The position numbers were made by a program, and so were the translations under genes. From Pocillopora verrucosa (Eukaryota; Cnidaria; Anthozoa; Scleractinia; Pocilloporidae), in NCBI RefSeq assembly GCF_036669915.1, contig NC_089325.1, positions 12,853,735 through 12,917,734 on the forward strand: a stretch of DNA of 64,000 nucleotides, written 5' to 3'. Shown here in pieces: positions 1 through 64,000 of the stretch. The first letter of the stretch is position 1. Every line of letters begins with the position of its first letter. Under the pieces are notes generated by a model, which was not told where the DNA came from, did not search any database, and saw only the letters and a list, made by a program, of their open reading frames with translations.

Positions 1-989
1 TGACAGCATTGTTTGAACAGAAGGTGGGTTTTTGTCAGAAGACTTGATGCCTTTGCAGAAGGATAGAATAAAATCAGCTACCTTGGTCGCAAGAAGTGTT
101 GCAGCATTACGAGACAGTCCTTTGAAAAAAATTGTAGATTTCAATGGTACTTGAGCATAGTAGTTGCCATAGAATTTCTCAGCATTCCCAGTTTTGAAAT
201 AGTCTTCAAATAATTTCTTTATCACAGTAAATTCTTGTGTTTCTCCTCCAGGCTCTTCATATTCATATTGTTTTAATTCGTTCCTTAGATCTGCTGCAAA
301 CACTTCCCTTTCACTAATGTTCTTCAAAGCATTGTTTACTATCTCGGCAAGAATGCTTGGCGTCAAAGTTAAATGATGTGCGTTTTGATCTGCATTGTGC
401 TTTGTAGCTCTGTGCCTTTGGTAGCCTCCTCTTGATTTGTACTTTTTTCCACAGTCGCTGCACACGATCTCTGTTGATTCGACCTGAAAACGAAAAAGTA
501 TCAAATCATAATTCAATAATATTGTAGTCTTCAGGTCTCGACTTGCAACGATCTACTGTCACTGGTCTTTTCCTAAAGACACATTTGCCCATATCGAGTT
601 TGTTGTTGTCGTTGCATGCCCCTTGAAGTCTTCTCAAAACAAAGTATAATCGGGCAAATTCAGCACCTAAAGCATCCAGAGCACTTCTGCTAAAGAAATT
701 GAACGCATTTTCTATGAAATTGCTAGTGTATAGAGGGAAAAGAATCATCGAAACCGTCGGATCAATGTTTTATTTACTGTTTTTTGGTTGGCGTGACAGC
801 ACAGTCGCGTACAACTCCGTAATTCTTTTGGAAACAGACTAAGTACGGGTGAATGTTTATATAATTGGCACTTACTTCACTAGCAACAGTTGAAAATTGT
901 TCCTGTAGTGCTTCATCTTCGTCAAGAAGGTCTAAAATTGCCTCAAAATCGTCGCCGAACAAGAATAAGTCGTCTCCTGCATCCGCCAT
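1..989 (-). CDS. C2H2 zinc-finger protein, 5' part (3' end outside the window)
   Basis: Two exons are visible: 876-989 (ATG at 989, 38 codons) and 1-483, which runs off the left edge. The donor is GAA|GTAAGT and the acceptor TTTTCAG|GTC; both are phase 0, so the join is in frame. The N-terminus is strongly acidic ([20 protein letters not shown]). After the splice comes one classical zinc finger with C-x2-C-x12-H-x4-H spacing ([18 protein letters not shown]), then a mixed helical region with no domain I recognise. The short acidic start plus a single finger is a layout I associate with multi-copy cnidarian genes, but function is unknown. It could be a transposon-related or lineage-expanded nuclear factor. 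Splicing is convincing; the family name is not assigned. Confidence 0.72.
506..748 (-). other. Protein-like open frame inside the zinc-finger gene intron
   Basis: An 80-codon frame lies in the intron between the two zinc-finger exons and stops 22 bases before the acceptor. Its composition is protein-like ([20 protein letters not shown], then [18 protein letters not shown]) rather than AT noise. Possible internal acceptors are CACTAG and TTTCTTTAG. It could be an alternative last exon, a remnant of another gene, or chance. I cannot choose between these. Confidence 0.3.
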
Positions 990-1533
990 CTTTGAAAGTT
1001 GTGCACCGTCGCGATCACGTGACAGGTACGTTCAACATCAGAAGCGGCCCTATTGTTTCGCGCTTTGAAGATTGCCGACTTTCATAACCAGTCTCCTCTA
1101 CTAACTATGATCAGACCCATGATTCGAGCCCCTTAAAAGATGTGCATGGTAGCTCCCGAAGAATCGTTTCTTGACTTCAGCTGGTGCGCTGCTCCTCTGT
1201 CATTCACGTGGGGCGAAAGGTAAGTTGTTGACGTTAAAATACATAATAAAATTGTTATTTAGTTGTTTTACACACAAGTGCATCGCATGAGAGTAGGAAT
1301 CGACGCTAAGGTCAGGCAAACTGATCTCGATCTACAAGCCCGTCATCTCCTGGTGATCTTTGAGAACCTTGAAGCAACTTTGAGAATTATCTTGGGCGAA
1401 ACTGAGATTGCCTTGAGCAAAACTGAACCTTCGTTAATAAGCAAATCTGAGCATTTAGAAGAATTACTATTAATGTCATAATGTCAACTGCGCGTGCGAC
1501 AAAGTGAAAATGGGCAATAGAGCAATTTGTAAA
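990..1533. other. Intergenic; nothing recognised
   Basis: This is the region upstream of the zinc-finger start, so it probably contains its promoter. No TATA box, RNA gene or convincing exon was seen. A 72-codon plus-strand frame at 1,263-1,481 has no recognisable content. Confidence 0.5.
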
Positions 1534-2100
1534 GGTAATCCCATGATTTCGAGTGTAATTTGGAATAAATAAGCACAAGTAAATTTTTTTAAAGACTAAC
1601 AGAATTGAACGAGCCCTACGGGGCTGCCGTCTGTGATCTTTGAAAAAATTAACAAGTGCTTGTTTATTCCAAATTGCACGAGAAAAATCATGTGATTACG
1701 TGTAAATAATATACATGAAAAAATACAAGATGGCTTATCATAATTAAGCAGAAGCAAAGCGCGCGCATCAAGTGCAAAAATAACTTATTCAAACCGCGCG
1801 TTCGATCAAAACAACCGCGTACGTTTAAAACAATAATATACAATGATATCTTCACATCTTTAAGGCGCAAAAAGGTCTAAAGTCTGGTTAAACAGTTGAA
1901 GGAATTGTTCAATCAGTGTCCGAATCACTTTCGATGAAATGGAATCGTCGTTTCCGAGGTTTAACCATGTGTTTTGAATTTCGGCGTAAGATCGCTCGAG
2001 CAAAGTGTTAAGCTGGGTCAGCTAGTAATTTTCGATTTCCTTGGCAATTCCCTTATCTAAACGCCACTTCACATCTTTAAGGCGCACATGACGAGCTTTG
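1534..2100 (-). mobile_element. Crypton-like-derived repeat R1, copy A
   Basis: One end is a fold-back: AATTTGGAATAAATAAGCAC near 1,557 is echoed inverted as TGCTTGTTTATTCCAAATTG near 1,657, next to ATCATGTGATTAC. The body matches the reverse complement of the repeats at 14,283 and 56,878, including TTTTTGCGCCTTAAAGATGT. Read on the minus strand, the interior encodes GIAKEIE, a stop, then LTQLNTLLERSYAEIQ. This resembles the N-terminal part of DUF3504/Crypton-type recombinase-like proteins common in cnidarians. It is broken by a stop and contains no full protein, so it is a non-autonomous remnant. Confidence 0.7.
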
Positions 2101-2443
2101 CTCAGGAAAAGAATTCGCAGCAGGCATCGTAATCTGATGCCGAGGTTAGGGGAAGAAGGTGTTGGGTGGATGTCATCACGTAAATTACACCGCAATGTAA
2201 TTACATAGACTTGGCACCCACGAATCCGCGAGAGATACGCGATTGCGTGCGAGTTAACGTGGGGTCATTTATTAACAATGAAAATCAAAGTCATGAAATA
2301 TTAGAAAATTTGCTATGCGTAATGCTCATTAAAAAACTGCGTTCTTTCTGATCCCGCCTGTTTCCTTATTATGACGTTTCTAATCACGTAATCTTTTTAA
2401 GATCCTCCCTTTTCACAGAAGAGGCGATACCTGCCAGGCGCCG
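2101..2443. other. Intergenic; upstream region of the decayed gene
   Basis: No coding content was seen. The stretch leads into the TATA-like site at 2,444. Confidence 0.4.
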
Positions 2444-2455
2444 TATTTATAAAAG
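2444..2455 (+). promoter_or_regulatory. TATA-box-like element
   Basis: TATTTATAAAAG lies about 40 bases upstream of the first ATG (2,488) of the plus-strand gene. The spacing suits a core promoter with a transcription start near 2,475-2,485. Known only from sequence match. Confidence 0.4.
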
Positions 2456-2487
2456 TCTCTGTTTCAATAATTTATGTATTCTTTCGC

Positions 2488-5400
2488 TTGGTTTGCCACA
2501 AAACAGCAACAAAAGATATCGTTATTTTCACGTGCCGTTACGACCTTGGCAACAACCATATCAAATTTCCAGTATCACGCCACCTAGTGCATCGATCAAT
2601 GTTTACGTTTTCCGATCAAAGTTATTGTTTATTGTTATTGTTATTATTTGTTAAGCATCGTGTTTTGGATTTCGAAACCATTCAAAGTGAAGTCATGGAG
2701 GCAGTCGGATTGTCGACGTGCGCCTTGCTCCCGGTTGACTTTACCGCTCAGAGTCTTTGCAGGGTTACAAGTGCCACACTTGACCCTTCCAAGCACTGGT
2801 ATCTACTTTTGAAAGAGGTATGTGGCGTCCCTCTGCGTAAATTTTTCATACGCGATGTATTTAAGATATTTCCCAATGAAATCCAAAGTGTGGCTACGCG
2901 GGAACTTCAGCCCGCCAAGTCATCGTTTGGAGTTGTGGAGATGGACAGGATTCCCGACGTCGTCCACGTTGTGTCCACGTTCGGTCTGGTTGCTGGTCTT
3001 CTTCGCAAGAAAAAAATTCCCGACGAACTTATTAATTCTGCGGAATTTATGGCAATCGTAAATCTGGTCAACTCCACCACACTAGACTTTGAGTCCGAGG
3101 GCACGAAAAATGTATCTTTTGGCGCCAAAACCAGTCAAGACTCCGAGGAGCTCGTTTCCTTGCTTACCGAAAGATCAGCCAGAATAAATTCCCTTGAAGT
3201 GGAAGTGAAGGAACTCCAAGCACGGATTTCCCATCTCGAATCGAGCACAGAGGCAAGTCTAGACGATTCTTCCCTTATTAATTCCCCATGTTGCTCATCT
3301 ACTCCGTTAAGTTCGTCTAGTTCCTCGTGTAGTTCAATCGATGACACAAAGAACTGACCTGATTTAGGAACAATAAACAAGAAAAGACAAGTTCTCAAAA
3401 GGTGCAGGAAGATAACAGCTGTCCTTGATGACGTTTCTGAGAGGTACAATGAGTCCATCGCTGCCGTCCTCGGAAACAGCTTCTTTTACGGAACGGATGG
3501 GGAAAGGGAAAAAGTACAAGGCATCATCTCAGAAGTCATTGATCTAATCATTACAAAATCAAAGGGTTCGAGGGATGGTCTAACCGAGCTTCTTTCGCTA
3601 CAAACACTCGCAAATGTTTTCCAAAGCATGCGTGTACCAGACTGGGTGTTGTTGTTTCTTAAGCTCCAAACAAGACTCCCAGATTCTGCATGGCAAACTT
3701 TGCTGAACTTGACTCGACTAGGAAAGAGTGGGGTGAGTTACTAACCGTAGAGGTTTTTGCATTCATTAAATTTAAGTATTTTGTTATTTATTTTATTTTC
3801 GTTGCTTTGTTTCTACAGCGATGAGCTGTCGGTCATGTGATCCTTTTTCTTACCAGCAATGTAAACCCCATGTAAGGTTGTATTTGACAAAATTCATAGG
3901 ATTTTTATTTCAAATTTCATGAGGATGATTTTGTGTATCGTGGTGAGACGTACAGCATATTGATTTTTTATGAGTAAAATTACATCTTACACCTCAGGTA
4001 AGGTATCCAGTTTTCAAAGGATTCCTCCTGAGAGGGGGAATTACATTTGTTCTTTCAGTGACACGGATGTCGTTACATATGTCGTGACACGCGTCATGAC
4101 TATGTTCGCAATGTATTATGGATAAATAAGTTTGAGCACGCCTTCAAGATGGCGTGGTAATGTTGTTGTTTATAAATGTTGTTTTTTTTTGGAAAATGAG
4201 CCTTTATCCTGTCTCGAATGATTGAGCGAACCGCGAACTACGACAGAGCAACAACAGATTGTTAAAATTGAATATTTTACAATTCAGTTTTATGGCTTGA
4301 AAATCAGAACACGATATATAAAGCAGTTATTGAGACTTCTTTTAGTGGGTTATCTTTTAATGTATTTCTGAACATAACTGATGTCAACCTTTTTTAACAT
4401 TTATAAAGTGACAGTTGATCTAAACCTGTTTCTGGATAATTTTTTTCTAGAGAGCTGGAGACACGCCTGTACTGCTCACCAAAAATGAGATAAAGGCACT
4501 GAAGAAACTAGTCTTCTCTGCAGTACAGAAAACATTCAAAATTGCCAAGGTCAAGGATGCAGATTTTGATGCTTGGAATGTGCATCTAAATTCTGTTCTT
4601 GTCTGGGCAATTAGGGAGCAGCACCTCCATTCATGCAACTCAGAAGACAAAGAGTTTAACATTAAACTTGATGGACGTCCACTAGGAGGTGTGTTCTCAT
4701 TTGAGTAAATTTTTTGAGAGTTGTTAGTCTTGAGTATGAAAGTGTAATCCTGGCCAGATTAAGCAAAGGTGTCTTTGTATTGGTTTATTTCAGGTAAAGA
4801 CCAAGTAGCTGTAGGCCTGGCACCCATTGATTTTAAGAGAGCACACTGTCTATTTACCCCCTTGCAATTGGGAACTGTAAAGAGAAAAGGTAAGTGGTGA
4901 TTTAAGTAAGACAGGTCAAATAATCAGTGAAGAAAAATTATAATAACTAATTTTACAATTACCATTTCTAATCATTTACAAAAATAAAAAAATACGGTTA
5001 TAAAATGTGTATTGGATCACATGCTGGTGCATGCAGACAATAGTGCATGTTACTGGTTTTGAAGAGAAGACTTTGAATAATTTTAAAGGCTCTTACATTA
5101 TTGCCATCATTTTTGCTGTAAATACTAGAATACTCAGAGAAGTGGGATTGCATTAATGAAGGTGCTTTTGCAAGTGTTCTCTTTTAATTTTTTCTCTCCT
5201 TTTTTTATTAGGTCAAATTTAAAGCAGTTACTTGAGAACCTCAATAATCAGAAAGATGTCATCAAAAAACATGGAATATGAGTTGATGGTAAAAAGTACA
5301 ACATTTCTTTCACAGGTAATTTTTAATAAGAGAGATAGAAAGTTAAGAGGAAAAGTAAACTGCAAAATGACAAAGTTTGGAATTAAGTAGGCAAAGCAGC

Positions 5401-8020
5401 TAAATTTTCTGTTTAATTGAACATTCAGAGTTACTCATTGAAAAAAGGAAAAGAAGACATTCCACACAGAGCCTATTATTACTTCACTGTTCGGTAACTT
5501 TGAGTCATTGTTTAATTAAATTAAGTTAAATCATGTGGAGAAGGGAGTTTTCCTGAGACACAATTTTTTTATTTTGTGTTAAGTCTCATGTGTTATGAAC
5601 ATCAAAGTATATTCTGTAATTGTTTCCTTAAATTTCCTTTTTCTGCAGTGACTCTTGATTACAAGGCCTTGCTGCTTCTTCTCTACAAAAAAAATGATGA
5701 AGATTTCCTTCTTGGTGGGAAAGGATATGGTGTGGAATTTTGGGTATTTTGTGATGCAATCAGGGTAATTATTTCTCGTGATATTTTCCTTGCTTTTAAT
5801 TATTTCATCAATTTATGATCAGATCAGTTTTCTGAAAGTAGAATGGCGTCCAGTCAAATTTGAGGTAGTACATGGCTGTAGAGAAAAACAGCCATTGATG
5901 ACTTTATTTTGTAGAATTGAATGTTTATATCTGTTGTTAAAGTGCATGAAATTACCTAAGAAATTAATTTTAATTAAATATTTATTTTCATTGAGGCCTG
6001 TACATGCCATGGAGTTGATGCAGATTAAACCTGTCTAGATTGTTTAAGGTCAAAAGCCAACATTGGAAGGTGAGATACCTGATAAAATTTATTGGTATCA
6101 TACAGACAAGTTTCATGTGTGGCAATCTAACCCAACCAACTCTCTTTACTTTCTCTCTATACAGGTGTTCAGGCCTTCGAGATGACCTTAATTTCCTATT
6201 GGAGGAAGAATTAAGCAGCATTAATCTTTGTTCTCTGCATTGTGAGATGAGAAATTGTGAACAGCTTTTGGGTTCATTGGGGTTGTTTGCCTATCGCATT
6301 GGAAGCCTTGATAAATTAAATGAGGATTTGAACAATTATGGTCCTGAAAATTTCCGTGGGTTTCCACGAGTAACTATCAAGGAACAAAAAGGCCAGCAAA
6401 CAGAAATAATGAGATGAGACAAAACATTCAAGTAGCATCTTTTTCAGGTATGCCATTTGTTTGTTTTCGATAAAATTTATTGTGCCATATTTGTTTATCA
6501 TTCACCTTAGGCCAGTTATTATTTTTTTATTAGCATTCCCAATGCTATTTATTAGGAATTAGCTAATTCAGTACTTATGAAACATACGGAAGAGCTGTAT
6601 TAATTCTCAGTAACAGCATGAGACTCATTTGAACAACCAGTTTGTTTTAGAGACAAGGTATATTCTTTTCTGGTAATTTCCATTTACCTGACAAATACCA
6701 TGTAGTTTTGTGGCTCTTTATGCTAACCACACTGCTAGTGTGTGTCATAACATTTACATTCCTCCAAACTCACAGATGAATATTCTACAAATGATTATTC
6801 TTCAGGGTCTACTGAAAGAACAGTTCTACAGAATTTTGAAGACATAGTAGAAAGATCACTGCCCCTGGAGAAAGTGACCCAGTATTATATGGAAAGTCCT
6901 GGAGCTGCAAGAAATGTTAATCTTAGCTATGTTGCTTTCTTTGAAGAGCACATAATGGTATGCATTTCACCTTTTGAACCCCAGCCTCAGCATTTATCGT
7001 TTATTGGAATATATGATTGTTTGATTGAATCCAGGGAGAATCTGTCAAAATTAAATATGCCTTGAAAATAAGATAAAGCTTAGTTTCAAAAACCTTGTAA
7101 TAAAGAATTGCTAGCAATGATAATTGTTAAATTTTTGCTAATTGAGAAATGCAACACTTTGATTTACAGTTTGTGAGTGACCTGTTTGACAGGGGAACTT
7201 ACACACGTGATCATGGCTCTAAAAAAGGAAACAGTTTACCTTGATGAGACAAAAGGTAAAGGCTGCTGAGGTCAATATGCTTAATAACTTAATTTTGGTA
7301 CATCACATTTACTGCAGATAGCTATTAATGATTACACTGTCACACAGTGAACTACAATTTTTATCCAAGTTTTTCTCTAAAATTGGGCTGTGACACATGG
7401 AGGTCCTGTGAATCTAAGTATACAATTTCCATCCACTTAAGTGAACTGTTTTGTCTTTATATTGTTTCTTCTTTGTTGTTTGTCTGCATTGGTGTTCGTA
7501 GTGGTATTCACATGAAATAATTTTTCAAATTAAGTAAATCTTGTGTCCATTCTCCAACAGAGCTTAAAGCCTTTTTGCTTAAACTTGAAGAGTGGTGGAA
7601 AAAAAAAACAAAATGAGGTGGAAACAGCATTCCTTAAGCTAGAGGAAATGTCAAATGCTGAAGAGCCAGGCAAGAAAAAACAAAAAAGAGGGAGAAAAAT
7701 TCAGCCAGGGTTTCAACTGTCATCTTAAGTTCTTTTGCCAAATATGCAGCTGAACTTCAAATTGAGATGTTTTCAAAGGTAAGTTGAGAAAATTGTCTAT
7801 GTTTAAAATCCCACATCAGTAAATGTTATTTAAAGGTTTGCCTGATGCAGTAAGTCACTTTGCAGGTAATTTCTATCAATTAATCAGGGCTGAATTGAAG
7901 ACTGATGATTGCCTTAAACCATTTATACTAGGTTTGCTGTGATTGGAGAGAAATTGCTCTCACAATGCGTGAGAGAGTCTTTGAAGACCATGAAGAACAA
8001 CAGATTGACATTTATGATGT
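2488..8020 (+). pseudogene. Decayed multi-exon gene of an unrecognised family
   Basis: Exon-like blocks: 2,488 (or ATG 2,695)-3,732; 4,451-4,688; 4,794-4,889; 5,212-5,315; 5,649-5,764; 6,165-6,447; 6,806-6,957; 7,170-7,255; 7,561-7,778; 7,932 to about 8,020. Most keep AG/GT borders. Lesions: a TGA at 3,355 after which the same frame continues (DLGTINKKRQVLKRC) to a clean donor at 3,733; a phase clash between 4,889 and 5,212; a TGA within 5,212-5,315; a frameshift near 6,410; an extra G at about 7,190 (DLFDR becomes out of frame); a frameshift in the A-run near 7,600; and another near 7,700. Recognisable peptides include LLLLYKKNDEDFLLGGKGYG and LHCEMRNCEQLLGSLGLFAY. I do not know the family. 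A multi-copy, possibly mobile, coral gene is an inference from how well the exon skeleton survives. Expression is possible for the first long frame only. Confidence 0.6.
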
Positions 8021-8767
8021 GAACGTGATTTTTTTTTCTTGCATTAAGACTTACTGCCTTTTCAATGTTTCAAATATGGATTTAAGAACTTAAATTGTCT
8101 GAAATGAGGATACCCAGAAATAATTTAAATTTACTTTTATACATTAGCTTTACTATTATATGCTCTAGGTTTTGGATTAAAACTGCCATCACCAGCAAGT
8201 TGATAATTATTAATTACACACTCAGGAAAACTGCTAGCCCCCAATTAATGTACTTAATCTCTCTTTGGTTAGACTTAGTTATGCCACTCTTATCTTCTTG
8301 GTCTTTTCATTTAAGTGCAAGGAGTGGGGATTTTTGCTGAATAAGCTGTTTAGTTCCCATCTCGGCACTGGTGATTATGGACACCTAGTTGTCGATCACA
8401 GTGCTATGCTTCTTCGGCACTTCTGCTCTTTCTATAAGTACTCAGGGCAAGGATTTGAGTCCTCCCACAAGCTACACCTTTGACCATACGAACTAAAATG
8501 AGCTGGTTTCTGAGCTTCATCCTGCACCATATTTCCTTAGGATTAAAAGATATCGAAAACATCAGAATAATAAAAATGAATTTTAAAATATTAAGAATAT
8601 TACTGCGCGCGCGAAAGTTAACGGGACTTTAGAGAAACGCCCCCCCTGGCGTGACTTACTGGCGTAAATAGGCCAGAATTTAGTCATGATATCTCAAAAT
8701 ACACCTGTCAGCGCTCAAGTCAGATTTCTTGGCCCACATAGCGCTTCAGCTTCCTACCTTGATAGTC
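8021..8767. other. Intergenic between the decayed gene and the PAN-EGF gene
   Basis: No exon, repeat or RNA gene was supported. Two overlapping small frames (8,095-8,483) lack any recognisable content. The 3' part must hold the promoter of the gene starting at 8,768; no TATA box was seen. Confidence 0.4.
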
Positions 8768-11700
8768 ATGATGTTCGACCTCTTCGTTTCTCTTCTTATC
8801 CTAAAGATCTCGCTCACATTATATCTTCACACAGTTCAAGGAAACGGTAAGTTAAATAATTCCACTGTTGATACCTAAAAAGCTTTAAGGTTTTCCTAAC
8901 TACACGAAGTGAGGCCTTTTTTATTTATCCATAAGCATCATTCTTCGTATAAAGGGAGAATTTGACTTAGTAAAAGCAAACTGTGCTCTCTCTTCAGGTC
9001 GAATTAAAAATTAGAGTGTGCTAGTTTCTGCGCTTTACCCTCGAGGATTTCGTCTTGTACAGATGTTTTCTTCTTTAGCAGTTTTTTTTCTTCGTTGGAA
9101 AATAAATTTACTTAAAATTATTGCAATAATTTGTTTCGTTCAGTTTTGATTAACTTTCATTTTTACTTTAGCCATGAAATCTCATTTTGGTTTTTTTTTC
9201 TTTGATTTGTGAGAGTTATAAAATTTCCCAAGCTGAACTTCATGTAAAACTGTTTAATTAAAGAAAACCTTAAAAAAAACAACAGTGTAATTATGATATT
9301 GAAGTTTGAAAGGCTCACAGTGAGACAAGTGAAAACAGTTTCCGACTAATGTGAACTTCTCCGTTTAATTGCTTTTTTTCAATTAATTATTTATGAAATG
9401 ATGTCGCCAGTTCTATAGAAATGGGAAAAGTAACTATATATGCAGCTCAAGAAGAAATATTTTAGTTCAAATTAGAAAAAAACAATGGAGATATTCTTCA
9501 GTGTTTACTAAAAAGCTTCCGACCCTAAACCGCAGCCCGGAAGCAGAGGCAAGACCATGGAAATATAGAAAGGTGTCATTTGCTTGAGTGTGTAAAAAAT
9601 GAGAAAAGGGGAAAGCTACCGAATTCCATGAAGATCCGAACTCGGTCGTACCTGTCCAGATTTCGCTTTAGAGTCCATGTTTTAAACTTTTTGGCGAGTT
9701 AGCCCTTTCAGGCTCACGTTTGTCAAGTGCTGTGCTCACTTTACTACGTTCAGCGATGTTGAAAGAGGCTTGCGCTCAAACAAACAGAGAAAGAGGGTAA
9801 ATTGTAATTTCAGATCTGTCGACGAATAGCCAATTAAATTGTCACTATACAAAGTATGCTTCCTACACTGTTGAGCATGAAATTTCTCAGATTTAATTTT
9901 TTTGTATGTGTGTGTATCATGTGGATAGTCCTCGATCGTCGGTGGCCCTTCTTCTTACATCGCCAGTCTACTCGTGACGCAACGGTGTCTTTCCTATTCA
10001 TTTGCAGATGTCTGCAGACAAGCTCGGTACCAACTTCCCCTCATCAATAAATCCCTTATTGGTCACGTGATCATCAGCGTGCTTGTAAATGACAATGACG
10101 AGTGCCAGCTTCGATGTTACATAGAACCTAAGTGCCTCTCTTATAATGTGGGACCTCACATGGCTTATGGACACGAATGTGAGCTCAGTGATTCAGATCA
10201 CGTGCAACAGCCTCAGGATTTGGTCCTCATGCCAGGTTACACGTACATAGGGACTATGGTACAGAGTAGTCGCTGTAGACTCTCTATTTTTAACCTCTTT
10301 GATATCTGTCACGTCACCAGGTGTTTCGCCTTTTCGCTGACCCATCCTCTGTGGCTGGGAGAGAACCATTATCAATTTAGGGCGTCTCTTCCACTTCTCA
10401 TCATTAATTAGAGACTAATACCCTATTAACACCAAAGCTTGAACATGTTTTAAAGTTGTTTTGTTAAACACGCTTTAATTTTTTTTCTTAGTGGAAACAA
10501 CTTAACCTAATCTTTTTCTACTTAAAATATAGCACATTGGAAATGCAAGTTAGTAAGTACTTGAATCCTATAGAAAAATAAGTTTTTCCAGTTCTCTCTT
10601 CATGATTTTCATTCAATAAAAAATCAGTTTAACCAAACATGTTTTGCTGGTGTGAATAGGGTATAAGCTTACTACCAACTTAACTTACTACTTTCTACTT
10701 TGCTTTGAAATCGTATCGATTTTAATCACTGCCCTATGATCTGTAAAATTTTACGCTAGAACCATAAAACTGTCGGATTCGATCACCTTGGGATATTTGG
10801 CGCGAGAGAGAGAGAGGGAGAGAAAGTAGGAGAGAGATGGCACAGAATAAAACTATTGTCATTGGGTGAAACTCTATCCAGCCACATGAACAACTCTCAA
10901 TGATTGCACCCTCTATATACATTTTTTGTTTACTTAATAACCACGAGAGTTGGTACAGTATTAGCTGTCCCAAATAACCGTTTGGCTTGGAAAAAACGGG
11001 GAAGCCATACTAAAAGGGAACCTCCAAAGGTAGAATAATATGAAAATGGCTTGCATTATGAAGATCGTTTCAAAAATTGCTGTTTTGTACTTCGCTGCCA
11101 AACCTTACGTGCCAAGAAATAGAAGAATCGCTCACTGTCCTAAAAAAGTGGAAAATATTTGTGTTCACATGAATAGGACCTTCTTTCATTCATGATCCAA
11201 CATATATTGAGCTTTAAAACCAGGTTGTTCTGTAAACTCTTAATACGCTTTGAGGACCTACAAGCACTTCTTCAGAGATTATGAGTGGCAGAGCAGCGCA
11301 TCGAGGCGAGGACGCGCCCATCAAGGCTTTGTTACCCGCCCAAGTTATTAAAATGGCATGTGCGTAGTTTAAATGAATATGTTACATATAAAAAATAAGA
11401 TATTCTTTACAGAATGGTTGCTCGTTCAGTCCATGTCTAAACAACGCCACCTGCCTTTCGTTGACACCAACAACTTTCCAGTGCGAATGTAGCGAGGGAT
11501 TTACCGGGTTAAACTGCGAAACGGGTAAGTAGGCCTGGGTGTAGTTTAAGGGCGTCTTGGGATGAAAACGAAAAGAGATTATATTAATATCGCTGCTTAC
11601 TTTGATACTATGTCTTTAGGAAAGAGTTGCCGGGATATTAAAACTGCATCACCGCACGCTCCAAATGGTATGTACCGCATAAATCCTGATGGCGGGCACA

Positions 11701-12592
11701 GCTCTATATGGGTCTATTGTGATATGACGTCATTTGGGGGCGGATGGACGATGTGTTACTCAACCAATAACAGCGTTAATCCTAAAAAGGAAGTGACATA
11801 CAACGAACGTCGGCTATATGGAACAAATGGCTACATAACTAACTGTAATCATATTCAGGTGAGATAAAATCTTTGATAAAGTTAGTCGTCAATAAAAAAA
11901 TGAAAGAAAAACTCAAACCTAATATCTTGAATTAGCCTAAACTGATTGACATAAATTTTATTCTTCGAACAATAAGGGCCTGGTCACCGGTTATTATTCA
12001 TCATCCGGAGAGGATTATGGTTGTGTACCCAATAAAATGTACCATAAAATATTTTCTTTTGTTAGCTTACGTTTACTGCTTACATTTAATGTTAAGTTGG
12101 GCATGCTACATTATTAACAAGACTGTTGACCCTCAAATAACTCATGAAACTTAATTTCAAGTTCACTTATCTATCGTCGGGTTTCCCAGCATGAATTGCA
12201 TGTCATTTTACAATTTATTAAGAAAGCACATGGAACATTTTCCCTAAAAAATTATTTTGCAGTTTCGTGAAATTCTTTTTGTTGACGAACTCAAGGGTGA
12301 CCAGGCCTTCTTTACATATCAGTTTGGCTCCAGTCTCGTACCAGCGGGAAATTACCAAAAACAATTTCCAGGGTTTTGGAGAGCAGGAGGTGTGGCAGAC
12401 GCAAGATATAATCATGAGCTTCTCATCTGCAATACAAACTTCTACTCTGGATTCATCGTGACAGGCCACTTTTACTACTGCAGGAAACGCTGTACGTCAG
12501 CGACTACTTCAAGAGCATTTACTGGTGTGGCCTTTAATGTCAATGGCCACCGGCCTCTTAACAGCAGCCTGATCAGTGTTGGGCTGAGATAA
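8768..12592 (+). CDS. Secreted PAN/Apple-EGF-fibrinogen-like mosaic protein
   Basis: Five exons give 336 residues with every phase agreeing: 8,768-8,846; 10,008-10,258; 11,413-11,524; 11,620-11,858; 12,263-12,592. Exon 1 encodes a signal peptide (MMFDLFVSLLILKISLTLYL). Exon 2 is a PAN/Apple-type module (residues about 28-110) with the paired-cysteine pattern ECQLRCYIEPKCLSYN. Exon 3 is one EGF module (about 111-148): NGCSFSPCLNNATC, then CECSEGFTGLNC. Exon 4 starts the fibrinogen-like part with SCRDI, GMYRINPDG, WVYCDM and GGGWTMCYS. Exon 5 completes it and ends GHRPLNSSLISVGLR. One module per exon, with mostly matching phases, fits exon shuffling. Such mosaics occur in cnidarians as extracellular matrix, skeletal-matrix or recognition proteins; ligand and site are unknown. 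There is no membrane anchor, so secretion is inferred. The signal-peptide start was chosen because its frame joins exon 2 cleanly. Confidence 0.85.
10801..10826. repeat. GA-rich simple repeat
   Basis: GAGAGAGAGAGGGAGAGA-type tract in the intron between exons 2 and 3 of the PAN-EGF gene. Confidence 0.8.
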
Positions 12593-14282
12593 ATGAAATT
12601 GCCAAGCAGACTCACTTTCATAAACAACGAGGCAACTATACCATGTAAACTATTCAACCTACTCCTAATGCGAGGAACTGAGTGGTCTTCCAACGGCCTA
12701 GTGCTTAACCCATTTCCCCCCCTCCCCTTCTCAAATTCCAGAGAAAAAGCCCTCTCTACAAAGAGCACCTCAAAGGCTAACTCGTCCCCAGTCATCTCCC
12801 TTATAAATATCGTTCCATTTTAATCACATTAGTGTATGTCTCCCGAGACCACGCCACTGCGTGTGAAATGTAAGATATTATTTAGGATGAGTCAGCTTTA
12901 AAAGCCGTTGAAAGGCTAACCTCTAACCAGACACATTTTTAAAGATAAAGCGGGCGGGCCTATTTTCTCTTTCAATTTTGATCGATGTAGCATCAGGCGT
13001 TTAATTCAACTACCTAAAACTGACGAATGATCGCTGCAATCATCTGATGATTAGAACCAAAACTGAAAATTTAGAAACTGTGTTGTAGAAAAAAAAGCTA
13101 TTTCAATCAGTTTTTATCATCGCTAGTTCACAGTTCAAGAATTGGACCACGTTTTAGGCGCGACTCGATGCGACCGAAAACTATTTTGACATTTTGTTGA
13201 AAAAAACCGGAGATATTTTCGTTCTTAGGCTGCATTATAGGTCCGTCGAGAGAGCGAAATTCATAGTAGAAGCCCAAAAACTGTAAGTAAAAGGGAATAT
13301 TCAGTGTCTGAAAGCTTAGAGTACTCAGTGGTATAGATTATTTCTGTAAATGACTCAGACATACTCGGAAAAATTGAATTCTGAGTGCTTCCCATAGGAG
13401 TCGGAACTACGACCTTCCAACTGGTACTCTGGATCGATGCTCAACGAGTGACCAATATATCAGTGGCAACCTAGGCCGTTTAACAGCTGGGTACACAGTG
13501 ACAAAATTCCTGCATACTGCTAAGATAGGATTTTCGATACGTGATGCTTTTACGGAATGATGGTGTAAATAAGAAAGTGGTAATAATTATTATAAATTTT
13601 TAGCCTAGATTGTTTCAGTTGACCAAACCAGTTCTCTCAGATAGGCACGTTTGCACAGTGAATAAGTTACGCTTCTCTAGTCTTATTCAGAGAATGCATG
13701 ATCGAGGGGCATGCGTGGCAACAATATTGCTTAGGAGACAACCTGCGGATTTTTCTTAATTTCCAAAGCAACTTGAATCGATTTCAACTTAAACTGGAAA
13801 ACACGAAGGCTCCATTTGACACGAAAATATCCTTGTGTATTTGTTCTAAGACGAAATTTGCTTAGAGAAGGGAAATTGTAATATAGCACGATCGATAAAT
13901 GACGCTTATTAGTTGTACTGATAATCCAAATGAAATGTGTCTATGAAATGTAGCCATAAAAAGCCTTAAAACGTAAATCGACCTATTATTGCATGGTTGT
14001 TATAATGAGTTATTATCCGACTGCGCTAAGTAGAGTAAAAATATCACACTGTAAAAAAAACCTGTTTAACCGGTCGGCTGCGCGTGTTACGCTTCACTAT
14101 CTGCTACGCTTTCGCCGCCTTAGGAGAAATAAGTGCAAAATAAAGCAGTTGTATAGTAAATAACTTATCACACGTTTTCTTGAGTAGTATTGCTAAGTAT
14201 TTTCACTTGTATTTTGTACTTTGACTCGCCTTACGGGCTCGTCAAAATGCGGCACAACTCTTAAAAATACTTAGCTACACTA
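12593..14282. other. 3' flank and intergenic stretch
   Basis: No gene was recognised. The first few hundred bases are probably 3' UTR of the PAN-EGF gene, although no clear AATAAA was placed. The antisense frame 12,475-12,795 overlaps the last coding exon and has no recognisable content. Confidence 0.4.
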
Positions 14283-14609
14283 ACGTCTGATAAGATACAT
14301 GAAAAAATGACTCAGTTCTGATTGATTAAGATAAATGAAGTTTACAGGTAATTCAATGCATAAGAGGGTTAATTCAGTGCAAAGAGGTAACAAACCAGAC
14401 TGAATTTGAACTTTTTTGCGCCTTAAAGATGTGAAAATATCATTGTATATTATTGTTTTAATCGTACGCGGTTGTTTTGACCGAACATACAATGTCGCTT
14501 GCATTTGAATATATTATTTTTGCACTTATGCGCGCGCTTTGCTTCTGTATAATTATGATAAACGATCTCGTATTTTTTCATATATATTATTAATACGTAA
14601 TCAAATTAC

Positions 14610-14640
<31 letters not shown>

Positions 14641-14746
14641 TTGAAATGTTTTTCAAAGACTACGGGCTCGTGCAATTTTGTCGGTCTTTGAAAAAGTTTA
14701 CTCGTGCTTATTTATTCCAAATTGTACTCGAAATCATGTGATTACT
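14283..14746 (+). mobile_element. Crypton-like-derived repeat R1, copy B (short form)
   Basis: The left end (CTCAGTTCTGATTG, then AGAGGGTTAATTC and GTAACAAACCAGA) matches the left end of the copy at 56,878. It then jumps directly to TTTTTGCGCCTTAAAGATGT, skipping about 400 bases present in that copy. The right end is a fold-back of AATTTGGAATAAATAAGCAC against its inverse around 14,625-14,725, ending in ATCATGTGATTAC. It is an internally deleted derivative with no coding content left. Confidence 0.75.
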
Positions 14747-14929
14747 TATACTAATAGGATATATATATCAGAGTAGATCTGAGTGTGCTGAATAAAGTTT
14801 TCATGGTTGCTTTTTTGCGTTCAGTCAGTAATCACCGTCAACTGGAGCCCTTAGTGGGCTATCGTTCCCTTTGTAGGCTACTTTCCAGAGTCCTCACCTC
14901 TGAGAAAGACACTATTTTACCGCAACACA

Positions 14930-15600
14930 ATGAGGTATCGATCAATATCAGTATCTGAGCAAACTGAGCAACTGCGAACCTATCGAAAGTTTCTAACAAA
15001 CAAAGAACGTTCGTATCCTGTTGATCAAAAATCGGTCCAGTTAATAAGGTGGGTTTTTTTTTTATCGAGCGTATTTCTCGTACAAAACAAGTCATTCTTC
15101 CCGAAAATAACCCATCTGCTTCTATCTACCTGCATTAGGCCGGTGTTAGAGTATTGTGCGCCCTTATATAACCATGCGTTTTCTGCTAATTTAAGCGAAG
15201 ACCAAGAGCATATTCAGAAAAGCGCGCTTTCCGTAATTCGAATTTCTCCTGGCCTTTCATATCACGTCATTTTAGAATTGTATAACATCAGATCTTTGAA
15301 AGGCAGGCGCAAAGAACAATGTTCTAAACTTTTTGACTCAGTCGTATCTGGATACTGCGCATAAACTCCATCATTTGCTGCCACCCAATAACATAAGCAG
15401 ACACAATTTTAGAAACCAACGCAATTTTATGTTGCTAAAAATGGACACAAATCGTTACACGAACACATTTAATCCATCCATGTCCAATCGGTAAAACTTT
15501 AATATGTAGTCGTTTTTATAATCATTTTATATTAAATGAAAATGTCATTTTATAAATGTGTACATTAATATTATTATAACTTTTTATGAAATTCATGCAA
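14930..15600 (+). mobile_element. 3' fragment of a non-LTR retrotransposon (LINE)
   Basis: From about 15,050 the frame encodes LLLSTCIRPVLEYCAPLYNH followed by LSEDQEHIQKSALSVI. This is the typical C-terminal thumb/connection region after the reverse transcriptase core in CR1/RTE-like LINEs. The frame stops at 15,364. A shifted frame then continues (HKLHHLLPPNNISRHNFRN) and stops near 15,490, so there is at least one frameshift. AT-rich sequence to about 15,600 looks like the element's 3' UTR. The 5' part and the catalytic core are absent, as expected of a 5'-truncated dead copy. The start of the element is uncertain. Confidence 0.7.
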
Positions 15601-15624
15601 TGTAGCCTCAGGATCTTTACTCTT

Positions 15625-15641
15625 TTACGTCATTTACGTCA
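15625..15641 (+). promoter_or_regulatory. Two tandem CRE/ATF-like sites
   Basis: TTACGTCA occurs at 15,625-15,632 and again at 15,634-15,641, nine bases apart. They lie upstream of the likely 5' UTR exon of the CYSTM-type gene. TTACGTCA is a CREB/ATF half-site variant. Regulation by cAMP or stress is inference. Confidence 0.45.
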
Positions 15642-15689
15642 CGCACCGCACTAACATTAGAATATGACATAAGCATATTCTTGAACACT

Positions 15690-15772
15690 CACCCCGCCGT
15701 TGAAGTTGTCCTCAAACGTGAATCAGCACATTGAAATTGCCTGGGACTGTCGAGGTGAACCCTAAAAGGAAG
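15690..15772 (+). other. Probable 5' UTR exon of the CYSTM-type gene
   Basis: A good donor (AAGGAAG|GTAAGT) at 15,773 and the acceptor TTATTTCAG at 16,149, eight bases before the ATG at 16,158, suggest a non-coding first exon. The left limit is a guess. A second possible non-coding exon lies at 15,978-16,126 between CATACAG and CACGAG|GTG. Confidence 0.4.
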
Positions 15773-16157
15773 GTAAGTTGCAATTTGTTTTAGAAAGGTG
15801 AAGGTCAGCAAAAATTACCTCGCTTCTTTTAATTACAGTGTATTGAGAGGCAATGAACAGTGACCATTCAGTATCTGATTTGTGCCTTTCTTACGTTCAT
15901 CATTTTCATAATTATTACTCAACGTGTTGTAGAGCGACATTGCTAGTTCGCTAAATTCGATTATTTTTTCATACAGGAAATCTCAGAGCGAGGAAGTTTC
16001 CAATCAGAGCGCTTCAAAAGGAAATATAAACCTTAGCTGTAATCGAATACGCCACGATAGTTCTACTGTTTCTACGTTGAATTCGTTCGAAAGGACCGAT
16101 AAAGAAAGAAATATTCCTCCACGAGGTGTTTAATCAGTTCTTATTTCAGCTTTTGCA

Positions 16158-16502
16158 ATGAGTTACCCACCTCAACCACCGCCATACAATCCAACAGCTC
16201 CTCAGCCGAACGCTGGAGTTGATTTCGAACTATATCAACAAGGAACTCCATATCCTCCGCCGCCATATTCAGCACCATATCCTCAACAACAGTACGGCGG
16301 GCCTCCTCCACAGCCAGGCTATCCTCCGCAGCAGGGCTATCAACAGCCTTATGGTCAGCCACAGTATGTCTACACAAACCAGCCTAAAACTGTTTACGTT
16401 TATGATCAAAATGGGAGACGTAGACAAGACAACAGTGATGCTGCAGACTGCTTTCTGTTAGGGCTATGTGCTGCATGTCTGTGCTGTTGTGTTCTCGACT
16501 AA
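16158..16502 (+). CDS. Small proline/tyrosine-rich CYSTM-type membrane protein
   Basis: A single coding exon of 114 residues, preceded by an acceptor at 16,149. Residues 1-75 are Pro/Tyr/Gln-rich and disordered, with PPPYNPT, YPPPPYSAPY and GYPPQQGYQQPY, including PPxY motifs of the kind bound by WW domains. Residues about 94-114 form a short cysteine-rich hydrophobic segment (DCFLLGLCAACLCCCVLD) typical of CYSTM/CYSRT proteins, which are small tail-anchored, often palmitoylated membrane proteins. Biochemical function is unknown for most members. The stop is followed by a long 3' UTR with AATAAA at 17,143. Tandem CRE-like sites upstream hint at inducible expression. Confidence 0.82.
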   Translation: MSYPPQPPPYNPTAPQPNAGVDFELYQQGTPYPPPPYSAPYPQQQYGGPPPQPGYPPQQGYQQPYGQPQYVYTNQPKTVYVYDQNGRRRQDNSDAADCFLLGLCAACLCCCVLD

Positions 16503-17142
16503 TTACAGTGACATTTGAACGTGTTTATGTACGTTACATATTAGGTTTTCTATCTGTTAGCTCTAACTTGCTTCGAGAAAGCCTGTGGGTAGTTTCATAA
16601 ATTCAGAAAAGAACAGAACTTGTGATATAAAATTGTGTATGTACGTGTGTGCGTGTAAGTAATATTATATTCTCAGAATTCTAAACATTGCATAATTATA
16701 GATCTGAAGTTTATCATGTTGCCAGTTTCCAATGCAAATGTAATGTGATGTAGTAGCAGGTTGTGATTCCATATATGGCAGAACAGATGAATCTTTTAAA
16801 ATACAACGATAAACGAAAAATATATGGTGTAAATGTGTGACAAAGTTTCCCAAGAAGCTGAATTAGAGGGAAATTGGGGAAGAAAACATTTCTAGTTTTT
16901 TCCTAAGGATTCTTCCGAATTTTCATAATCATTGATTCAAACCATAATAGTATATTGTAAGCCATTTTGTCTAAAATTAATTTTAGATTAAGATTGCAGT
17001 GTTCAGATATGCTGAGTGTTCACAACTTTGCTCAACATAAAAACAAATTGCACTATGCAGGTGTGAAGACGAATAGTTTTTCGATCAAAACCTGTATATT
17101 GAGCTTTTATGGAGTAGACAGCTCCTGAAAGGTTTTGTTCAA

Positions 17143-17148
17143 AATAAA
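17143..17148 (+). promoter_or_regulatory. Polyadenylation signal of the CYSTM-type gene
   Basis: AATAAA about 640 bases after the stop, in an AT-rich context. It is the first canonical signal I placed downstream of this gene. Confidence 0.5.
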
Positions 17149-18395
17149 GAAGTTTTTATTCCTTGAAATATCTGCTCATAGATCATGAATTCGTCAATAA
17201 AAACTCTTTCAGAAAATTTAACCTTCTTTGGTTAAACCACCCATCTTTGTTTGGTTTGTATCAGATACTTTCATTTTTAAAGAGCAGCTTACAGGTTGTT
17301 GATTAAAAGTGCAATGATAATAATTATCATTTGCACTTTTATTTGCACTTGTATTTACAATTGTGTGCAGCTTATTCATGTCTCTGATGGTTGTCCTGTG
17401 TATTGGGACTGAAGGGAGGAGTGGGTGAGGAGGGGTTAAACCATGTTGCACCCAGGCTGTTCTCTTCTCTGAATGGCATTTTGTTGGATGAACACCTTGT
17501 GATGCGTGCCGTGTAGGTTCTTTGCATTTTTACTGTCTGAACTATCGAATTTGTTTGTTCACTAACACAAAAGCACTAATCACCTAGAGGAAGCTTCAGG
17601 CACCTACAGAGTTCTGTCCTTTCAATTATCAGAAGCAATACTCACATTTATTTAATTTGATATAGATCCTTATTTTAATGAAATCCAGTATCTATACAAG
17701 TCAGTTACTGTTAATGAAGAAAGCATCCACATCTCTCATAGTATCACACATGGACTGATTAACTGAGAATTTTTAAAAGGTGTTAATTACCTCATGTAAA
17801 CTTGATCAAGACAGCCACAAGAAAAATTTGATTTAATAGCATATGTACCAGAAAGTCCAGCACAATCTGACCCTTAGTTCTTGCTGGCCAAATCAGGGGA
17901 ATATACCGAAATATTATATTCGCAAATGGACTTGCCACTCAGCAAATTTCCTGAACACTTCATTTTGATCAGATATAGAGGTGATTTGGAAAAGAAACTG
18001 GCTGTCCAAGATTCACAACTTTGGAGAATTTCTGAAAAAGAAACTAGAAAAAACTGGCCATTATATGAGAATCTTCAGGGGCAATCTCACCTCTAGAAAT
18101 GGACATGGATTCAAAGATCATGTCTTGATCAAGCAGTGGTAGATCCAGGAATTTTTGATAGTGGAGTCAAAATTTGATAAAGAAAACTCAGAATAATTAT
18201 TTTTACACAAATGCCTTGAGGTAAGCTGAGAAATATTGCAAGGAATTTTTTTTAACACAAAAAGAATTTTGGTGTCAGGCAACTAATGAAACTAAAACCA
18301 GCAGATCTGACGGGTTGGGGGTGGAGGGTTTGGACCTTGCAGACCTTCCCCCTGAATGATCCATGCACTGTCAAGGATGAAACTGTTTTAGAGAG
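17149..18395. other. Intergenic; no gene recognised
   Basis: AT-rich sequence with small frames only. The 71-codon plus frame at 17,881-18,096 has no recognisable motif. Confidence 0.4.
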
Positions 18396-18607
18396 TTAAC
18401 TCTTTAACTTCCACAGGTGATTCACATATAAATTCTCCCCACAGCATCCATCCATCATCCAGCAGACAGGTAATAAGAATACTCAAATGTATCAGACAGA
18501 AGTTATTATCTTGACCTAACACCAAATTCTTGCCGCTAATTTACAAGGAAATGTGTAGCAGCTAGAGGGGAGAATTAACAATCAGATCCTGGGAGTTAAA
18601 GGGTTAA
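18396..18607 (+). repeat. MITE family M1, copy 1
   Basis: A 212-base unit bounded by TTAACTCTTTAACTTCC and its near inverse GGGAGTTAAAGGGTTAA. It shares the core AAATGTGTAGCAGCTAGAGG with copies at 47,507 and, more diverged, 54,872 and (inverted) 44,705. Confidence 0.8.
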
Positions 18608-18763
18608 GCCATTTAAGGCAGATACAAGCAGCCTTGACTGGAACTCAGTAATTCACAGTTGCACAGATTTCTTTCTTTATCATTTTATAGTCATGGTAGA
18701 CCTGGTAGACAAGGAAATTTTGCTCTCCATAGATTTTCCTCGGCTAATGATGCTCAAATTTAA

Positions 18764-18780
18764 TAACAATAATAATAAAG

Positions 18781-18811
<31 letters not shown>
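18764..18811. repeat. AAT trinucleotide microsatellite
   Basis: About 16 near-perfect AAT units. Confidence 0.9.
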
Positions 18812-18814
<3 letters not shown>

Positions 18815-18815
18815 T

Positions 18816-19067
18816 TTAATTATATGAAAAGCTTTTGAATGTTTTGGCCAGGCAAAGAGCCCTAACAATCAGTTCTGGCACCCAATCAGAATTAACTAAT
18901 GTGGCATAGCGTAGCTCGCGATAAGTTTTTTCTGCCTTCTCTATTAGCTCAAAGAGATATGGGTCATTGACATGGAGGAAATCGAGTAGTGGAAGACGAT
19001 TGCGTGAGTGGATCTCATAACGCCCACTTTGTACTAATATTGTAATTACCTTGAGTACAATGAACAA
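18816..19067 (-). other. Candidate exon or gene fragment, unrecognised
   Basis: An 83-codon minus-strand frame with protein-like content (GRYEIHSRNRLPLLDFLHVN, then LVNSDWVPELIVRAL). A possible acceptor (CAATATTAG) lies just inside its 5' part at about 19,035. It ends at a stop immediately beside the AAT microsatellite. No family is recognised. It could be a last exon, a gene fragment or chance. Confidence 0.3.
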
Positions 19068-20233
19068 AAGTGTACTTGTACTTTTTAGTAAAGAAGGATT
19101 TCCTTTTAAGAGTGAGTAAGGCAGCTGCTATGGGGTGTGAATCACGCCTACGCAAGCTCGAACAAATTGTAAATGGCTGTAGAGGAAGTGACTGGAGTGC
19201 TTTGGAAGGTTTTCAATGTTCTTTCATAGGAACTCATTAATTTTGTTTAAAATTATTTGATCCGGTTGCCGTTTCTTCTATTTCATCTTTTGTTTTCTTT
19301 TTCCTCAATTATATCCACTCTAATAACATTCTTCCGAGGTAAAATCAGGTGGCTTAGAGCTTTTTCACTTTAAATGCTGGTAAATTATTCCTTTATTTGC
19401 AGAGATACTTTTTCAGTAGTTTCGAAACTATTATTTTTCTCTAAAAATGAAAGGCTAAGTTTCGAAATATCAGCAATCGAGGAAGAATCCGTGAAATTCC
19501 ACTCCTGACGACGGCATATTTTCTGCGCGACTGTTGTTACTTACTTAGTAACGCAACTTTTTCTGTCACGCGAGAGAGTGGAAAATTCGATAACAGCGAA
19601 AGAAACTTCAGCTTCTTTCCACATATTTTCTTTTTCATTCTGACAAACTTAAGTTTGTTGAAATCTTATACTACCGAAATCGCATTCAAATTGTAAGCTA
19701 TTATTTAATTCGTCTGTCAGTAAACTTCGACTGTCAGTTTCGCGCTAAAGTGTAGCTTAAAATATCACTAGTAACAGATCACATCAAAATATGAATGGAA
19801 AATGTTTTTAGAAGATAATCGAGCTATTAGTGAAGAATCAGAACATCTCTTATTTAATGCGGTTCAAACCGGATGTGTGTTATAAATAAACTCACCGGAT
19901 GTAAAATATGTAGGGTATTTATCGGTATTATAAATTGGTAATGTAGTGACATAAATTATATTCGTTGCTACACAAAAGGATGATGAAGCTACATATCGTC
20001 AACGAAAAAGAGCTTTCTGAAACGGAACAGGAAAAAATCGAGGCTTTGTTCCGGTAGGGCACTTAAAATTTTGCTTAGGAGTTCTAAAAATATTGTAACA
20101 AACACAAGAGCCAGTGGAGAATACGATCTCGAACAATACGCAAAGGAATGTCGCACGATCTCTGCGTGCGCATACCGCTCAGATCCTCAACTTAGTATGG
20201 TTGTCTGTTCTTCCAGCCAGTAAATCCCTCAAA
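19068..20233. other. Upstream region of the docking-protein gene
   Basis: No coding exon was supported. An in-frame ATG at 20,114 would extend the docking protein by 40 residues. The rest probably includes its promoter and 5' UTR. Confidence 0.4.
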
Positions 20234-23200
20234 ATGGACCTGATTGAGGGTAGAGTTCGGTATCGGAAAGGAAAAAAGGTAAGCTGTAAATCTTGGATAA
20301 TGCTTTGTGCATTTCAGTACTCATTCATATTCTGTTTGTTGCAGTGGAAGATTCGATGGGCTGTTTTGAGACGGGTGAATCCAGCGACTGGTAAGTTGTG
20401 CACGTTTTTAACTCAAATAATTTACACAATGATTTTCGTCGCAAACACAAATTTTAATAATTGGGTTCTATAGTGCAGCTGGTGGTGTCGCGGCCTGATT
20501 TCTTTGTAAGGCAAAACGGCTGTTGTTTGATGGGTTTCGTCGAGAGTGTTGCATAAATAATTTGAGAATCGGAGAACATTATTTATCTCTGCGGTGCGGT
20601 CCGTTCAATGATTCTTCGTAAACGCAGCGGTGAGATATCGTCAATTGAACAATTTAAGAGCATTTTCGACTGTCTGAGGTTGAGTTACTGATAATGCGAC
20701 AGCGACACAGTCAAGGACTCCCCTTGCTTTTAGTAAGACTAGTTCTCATTTATACTTCGAATTTTTTCTTATATTCTGTGACCTTCTTCGGCGTCTATTT
20801 GTGAAGCTCTCAATGTCCGCGGGCAAGACAAATTTGCGTGGAATTATCGCTCTAAGTGAGCCAACTAGACTTTTAATGGGAAAGGTAACTGCATACATAA
20901 TAATTCTCGTGAAACTTTTGTATTATTTTGTATCTCGGAATGCCGTTGTTTCAATGATCGCGTGTCCGTTGTATACATTGCAATTTTGCTGCTTCACTCG
21001 CGCTTGATAGAACATTGAATTCTGCAAGCTGTTGCCGCATGCTGTCAGCGTTTTTTTTTTTGAAAAATTTTGCCACATCTCGCCCTCTTTAAAAAGAATC
21101 TTTGAGCTTTGAACGCAGTTGTAGGCGTCTGATCTCTTTTTCCGCTTCCAAACATTTGATTTGCCTACCCTGTATCAATTAACCGCCCAACGGCAAGTTA
21201 CGTCGAAATCGCTCAGTATAAAGTGGTAAAAGTCGTTGAAAATTTGTTCGCTTCTATTATTTATCACCCTTATGGGCTAATTCATTCATTGTAGATCACC
21301 AAAGCTATTATCTCACTCGTCACTAGTTTTAGAATTAATTCAATAGAGTACTCAGCAGTTTGCTGAGAGACAATCGCAATATTTATACGAGCTAGGCTTT
21401 ACGACAGCGCTTTCCATTTCCTATGTTGTTCTTTTAATATTGTCGCTGAATTTGCTCAGTTGCGTGATAAAGCGAAATTTGGTGGCCATCTATTCGCTTC
21501 AATAATTACTTTGCGTTGTAATATCCTTCCGCTGTTTAAAACGTACTTGTCTATCAGTCTCTAGTCAACGTAAATAGCAGGATTTTTTTTAAGGAAGAAA
21601 CATCTCCCGGTGATAAAAATTCTGCCTAAAATAACCATGATACATACTCTATTTTTCGCTTTTCGCTTGCGTTTACTTTCGCCCACGTCGTGATTGAAAA
21701 TATAAGATTTATAGAAAATAAAGCTGAACCCGCAGAACCTTTTTCTTCTGGTTTAATTCTTTCATGAAGGCTTTTTCTCAATGAGGGATACACATGACTT
21801 AATTATACTTAGTTTCATGCATACATGAATTTTATTATATTTCTTTGTACACTGGTAATAACACCACATTAATATAATATCTTCTTCAATATTCTTTCTT
21901 TCTTAATTTCGTCATTGCGACTTGAGAAACTATGATTGATGTTGTTGATAGAAGTCCAAATTGATTTTTGATCATGTGAGCATAAAACGATACCGTATTC
22001 AACTGTGACCAAACCGTAACAACATCGGCTTCGAAAATACATTGTTTGTTGAAAGGCTTTGGAAATGGAGGGTCTTGTAGACCAAATACAGCTGCAAACA
22101 CATGTTTTGTTTCAAAACTTGGTAATTATTATCACTCCATATGACTCCTGGATTTAAACATGTGTTAAAAAAAGTTGTGTTCCTGAAATTGTGAAATTAT
22201 AAGTAATGTGGTATAGCTGTAGCCCTTAATGAGGAGAACTGATCTGAAATGACCAGTTAAGGCATAACTTTCTGGCCAAACCTCAAAGCATAATGATCTT
22301 TAATTAGAAAAAAACGACATTGGTTTTCTTTCTGTGTGAAACATGTTTGTTGTTTATTTTTGTGGATTTTTCTCTTCTCTACACATAATACACTCATCTT
22401 GAATCAGCTGTGTTTGTTTGTCATTTAAGATGAGGCTTTATTTTTCTTTGAGCCCATTTGTTTTCTTTGTAATTTCTAAGAACTTTCCAATTAAAGTGAA
22501 TTTTTAATAGAGAGGTGTTTACATTGGCTTTTTATAACAGAATAATATGGCATGTTTTGGTGACTTACATTTTTTTAATCTCAAATATTTTGTATATAAT
22601 AACTGATATTTTGGCAACAAGTGATGATTTTTTTCTTTGTAGTGTTACTGCTTACAAGGAAATTGTATAAAAAAAGTGTAAGAAATTTTAGGCTTTGATA
22701 GGGATTGCAGGCTTACCTACTTGGGTGTTGCAGCCTAGTGAGCTACAAAGCCAGAAGTTGGGAGGAAATAAGAATCTGTTCTCTTGAAAGAAAATTGAAC
22801 ACAATCAGGGTTTATGAAGTAACATGTATTTTTACCTGTGATCAAGATAACAAGTGACAAATTTAGCTTCACAGGCTAACTGCATTTTATGTCGTTGAAG
22901 CTATCAAGTCATTTTATCTGTGTCATTCTCGCTGATAAAGGCATTTTACATTCTTTGAATTGATTTTTTTCTTCCTTTGTAGATGTGTTGAATCTTGTGC
23001 TGTATCCTGATCGTCATTCAGATCAGACAAATGCAGGAGCTCGTCATAAGGCCCTGCTTTCCCTTAAGGGGTTTAGTGGATTACAGGTGCTCAACAAGAT
23101 GGACAAACACTTCAATGTGATCGTCATTATAACAACAGAAGAGGTGATTCCTCTAAGCTTTGAGACAATAGACCAAAGAGCAGACTGGCTGGCACTGCTT

Positions 23201-26200
23201 CAAGGCCATTTTGGGAAAGGTGAGTTTAAAAAAAAGAAAGAAAAATGTATATCAAGGAATCGCATCCACAACTGGCTGCCATCCAAAAGAAAAAGAAATA
23301 ATCTGTATTTTTATAACCCTTGACATGCCCTTAGACACGAAACAAAAACTATGTTATTGAACATAAATGCCTCTTTAATTTTTCTTAAATCTGTTGTGTC
23401 TCTTCTAGGAGATCCTAACTTCTTTTAAATTGAAAATGCGTTGAAAAGTCAGCCCCTAGAACATTCTAAATTGCAATAATTTGCATGTTTTTTTTTTTTT
23501 GTTGTGAACTATTTATAGCACAGTTCTCGAGTAGATGACAGGATTTAACTTGATATATGTAACAATTCTTAAGTTTCTCATCAAAGAAGGTGTAAAAGTT
23601 GCCTGTTTATGATAAGCATTTTGACCTTTTGACCCCTAAGAGTGACTGGCATCTAATTTCTCCCTAAAATTTCACCCCTGAATCAAACATTCAGGTAATG
23701 AGAATCAAGGAAATGATCACCAACCAGAGAAGCTCTTGATTCATAAACAAATTCTCCTTATCAGCAACATAGGAAACGTGTTAAAAACAGTATGGAGAAT
23801 ATGCATACTGATCTTGGAGTGTAAAGAGTTAACCTGCCACATTCTTATGTAGATACTGCTATGTAAGAGGATCATAGCTAATTTAGAAGTCACAATGAAG
23901 AATTCAGTTGAAAATTGTTTAGGTTAAGAATATTACAGCTTTGATTTGTGATTAATATGTATCCAATTTGAATTTGAATGGAACACAACAGGACTCAAAA
24001 GAGAGATGGTGTATTTGAAGAACCATATGATATTTCCTTTTGAAAGAAATTTGACTCTTATATTTTGTAAACAATGAACAGCCACAGACTGAATACCAGT
24101 AAAAAAAGTAAAACAACATATAATGCTTATGAAAATATAAAAATTTGTAGAACAAGCCATCACCAGTTTTACTGTTTAAGATTTTTGAGAAGTTTGAATC
24201 TTGTATTTTAATACCAATAGATCATAGTGAGGGAAAAATTACCAGGTGAACAAGATTGATTTCTGCACTAGATCAGGTTAAATTTGACAACGATCACATA
24301 CTTTAGTGTCATTTAAAGAAAGATAATTCCGAAGAATGTACCCAGATTGACCTTAAACTAACTTATTTAACATTTTTAGAAGATTGCTATACCTAAATAT
24401 AAGATAGGTTATTTGATACAAGACGTAAAGTATGTTGATATAAAATTATGTAACATAAATGTAGACATTGTGAGAACCTGACTGTGGTGATATCGCTTGT
24501 AAGGCAAGGTAATGAATTAAAAAGCCAAAAAAAATTCAGGCTCTAATGGGATTCAAACCAGTGCCTCAAACCAGTGCCTAAAACCCATGCCTCCTAGATA
24601 CTAGTTCAAAGGCACACATTGGGGGCTAGGTCAATTAACCCTTTAAATCTCAAGATTTCATTAGTAATTCTCTTTACTGTCTGCCTTACAATTCTTGTGA
24701 TGCTAGTTTGGAGAATTTGGAATTGGATCAACCAATAATCCCTTAATTGATATTTTTCTTTATTCTCATTACTTGTCTGCTTGATATCATACTGATAGTG
24801 TATGGAGAAATTCTGTCTTGATCACTTATGGGACTTAAAGAGTTAAAAAATTCTCTTACAAATAAATGAGGAAGTGTTAACACGGAAACTTAATGGTCTG
24901 ATCTGATTGATTAGATCTTTTGACATTCCTTTATGTGCAAAATTTTATTACAAGGTAGTGTCAGAATGCTGAAATAATCAGATTTTTTTGCGAAGCCTTT
25001 CACCTCTAGGGTCTCAATTTAAGATGTCTTCGTAGTGTGCCTTTGGGCTGTGACAATTTGGAAGTAAATCAAACATTATTTCCCACTTTTTATTTTTCTT
25101 TATTGTCATTGCCTTGCTTGTGGAAAATATATTGACATTGAGAGGAGAGGTTATTTTTTTGTCACTCATGCACTCATGGAACTAAAAGTTCCAATGAAAA
25201 TGCAAATTAATAGAACTGATTTCTAAGACTGATAACAGTTGGAGCAATTCAAATGCTGGTGTCTGAAGTTGGAAGTTAATTGTACCATTTGTGTTGTTTC
25301 ATCCTCAGAAAAATCCTTTGAAGGTATTGTGCCACACAAGCAGAAGATCAAAGCTGGAGAAGCTCACCTGCGCTTTTATGCCACTTTCTTCTCTCTCACC
25401 AAGAAGGACAGCTATCGTCTCATTGGTCACTGGAAGTTTACAGCGTTACCCAAGTATGGTGCTGTGGAAGCAGGTTTTGCCTTCCAGGCTAGCCAGGAGT
25501 CCCAGTCAGGGGATAAACTTATGACTTACTTCTTTGCCACTCGAGCTGGAAAGGAGATACATTCATTATTTGACAGTGTGTGCAGAGCGGGAGAGGTGGT
25601 TTCAGGTCAAGAATGTCTATCAGGTATGCTGTTAAGCATAAGGCCTGTGTGTATGATAAGCTGAATGATACATGCAATTTGCTTGGTTCCTACTTATGAC
25701 CTATTGGAAGACATACACATAGGCGATGTCACCATGAACAATATTTTGCTTTTTTCTATCATACATAATAAAGAGATTTCCTTGTTGCCATGGCTCTGTA
25801 CAGTAATAGATTATAGAGGATGTCAAAATGTGGTGAGGATATCAGTGACACACTTACCTGCGCTTCATGTGTCACTTTTGTGTTTTTACAGAGCCATGTT
25901 AACAGTAACAAGGGATATATGGTTTTTAGCTGTAAGACACAGTGCTTGTGCTCTAAATGAACAGGGAACTAAATATGAGGGCCCATAAATCGATTTTGGT
26001 TAATATAGATTATTTACCTTGTTGTTTTGGTGTTCTACAGATATCAATTTATGGTACTCAAAGAATTGTCTCCCTTGAAAATGTTTAAGTTCGTGCTTCC
26101 TTGTATTTTGGGGTTTCAGTTAAAGAAACCATCCAATTAGAATTCTGATTTTTTTGCTGTAGAATCAACAACAAAACAGACTTTTACTAAGATTTTCGCG

Positions 26201-28171
26201 TTTGAATTCGCGAAGAACACAATGTTGTTTATTATCTCCAGCAGTTTTTCCATCATGAGAATCAATACAATCCTGATATCTGAAATTACTGTCAAACGAA
26301 CTTGTAGGCCAAAATGTTTAGCTCGGGAAAGTACTCGCTTGATTCTGTTCCTTCAATAAAGTCTTTCCGACAAAAAGAGGTCCGGGCGCAATGTTTCGTT
26401 TTTTGTTACCTCTATTTCAAGACGAGACTCTTTTGAAAGAGCGGGGCATATTTTTGCTAAGTTTGTTCGGGTTGTTTCTGAAAATCGAGAGAATGAAAAT
26501 AAGCTATTTAAAGGTTAAGAAATTCTTTTCTGATTCTCTTTTTCAGACTCAAGTCAGCCTGGCACCAGCGAGGAAGACGACAGGCGACCAGGGTTTCTCA
26601 GGCGCGCCTGGCTTCGAATGAGCGGCAAGCGGTCGCATAAAGGGAAAGCATCCAGACCAAGGAGCATGAGCATGCCATCCTCAAGCCATGGGAAGAAAAG
26701 CAAGGCTGAAAGTACCGAGCAGAGATCTCCAATAGAGGCAGAAAAGTCTTTGGTACGGAGAAATGAGTCTGTACCCTCGAACATAGGAGCCGGTCGAGAT
26801 CACGCCGATAGTTTTAATGAAGTATTTTTGAATGGCGAAAAAAATGCTGCATTCTCTCCCAAAAACCCACCCCCCGGTTACAAGAATATACCCGGGGTGA
26901 CACCCGAGGGATATGAAGTAATGGAACCGGCGGATGACGAGGCCTTGACAGGTAGGAAAAGCAGCGGGGGATCTGGTACCCCGCGCAAGAAATCACAGGG
27001 GAAACGTCAGAGTGGACCGGAAAACGATAAAATTGATGGCGTGGAAGGATACGTCGAAGTAGAAGGAAGAGATGAAGAACTACTTGAAAAAATAAGGACA
27101 AACTCATATGCAAAGGAAAAACGCGGAGACTCTGTCGAGAGAACTTCCCGCGGGTCAGAGGGTGGGAAGAAGAAGTCCTCTGCTTCAGAGAAACGACAAA
27201 GCGATCAAGTTGCAAACATTGTTATTAAAGAAGAGCAGGAGGAAGAGGATGTGAGGAAAAAATCCGAAATTGAAAATCAACGAGCGTCGAAAGGAGGAGG
27301 GCAGTGTCAAATAATTGTCACTCCTTGTAATGAAACCGACGAAGAAAAACTTAAAAATGGAAGAGAAGAGGTGACGAATAATGACGACGTGTTTCTTCCA
27401 GGGGGAACCAAAACTGTACGTGACACAAGTGATAATGCTGATAAAAATCCTGACTACGTGAATGGTGACATTACACTTAACAATGCAAGTGTGAAAGCGG
27501 TCGGAAAACATGTGAATGGAACCTCCGGTAGTGTGTCTACGCGTCGCGGTATGAAGAACCCGCCAAGCCTTTCTCTTCAGCCATCCTCAACTGCTGGCAG
27601 TGCTGAGCACCTTTACGTGAATTCGCCGAAAGTCGTCGATTATGTTAATGTCAAAGGTGCCCGTGCAAGCCCTGGCTTGAGATCCCGCGCGAAAACGGGC
27701 GTAGCAAAGACTGGTACGAGCAGTAAATCAAAATTGAACCCGTACGAAATATATGATGGCAACGATGATTCGATTTACCACAGTGTGGAATCGCTAATGC
27801 CTTCACATCCGGGCTATCGAAATGTCATGAATAACGATCCCTCGCGAAGTCACAGTTTTGAAAACATCGCCGGTCATTCGTACGCAAACGTGTTGGGTGG
27901 GCTTCCCTCCTATAAAACCATGGGGCATATGGATCGAAAGTACGTGAATGTCGTTTCACAGCAGAATCAGGGCAATTTAAACTATATAAAACTGGACGGT
28001 GTAGATTCGTTTCAAGGGGCCAGTCCTTTTCCGAGTACGTCGCCAAAATCGACCAAGCCGTCGAGCGATTATACTTGGATCGACGAGCGAAAAACTAAAC
28101 TTTTGGCGGACACAGCGAAATTGCACTCTGAAAGAAGGCAGGAGAATCTGCCGCGGGTCATGAAGAAATAA
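20234..28171 (+). CDS. DOK/IRS-like docking protein (PH + PTB + phosphotyrosine tail)
   Basis: Five exons: 20,234-20,278; 20,345-20,390; 22,983-23,219; 25,309-25,623; 26,547-28,171. All phases agree, giving 755 residues. Residues 1 to about 108 form a PH-like domain (GRVRYRKGKKWKIRWAVLRR, ending RADWLALLQGHFG). Residues about 110-210 resemble an IRS-type PTB domain (YRLIGHWKFTALPKYG, then YFFATRAGKEIHSLFDSVCR). The large last exon encodes a basic, Ser-rich, disordered tail with seven YxN sites (GYKNI, DYVNG, LYVNS, DYVNV, GYRNV, SYANV, KYVNV), the consensus for GRB2-type SH2 domains. It also has other tyrosine sites (GYEVM, GYVEV, NYIKL). DOK, IRS and FRS2 adaptors act at the membrane beneath receptor tyrosine kinases, and this protein should do the same. 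The start at 20,234 was preferred because it gives a DOK-like N-terminus; ATG 20,114 is an in-frame alternative. The exact orthology (DOK versus IRS) is open. Confidence 0.82.
23624..23832 (+). repeat. MITE family M3, copy 1
   Basis: A unit of about 209 bases beginning CCCCTAAGAGTGACTGGCAT and ending near GTAAAGAGTTAA, with internal TATGGAGAATATGCATACTG. It lies in intron 3 of the docking-protein gene. Same family as 29,034, 50,529, 47,386 and (inverted) 34,379 and 35,264. Confidence 0.8.
24635..24845 (-). repeat. MITE family M2, inverted copy
   Basis: Bounded by TTAACCCTTTAAATCTCA and GGGACTTAAAGAGTTAA. Internal blocks are the reverse complement of the M2 copies at 31,495 and 48,892 (for example TTATTCTCATTACTTGTCTG). 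Confidence 0.7.
25010..25190 (-). repeat. Diverged M2-like fragment
   Basis: Contains TTTCTTTATTGTCATTGCCTTG and ends with GGAACTAAAAGTTCC. Arrangement is like M2 in inverted orientation but heavily diverged; limits are approximate. Confidence 0.4.
25780..25913. repeat. Fold-back element in the docking-protein intron
   Basis: CCTTGTTGCCATGGCTCTGT at 25,780 is answered by ACAGAGCCATG and then AGTAACAAGG ending at 25,913. Arms of about 20-26 bases could form a hairpin. Confidence 0.6.
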
Positions 28172-28490
28172 GTTTGTAAATAGTTCTAGCGAAAAAAAAG
28201 GTTCCAGCTCCCCGCATGGCTTGGAAAAGACGCGGGAAAACGCGCGCGAAAATGTACACGCAATACTTAGGTGGGAAGCGGGACGCACGCGAAAATCGTC
28301 TCTCCCCAAAATCGTTATTCCCCAGGCGGCGGGGGGGTTGGGGGGAATGCCCGTGTCCGTCTGATTGGCTTCCCCACACACAGCGTCCTATGGAAGGTGG
28401 TTAGTAAGCTTGAGATTATTTTTATGTAAACAGACAAAACATTAAATTCTCGAAACTAACATTAGAAACTATGAAGTAAACAATTAGAGA

Positions 28491-28496
28491 AATAAA
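28491..28496 (+). promoter_or_regulatory. Candidate polyadenylation signal of the docking-protein gene
   Basis: AATAAA about 320 bases after the stop codon. Confidence 0.45.
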
Positions 28497-30981
28497 CTCA
28501 TCGGTTTTTACCTAGGAAATTATTATCATCGGATCAATGATTTAGGAATTTTTTTACCTAACAGTTGTGAAAGTTCTTGTTTTCCAGCTCGGAGGTCAAT
28601 CAGCTGTGAAAAAAAACTTATGGGTCACCCAGATGTAGTATTGCTTTATTATGGCCCAGTAACGATTTTTATATGGGTTGTTAATTTCACATTCAATCCC
28701 AGAGCTCCAACAAAGAATGATTGTAACTTTGCATGCATTCAGCTCCTAGGTTACACTGATTGAACATGGGAACATTCTTTTGTAGTAAAAAAAAAAAAAA
28801 AAGAAAGACGAACAACTGAGTTTTATTAAAGATGTTGCAGATTTTGCGATGTGTCTGTTGCCAACTAAAATTCAGTGTGAGGTGCAAGATCAAAACACAA
28901 TCAACCTTACCAGGAATGTACCCCAAATTTTTATTTTTTTTTGGTTGTCCGGCCCCCAACCAATAGCTTACTCCTTCATCCTTGATAATTATTCAGGCCT
29001 AAAAGGGCAGACGGGTTGGGAATTGAGGTTACTTGGACCCCTAAGAGTGACTGGCATCTAACTTCTCCTTACAACATCACCTCTGAATCACACAGTAAGG
29101 TCATGAGAAGAAAGGAAGTGATCACCATTTAAAGAAGCTCTTGATTGTTAAACAAATTCTCCTTATAAGCATCGTTAGAAATGTAAGGAGAACGGTATGG
29201 AGAATATGCAGACTGATGTTAGGATGTAAAGGTAAGGTTACTGTGCACAAAACAAGGTGCCTTCTAGTAGAAAAAAAATCGTCCTTTGCGCGCTACTTAA
29301 ACAGAAACCATGGAAAACTATGTATCACTGTAACGCTAGTAAAGTACAGATCCTGAAAATAACAAATGGTCAAGTTTTGTCCGCTACGCGCAAGTCTTAA
29401 ACACGAAACTGAAGGTTTGCTTTAAAAGAATTGCAAATTGCAATACCACAAACTGGACTATGCCACACGGCAAATAACAGGCTAACAAAGGGCATGAGGT
29501 TTCTTTTCGATATTCGTACTGGTTCCTGAAAAAATCTAGATTGAAGTTGGACGGTAGAGAAAATTTTGCAGAGAGGACAGTTTTTAAAGGAGCATTGAGC
29601 AACTCGTGACATTGAAAGCTTGAGTTATTTTGTACCTTGGTCTGAATGACATTGACTTTAGGACGTTTGAGTAGTTTTGTTCTGGACACGTGCACTAGTC
29701 TTGAGATGGGAAAACCTCGTGAAAAGATTTGGTGTAATTTGGGGTTTCGCTTTCGGTTCTGTCGATAGTTTTAGTCTTATTTGCCTCCAATTGTATGTGG
29801 AATTCAATGAATGGTTTGACTCGAACATCAACTCCCAACAATTAACATAAATTAAATCAACATGTCGTTGCAAAACACGGAAATTGGATCGTCACGCTAA
29901 CTGTCTCTAAGACAAGAAACATTCATACGATGTTTTGGGAAAAGCTGTAGCTCCAAGCCACATCAACGTGAAAAAAAAAACTCTAAAAATACAAATTTAT
30001 TACACCAAAATATAATTACTACAACTAAACTCCACAGTGCATGCAATATTTGTTTCTGTTCTGCCCCCACACTTATTTTTTTTCTCACACCAAAACCAAA
30101 CGATTTGTCAAGTTACATGTTCCACTTTATCTATAGCAAAAAATATTCATCTCACTTACAATTAAAGATTTGACATGAGCTTAAAACTTGACCATCACAA
30201 GGTAAATGTATTTCTCAAAAATACTCAAATAAGTGAGTAAAGTGTAGACTTGGCAGGTAGATGTGATTATGAAGCTTATGAATGGGTATGCTACCACAAT
30301 TCAGACCATCTTAATCAACACAAAACAGTTAACACTGGTACATCTGTGACTAAACCTGGGGGGAAATTATGCAATTTAGGAACAAGTATATCATTGCTGA
30401 ACACAGCAAGCATGGTCTAAGGTGGCCATAAAAAATATCCAACCCGTTCAAACGTGGGAAATACAAATACTAAAGTGTTAACACCAGCATTTCCTTCCAC
30501 TAAGAAATGAAAATACCATTTACCTATCTATAAATTAATTGCGCTGAAAGTAAGCATTATGCAACTTAAGCATGTTTACATGCATGTAAAAATACCCACT
30601 GCAAGTATATATTCATTCTTGCAACATGAGGGTGACAAAAAGGTACTCTTGTCATATTTTCAGTGATAAGTGTTTGCCCCTGAACACTTACACAATATAA
30701 CAGCCTACTGAAAAACCTCCACACTCTTTAGTAAAAAATGCTGAGAAACCTAAATGTTATAAGCACGTCCGCTCCTAATCAGTAACTGTAGGGCTCTGCA
30801 AACAATAATAATCATAATTCTCTATTTCCTGGAAAATAACAATTTCAGAACAATAAAACAGTGACGAAGAAAAGCAAAACTTTTACTTAGAGAGGACAAC
30901 AATTTTACTTCCCAATTAAAATTTGATTTGGGAATGGGGCAAACAATAATCATGCAGAAACTTCCTAGAAATTCCTCTTTG
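28497..30981. other. Intergenic between convergent genes
   Basis: Holds one M3 element (29,034-29,232) and an A-run near 28,788. The rest is AT-rich, with small frames only (for example 29,384-29,873, minus) that show no recognisable family. The right part is probably 3' UTR of the minus-strand RS-rich gene. Confidence 0.4.
29034..29232 (+). repeat. MITE family M3, copy 2
   Basis: Starts ACCCCTAAGAGTGACTGGCA, contains AAGAAGCTCTTGATTGTTAA and TATGGAGAATATGCAGACTG, and ends near GGATGTAAAGGTAAG. Clear relative of the copy at 23,624. Confidence 0.8.
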
Positions 30982-33900
30982 TCATGAGCTAAATTTCTTT
31001 TTCTCTGCTTGGACTTCTTTAGCTCTCTTCAAAATAACTTCATTTCTCTGTTTTATCTGTTGAATACGCACATCCAGTTCTCGTTCCCTGGCAAACTTTT
31101 TTGTTTCCCTTTTTGGAGATCTCTTCTTGTTCAGCTCTTCATTCTGAGTAGCTTTCCTCTCACCTCCTTTCTTCCCTGAAAGTCGAGACCTCAGGTCTGT
31201 AAGAACAAAAAAGTTGTCAACTTTTTGTTTTGCATTAGCACTGCATAAATGATAATGATAAGAGATTGTCAGATTCTCCATCCACAATTTCATACATTAC
31301 CCAGTCAAACACAAGGAGAATTTGACATTGCATAAAATTTCCCCTAAATAATATTCTGAGCACTCTTCATTAATATTCCATTGGAAAGTACAAGTCAAAA
31401 CAACTAAGAATTTTTGATACACCATATTCCTCAAATAAGTCCCTCGGAGCTAATTTAAGAGGAGGGGCCCTTACTGAAGGGGGGGGGGGGCTTATTAACC
31501 CTTTAACTCCCATGAGAGACAAGACAGCGTTTGTCCTTACAATATCAATACAATATCAATACAATATCAACCAGATAAGTGATGAGAATAAAGGAAAATA
31601 TCAATTTGGGGATAATTAGTTGATCCAATACTACATTCTCTGAACTAACATTATAAGAATTGTATGGTTGACAGTAAGGAGAATTACAAATTTGATCTGG
31701 GAGTTGAAGGGCTAAGTAAGCCCCACAACAGGACAACAATTAAGAGAACAGGTAACCCACAAGAAGGAACTCTGTGAGCACATGGAGATAGAAACAAATG
31801 TAAGGGACTTTAACTGAAAAGTTACAGTTCTCTTGTACTGATTCTGCTGAAGAGAAAAAAGGTATAAATAAAGTGGCAATAGGAACAGGTCATGCTGTTT
31901 GGGAAAGTGAAGTGAAGTGAGGAAGGAGGGGGGGGGTTTGCTTATTTGAAAGGGGCACTTGTTCGACTTTGTGGCCTTAGGTGTGGGTGGTTTTAAGAGG
32001 AAGACACCTCCTAAAGAGCAGGCGCTTATTTGAGGACATAAGATACTTGCAATGCTTGGTTGCAGAGGCCTTCCTTGGGTAGGTCCCAACACTAAAGAAA
32101 GCCGACATGTAAATGTACCCACTAACCTTTGGGTTTTACAATTATTGCACCATCCACATCCCTCTGAACTGTATGCTTTGAAGTACTTTTGCTTTCACTG
32201 GCACCATGTTTAATTGTTGATGAAGCTCCTCTAACTTTGGACATTTTTTCAGTGTCACTTTTATCCTGATTTCTCATCTCTTTTCTTGGTGATGTTGACG
32301 AGTGTGTTGTAGTAATTTTATCTTTACTTTTATCTTTCCTTTCCAGATGTTTTTTAACGTCACTTTTCATATTGTCTCTTTTGTCTGATTTTTCTATATT
32401 TGACTCGACTAGTTTCCTAGTTCTTCTGCTCCTTGTTCGTGAGTCTGACCTGGAGTGGGGACGGTGATACCTATTATTTTGGCTGTCTCTAGAAATTCTT
32501 TCATGTTTTCTGTCTCTACTACGACTCCTCTGGCGATGGTTATAATTTTGCCTTCTATGAATTCTATCTGTTGATGGTGAATGCGACCTTCTATGAAGAT
32601 GTCTTTCCCTAAACCTGTTGTGTAAGTGTTGATCTTGCAGTCTGTCACGTGAACGCGAGTGACTGTGGTATGAACGCGATGAAGTACGAGATCTTTCTGG
32701 CGAGTGGGAACGTTTTTTTCTGTCTCTTTCTTTGGAGTTACTTCTCCTTCTCTTGCGGCAATCAGTAGGTATTTTTTTCAATCCTACTCTAGATTTCACA
32801 GTAGGAGGATTCTCCTCCTCTTCTTCAAAATCACTGTCCTCATCCTCAATACTGAGCTGATCAAAGTCCATTTTCTCCTCATTCTTAGTCTCTGATTTCA
32901 ACTCTATCACAAGTGGCTTTGTTTCCATGTCATTACACATCTTGGCCTTGCTTTCATGAATGATAGCTTTCTCACTAAAAGTTGTGGCCTTGTTTTCATG
33001 ATTGGTATCATTCTCACTACAAGCTGTAGCCTTGTTTTCATGAGTGGCATCTTTCGCACTACAAGCTGTGGCCTTGCTTTCAAGACTGATAGCTTTGTTA
33101 CCACTAGTTTTAGCCTTGTTTTCAAGACTGACAGCATTGACTGACACAATTTCATTGCATTTTTGTATCACTTGTTTGCTGTTTAGGTTCTCCTTATCTT
33201 TGTCCTTCGACTTTTCCTTTGGTGGTAAATCTTTACTGTTTTGAAAGTTTGATGAAGTTACAATTCCTTGTTTCTCTCCAGTAAGAGGTTTGGAAGTGCT
33301 TTTCTTTCCTTCTTGTAGACTTGTGACAGTTACATTAATACTTGTTTCACTTTTGGAAATAGCTTGTTTTAGTTTTTTTTTATTAACAGGTGCTACCTTT
33401 GTTTTTATATTTGCTGGAGAAGTATTCACTGTTACAGATTCCACCACAGGGTTATCTCTTTTGCTGCCTTTTTCCTGAGGTACTTGACTCCCATTTGAAT
33501 GATTTCTGTCCACTGTTTTTGTTTTACTCTCAATATGATTGTCCTTCTCTTCTTCACTGTCTGACCGACTGACAATGATGCGTTGCAAGGATAGCAAACT
33601 ATTCTTGTTTATACTTTCACTGACACTTCCGTCAACTTGGTTTAACTTGCTGTTATTATCAACTTCATCATCTACAATTTCCAAATTGACACCAGAGTTC
33701 ACAATGAGTGACTCATTGGCAATAGTAATACTGATGTCATTTGAGATACTGATTTCATTGTCAGAGTCTGCCATTTCATCTTCCAACTGTTCTGAATTAT
33801 TTTCCAAATTATCCTCTGAGTCTCTGTTCATTTCTTCCTCATCTTCACCATCATTTGAGATATTTTCAAACTCATCTTCATCAGTGAGAATATCATGATC

Positions 33901-36576
33901 ATCAACATCCTTCTGATCTGAAAAATTGTCATTTTCAGCAGCAAACTCCTCCGTCAAAATGGTATCATTTCTAACATTATCATCTTCACTTAGACCACCA
34001 TCTGAATCCTCTTGATTCTCCATTTCTGGATCATCTTTAGGGGAATCACTCTGAAAATCATCATCACTACCTGAATTAACAAGATCCAAGTCACTCTCAT
34101 TATCTCCTGACTCGTGGTATGACTTCTCACTCAGGTCAATTTCTTCATAATCTGTACTTGATGAGGAGAAGCTGTCCTGTCTTTCAAGAGCAACTATCTG
34201 CAAATCACATTTTTCTTCGCCTGCTAGACTTACATGTCGCGTATCTCCCACATCTGCTGAAGCTGATTGTCGTTTCCCATAAGAATTCTGCAAATATAAC
34301 ATTTTTTCTTAGTAGGGGTAGTTCAGTGTATTGAGTACTAATGCAACAATGATGTACTAGCAAAGGTTATTATGTGCTATTAACCATTTACACCCTAGCA
34401 TCAACATCTTAATCCTCCATACTCTTCTTCATATGATTCATTTGGTACTAACAAGGATAACAATCAAAGCTTCTTAGGTTGGTAATCATTTCCTTTTATT
34501 CACAGGTTCTTAATGAAAGACTGCGTTAGGAGAAATTAGATACCAATCACTTTTAAGGTTTAAAGGGTTAACATGTTTTATTATGCAGTAAGACTAGTGA
34601 TACTACTTCTGTATGTCTACTCATTGACATGAGTGCTGTTACCTTGCAGAATGACTGTGCCAGGAAATAAATATTATACTGGCAAATAATTCATTTCATT
34701 ATATGTCTCAGTTAGCATGTGAGCTATGATTGGTCAATTTAGTGGGCCGTATTTTGCTGTACAGCCCACTAAATTGAAAAGTTTATTTCAATTGAAATCT
34801 TCTCCCTGTAATTGAACTTAGGGATAAAATAAATATCTTATTACCTTTTTTTTCTCAGTAAGTATTGTAAGTTACAGAACCTTATGTCTGTTTTGCTCAG
34901 TCAATAACATACAGTTTGAAGCTGAATTTGCTTAAAAACAGGCATTTATATGGACAGTAATAAAAGAGCAAGTTTGTCGTTGATGTGACAAGTAAACAGA
35001 TTTGCAGGAAGTTTGCTGATGAGCTGATAACGCATCTATAAATTTGAAATTAGCAGTCCTTTTCTCACCTTTGTGCCCAGGCTCTTTAAGGCAGCCAGCC
35101 GCAATGTTTCCAGATCATCAAAGTCCTCAACATCATCATCATCTTCATCAATGCTTTTGACAATCCTTCTGTTGGGCTACAATAGTAAAAAGACATCCAA
35201 GTCAGAACAGAGGTTCTATATTTCCCTTACACTGCAACTCTCATCTACAAGAGTTTTGCAAGTTTAACCTTACACACCTTACCAACAGTATGCATATTCT
35301 CCATACCATTCCTATACATTTCCTATAGTGCTGACAAGGAGAATATGATAAACAATCAAGAGGCCTCTTTAATTGGTGATCATTTCCTTCATTCTCCTGA
35401 CTGCAAATGTTTGACTCAGGAGTGATAATATACAGAAAAAATCAATGCTGGTCACTCTAGAGGGTCAAATAAAAGGTTTGACAGAAACTTTCATGGAAAA
35501 ATACCCCTTTTAAAACATTTTTTCGAGTTATGGTTTCTTTTTAAGTATAACTGAGCTAATCAAAACTATAACAAAATTCTTGAATGTGATTGGTCATCAC
35601 CAGCCTGATTTGAGCATTAATAGGACAGAGTACACATCATGCTTGTAATTGGACAGTGTAATAGGACAGTTAAAGGGACAGTTAACACGTCATGCCTATG
35701 TAAGTGGACAGAACGTGTCATGAGCATGCGCTGTTGTCCCACATTTTGCTAAGTTAACAGTTGATTTTTTAAGAAAGTGTACAACTGATTTCTAGTTTCT
35801 TTCTCAAATTTTGTCATAGTTTTGATTAATTGGTTACAGTTCTTTGTGTTGTCCAATTCTGTCTGTAATCATACTTGTGACTAACAAATTGGACTCCCAC
35901 TTCGTGGTCATCCGATTTTGTTTAGCACTCATATGATTACAGACCGAATTGGACTCTACTCGGTCCTAATACCATTATTAATCTCAGCGGCTCCACTTAA
36001 GCTTAGACTGGTAGCAATAAAATGGTTTAATTTCACCCTGTCTTAATTGTTGACTACTGTGAAGACAATTTAAAAACTTTTCACTAGAAAAAGGAAAAGT
36101 AACACGCGCTGCAGCGCATAATACTCCTACATCCTCCGGTTACATTTCTTTCCCCTGTCGGTTTTACCTTGTACTATTACACGGCAGTATAAACAAGCGG
36201 CCTAATTTTAAAATTAAGATAATGAATTTGATTAGAAATTGCAATAAAAAATCTGTGGTATAAAGGATTCAAGTAGCGTACCCGACCTAATTTATCGCGT
36301 TGGAAATGCAACACTTAACAAACAAATGGAATAAACGACAAGCATCTAGATACCGCGAAACAAAAACTTCAAACCGAATTTGCACCAGACACGCACGGAA
36401 GACTTTACCTCAAATTCTTTTGAGACTGCAACCCTGTAAAGGTCTCGTCTGAAAACGTCGTACTCATTCTACGAGTAAAAGCATAAGTGAGGATTTAATT
36501 TAGAAAAGGGTCAATCAAACAAAGTCACTAAGGACGACAGTCGTTTTCTGCCAAATACCTGCTCCAAGGCGTCCAT
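30982..36576 (-). CDS. RS-rich nuclear protein with acidic N-terminal region
   Basis: Four exons: 36,559-36,576 (MDALEQ), 35,069-35,176, 32,127-34,287 and 30,982-31,196. All junction phases agree, giving 833 residues. Exon 2 is acidic and ends in a helical segment (DLETLRLAALKSLGTK). Residues about 70-240 are dominated by Asp, Glu and Ser. Residues 429-498 are five tandem 14-residue units. Residues about 550-670 form an arginine/serine-rich domain (RSRDRKHERISRD, SDSRTRSRRTRK). The last exon is a basic predicted coiled coil ending RAKEVQAEKKKFSS. RS domains and acidic tracts are typical of splicing or mRNA-export factors, so a nuclear RNA-processing role is likely, but I cannot name the family. 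Coding assignment is strong from the 2.1-kb open exon and consistent splicing. Confidence 0.8.
31495..31715 (+). repeat. MITE family M2, copy in the last intron of the RS-rich gene
   Basis: Starts TTAACCCTTTAACTCCCATG and ends GGGAGTTGAAGGGCTAA. Shares GGGGATAATTAGTTGATCCA with the copy at 48,892. It carries a small internal tandem repeat of ACAATATCAAT units. Confidence 0.85.
32920..33129 (-). repeat. Coding 42-bp tandem repeat, five units
   Basis: Five consecutive units inside exon 3 of the RS-rich gene encode SLENKAKTSGNKAI, SLESKATACSAKDA, THENKATACSENDT, NHENKATTFSEKAI and IHESKAKMCNDMET. The reading frame is kept through all five. Confidence 0.9.
34379..34572 (-). repeat. MITE family M3, inverted copy
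   Basis: Starts TTAACCATTTACACCCTAGC and ends TTTAAAGGGTTAAC, with internal GGTAATCATTTCCTTTTATT; the reverse complement of M3. Lies in intron 2 of the RS-rich gene. Confidence 0.7.
34734..34777. repeat. Perfect 14-bp inverted repeat
   Basis: TCAATTTAGTGGGC (34,734-34,747) and GCCCACTAAATTGA (34,764-34,777) are exact inverses separated by 16 bases. Intronic; probably the tip of a fold-back element. Confidence 0.85.
35264..35468 (-). repeat. MITE family M3, inverted copy
   Basis: Contains AGTATGCATATTCTCCATAC and GGTGATCATTTCCTTCATTC, the reverse complement of M3 core sequence. In intron 1 of the RS-rich gene. Confidence 0.75.
35557..35830. repeat. Fold-back MITE
   Basis: TAATCAAAACTATAACAAAA at 35,558 is matched by the inverse TTTTGTCATAGTTTTGATTA ending near 35,828, with one mismatch. 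The element is about 274 bases. Confidence 0.7.
35851..35954. repeat. Nested palindromic element
   Basis: GTCCAATTCTGTCTGTAATC at 35,851 is answered by GATTACAGACCGAATTGGAC ending at 35,954, with one mismatch. It directly follows the preceding fold-back element. Confidence 0.75.
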
Positions 36577-37079
36577 CTTGAATCTTTCCCTTCCGACACT
36601 TCGGATCTCGGTGCGCATTACTTTGCGAGAATAACCGCTGATAAGTAGGCGCGGATATTATTTTTCGACTGACACGAATAAGAAAAAAACGTGCCTTTAG
36701 TATATTTCGTTCTTTTCCCTTTATATATCAAATTTTTGCTACTTTCAACTTAATGAAACCTTGCCCAGAACCTAACACCCTTCCCCCAACTACTAGGCTT
36801 GTCCCGATTGTGGCCGAAAAAATGCTGGAAATGTCTGAAAATTGCTAAAAAAATTGCCGAAAATCCAGAAAGTCCCATTGAAAAGTCCTATTCCATTGAC
36901 GCAGTAAAGTGGCACGCGGTACTAAATTTTTTAGCACATACTTGTTATAGCCACACTTTTGGATATGCTGAAAGTTTATTCGATTGTAAAAGCAGTTCAA
37001 CCCTAAATCAAATCCCAGTAGTCTTGTTCGAACTAAGAATATCCTTTAACAACAGGTGCCTGAATAGAGATTATTGATT
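36577..37079. other. Promoter side of the RS-rich gene
   Basis: The 5' flank of the minus-strand RS-rich gene, with no TATA box seen. The plus frame 36,799-37,077 has no recognisable content. Confidence 0.4.
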
Positions 37080-37520
37080 TCATAATGCGCCGATCAACTC
37101 GAGGCTACATCCCCCCCCCTCCCCGGCAACCCACGGGTATTTTACCGTCATCCATGCCCATGGGGTGGGGAATTTTAACCTTGCCTGGCTGGGGTGGGAA
37201 ATTTGATACAGAAGTACTAAGTCTTTCCAGCAAAATACAACAAGAGTTACATCTTTCAACATGGAGGCGTTTAAGGTAAATAGTCCACTTTCGTGTGCGA
37301 ATGATTCAGAAGAAAAGATCTACGAGGCTTCGGTTTTAAAGCTTAGTTAATGTGTAGATAGTTAAGTTGAAGGTTTGCCTTTTGCAAAAATTTTTGGTAT
37401 GGCATTCGAACACAGTTTTTACCCCAGAGGCGGGAATTTGAACAAACAAATCTTCAAATGCCCGGGGAGTAAGCCGGGGGAGCGGGGTGGGGAGGGGGAG
37501 TATGATGAAGTTTCGAATTT
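37080..37520. repeat. Probable dispersed repeat with G/C-run ends
   Basis: Starts ATAATGCGCCGATCAACTCG followed by a C-run, and ends with G-rich GGGGAGTAAGCCGGGGGAGC. An internal ATGGAGGCGTTTAAG|GTAAAT looks like a first coding exon. I associate this arrangement with an internally deleted coral DNA transposon, but only one copy is in the window, so this is inference. Confidence 0.4.
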
Positions 37521-38065
37521 ATAGACCCATTATCAACAGGTAAATACAAAGTAAACAGCATCATGTGTCATAAATAGATGACAAGTTCAACAATCACATA
37601 ACCAAAACAATAGCTGTTAACAGCGCTCACCCAAGGTTAAATTTCAATCCGGATTTTTTTATTCCTTTGATCAAAACCCTTTTCAGGATGATTTTCCCTA
37701 TTCTGTTTAGAGCGTAATTTCTCAGAGAAAAAGAGTTCTATAACAATCAGTCTTTCCTTAAATAATTCATACACCATGATGTCTGTTTTGAAAACTGCAA
37801 GAAAACAGATAGTTCACCGAGCTTGCTAAATAGGTATGTTAAGCCAATCTTACCCCTTCTATGCACTGGTACTAACTACGCACGTCATTTCATCGGTTCA
37901 CGGTACATTTTGCGATAGCGGGAAGCAAGGGTTTTCAAAAAATACTTGTTGGGTAAAACGTTTCGAGAGTATTGAAAAATAAACTGTAAACAAGATCGCG
38001 CAGTTTTAAACAGCATCGACTCACAACGTTCCTCGAGTTGTTAAATCAGGCGCATGAGTTGTATC

Positions 38066-38235
38066 AAGGGGGTAAGTTTCTAAAGAAACTGTGATGCTGC
38101 GTCGGTGGGAGACTATAGCAGGGTAGTTTAGAATTATCAACAGAGTTGATAACGTAAATTGGCCATTGTAAAGAGTTTAAAAGCTGACGTTTCGAGCGTT
38201 AGCCCTTCGTCAGAGCGATTGCTGTATCCTCGAGC
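38066..38235 (+). repeat. Repeat family M4, copy 1
   Basis: Starts AAGGGGGTAAGTTTCTAAAG and contains GAGTTGATAACGTAAATTGG and GCGTTAGCCCTTCGTCAGAG. The same blocks recur at 46,673 and 50,345 and, in part, at 54,070. Confidence 0.8.
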
Positions 38236-39001
38236 AGCGGCCTTCGTGGTAATTTGTATACCAGGATTATGCTATAAAAAATATAGCTCACTGTTTCCTT
38301 ACTCGGAACTGGTTAGATCAAATGACCACCACAAACCGTATAATATTAAGCCAAGCTTTAATAATTATTCGATCTAAAAGAAATACATTTATAATTCGCA
38401 ATCAGAACAAACGCAAATCAAGTCTTAATCTCGCAGCTAAGTTAAAAAACTTCAATGTAAACTTACTTCTGTGGCGGGTCGTTACAACAGTCTCACTTTA
38501 CAGTTAGCAGATTCTCCAGGTAAGCGGATTTAGAGACAGAAAAAATGATAACAAAATAACTTCTCTCTCACTTCGACTCCGGTGAAAAACTGACTTAAAA
38601 CATAATAATCTAACGCTTTTAAATCAATCTATAGAATTTATGTCAATCACGAATCTTGTCATAAAGTAAATCTATCAACAAGAGGCAACGCCTATTTGAT
38701 AAACGAAACACTCACTGAGCTCGTTCAAGAGGAAAAGACCATCGTACCGGTATACCTCGCCCATTGATTGAAAAACAATTCGTTAATTTTGGAATGCGTG
38801 CACCCTTATTAGTTTGATTACGTGATTTGTATGCGCAATACAGGATGCGCATTGCATTATCGAGGAATCACCTAGAGTCAATAACAAACAAACCTAAAAA
38901 TTCAAGTTCCCAATAGTGCGCAAATCCAAACACACATGATGTAAATCTTTTTCAGAGTCTGATACTTTCATTACTGTTTCTTCTGGCTACTTAAATACAA
39001 A

Positions 39002-39087
39002 CCTAGTCTCGTACTTAGACCTCCCACGGTGAAGTGGTCGCAAGAATTTAGTTTAAGTTAAACGGTAGGATCTGGGTACGAGATTAA
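39002..39087 (+). repeat. Repeat family M5, copy 1 (palindromic ends)
   Basis: CCTAGTCTCGTACTTAGACC at one end and GATCTGGGTACGAGATTA at the other are near inverses. The same arrangement recurs at 41,537, and one end alone (GATCTGGGTACGAGATAGCG) near 41,017. Confidence 0.75.
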
Positions 39088-39254
39088 TGCGATACCGCCT
39101 TGCGGTTTCATATTGGCTAAGCAGTGATTGGCGAAACACCTAATTGAAAATGGTCTTCCTTCTCAAGCCGCTCGCAGCTTCACTGCCATACACTCTGGCG
39201 CACCGATAAACCTGAATCTAGAAACTGAAGAGTTCCTCATATGACAAAGATGAA

Positions 39255-39260
39255 TTTATT
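39255..39260 (-). promoter_or_regulatory. Polyadenylation signal of the cathepsin Z gene
   Basis: AATAAA on the minus strand, about 110 bases after the stop. Confidence 0.55.
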
Positions 39261-39368
39261 TGCAACCTAACAAGCAGATGTATGACTGGAATATATTTAA
39301 TGAAAAAAAAGATTGCTTGAAACTAATCCAGCCTAATGCAAAATCTACAAGAGAACTGTGATATCTTC

Positions 39369-42300
39369 TTATATGTCGTACTCTTCTACAATCGGAACGG
39401 CGAATGCACATTCTGTTTCGATGCCCAGGTTGTAGTCTCCCCGGCATCCACCTTGGTAACTGGATGTTACGATTCTAAACCAGCCTCTCTCTCCCCAGGG
39501 CACGCCCCAGGAATTGCGCACAATCCAGTATTCTGTACCATTTTCAACACCCCAGCCAGCGACTGACACACAGTGGTTTAACTTTAGGAATTTATTGTAT
39601 TCTTTGTAGATTCCTCCTTGATACTTATTTTCAAAGGTTTTAGTCGCCATGATAGCACAGGAAATAGGGCCCCGAGCGTAAATTTCGGCCTTCATCTCCT
39701 CACGTCCTCTTACAAAGCCTACAACAGCATTGGGAGAATTTTGTACGGAGAGGATGTGTTATTATCACGTTAAAAGTTATCAAATATGTTAATTACTTTA
39801 TAAAAAAACTGAGATATTACAGGCGCCTCCCTGATTGGTCAAAATCTATCGTTTATTGAACTGGTTAACCCACAGAAATTGAAACATTTTAAGTTTATTT
39901 TATAAAAGCAATAGTTTGCACTTTCTATCTTAATTTGAAACGTTTGCCAGAGCCGCGTAATTTACAAACGTTTTTCGTGTTCTCCCGACATCCCACGTAG
40001 GTTATTACACCGGTACACCGATAGAAAGTGAGGTCATTTGCTTAATTATCGGTCACCTTCAAATCATCCACTTACCGTATTCACTGACTCTCCACAAGGT
40101 GTAGTTTTTTATAGCATAGCATTTTTGAGGGGTACAGGTTCCACACTGATTGAATGGCGTGCATATCTGGTCTTTGGCTTGATAATTGTTACACGTTTCA
40201 TCTGGTATACCATGTTCATGAGCGTAACGATACACACTCAGTGAACCACCACCTCTGCAGCTGCCAGCTTTCCCTGTTGTATCATTATTTTTTAATTCAT
40301 TGTTAATAAAGCAACCGTCAAAGTGGTGGAAATAATCCGAAATTGTTTCGGTTTTGGTTTCGAGCACTTTTCTATTATGGGTGCCATAGAGCCAAAGCCA
40401 AATTGTTGACATGGACCAATCAGAAGAAAGGAAAATACCTATAAGAGCCAATCAGAACTCAAAAGAAAACAAGCAAATTGCTTAAAGAGCGGGAAAACGC
40501 GGGCGACCAAGTTGTGTTTTGTTTTAGCTAGTTTGCATCTCATTGATTGAAAGGATAGTGCGAATTTTATGGACTAATCGCAGAGCGAGGTACAGCAAAA
40601 CCAAAGGAATGCCAAATTACTTTTTAAGCTCAATTGAAAATTTCATTAATTTGCCATGAAATTGATGCAGAAAACTAATGCCTTTTTGTGAACCAACCAG
40701 ATTCCGAGTAAACCAATCACGGCCTCTCACTCGTGTTTTCGCACACTTAAATCAGTTTGCTTGCTTGTTTGTTTGTTTGTTTTTTTTTAGTTCTCATTGA
40801 CTGTAAGTGATATATTCCTTTTGATTTGCTGTTGTGATTACTTCGGATTTGGTTTTGCGACACTAACCAGAAAATTATTCTAACAAGTGGAGTGGAAGAG
40901 GAGGTGAGTGATACTTTCCATTCACTTCCGAACGAGCCAATCAGCTCGCGCGAAAAGTACTATTCACTTGAGTGGTGTATATTAATGCCACATAGTATAC
41001 ACTTAAACAGTGGAGTAGATCTGGGTACGAGATAGCGTATGAGGCGCGCTCTGGTTGGCCACCCATACTTTGAATATCCTTCGCTATTCACCTCTGAGCG
41101 ACTCACGTAGGATTTGCGCCCGAAAACGTTGTAGTCGTTGCAGGAATAAATGAGTTAAAATAATCTTTTAGCTATATTATGCCACTGTTTTAGTATATAC
41201 TAGAACAACTATTCACCTCAGTGTCGGTGGCAGGTGGTGGATATTTACCTCGCAGATTCGCGCCTCTATAAACATCCACCACGAGCCACCTCCACTCCAG
41301 TGAATGGTCGTTAACTATCGAGGGGTGTCACTTTCTTAATTCTGATTGGCTAAATTTTCAAGCATGCATTTGAGTCTAAGCAGCATAGTTCTATAAAAAA
41401 ATAATAAAAAAAATAATATAATAATGATGTACTTGCACAAAAAGATACAAAAAGTGAAAATCAAATCAACAAACAAAATAAAATATGACCAGAAAATAAA
41501 CTGCTATGTGGTTATCATACAAATTTTTTTTAGACCCAAATTAGTCGCGTACTCAGACCTTCTACGGCCAAGCGGTTATGAGGATCCAACATTTTAATTA
41601 CAGTTAAACGGTAGGATCTGGGTATGAGATTAGGCCCACATATTGACCACAACTTGCTTACCGCAATCTATGACATTCTGGACTGACAGGAGGTTACTTG
41701 GCCACTTTCCCTTACGCAGGATGTTGATTCTGTCTGATATTGAACTGGTTGATCCAAAAGCCCAACAGGAGCCACAATATTGGGGACTGTGTTGATTCCG
41801 TGTCACACTGGCCAGGTTACCTTTCCCGGGAATGTCTCTCAAATCCCACTGTTTTGGAATTGAATCGGCAGTAAGGTACTCATGCGGCCGGGGAGTCTTG
41901 CTGGTAAAATAAAAAACAGAACCCATTTTGATTGACGTTTGTAGGACCGAGACTAGCAACGCAACCATTCAACACGCAACGACCATTCAGAGAGGGGAAA
42001 CTATCACGAAGGGAAAACTGGAACGCAAAGTATGAACGAGCAAACTGCCTAAAGGGTGGTATGAAGCGTGTAACCAATTTTTGAAAAATCTGAGTGGCCA
42101 GAAGTGCACACCCTCAAAATCGCGTAACGTACTTTGATGCACTTGACGACTTTTTCTCACCGATCGCGGCGCATGTGATCGCCAACGAAATCGCCGATAT
42201 CTTGTATGCCAGATATTGGAGATTTTATACGCCGATCGCGGCGATTGGCGAATATCGCAATCGCTGCACCGAGTACACCTGACGATTTCGGCGATCGACG

Positions 42301-42824
42301 CATAAAATTGCCAAGTGTGTTGCCGGCTTAATGAGCGATTCGCGAAAATTTCATGAGTTGAAATTTATTCAGTTTTCCGTTGAGTTATCAAAAAGCGATA
42401 TTAAAAGGCGTTTCCCCCTCTAGAATCAGCACTTAAATTAAAGTGTCCCGTATATCCATTTTCAACCACATCCTTACGCATTTGTCTCTTAGTTTCGATT
42501 TCAAGGTATCCTTTTTGATGAGTAATCAAAAGGTTTAAAAAGTCCAAACACAGTCAAGATGATGACCATCGAGGGGACAAAATCAGGTGCACGTTTAAAC
42601 TGCTTCAGTTAAACAGTTTGATTTCAACTGAAAGAAAGTAAGCTTCTTTTCATCTAAACTGCACGAAAGAACGAAAAAGTGCGCATCAGAAAGTAAACGT
42701 ACATGACTTCCTCTATGCCTTCGTCAAAACTTGGGCTGTAGCAGGTCTGGAAATCTTTAGCGGCAGAACTTCCGATAGCCAAAGTAAGTCCCAAGAAGGT
42801 TAAGTACCCGAAAAGAAACTTCAT
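39369..42824 (-). CDS. CTSZ: Cathepsin Z (cathepsin X/P), papain-family carboxypeptidase
   Basis: Four exons: 42,703-42,824; 41,662-41,900; 40,076-40,273; 39,369-39,718. All phases agree, giving 302 residues, the usual cathepsin Z length. A signal peptide ([20 protein letters not shown]) leads into a short propeptide. The mature domain has the catalytic Cys86 in [10 protein letters not shown], His235 in [11 protein letters not shown] and Asn255 in YWIVRNSWG. The segment NQHSPQ just before the catalytic motif corresponds to the family's mini-loop, which limits the enzyme to carboxypeptidase activity. [16 protein letters not shown] and NQCGTC are further family signatures. It should act in lysosomes or be secreted, trimming single C-terminal residues. 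In the acceptor of exon 3 I chose CAACAG|GGAAAG because it restores VIDCGKAGSC. Intron 2 carries a palindromic repeat. Confidence 0.95.
41537..41633 (+). repeat. Repeat family M5, copy 2
   Basis: TTAGTCGCGTACTCAGACC and GATCTGGGTATGAGATTAGG bracket the unit. It ends about 28 bases from the exon 2 donor of the cathepsin Z gene. Confidence 0.7.
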
Positions 42825-44432
42825 TCTTGCAAGAAATACCGTGGCTCCTTACAGCAACGTTTTAACAGCTAAAATGTCTTATACAAGGTCGGAATAAACC
42901 TCACTGCTGTGAAATCCCGTTCTAATCACTAGCAAATCGTATGCAAGTCACACGACCATCAGAAGAATTTCTGTGAAAGGATCTTTGGGTGTAACATGAG
43001 ACCTTGAGATGGTTGTGTGAATAACGTGATTTATTATATCTCTCTTTCAGCACGTGCGCAGTACTTAATTGAAAAGTTTGTTTCAGAGACTGAAACAAAC
43101 CTTCTCACCCTGTTTGTTTTTGGTACGGTTAGCGGGTGGACTTTGATGTCAAAAGTGACTGATATGGATTAATTTCCTAGCAACAGACACCCACCAAGAA
43201 TGAAAAGGTATTAACGGTCGAGAAATGTTTCCAAAAGTTTGACTCTAGTAGAAACAAGTGCTCCTAGCCTCAGTAACACAAAATTAATTTATAGCAAGAT
43301 AATCTCGGGGTGAATCCGAACACTCCGGCCGTTTCCGGGGAATAGTCCCAAACCGTTTATTTTCTCGAAAGCCGAAAAATTCAAACTAACCAAGTTTGGT
43401 CAGAGTACCACTAATACACTACCCACTAACCTCACTTGCTTGAGCCGAACTGAGGAATATTGGCCCTCGGACCACGCTGTACTCGGCCCTTACTGCCTCG
43501 ACATCGGACCAATAATTCCCAGTGCGGCCCTCGCGCTCGGTCAGAAAGAAGTTATTATTCAGTTCTTAACAACATAATTTCAAAAGCTTTCAAGAACAGA
43601 ATGCAAAGCTTTTAATTGTTTATTTTTGACATTCCCTGGGTATAATATTTACTATCAGGGTTTTTGGTGAGATTTGGGGAAGACAATGATCATGTAAAAA
43701 AGTTACAATGATATGTACACTCTATGTTTGAGTATTATTGTGCAATCACAAAAATTACTTAAATTACATTGTAGGCCTGCAAGGTCAGCATGTGTCTTTA
43801 GTACAGTCCATTCCTAATATACATTACAACACAAAAATAGTCGTTTTTTTCGGTTGTGACTTTACCTCACTTTGCTCATTAAATCAGTTGATTGTACAGT
43901 AATAGAAAAATAAATTATTAAGATATTCTTTTGCAAAGATACATGGTCTTCGGTTTACTGATCTACACCTAAATGCAGAGACATTTTCATGGGAAAAAAA
44001 GCTAAACGTAAACAAGGAAAAGCCCACACAGGAATTGATTTTGCAGATACTTATCATTCATCTTATATAGGGTGTAGTCTGGAAATTACTATATTTAACG
44101 AATAAATCTAGGAGATCTGTCTCAGTTAACTTAAATAAACTTAACTTGTAATTTAAAGTAAGGAAATTTTTTATTCTGATCAATTCCCATTTGGATTTTT
44201 TCCTTTTTTTTTTAATTACTTTCTCTTTGATGTTATTGCAACTAGGTGAAAGTAGAACTATGATATACTTATGACGAGAGTTTTTAGGAAATAGAAATTG
44301 TTGCTTACTACAGTTGTAGCAATTTATCAGAAAGTGCATTATTTTTTAAAAAAAGGTTGCCATAGTACATGCAAGCTAGGATATCGTGGGGTGGTTTGTT
44401 AAGTTAGTGAGAAGCACAAAGCAGTTTTTCAT
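42825..44432. other. Intergenic between cathepsin Z and RRM1
   Basis: No gene was recognised. A GC-richer block near 43,430-43,560 (GGCCCTCGCGCTCGGTCAG) resembles a dispersed coral repeat, seen once here. The minus frame 44,058-44,339 is AT-rich and featureless. The right side probably holds the RRM1 3' UTR. Confidence 0.4.
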
Positions 44433-47400
44433 TTATCCACTGCAGCTTAAGCAATCAGGATTGTCCCGAGAGCACGCCAAGACTTCTGTGTTCTCCTTTT
44501 TGGTTTTAGCTGTCTTCTTGAGGGTTTCTTGATCAACTGTAAACTGGATTGCATTAGCAGCAGGGCGTGAACGCAAGTAGTACATTCCAGTCTTCAGGCC
44601 CTGCAAGATGTAACAAGCAGCCCATTATTCATTGGGTCATATTAAAGACACCTACTAAAGTCACTCTAGCTATGTTATCATGCTGTGTTCCATTTTTATT
44701 TCAAATCCTTTAACTCTGAATATAAATTCTTCCCTCATGCTGCTACACATTTCCATGTCAATTGGTAACAAGAATTTTCAGTTAGGTTGATAGAACAACT
44801 TCTATTGTATAACCTAGAGTTCTCTTATCACCTGTTTGCTGGATAATATATGGATATTATGAAAAGTTACATGTTTATCAGTAATGGGAGTTAAAAGTTA
44901 AGAGACAACCCTCAAAATTTTTCTCTCCATGAGGGAATATTTAAATAAAACTGCCAAATTGTCAAGGGGTTGACTCGTCTCTCTATACTGCTCTGTAATA
45001 TACTCTTAATCCTCCCCCCTCACTGGCAATTAATTGGCAATCATTTTTCTATACTATATTAGAGACAACTGTTCCCCCCAAAATCCATGCAGCCCCCCAC
45101 CCCCCACCCCCAGGTGACAAATAATGGCTGGCTCCTTATTTAACAATTAGGAGCCCCTATGATTAGGTAGAAGCCGTCTAAATGCACCAAGCAAAGTCTG
45201 CTAGAAGAAAACACATTGAAAGCCAGTTCAATTAGCATTCTATCCAAGAGGCTTCCAGGAGTTACAACACTCCATGCTGATGAAATCAAGAGAAGCTAGG
45301 CTCACAAGAATCTATCATTCACCTAACTCAACAAAATATTCATGCTCTGGAAAATGAACAAAAACTAATCACTTTAATATGGCACATGTCTAATGTGACA
45401 ACACCATTCATAAAAAAAACATTTACCTTTTTCCAGCCATAAAAATGCATGCTTGTTAGCTTGCCATAACTGGGTTCAGCAAAGAACACATTGAAGGACT
45501 GGCTCTGGTCAATGAAAGCTCCTCTGTCTGCTGCCATGTCCACAAGAGTTCTCTGAGAAATTTCCCAAACTGTCTTGTACAAAGGCTTTAAGTCATCAGG
45601 GATCTCATCAATGTGCTGTAGTGAAGAACAAAGGACACCTTTTTACTTTGTGTCATAAAATTCTTTGATTACTCCAAAGAAAATAAGTAAATCGATTAAA
45701 TAATGAGTGGACAATCTGACTTTGTTTGTGGCTTGTATATGCAGTTTAAAAACTGCACATATCAAATGCAAGGTTTTTAATAAGAAATGTAGTTGCAGGA
45801 AAAAAGTATGTAGTAACATGAGACTTTGAAAAAAATAAACGCAGGGCATTGAAATTTGGCCAGAGAATTCTCCAACCTCCACTGCCTAATATACACCTAA
45901 CAACTGTTGATCAAGAAAGCCCATTTGTCGTCATTGGGTACTAAGGAATCAGTCACTCAGTTAGGAATCTTCTTTGTGGAGGTTGTTCATGACCTGTACC
46001 ATTTCACAAATACCTGAATGGATCCATTTGCAGCTATGATTTTGTGCTTCAAAGTCTCATTCCAGAGTCCTCTTTCAGTCAAGTCCTTCAACAGATGATG
46101 GTTTACAATCTACAAGATAAAAAGACATTAACTGCAATGAGCCTTTATTTTCACTACCAATACTGTATACAGTGTTCTCCTTTTCAGGCAGTAACCGGTA
46201 ACATTTACCGCCCGTAGTATTGTAGTACCATTTAAAACTGCTTGGAAATCTTGTAAAAGGATTGCTTTACTGGTTTGAAAATTTATTTACCTGTCATGCT
46301 TAAAATAAGGGAGAATACTGTGTATATCATTGTTTTTCTACAACAATCAAGAATGTACCTGAAACTCTCCTGAGAGAACGCGTCGAGTGTAGATGTTACT
46401 CGTGTAAGGCTCAAAAGACTCATTGTTGCCAAGGATCTGTGCAGTGGAAGCTGTTGGCATTGGTGCAATCAACAAACTATTCCTTAATCCATACCTAAAT
46501 AAACAACAAAAAGTAATAATCCATCAAGTTGTCAAATGGAATGTTCTTATCAAATTATATGATTAACAGACACCCTGTTATAGAAAATGTTGTTGTTCAT
46601 TATGGTTTTTCAGATAAGTGAAATGTTAAATACTTTGTCTCCCAGTGTGGAGTCAGGCTATCAAATGCATTAAGGGGGTAAGTTTGTCAAAAAACTGCAG
46701 TGCTGTGTTGGTGGGAGAGTATAACAGGTAATTAAGTGTTAACAACTGAGTTGAAAACATAAATTGACCACCATAGAGAGTTTAAAGGCTGTCGTATCAA
46801 GTGTTAGCCCTTTGTCAGAGTGGTTGCTGAGGGTTAGCACTCAAAATGTCAGCCTTTAAACTCTTAAAAGTGGTCAATTTACATTTTCAACTCAGTTGTT
46901 AACACTAAAATTACCTATCAAATGTATTGATCATGGTGTTTTGACTGCTACACTGATAGTCTTAGTCAGGCAACAAAACTTTAAGAATTAAAGGATTTTG
47001 ACAGCCATATTTCATTAACTAAAAAAATGAAAATCTTACTTTTTTATTTCTGCCTTGAGAGCTGCCCAATCCCAGAAATCAGATGGAGTGACATTCCAAA
47101 GATCATACTGAAGTTTCTTTAGAAGTGAAAAAGATTAAAAATGTTAACCCCTTAACTCCCATGAGTGACCAAGACAGAATTTCCCCTCACAATATTAAAA
47201 CAAAACCAGGTAGACAAGAGATGAGAACAAAGAAAAATACAAACTAGGCAAATATGAGTTGATCTAATATCAAGTTCTCGTAAAATAACATCATCAGAAA
47301 TGTATAGCACAAGGTAAGGAGAATTACAAATGAAATCTTGGGAGTGGAAGGGTTAATAAGTGAAGGAAGTCAGAGTGGGTGCCTTTATCCCTTATTCCCC

Positions 47401-50400
47401 AAAAGTGATAAGCATCTAATTTCTCCTCGCAGTTTCACCCCTGAATCAAATATTAAGGTCTTGAGAAAAAAAGAAAATGGTGACCAACTAAAGAAGTTCT
47501 GGGTTTTTAACCCTTTAACTCCCAGAAGTGATCAACATGTGTCTTCTCCCTATTATATCCATACATTGACCAGCAAATAGGTAATGAGAATGCTCAAACT
47601 TATCAGGTTAAAGTTATCTTGATCTAACACTAAATTCTTGTAGCTATTACACACGGAAATGTGTAGCAGCTAGAGGGGAGATTTAACAATCAGATCCTTG
47701 GGAGTTAAAGGGTTAAACAAATTTTCATCCCTCTTCATTCTCAGTAGTGACTTGTTACTTTGGTACATCTCTGTCAATGTTTCCACATTGACATGGTGGC
47801 CAAGTTCAATTTCTCAAAAAGTCACCTTTTGGCAACCTTTAATTGTAAAATGGTTGCTGTAAAAAAAATTTTGGTCACCCTTTGATAATTTTACCAAGGA
47901 TCAATAAATGTTTTCATGTTTTTTTTTTTTAAATCTTTTGGTCACCAATTGGTGCCTTTGGTCAAAATTTTACTTGCCATGGCAACCAAATTGGTTGCAA
48001 CTTGGGGTGTTGATATTAGATGTACAATTCACTTAAAAAATTATCCTTATTTTTCACCTCTTGATATGGTGAATCTTTACTTTTTGATAACAATCTCTTA
48101 TCACCACCTAATACAAGATGCAATGAAGTCTAAAGAACATCTTTACCCCTTGGCTTGCAGGTGACCCTTGGTAAGTCTCATACGTCCCTTTTTCTTTAGC
48201 CAGTTTGCAGGAAGCCTGTAATAGAGTAAAAAAGTATTAGATATTCATCATCTCCTTATGAATGCTGAACAACTAAATCTATAGATGAAAGCAAAGTAGT
48301 TATTCTTTAACAATTGGACTACCAATACATGGTTTTCAAGTCCCAACTCAGAGTATGAAGACAAAAGAGAAAAGTTTGGTTTGGGGAACATTCAGTTTTT
48401 TCCTTGCAGAGCTTCTTTTGACTAGCCTTGTGACTCTCAAACAATGCATGTCCAAAATAACCTCATAAACCTATAAATGAAAAGCACTTACTGTCAGAGC
48501 CCCATAGTAGATTGTCTCAAATATTTTCCTGTTCATATCTCTGGCCTCTTCACTTTCAAATGGATATCTCATTAGAATGAAGGCATCAGCCAATCCCTGA
48601 AAGAAAAGTAAAGAATTAATCAGCAATGAAATTTTTTTACTCACACAGTGAGCCTCTGGTGGAATTGTACTTTAAGAAAATTGTGGTGAGTCACCCAAAA
48701 ATTAAAACACTATTTTTACCTGAACTCCGATACCAATGGGCCTGTGTCTCTTGTTGGATTTTTCAGCCTGGAAATTCAAACAAAAAAAAAAGAAAAAGTT
48801 AAGTGAGTAAATGCCACAATTTAATGGAAATGATGTAAATAAAAGTTGGCAAAGTAATAATACACCATCTGGAGCAGGAATTTGCATTAGATTAACCCTT
48901 TAACTCTCATGAGTGACCAAGACAGAATTTTTCCTTACAGTATCAATACAACATCAACCAGATAAGTGGTGAGAATCAAGAAAAATATCAATTTGGGGAT
49001 AATTAGTTGATCCAATCCTACATTCTCTGAACTAACATTACAATTATTGTATGACCAACGGTTAGGAGAATTACAAATTCGATGTGGGAGTTTAAGGATT
49101 AAAAGAACAAAATGTAACAAAAACTGACTCTAAACAAAACTTAATGCAAAAAGACTGAACAAAAGAATTTGAGCACAGCAAAATTTCTTACCCTCTGAGT
49201 AACATAACAGCCCATAGACAAAAAGGTGAGATACATATATATATATATATATCAATATAAAACAGACAAACAAAGAATGAAACAAAATAAGATGCCTCTT
49301 AAACACAAACCTCCTTCACTGGGTAATAGTTGATGTCAATAATCTTGTTCAAGTTGCGTGTTACCACCTAAAAATTTTATACAGGAAATTAACAAGGAGT
49401 AAATTATTTTATATTGACACAGTGATCATTTTCCTAATCTATGTACTAACCTGGGTAACCTCAAAAAGTTTTTGGAAATTGTATGTGGGTCGGCCCCCTC
49501 CATTGGTTACAACAAACTTGTTAAGTGCCAGAGATGCTAAGTTACAGACAGCAACCTGAGAGATGAATGGAAAGATACTTTGTTGCTTAATAATATGCAA
49601 GGTTCTTATGAGGATTTATTTAGACTTTCTTTCTCAAGGATTCACTCACACCAGTATGCCATCACTTCATTTTAATGATAACATTTCATGCAGTTATAAG
49701 CATGTTTGGATGTGTGTCAATCATCACAAAGTTTCCATGACAGTCAAATAGGAATGCCTCCTGATGCCTTCTGAAGAGAACACTGGAGCAAAACTTTTTT
49801 TTTCAAACAAGAGGTACAGTATTGTGCAAAAGTAATACAAACAAAATACAGCAAATTTCAGTTTTTGCTCTATCAAATTAACATTTTGTTTGAACAAAGA
49901 ACGCTTTTTTTGCTGAATTTTCTTCACAAGGCAAAAATTTATGGCAGAAAGTGTCCTTTTGATCAATAGTGTTTGTAATTTCATTTTGAACTGTCAATAG
50001 ACCTCCCAAAGTGATTAAGTTTGTTTACCATTCCTGTAATGAACATGAAATATTTCCAAACTTTTTCAGTCCCCAAGACACAGTATGAGAATGACTGTTT
50101 ATACTTGAGACCAAACACAAGAGACAAAAGAACAAAACAAGGATTTACTCAATGTTAATGTAAAAGCTCACCTCATCTGGAGAGCTGTACTCAACAATTT
50201 CAGTGCACAGATTGCTGCATTTGATTGTTCCAACATTCTGGAAGGAAATGCAGTTTGATTAAAAAAAATGGTACAATTTGTTTTCAATATCAGTACATTA
50301 TGATAGTTATATCTAGTACCAGGTAGATAAGGATAAATGAATAAAGGGGGTAGGTTTCTAAAGAAACTGTGGTGTTGCACCAGTGGAAGAGTATAACAAG

Positions 50401-53400
50401 GTAGTTTAGTATCATCGACTGAGTTGACAACTAAATTGGCCACTGTAAAAGACTTTTAAAATTGCCATTTCAAGTGTTAGCCCTTTGTCAGAACAAAGTG
50501 TCGTGAGTCAAGAATAAATAAATAAGGAACCTTTTTATCCCTAAAACTGACTGGCATGTAATTTTTTTCATTGCATAACCCCTCAATCACTCATTAAGGT
50601 CATGCAAATAATGGAACTGATCTCAAACTAAAGAAGCTCTTGATTGTTAAACAAATTCTCCTTGTCAGCACCTTAGGAAATGTATAGAGAACAGTATGGA
50701 GAATATGCATACTGATGTTTGGGTGTAAAGGGTCAACCCACTTGAGTACCTGCTGATTACTTTTCCTGTTGCATGCATCTTTGTACAGCATGTAAGGTGT
50801 GCCTGTCTCAATCTGTGATTGACAGATTGCCTGCCAAAGATTCTGTGCTTTGACTTGTCTCCGAAACTTTCCTTGTTCCTCATACCTATTTACAAAGAGG
50901 GTTAAAAGGAAGAAATAAACATGATCTGTACTGATAGTATTTGGTGCCAAACCATTCAACTTTTGGAATGTTTGGCCCTTTCCTAACAGGTGCCTATTTT
51001 TATGAAATTTCATTGTTTGGGTTTGGGCTCCAAGGGAGTTTGCAGGGCAATTGCCACATGCTTTTGCTCAATGTGGCAGCTCCTTTCCTCTCTCCCTTTC
51101 AGATTTTTGGTTAGTACTCATTCCATACAGCGCTTTGTCAGTGTTATGTTGATGTATTCCTGGAGGTAGGTTGTGACACAGTTGCCATGGTTCCTTCTTG
51201 CAACATTTCTGCCCCTTCCTGATGCTACCCTCATGGTTCCAACCCACCATTAATATTTCAAATTAGAGTTTTACTGGTTGTGTCCTATGGCTGCTTAAAA
51301 AGAATAATCCCTAGTTAAATTTGAGTTCTTTTTCTTGGTTTTCAGGAGGGGATTCCCACCCGGGCAAATTCTTGGTTTATGGCCAGATGTTTTATGAACT
51401 GACATACAGAGAAAATTATGGCCTGCCAGGCTGATAAGTGAATCTAATCTTTTATACAAAATGAGTGCACCCTGCTTCTAACACATACCTGACATAGAGC
51501 TCTTCAAATTTCTCACCCCAACAGTCCTGTAATCCAGGACACTCATTAGGACACATTAGTGACCACATCTCATCCTTCTCAACACGCCTCATGAACAAGT
51601 CAGGGATCCACAATGCAAAAAAAAGATCACGAGCACGCTAGGGAATCAAAGATAACCATTTAGCATGAAGTGCCTAATACATCTTTCCTTCCTAGGGGTG
51701 ACTCTTTGAAAATCTTGGTATAAGGTTCATACCCTTTTACAGAAACAAATCCCAGGGACTAAAACTCTTTCATTCCTAAGATTTCAAAATCAGTTCTCCT
51801 TACAGTCTACATACATTTCTTGTAAAGTAAATTATGAAAACTTTCTTGCTTAAGTTGAGCAGATTTCCAGGTCTTTCCAGTTCTGGAAAATGTCAAAATA
51901 AAATTCCAGGACTTTTCAGGTTTTCCAGGACCCATACAAACCCTGTTGTTAACTTTAAAGACCCAAAATAATATTTTCAAATCTAATCCTAAGGAAATAT
52001 AGTCCAGGTGTTCACTCCAAAACCTCTATATTTGTTTCCTTTTGAGATATATCATTCTATAAATTTCATTACTGTAACCTTGAATGAAATACAATAGAGA
52101 AACACAACCCTTTCATCCACCTATGCAGTGAAGACTGTACATCTATTAAACTTGGTTACAACAACCCTAAATCTGCTTGAAATTTCTCAATGTCACACAG
52201 AGAACTCAGTTCACCTCCACAATAATTTTGAGCTAAACAGAAAATTAATTATAAAAATCATCCAATTTTTTTTTACCTGCTCCTCTTTGCCAGTGTTCTT
52301 TCTCAGTTCCAAGAAATCATAAACATCGCTGTGCCAAGGCTCCAGATATATGGCAAAGGCACCAGGCCTCTTGTTGCCTCCTTGATCTACATACCTGGCT
52401 GTGGCATTGTACACACGCAACATTGGAACAAGACCATTTGAGACTCCATTGGTCTAGTAAGAAAGGAAATAAATATTGGCAAATCCCTCCAACAAAAGTT
52501 TTGATAATTTCACAGCACGGAAAAGGGCTTTTCATTGTATTTTATCAGTGTCAAAATCACATTTAGTTATCCCTATGGCCAGTCAGAACAATGGTACTAT
52601 ATTTATTGTATTATTAATTTTCCAACCTTGAATAAGCACCCACCCTGAGTAAGGTCTGCTAAGTTTTAAAACATATCCACACATTAAAGGCATCACAATG
52701 AGAATCTAGAGCTGTAGAAGGCCTGCTCTTTAGAATTTGATGATAATAACTTACTGGCCATGCTAGAATTGTTCCTAATAACCCACTCTGTATGAAAGCA
52801 TGCATTGCAGGACAAAAAGCATGAACAACAGTTCGCAATACTCCTCTGATAACAGCAATGATATGTTTACCATCTTCAGGGTGATTTCTTACCCCAGCAA
52901 TGTAGCTTCCAGAAGCCCGGATGTTATGCACGTTGATTCCAATTCCACCTGCAGCCTTGGATATCTTAGCACAAAGTGTCAGTGTGTCATAAATACCATC
53001 AATGCTGTCATCTGTCATGGTCACAAGAAAACAACTGGACAGTTGAGGTTTACATGTACCAGCGTTGAACAGGGTCGGTGATGCATGCGTAAACCACTTC
53101 TCTGATAACAGTTTGTATGTTTCAATTGCTGCTTCAATGTCAGTCTGATGAATTCCAAGTGCAACTCTCATCAACATGTGCTGTGGTCGTTCAGCAACTT
53201 TGCCATTGATTTTGAGCAGGTAAGACCTCATCATTGTCTGGAAAGAGTCATTTTGAAGATTTTAAACCTGATTGAGTAGGAAAGAATGGTTTAACTTCAC
53301 TTGGACAAGAAGAGTCCACACACATACCTTAACACCAAAGTAGTTGTATTGGTAGTCACGATCATAAATGATCTCCGAGTCAATTCTCTGAGAAAGAAAA

Positions 53401-56400
53401 AAAAGAGGCAAAAATTGAGGATTTTAGTTTTAATCTCAGGGTTTAAATATTGGTAAACAAAACAAGATTGCTTATATTTTCGGGAATGCCTCTAAGGCAA
53501 TAAAAGTTTAGTACCCTGAAGTCACAATCACAGGTTTTCTTTCAACTGTTTTACACCTTTTCCTGATGAAATAACATTCCCTTAAAAGCAACATGCGTGA
53601 TTGTACCCATGTGCAGTGTCAATCAAAACTCAACTACGTTTGGGCCCAGTCTCTGATAATATTATTTTCACTCTGATTAGTGAACGAACTGGCAAATTAT
53701 CATATTTATTAAGCAACATTGCCTTGATAATATATTGATCTAACCAAGGAGAGCTCTGATATGACTTCAAATTCTCACAAACAGGCGGCAAAGATATTAA
53801 ATAACACAGGTTACACAAATTAGGTCTTATTCTAAAAGTGAATCATTTGAACAAACAGGGTTGTCTAAAAGGTTCTCGCATCTGTTGCAAAACTCTCTAA
53901 AATTCAAATCCACCCAACTGTTCTAATAATAGTCACAGATAACCCCAATACAAATATTCCATATTATATTGTTATAACTCAAACTGGCTGCATTCTAGAA
54001 AATATTAAATTAACATATCAGATATAAACTATGCAACCACAATTACTTGGCTTTCAAGATGTAAATTAGCCAAAGTAAAGAGTTCCATAAGCTGACATTC
54101 CCAGTGCTACCCCCTTTGTCAGAACAAAGGTATCTATTTGCTTTAATGAAGGACTAGGTGTCAGTTCTAATAATTAGGGTAATGGTGTTCTAACATAGAT
54201 AACAAGCTTGTGCTTGGTTTATAAACTTACATCGGCATTCTCCATTATGAGGTCATAAGTTTCCTTGGAGATCAGCGGAGAATGTTTACCATTCTTTGGG
54301 TTGACATAGTTATAGAGATCTGTCATTACCTCTATGGGAAAAAATTATTTAATACAAGAAAATAAGAGAAGGATGCACAACCATGCAAAATGAATCCATT
54401 TGTAATGTGACCTTTAAGTATGATTCAGGGATGATACTGTGACAAAAAGTTAGGGGCTACTCACTCATAAGGGTATACGGTTGAATGCAAAACAATTTCT
54501 AAAATGTCTTTCACTTGTTTTGGGGACTAAAATTGATTATAGGTGGAAATCTGTGGTCAAAGAGATTTCTTGGTTTCCATACTACAGTACTTGCCAGATC
54601 TTGTAGGAATAAAGGTGAGTTTAAGAGGTAGGGCAGAGTAGAGAGGTAAGACACAAGACACCTACCACTAAAAATCTTCTTCGTTTCTTTGTGAAGATTA
54701 GAAACCTCAATCCTGGCTGCAAGGACAGCATAGTCAGGATGTATGGTTGTCATGGAGGCAGCAATCTCAGCAGCAAGTATATCCAGCTGAGTTGTGGCTA
54801 CACCAGGGTAGATGCCATCAATTACCTTCTTGACAATCTCAAACTGAATCATGCAAAAGAAAATCAAGTTGTAACCCTTAACTCCCAGGTGATAAACATG
54901 TAATTTCTTCCCATAATATCCATACATTATTCAACAGATACTAGACTTGTCAGTTTAAATGTTATCTTGATCTCACACCAAATTCTTTCAACTAATTGAC
55001 AAGGAAATGTGTAGCAACTTGATGATAGAAATTTTTATCAGATCTTGGGAGTTAAAGGATTGAGGGTAAACTGAATGGTTACTGCAATATCTGAGAGACA
55101 ATCTGCAACTTGGTGCCCAGATTTTGTACTGTTGCTTATAGCAAACATAGTCCGAGTTCTTCAGGCCCTGTCATTTGGACCAAAATGGACAAATCTATCC
55201 AATTATCGGAACCATTGGACACAAGCACATCAAAATGGTTTATTTCACGAGCCTAATGGACTACTGACCCTCGATTTTAATGCACGACTCGTTGATAATT
55301 TTATATATTTTTCAATACTTACACATTTACATATATCTCATATTTTCAGTACTTATTAGATATTTAATTGTGGTCAAGTGTCCCTAATTAGCGCACATAA
55401 GTTCTTATCTTATTCTCGTTAGTATTAATAGTGTGACGTGCCTCATAAATACATGATAATTTTACACACATGCTTAATAACAACCCAAGTACATATATTT
55501 GTTTCATTATTACACTGACTGCACAATAGCTTTCCATAGCAGTGTACGTGTAGAGTTAAAAGTACACTCTACAATCTATTATCAGCGCGTTTCTTGATTT
55601 TCTTTGAAACGCATGTGGTTTGCATTTCGCGCTATCCTCGATGACGTATCAACTATCCTTTCAAAAATCTTAAAACTAGTAGCCCATCTTAGCAGACTGT
55701 GCCTACAAATGTTCAGTAGTACTTAATGCACAACCAGTTTAGGCTAAAATTGTTTCCAATAGCAAATTATGAATATCGTGAGTTTTTCCGAGAACAATAT
55801 AAATTTCGTACCAACGCCATTCGCGATACAAATTGGTAAATCCATGTTAAAAATGGAGGAAATAGGAATAAATATGTAAACTACGATCACTGTACGGATT
55901 TCTGACGAGCTTATACAGCGTAGCTTTTGTTGTGGAAGAGTGTACGGTACAGAGGCAGTTGTAAATTGCGCGCCAAGATCTTTGAAATTGACCTGAAGAC
56001 GACAAGGAAAATGGTATACAAAGGGGTTCCACGAATTTAACTAGTCCTTAATATGTAATTTCATCGAAGAAACATACGCATTTGCCATTAATCTAACGAT
56101 AAATGGTAGATTTCGTTTTGCCTTTTGGCGCCAAAAGATAAGTCATTGTCCAATTCGGTTAGTGGATCGTTCACTGATTTGCACGCAGAGGTAATCTTAC
56201 CATGTCGACAAAATCAGAGAGCTCATAACCAAGCTTTTTAATCCTGGCAGTGACTTTGTTCAGATTGATTTCCTCCTCTTTTCCATCTGAAAGAGAAAGA
56301 CCAATTAAAGTAACATGTACATGAACAAGATGGCGGTCAATATCAGCGCAGTTCGCATAAGGAAAAACAAAAATCTTACTTCGTTTGAGGACGTAAGAGG

Positions 56401-56443
56401 AAGGCTTCTTGATTTTCTTCTCTTGCTTTGAGTTGTCGGCCAT
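44433..56443 (-). CDS. RRM1: Ribonucleoside-diphosphate reductase large subunit
   Basis: Twenty exons, all in phase, encode 803 residues: 56,380-56,443; 56,201-56,286; 54,666-54,843; 54,231-54,331; 53,328-53,387; 52,893-53,237; 52,277-52,453; 51,489-51,637; 50,750-50,885; 50,172-50,237; 49,451-49,555; 49,311-49,367; 48,720-48,767; 48,492-48,596; 48,147-48,215; 47,040-47,116; 46,359-46,494; 46,014-46,109; 45,427-45,615; 44,433-44,600. It reduces ribonucleoside diphosphates to deoxy forms in the cytosol, partnered by RRM2. The N-terminal ATP-cone (activity site) covers about residues 18-110. Catalytic residues are visible: Cys232 (PQLSSCF) and Cys458 (VAVCNLA), the redox pair, and Asn441/Cys443/Glu445 (SNLCTEI), the radical site. 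The C-terminal shuttle pair is in DCLSCSG. Numbering runs 14 ahead of the human enzyme because of a lysine-rich N-terminal extension. Introns carry many MITEs. Upstream E2F-type sites fit S-phase control. Confidence 0.97.
44705..44900 (-). repeat. MITE family M1, inverted diverged copy
   Basis: Contains CTGCTACACATTTCC, the reverse complement of the M1 core, and ends GGGAGTTAAAAGTTAAG. In the last intron of RRM1. Confidence 0.65.
46673..46920. repeat. Repeat family M4, fold-back copy
   Basis: Starts TAAGGGGGTAAGTTTGTCAA and includes AGTGTTAGCCCTTTGTCAGA. The second half (AGCCTTTAAACTCTTAAAAG, then TTCAACTCAGTTGTTAACAC) is an inverted copy of the first, giving a long palindrome. In intron 16 of RRM1, between exons 16 and 17. 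Confidence 0.75.
47144..47356 (+). repeat. MITE family M2, copy in RRM1 intron 15
   Basis: Starts TTAACCCCTTAACTCCCATG and ends GGGAGTGGAAGGGTTAA. Begins 28 bases from the acceptor of exon 16. Confidence 0.85.
47386..47506 (+). repeat. MITE family M3, truncated copy
   Basis: Has the M3 left part (AAGTGATAAGCATCTAATTT to ACTAAAGAAGTTCT) but is cut off exactly where the M1 copy begins. The right half is missing. Confidence 0.75.
47507..47716 (+). repeat. MITE family M1, copy 2
   Basis: TTAACCCTTTAACTCCCAG at the left and TGGGAGTTAAAGGGTTAA at the right are near-perfect inverted ends. Core AAATGTGTAGCAGCTAGAGG. Confidence 0.9.
48892..49101 (+). repeat. MITE family M2, copy in RRM1 intron 12
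   Basis: Starts TTAACCCTTTAACTCTCATG and ends GGGAGTTTAAGGATTAA. Very similar to the copy at 31,495. Confidence 0.85.
49235..49252. repeat. AT dinucleotide microsatellite
   Basis: About nine AT units in the same RRM1 intron as the M2 copy at 48,892. Confidence 0.9.
50345..50497 (+). repeat. Repeat family M4, copy 3
   Basis: GGGGGTAGGTTTCTAAAGAA to GTGTTAGCCCTTTGTCAGAA. Matches the copies at 38,066 and 46,673. In RRM1 intron 9. Confidence 0.75.
50529..50736 (+). repeat. MITE family M3, copy beside an RRM1 splice donor
   Basis: Contains TATGGAGAATATGCATACTG and ends GGGTGTAAAGGGTCAA, only about 12 bases from the exon 9 donor at 50,749. Confidence 0.85.
54070..54140 (+). repeat. Repeat family M4, partial
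   Basis: TAAAGAGTTCCATAAGCTGA followed by CCCTTTGTCAGAACAAAGG resembles the right part of M4. RRM1 intron 4. Confidence 0.5.
54872..55063 (+). repeat. MITE family M1, diverged copy
   Basis: Starts TAACCCTTAACTCCCAGG and ends TGGGAGTTAAAGGATTGA, with AAGGAAATGTGTAGCAAC. Lies 28 bases from the acceptor of RRM1 exon 3. Confidence 0.75.
56122..56137. promoter_or_regulatory. Palindromic E2F-like site in RRM1 intron 2
   Basis: CTTTTGGCGCCAAAAG is a perfect 16-base palindrome containing TTTGGCGC, the E2F consensus, on both strands. It lies 64 bases inside intron 2. Function is inference. Confidence 0.45.
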
Positions 56444-56548
56444 AGTGCAAAGAAAATTCTGTTGAAAAAGGTAACCAAAAAGCGAAATATCTACTGCACA
56501 ATTCCAAACGAACTTGATCTGAAGGCGAAGTGAGGTAAGTGATTCAAT

Positions 56549-56556
56549 TTTGGCGC
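56549..56556. promoter_or_regulatory. E2F-type site, RRM1 promoter
   Basis: TTTGGCGC fits the TTTSSCGC E2F consensus, about 106 bases upstream of the RRM1 ATG. Confidence 0.55.
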
Positions 56557-56581
56557 CGAAAGAGGATTCAAGTTCCCCAGT

Positions 56582-56589
56582 TTTCCCGC
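56582..56589. promoter_or_regulatory. Second E2F-type site, RRM1 promoter
   Basis: TTTCCCGC, also a TTTSSCGC match, about 140 bases upstream of the ATG. Confidence 0.55.
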
Positions 56590-56605
56590 GTATAATTAAC
56601 ATTAG

Positions 56606-56610
56606 CCAAT
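56606..56610. promoter_or_regulatory. CCAAT box, RRM1 promoter
   Basis: AGCCAATCAG matches the NF-Y CCAAT-box consensus and lies next to the two E2F-type sites, a common arrangement in S-phase gene promoters. Confidence 0.45.
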
Positions 56611-56877
56611 CAGAGCCGCATGGAACGATCAATCGCCAAATACGGACAATCATGCGATCTACTTTCATTCCATTCTCTTTTGTTTTTCTTTTTGTTTAAT
56701 CTTTTCTAGTATTTCGAATGTGAACTTTAAGACCTGAGTAATTTTGGAAATTAGCTCACTCCCTCTTGTATTTTTAATCATTACAAACTAAATCTTGTAC
56801 GATTTGAGGTTTGTCCGATTAGTGCAACGACAATAAAAAAAATGAGATATGGATATCGACAGGCCTAATAATATACA

Positions 56878-57664
56878 TGCAAAAATAATTAATTACTCAG
56901 TTCTGATTGGTTAAGATAGATGCAGTTTTCAGGTACTTTAATGCAGAAGAGGGTTGATTCATTGCAAAGAAGTAACAAACCAGATATTTTGATTGGTCAA
57001 TAATTAAAGAAATTCACAGATAGCCAATCAAATACGAGCCTCGGATGTCGCTACATTTGGATACGCTGAAAATTTGCGGGCGAAACAATGGCTGGAGTTT
57101 TAAGTAGGGTTTCTTTCGCCACCGAAACAACGATACAGCAGCTGAAAAACAGCTCTAACAACGAAAGCGATGTAAAAAGCACTGCTTTTTGGTTGTCGGT
57201 TTGGAAAAATGTTTAGAGAAGGGAATTGCTAAGGAAATCGAAAGTACCACCCGACTCAGCTTAACACTTTGCTCAAGCGATTCTACGCCGAAATTAAAAC
57301 CAAACATGATTAAACCTCGCAAACGACGATTCCATTTCAACGAAAGTGATTCGCACACAGACTGAACAATTCCTTGAACTGTTTAGCCGGACTTTGAACT
57401 TTTTTGCGCCTTAAAGATGTGAAAATATTATTGTCTATCGTTGTTTTGATCGTGTTGGGTTGTTTTGACCGAAAACACAATGTAACTTACAGAGATTGAA
57501 TAAATTATTGTCGCATTTGATGCGCGCTTTGCTTCTGCACACTTATTATAACTATCTAGTATTTTGTCACGTATATTGCTAATACGTAATCACATGATTG
57601 TTCTCGTGATTTTTGGGATAAATAAGCACTTGAGAATTTTTTTCAAATACTACAAATTACACTC

Positions 57665-57696
<32 letters not shown>

Positions 57697-57755
57697 CGAA
57701 AAAATTAACTTGTGGTTATTTATTCCAAATTGCACTCGAAATCATGTGATTACCT
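56878..57755 (+). mobile_element. Crypton-like-derived repeat R1, copy C (long form)
   Basis: This is the longest copy of the repeat also seen at 1,534 and 14,283. Plus-strand coding remnants are readable. A start at 57,089 gives MAGVLSRVSFATETTIQQLK, then STAFWLSVWK. After a frameshift come CLEKGIAKEIE and, in another frame, YHPTQLNTLLKRFYAEIKTK. This is the pattern of the N-terminal domain of DUF3504/Crypton-type (ZMYM/QRICH1-like) proteins. It then jumps to a tail-like RKRRFHFNESDSHTD and a stop, with no recombinase core. The right end is the family fold-back with TTATTTATTCCAAATTGCAC and ATCATGTGATTAC. Non-autonomous and degenerate. Confidence 0.7.
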
Positions 57756-60700
57756 ATACTAATTTTTTTCATGTTTTTTTTTTCAGGCGCGCGAAGCGAG
57801 AATCGTTCTCTTCGCGTTTTTCCTCCCGCGGTCGCACCTGCGCTCATCTGAAAAAGATGAAAAAATTTGATAATAATAAAATAGAGCGCAAAAGATAAAT
57901 TAAAATTATTGAAAACGGTGACCCGTGTTCTGCAAGCCAGAGGTAAAGTATGTAAATGAGAAGCCTATTAAATCAAGACATCACTGTTAACTGGTTTTTT
58001 TTATGTTCCGCCATCTGTAAACTTGTATGTTCCACCATCTGCAAACAGTGTCTTTACGCAAGTGCACGAAACAAGTGCACGATTTTGGGAAGTAACAAAA
58101 AGGTTAGGGAAAAACTGTTTTCGATTTCTGGAAAATCGGATAACAACACCCATAGTTGAAAAACTGGCCTTAAAATTCACGTGTAATTGCCTCGTGACCG
58201 AATAAACTTCAGCCGCATTATCCCTGACTTTGGTCCGATGAAAGTCTTCCTAAATAATTGATCAAGTGAAACATATTTTGATCATAAAATTACACCAGTG
58301 CTATACGGTCGACACCAAAAAGAGTAAATTATTTTTGGGCAACTTTTCCAAGAAGTTTCGCCCAGCGCACCCAAAAAATCTCTTACTGAAGTCGACTGAA
58401 TTATGGCCAAGAAAGAGGCCCTCATTTGGCATGAAAATAAATTTAAATCTTTTTTCATGGACATTATCTAATCATTGAAGCGAACAACATGTCATGATCC
58501 TCCTCGAGCTTTGCTTAGCAAAAAACTGTTCTCTTCTCGGATCTTATAAGCTCTAACAATGTCCATAATCAATTAAGGAAGTAGGCATATCTACGCACCC
58601 AACAGAGGCTGATGTTTTTATAAAGTTCCCGAAATGCTTCTTTTCGTGGATATATGCAGAAATCAATCACAGGCCGCGTGCAGCCTAACTGTCGATAACA
58701 AAGTCGTACGTGTGGAGCTCCCCTGCAGAAAAATAATGCACGCAACTCGCCTACGATTTTTAAATGAGCTGGACTTCTAAATCGTTGTCTGTTTTTTGTT
58801 TATACTCTCATTCATTTTGTCCGGGAATATTGGAAGCTGTGATAATCAATCATACGACAGAACCCCAGCCCTTTGATTTCCATACCGGTTCGAAAGGCAG
58901 GAGCTTTTGTCTTGAGATTTACCACGCGGATTTTGACTCCCTTGAGTTTTCTGTTCTGCGAAGAAAAAAAATATAGTCGAGAGTTTTCGAGAATGATGTA
59001 GGAAAAAACACAGAGGTTTTTTTTTTTTATCGTTTTCCTGTTATCATGTTTAGGATATTTTGATCGGTTAAAAGTGCATATCAGTTCGATTTATATCTAA
59101 GGAGTCATGCAAAGCTGTATACAGATTCAGAGAAACTCCAACATAGACATCGGATTACTAATTGATGACCGGTTGGCGTTTTTCAATAACTAATGAAAAA
59201 AGATCATGCCTCTTAGCCTAGGCTTAAAAGGGAAAAATGTAATTGTAGAATAGAGGGGATAGGAAACAAACACGTAGATAGAGCCCAAGGTACTCTATCT
59301 AATTGCACTTTCTGAAAATTTTCGCCAATTAACTTACCAAAGCCATTTAATGTACAGAATATTTTGTTATCTTGCTTAAAGGCCAAAGGGAAGAAAGATG
59401 TTTGCATAGAAAACACCATTTATTCAAAAAACGAATATGGTAATATGTTTTGCTGCGCAACAACACTAATATTTACACGTTGAAACTTGAACGATATGAG
59501 CGACTCAGTGTTTCTTTCTTTGAAAGAGGCCGAATTTCCAATCATCAAAGAAAAAAATATTTCCATTGTGGCTGAAATTGGTACAAAGTTTCTCCCACTC
59601 GCTTAAAGACAAATTTGTCAGTTCTTTTTGGAGCTGATGACGTAGTAATGAGAAATGTCAGTAACCTAAACGATTTCAAGTGTTTTCCATTTTCTGTTTT
59701 TTCCTTAAAATTTGTGGTGTAATTCTCGCCCACGTAAATTTATGCAAATTTTTCAGTAAGCTGTGAAGTCGCAATTTCCTTCGGAGAGAATCACTAATTT
59801 GCTTTTAGCGAGGACTGCGCTTTGTAATGGAGCCATTTATGTTAAAAAGCAAACAATAGGCAAGCAGTAAGAAATGTGGGACTTCAGTAAAATGAAAAGG
59901 AAGATCGCGAAACTCTTATGAAGATCGCTGCGGTAATTTACCAAAAATGAGGAAACTCAATATTAAATTTCAGACTAACATTTTAAAATAATTTCTCATT
60001 TCGGCATAATTTTCACGTCAATCACAGATCTAGGCTAATATTTTCACTTGTTTTCCTTAGTGGCATTAAAAATTTGAGATTTTAGAGTTTCAGTCAGCTG
60101 GAAGGTCTGAACGAAAACTTGATCGATCTGAACATAGTCAAGTACTTTGCAGACAATAACCAAGTGTAACTCTATGGAGTATAAAAGTGATGCGTATTTG
60201 AATTCAATTGGAAGACAGCTCGTTCGTTTGTTACTCGGACAATTGAGCCCTATGCGAATTTGCGAAACTCGATCGCACTTAGTACCGACAACACCTGCTG
60301 TTTGAATTTTGTTTACCGAGCGAAGACTGTAAGACTAACATTTACGACATAATTTAGCATTTCTCCCCCGAGTACGAAAGGTTTAATTAAAATGTGGCTC
60401 ATTTAGGAGGTGTCAGAGTTTACTGTTGAAATTAAACAATTAATGATATTTTCTCGTTCAGATGCACCTTGCGAAGTCAGAGTTTACGTTAAAAAACCTT
60501 TTAGGGTTACGGTTAATTGTTCAAATAAAATCTATCGAGCCAGATCTGTCACGATTGAGCGCTAACTATATTTTTCGTCGTTTTTGACGTAAAAGTGATC
60601 TTAATGGTTCAAGTGAACTCCATTTATTTAAGCGCTTTGAGTCAGTGGCTTGCAGCCCATTGGTGGATTTAACTCGCATCCGGCTGCCATCGACTGAAGA

Positions 60701-61016
60701 AAAACATTGAGACCAAAAATAGGCTCCCCTGCTAATTTATGCACTAAAAGTCTCAGTTATTGTAGTCGACGTCATTTTCAATGCCCCTTCCGTCAGTTGC
60801 TCTGTTTCCAGTCTCAAAACATCAATCATTAGCTGAAGCGCGCCATGGATAGGCAATTTCCTGCGATGTTTGCTGTTTAGATATCATTCCAAGTCGATAC
60901 TCGACAGAAACACAGTGTAGCGGTAACAAGGTGTCGCTTTTGCACGAGTTTACAACTGTTTACAAACTTCAACGCTATTCTCGCGGTTCAAATTACCGTT
61001 GCTTGGAGGTGTCTTT
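57756..61016. other. Intergenic and upstream region of the YDL-motif gene
   Basis: No exon was recognised. A near-duplicate of 24 bases (ATGTTCCGCCATCTGTAAAC and ATGTTCCACCATCTGCAAAC) sits at about 58,003-58,050. A TATA box lies at 60,180. Small frames such as 58,764-58,976 and 59,545-59,733 show no known motif. Confidence 0.4.
60180..60187 (+). promoter_or_regulatory. TATA box upstream of the YDL-motif gene
   Basis: TATAAAAG, a strong match, about 840 bases before the ATG at 61,017. Transcription from about 60,210 would give either a long 5' UTR or one containing an intron. Link to this gene is inference. Confidence 0.4.
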
Positions 61017-64000
61017 ATGGCTTTCGCGTTTGGAGATTCTTACTTGAAGCTTCCACCAATAAGCCAAGAAGGTTCCGTTGAAATCGACGGCGAAGACTCC
61101 AAGAGAAATGTGGGGATCGTCCGCGATAAACATGGCCTTGTGCGACTTCCTCCTATCGTGCGATTGGATTCACTTCGCTCCACATCAACCGCTCAAAGGT
61201 TTCGGAACGAAACGCCAACCGCAGTTTCAAGCGAAAAGACCGAAGTTGCGATGTCAAGATCACCAATGAAAATAACAGACAAACTGGGGAGCTTGAGACT
61301 CCAAGGACGTTCGAAAAAACTAAAAAAATACGACAACAAGAGCGAGGATGAAATGAAATTAATTATGGAAGCAGCTGTCAAGGAAACCAATGAAGACGAA
61401 ACAAGTTTTTTCGACAGCGAAAATGTTTCACACGAAAAAGAGAGGGCAGGTTGCCAACGGTTAGGTTGTAGCTCCGCTTTGTTATCATTGACTGGCAATG
61501 GAGAACTTCTCCCTGCACACAAAGATTCAATCTTGTCCCGCCGGGGAAGCAGCACTTTTCAACCTACGAAGAAATTGACGAGATCGCGCAGGCTGGCAAA
61601 ATCTTCGCCCGAGTTATCTAATAGAAAGAAAAATATGCGGCTGCTCGCCGACGGAAATATCAGCGAGCATTCGTTATCTTCTCTCGCAGCAGGTTCTATG
61701 CCGGTTGTCCGATCCGACCCCTCAAGCCGTCCACAGCTCGCGGTTCAGGACATCGACGGATCAAAGCTCTCTCAAGTACAGAATTATGCTAAGATTGAGG
61801 AAAAAGCAAAAGAGTACGGCGGAAAACGCAGAAATCACAGTAATCAACGGTGGAAGATTGATGTTGCAAATTTACCACAGAGCACCCCGAGTTCACCGGT
61901 TTGCAGTGAATCTGCTAACTCAGAGATCAAGCAAAAAGGTCGAAAGTCATTAAACGATATAACGGACGCGGAGCAGTTTGTTGACAGAAGAAGACCCTCA
62001 TTGAAAAAGCAAAATCTAGTTTATGATGCCGATGTCGATGTATTGAAAATTGAAGGAAAGAGCTGCTCTCAGAGTGAGAGAAAATTGCAAAGAGGAGATG
62101 CTTTGACAGAATGCAATGTCGAAATGTTAGACCTACCGAGAAATGAGGAAAAGAGGCATTCATTGTACGACTTGCAACAAATATTAACCTTGCTGCAGAA
62201 AGAGGATTTAAAGCGACAGGCTTCCAACATAGCTTCATCGTCTCGAAATGCAAGCGCCACCTCTAATGCAAGCGGAAGGGAACCCAGTGAGTCCGTTTAT
62301 GACTTAAGGGAGTTCTTGTTGATGGCGGCGGCCGAAGCTTCGAGCGCAGGGCAACTTAAAAAGACACAAACGAACAAATTAAGCGCCAATAACTCACAGA
62401 CGAGTTCGTCGTCGCATCTCGCACCTCCTGGGAGAGAGAAAGACAGTAGAAAAGGCTCAGTTTACGACTTAATGGAGTTTCTCACTCTTGGAAATAGCAG
62501 TGAAACGGGTTCTGGATCCACTAGTGAAAACTCGAGCCGTTCGACTTCACCGCGAATTTTATCATCACCGCATGCCAGCTCTAGCTCAAATAACTTGCTA
62601 TCCGTCTCAGTTGCCAACAGTGGTGAGGAAAGCAGGAGAGCGTCTACCTACGACCTCATGGAGTTTCTATCTCTGCCGCGTTCTGGGGGTAATTCGCGCC
62701 CTGATTCAGGTCCTAGCAGCCCAGCTCTTCACGAGGAAGGCTCTAGCGCAGCAGAAAGCAAAATGAGCGATTCAGGTACCGAAAAGGTTAAAGAGAAACG
62801 AAGTCTATCTATGTACGATCTGGAAGAATTCCTGTCTATGACATCTGATATACCACCGCTTGTGCGAGTCACACCTTGGGAAGAAGAGCAAAAAACAAAT
62901 AGTAGCGAAACTATTTCGGATTCTGAAGAAGGTGCCAAAAGAGATTTGCAACAGCCGAGAGGGTCAGTGTATGACCTAAGTGAAATCCTGAGCGTGTTAC
63001 AACAGGAAAATGAGAAAAGGCATGAATCTGCGTCTAATTTACGCCAGATGCTGTTTCATTTTCAACGTGAGGCCGAAAAAACTGGTCAATCTTCACTTAC
63101 GCAATCAACTAATTTACCCGCCAAATGTACTGTCGGTTCCTCTCCCGTAACTCCAACTATAGAGAACAGTGGCTACTCGACCGGTAGTGATCAAGCAGCA
63201 TCAACAGACGCACCCAAAAATATGGATGTAACTGAGAACAGTCGGCACATGTCTGTGTATGATCTTAGAGAGTTCCTTTCACTTTATGCCGCTCAACAAA
63301 ACCCGTCGGCAACTCATCAGCAACAGCTTTCATCGGCAGTTTCGTTGAGGCGAAAATTTTCCGGAGTTTCGCAAAGCGGTGTGAGTATACTCGTCACTGA
63401 CGAATCCAACAGAAGCATCGACAGCGAATTTTACGAAGATGTTTTTCTTCCAGTACCAAGTACAGAACCTAGCGGTGCGTCTGATCCATCGCGTAAAAGA
63501 AGCTCTATTTACGATCTCCGCGAGTTCTTGAGCATTTTAAATGCAGACGAATCTCCCTTGAGAAGACGATTATCTAGTGTGTCATCTGCATCGTCTAAAT
63601 CCAGCGAAAGTGAATCAGAATCAAATTCTGCCAAAACTACTGGCCCGTTAAAACCAGCCGGTCCGAGTCATGGCAGGGGAAATTCCTCGAGAACACAACT
63701 GTTCCCACGCCAGGATTCCGGCGGGAGCCTTTCTCTATATGACCTTGGCGAGTTTCTCTCGCTTTTGAACACAGAAGAATCTCCATTGCGAAGAAGGCTT
63801 TCGAGCGTCAACGATAAGATCTCTGCGCAAGGTGAAGAGGGAGCGCGCACGCCGGTTCTTTCCAGAAGCGATTCCGAAAAGGGTCTTTACAGCTTAGAAG
63901 AAATATTAACTGTTATGAATGAGCTTGAGCAAAGGAATAGTAGCGAGAACATGAGTGGAGACATTGAAGGCAATGTTGGAGAAGAAATCAGTATTCAAGT
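61017..64000 (+). CDS. Long Ser-rich protein with ten YDL-EFL motif repeats (3' end outside the window)
   Basis: An uninterrupted frame from ATG 61,017 (MAFAFGDSYLKLPPISQEGS) to the right edge gives at least 994 codons without a stop. The protein is Ser/Glu/Arg-rich and probably disordered. LPPI occurs twice near the start (KLPPIS and RLPPIV). Its hallmark is a short motif, consensus [RK]-x-S-[VIL]-Y-D-L-x-E-F-L-S-L. The motif tyrosines are at residues 384, 428, 483, 545, 600, 652, 748, 832, 908 and 958. Examples are RKGSVYDLMEFLTL, RRASTYDLMEFLSL and KRSSIYDLREFLSI. A degenerate copy without Tyr (ASNLRQMLFHF) lies near residue 671. Basic residues before the Ser resemble PKA-type sites, and the Tyr-Asp-Leu part could be an SH2/PTB ligand or a docking helix. 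I recognise no family. Possibly a scaffold; all function is inference. No splice site is needed, so this may be one giant exon. Confidence 0.8.
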   Translation, partial: MAFAFGDSYLKLPPISQEGSVEIDGEDSKRNVGIVRDKHGLVRLPPIVRLDSLRSTSTAQRFRNETPTAVSSEKTEVAMSRSPMKITDKLGSLRLQGRSKKLKKYDNKSEDEMKLIMEAAVKETNEDETSFFDSENVSHEKERAGCQRLGCSSALLSLTGNGELLPAHKDSILSRRGSSTFQPTKKLTRSRRLAKSSPELSNRKKNMRLLADGNISEHSLSSLAAGSMPVVRSDPSSRPQLAVQDIDGSKLSQVQNYAKIEEKAKEYGGKRRNHSNQRWKIDVANLPQSTPSSPVCSESANSEIKQKGRKSLNDITDAEQFVDRRRPSLKKQNLVYDADVDVLKIEGKSCSQSERKLQRGDALTECNVEMLDLPRNEEKRHSLYDLQQILTLLQKEDLKRQASNIASSSRNASATSNASGREPSESVYDLREFLLMAAAEASSAGQLKKTQTNKLSANNSQTSSSSHLAPPGREKDSRKGSVYDLMEFLTLGNSSETGSGSTSENSSRSTSPRILSSPHASSSSNNLLSVSVANSGEESRRASTYDLMEFLSLPRSGGNSRPDSGPSSPALHEEGSSAAESKMSDSGTEKVKEKRSLSMYDLEEFLSMTSDIPPLVRVTPWEEEQKTNSSETISDSEEGAKRDLQQPRGSVYDLSEILSVLQQENEKRHESASNLRQMLFHFQREAEKTGQSSLTQSTNLPAKCTVGSSPVTPTIENSGYSTGSDQAASTDAPKNMDVTENSRHMSVYDLREFLSLYAAQQNPSATHQQQLSSAVSLRRKFSGVSQSGVSILVTDESNRSIDSEFYEDVFLPVPSTEPSGASDPSRKRSSIYDLREFLSILNADESPLRRRLSSVSSASSKSSESESESNSAKTTGPLKPAGPSHGRGNSSRTQLFPRQDSGGSLSLYDLGEFLSLLNTEESPLRRRLSSVNDKISAQGEEGARTPVLSRSDSEKGLYSLEEILTVMNELEQRNSSENMSGDIEGNVGEEISIQ

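Follow-up and report, generated by a model that had tools for sequence, protein, structure and literature searches.

In paxillin-type LD arrays, several short acidic-leucine helices are carried on a disordered chain, in proteins that also have LIM domains. The KID of CREB, which occurs once in that bZIP factor, has basic residues before its Ser and a ΦxxΦΦ pattern in its helix, and KNL1 carries PP1-binding SILK and RVxF motifs and a C-terminal RWD domain. KNL1/Spc105 is described as a long disordered scaffold with many copies of a single short, kinase-gated docking motif, an array that has been expanded by duplication (PMC7292645). In the KID of CREB, the PKA-phosphorylated Ser lies beside a short helix that is disordered until bound, and phosphorylation tightens binding to KIX, with a fall in Kd from 29 to 0.11 uM (PMC5770967).

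The gene described here shares features with all three of these systems and departs from each of them. It lies at the end of the window, by which we mean the whole 64-kb stretch of DNA that was analysed (C14:12853735-12917734 of a 353-Mb, 52-contig genome); all positions are given in window coordinates (Table 1). The reading frame is open from 60927, after a TAA at 60924, and its first ATG is at 61017 on the forward strand. The initial annotation had reported at least 994 stop-free codons containing ten copies of a motif spaced 44 to 96 residues apart, and the count, the shuffles and a profile scan all confirmed this. By using the adjoining stretch of the contig, which agrees with the final 200 bases of our sequence, we could complete the gene past position 64,000: the same exon continues to a TAG stop codon at 64134-64136, so that the product is a protein of 1,039 aa encoded by one uninterrupted exon and does not merit the earlier description "giant".

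An open frame of such length would have a probability of ~1e-26 with independent bases of the same composition. Furthermore, GC content by codon position is 0.49, 0.47 and 0.42 in the frame versus 0.35-0.38 on either side of it, and RNY codons are most frequent in the frame that is read (0.298, versus 0.181 and 0.237 in the other frames). Ten ATGs lie between the candidate core promoter and the start ATG, and the 5' end of the gene is therefore uncertain, a 5' UTR intron or another start site being possible. Downstream, an AATAAA is found ~1.45 kb 3' of the stop codon and ATTAAA strings occur from 0.7 kb on. tRNA and Rfam scans of the 64-kb window gave no matches, and a bacterial promoter/terminator scan, a type ill-suited to a eukaryotic genome, gave nothing beyond shuffles. 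Nearby exons have a eukaryotic character, encoding a ribonucleotide reductase large subunit, a papain-type protease, and fibrinogen-like and PAN domains. Elsewhere in the genome, a GFP family search gave 74 matches, those listed all lying on contig C1 in two clusters, and none of 14 control genomes was positive, which points to an anthozoan, probably a coral. The protein begins with a region that is free of the motif; its residues 1-370 carry a net charge of +13, the string LPPI occurs at residue 12 and again at residue 44, and AlphaFold confidence across the region is low except for a short helix at residues 110-121.

Table 1. Features of the repeat-protein gene in window coordinates
Feature	Position	Strand	Remarks
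TATAAAA string	60180..60186	+	candidate core promoter, string match only; ~0.84 kb 5' of ATG
Repeat-protein coding frame	61017..64000	+	ATG to window end, 994 codons; continues beyond window
Motif-free N-terminal region	61017..62150	+	~378 aa, Ser-rich
Copy 1, SLYDLQQILTL	62160..62192	+	xIL subtype
Copy 2, SVYDLREFLLM	62292..62324	+	
Copy 3, SVYDLMEFLTL	62457..62489	+	
Copy 4, STYDLMEFLSL	62643..62675	+	
Copy 5, SMYDLEEFLSM	62808..62840	+	
Copy 6, SVYDLSEILSV	62964..62996	+	xIL subtype; longest predicted helix
Copy 7, SVYDLREFLSL	63252..63284	+	
Copy 8, SIYDLREFLSI	63504..63536	+	followed by ESPLRRRLSSV, common to copy 9
Copy 9, SLYDLGEFLSL	63732..63764	+	followed by ESPLRRRLSSV, common to copy 8
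Copy 10, GLYSLEEILTV	63882..63914	+	xIL subtype; lowest profile score; without motif Ser (G-L-Y-S)

The motif, [SG]-x-Y-[DS]-L-x-[EQ]-[FI]-L-x-[LMVI], occurs ten times in frame from the ATG, with start-to-start spacings, in order, of 44, 55, 62, 55, 52, 96, 84, 76 and 50 residues, and the frame terminates 73 residues past the last motif core. When the 994 aa were shuffled 20,000 times, a pattern derived from the ten copies themselves was found on average 0.005 times and at most once, versus the 10 copies observed. A profile scan of all 1,039 aa recovered the same ten with scores of 27.7-43.3, the next best score being 0.88 and the 95% null maximum 7.5 (300 shuffles); degenerate extra copies such as RKSLNDITDAEQF (residue 313) did not score beyond this null and were discarded. 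With the Tyr numbered 0, Y, L+2 and L+6 are present in 10/10 copies, as are F or I at +5 (7 F, 3 I) and L, M, V or I at +8, and four further columns (S-2, D+1, E+4 and S/T at +7) hold in nine of the ten. By eye, the copies divide into an EFL subtype with seven members and an xIL subtype with three (copies 1, 6 and 10), and the xIL copies have what appears by eye to be a charged, helical-looking tail. The consensus first proposed, [RK]xS[VIL]YDLxEFLSL, matches none of the ten exactly; the shorter form YDLxEFLxL is found in 4/10 copies, YDLxEFL in 7/10 and SxYDLxE[FI]L in 8/10.

We compared the codons of all 45 pairs of copies and found that pN/pS was 0.30 over the motif core (-2 to +8; pS 0.93, pN 0.28) and 0.10 at the six key positions (Y, D, L, E, F/I and L; pS saturated, pN 0.13), in contrast to 1.02 over the eleven codons upstream and 0.94 over the eleven codons downstream. 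Judged by this measure, the motif core is under selection and the flanks are drifting, as the initial annotation had supposed. The three basic columns (-5 to -3), with a pN/pS of 0.86, show little constraint at the codon level. All six kinds of Leu codon are found at +2, and likewise at +6, implying that the copies are old and that the protein sequence, not the DNA, has been kept. The motif Ser is encoded by TCN codons in 9/9 cases, as against 102 TCN and 62 AGY codons outside the motif (P 0.014), which fits descent from one ancestral copy with the Ser kept. As for the linkers, the earlier statement that they are unrelated applies to 44 of the 45 pairs (the next-best z scores being 2.8, 2.6 and 2.4) but not to those after copies 8 and 9 (z 7.8), whose common ESPLRRRLSSV makes at least one local duplication visible.

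To the N-terminal side of the motif Ser, R is found at -2/-3 in 7/10 copies, compared with 37 of 224 Ser/Thr (16.5%; binomial P 2.5e-4), and R or K at the same positions (-4/-5 of the Tyr) likewise in 7/10 copies, compared with 25%. Copies 2, 9 and 10 are without R or K there, copy 10 being also without the Ser, and RxxS/T strings are common across the whole protein (29, versus 16.6 in shuffles). The basic context of these seven copies is consistent with the earlier suggestion of a phosphorylatable Ser.

Structure prediction with AlphaFold from the ten-copy alignment gave one helix spanning residues 15-31 of 32, with 15 residues at pLDDT >=90 and a pTM of 0.40; copy 1, which has a helical tail, served as the target, a choice that favours such an outcome. 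In a single-sequence model of the 994 aa, 829/994 residues had a pLDDT <50 and pTM was 0.26. This model placed a helix at copies 1, 2, 6, 7, 8, 9 and 10 and none at copies 3, 4 and 5, the helix starting at -1 in copies 7 and 9, at 0 in copies 1 and 2, at +2 in copies 6 and 10 and at +3 in copy 8. Although the S-x-x-D spelling suggests that the Ser might act as a helix cap, this fits only two of the seven model helices (copies 7 and 9), the others beginning one to four residues later, and the helix of the aligned model likewise begins later than the cap position. The hydrophobic moment barely beats shuffles, with one copy in ten (copy 9) below 0.05, and Tyr 0 and the +8 residue are off the main helix face. 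The charge-hydropathy value, 0.411 against a boundary of 0.416, falls just on the disordered side. These predictions indicate that the protein is probably mostly disordered, and the bead-on-string layout envisaged at the outset agrees with a model in which the rest of the chain is mostly of low confidence.

Searches for relatives gave no family over its Pfam cut-off for the protein, C-terminal tail included; the weak lines obtained (SH3-B_UBE2O, WH2 and PLCG EF-hand, E 0.11-0.25) were under their cut-offs, and the WH2 line stems from a single LKKT string outside the motif copies. Among PDB chains searched by sequence, none was found at E up to 1. The motif profile gave five PDB matches (a coat protein, ANKS3, C2HR4_8r and two antibody light chains, E 0.018-9.2), which overlap no more than 20 profile positions, the ANKS3 one reading DLREFLTL, and which we took as chance. 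A protein search of the gene's own genome with the 994 aa returned the gene itself alone at E up to 1, and no paralogue. Pattern scans of viral contigs produced 3, 53 and 146 stretches, none of them confirmed by tblastn, and a further contig pattern scan produced 12 stretches, also with none confirmed; as these collections comprise viruses and prokaryotes, the result has no bearing on animal orthologues. In the open-access literature, SVYDL alone of the motif strings searched occurs, and no relevant title combining the motif with coral terms was present among the matches listed. Thus, the belief that no described family has this array was upheld in Pfam, in PDB sequences and in the literature searched. 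The protein may nevertheless belong to a family, conserved in anthozoans or more widely, that Pfam simply does not describe.

We also scanned the whole genome for the motif, with counts that are lower bounds throughout. A first pattern, which did not include the Ser, gave at least 36 matches, 7 of them in the array gene, versus 25 for its reversed control, and is uninformative outside the gene. The pattern S-x-Y-D-[LF]-x-E-[FIL]-[LF] gave at least 28 matches with a TCN Ser and at least 2 with an AGY Ser, versus 1 and 0, respectively, for the reversed control. Eight of these 30 matches are in the array gene; of the 22 outside it, 14 have an in-frame stop and seemingly represent one repeated element, 6 have Phe for Leu at +2, and the 2 that remain, SPYDLLEI and SGYDLCEF, are candidates. 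In its strict form, then, the motif is by these pattern counts nearly confined to one gene in 353 Mb. Ligands of SH2, PTB or 14-3-3 domains would be expected in many proteins, and the near-private motif makes the generic ligand of this kind that had been envisaged look unlikely. A 14-3-3 style pattern has 4 matches in the protein, versus 1.62 in shuffles, and none of these is within a motif copy.

Set beside KNL1/Spc105, the protein is similar to the MELT array in having many copies of one short motif on a disordered scaffold, but the motif is a different one: [MILV][ED][MILV][ST] has 1 match, versus 1.26 in shuffles, and it falls in no copy. SILK and RVxF have 0 matches each, although less than one of each would be expected by chance, and the tail has no Pfam match and no recognisable C-terminal domain. 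With the CREB KID, the protein has in common basic residues, a Ser and a predicted short helix with ΦxxΦΦ, whereas it differs in its ten copies, in its Ser-to-hydrophobic spacing and in the lack of a Pfam match to a KID-type family. The resemblance to paxillin-type LD arrays lies in several short acidic-leucine helices, here predicted, on a disordered chain, but [LV][DE]x[LM][LI]xxL has 0 matches (0.03 expected by chance) and no LIM domain was found. What the protein shares with disordered multivalent motif-array scaffolds generally is one selected short motif on drifting linkers of low AlphaFold confidence.

The reading that we favor, tentatively and at a little short of an even chance, is that the disordered protein serves as a multivalent scaffold, its short helices docking onto a dedicated partner and a basophilic kinase perhaps tuning them. 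Several results count against this reading: the basic columns show little constraint, copies 2, 9 and 10 are without the basic residue, the Ser-cap idea fits few of the model helices, the hydrophobic moment is weak and the full model has no helix at copies 3-5. Other readings also have to be weighed. That the helices instead dock to one another, within the chain or from chain to chain, and so build a condensate or filament seems unlikely, though it has several points in its favor: a motif near-private to one gene would be odd for the ligand of a widely used domain, hydrophobic residues are found on more than one helix face, and the EFL and xIL subtypes could pair. The low confidence of the single-chain model, with its pTM of 0.26, speaks against it. 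We also regard as unlikely an array of acidic/aromatic activation domains or KIX-type ΦxxΦΦ sites, through which a nuclear co-regulator would recruit a coactivator. A ΦxxΦΦ string touches 10/10 copies (22 protein-wide, versus 10.6 in shuffles), and the order of basic residues, Ser and helix resembles that of the CREB KID. However, ΦxxΦΦ begins four residues after the Ser, whereas in KID the first hydrophobic residue comes directly after it; the protein has no Pfam-A match over cut-off, although Pfam-A contains a KID model, and no DNA-binding or other Pfam domain was found in it; and Y and D are nearly invariant in the copies, whereas activation motifs are loose in sequence.

Leucine-rich nuclear export signals recognized by CRM1 are a much less probable explanation. 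Their register, Φ-x2-Φ-x3-Φ-x-Φ, is satisfied by 9/10 copies, but the general pattern is cheap (14 matches, versus 7.4 expected in shuffles), and this reading leaves unasked for both the invariant Y, D and E and the ten copies, since an export signal has no need of those residues and one or two signals suffice. Very improbable, too, is a series of LC3-interacting regions in an autophagy receptor, in which E-F-L-S-L would be read as acidic-aromatic-x-x-aliphatic. Copies 3, 4, 7, 8 and 9 overlap matches to the LIR pattern (6 matches, versus 2.5 in shuffles), but Ile replaces the aromatic residue in copies 1, 6 and 10, Met comes last in copies 2 and 5, and a LIR, which binds as a strand, would not call for the preceding Y-D-L. 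We give equally little credence to the array as a neutral leftover of tandem duplication, the likeness of its copies reflecting descent without present function. The linker common to copies 8 and 9 and the TCN codons of the motif Ser would fit common descent; against this, neutral copies should have diverged evenly, yet key residues are kept where synonymous sites are saturated, and the adjacent flanks are without constraint. FFAT, LxxLL, clathrin-box and GoLoco-like patterns had 0 matches each in the protein, which is weak evidence, as less than one of each would be expected by chance.

In the scaffold that we favor, a linear motif of ~15 residues, roughly R-x-x-S-Φ-Y-D-L-x-E-[FI]-L-[ST]-Φ, would be presented ten times in a Ser-rich protein. 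Each copy would fold on binding into a short helix that begins at or just past the Ser and displays L+2, F/I+5, L+6 and +9 on one face, and the ten copies, joined by flexible linkers, would together offer multivalent docking to one dedicated partner. The array, the complete frame, selection at the motif's core, the basic bias in seven copies and the near-confinement of the strict motif to the gene are shown by the sequence analysis, whereas folding on binding, phosphorylation, the partner and multivalent function are inferred. The basic residues that precede the Ser in most copies may allow a PKA/CaMK-type kinase to tune each copy, much as the docking helix of the CREB KID is strengthened by phosphorylation. 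Because a motif that binds a widespread domain should turn up in more genes than this, self-association or a dedicated partner appears more likely. A more specific proposal, which we consider possible but rather doubtful, is that this gene-private and previously undescribed motif forms ten kinase-gated helix switches serving a single partner or a homotypic assembly, so that graded phosphorylation, at up to nine Ser residues, would yield a graded response.

Although the motif was not found described in the sources searched, the design is of a known kind. Cells use arrays of a single motif to make hubs that are graded and switchable, KNL1 being a well-studied case. The signal of selection is unusually clear here, since each copy is judged against its own flanking sequence in the same gene. 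A new array whose motif matches no Pfam family in these searches and is nearly private to one gene would offer a clean system for asking how copy number and phosphorylation set output and would give access to a signalling hub of what is probably a reef coral.

An exon in the window encodes the last part of an IRS-type PTB domain, as found by a Pfam search (E 9.8e-6), and about 0.9 kb beyond it lies an open stretch of 540 aa with seven sites of the form Y-x-N, the GRB2-type consensus. This stretch is probably the final exon of a docking-protein gene; we infer that it and the PTB exon form one gene, which would be DOK/FRS/IRS-like.

Features located in the window and in the genome
Feature	Position	Strand	Content
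Docking-protein gene	window 25401-28171	+	end of IRS-type PTB domain (PF02174) and 540-aa open stretch
Ribonucleotide reductase large subunit exons	window 45343-54930	-	ATP-cone, all-alpha, barrel parts
Papain-family protease exons	window 39372-41968	-	PF00112
PAN domain and fibrinogen/COLFI-type exons	window 9929-11864	+	
728-aa open frame	window 32125-34308	-	acidic, then Arg/Ser-rich
GFP-family exons, two large clusters	genome G000, contig C1: 28.36-28.79 Mb and 0.67-0.88 Mb		
KKTQT string	window 62358-62372 (repeat-protein residues 448-452)	+	LC8 dynein light chain motif pattern

In the reductase, the ATP-cone scored just below its cut-off, and the all-alpha and barrel parts were also matched. 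By eye, the protease is cathepsin Z-like. The PAN and fibrinogen/COLFI-type exons possibly make up one secreted lectin-like gene. The 728-aa frame gave no match in a Pfam search; inside it is a 42-bp tandem repeat (4.6 ENKAT-like units at 32943-33135). Together, the two GFP-family clusters comprise 74 matches.

At 14 places in the genome (for example, the pattern matches L015 and L016), one frame reads S-[L*]-YDL-stop-EI. This looks like a dispersed repeated element, and it mimics the repeat-protein motif in DNA pattern searches; 11 of these 14 places were read in their sequence context.

The repeat protein itself contains one LC8-type pattern match, against 0.01 expected from shuffles, and this KKTQT string fits the motif bound by the dynein light chain. 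If the site is real, the scaffold could be a dimer.
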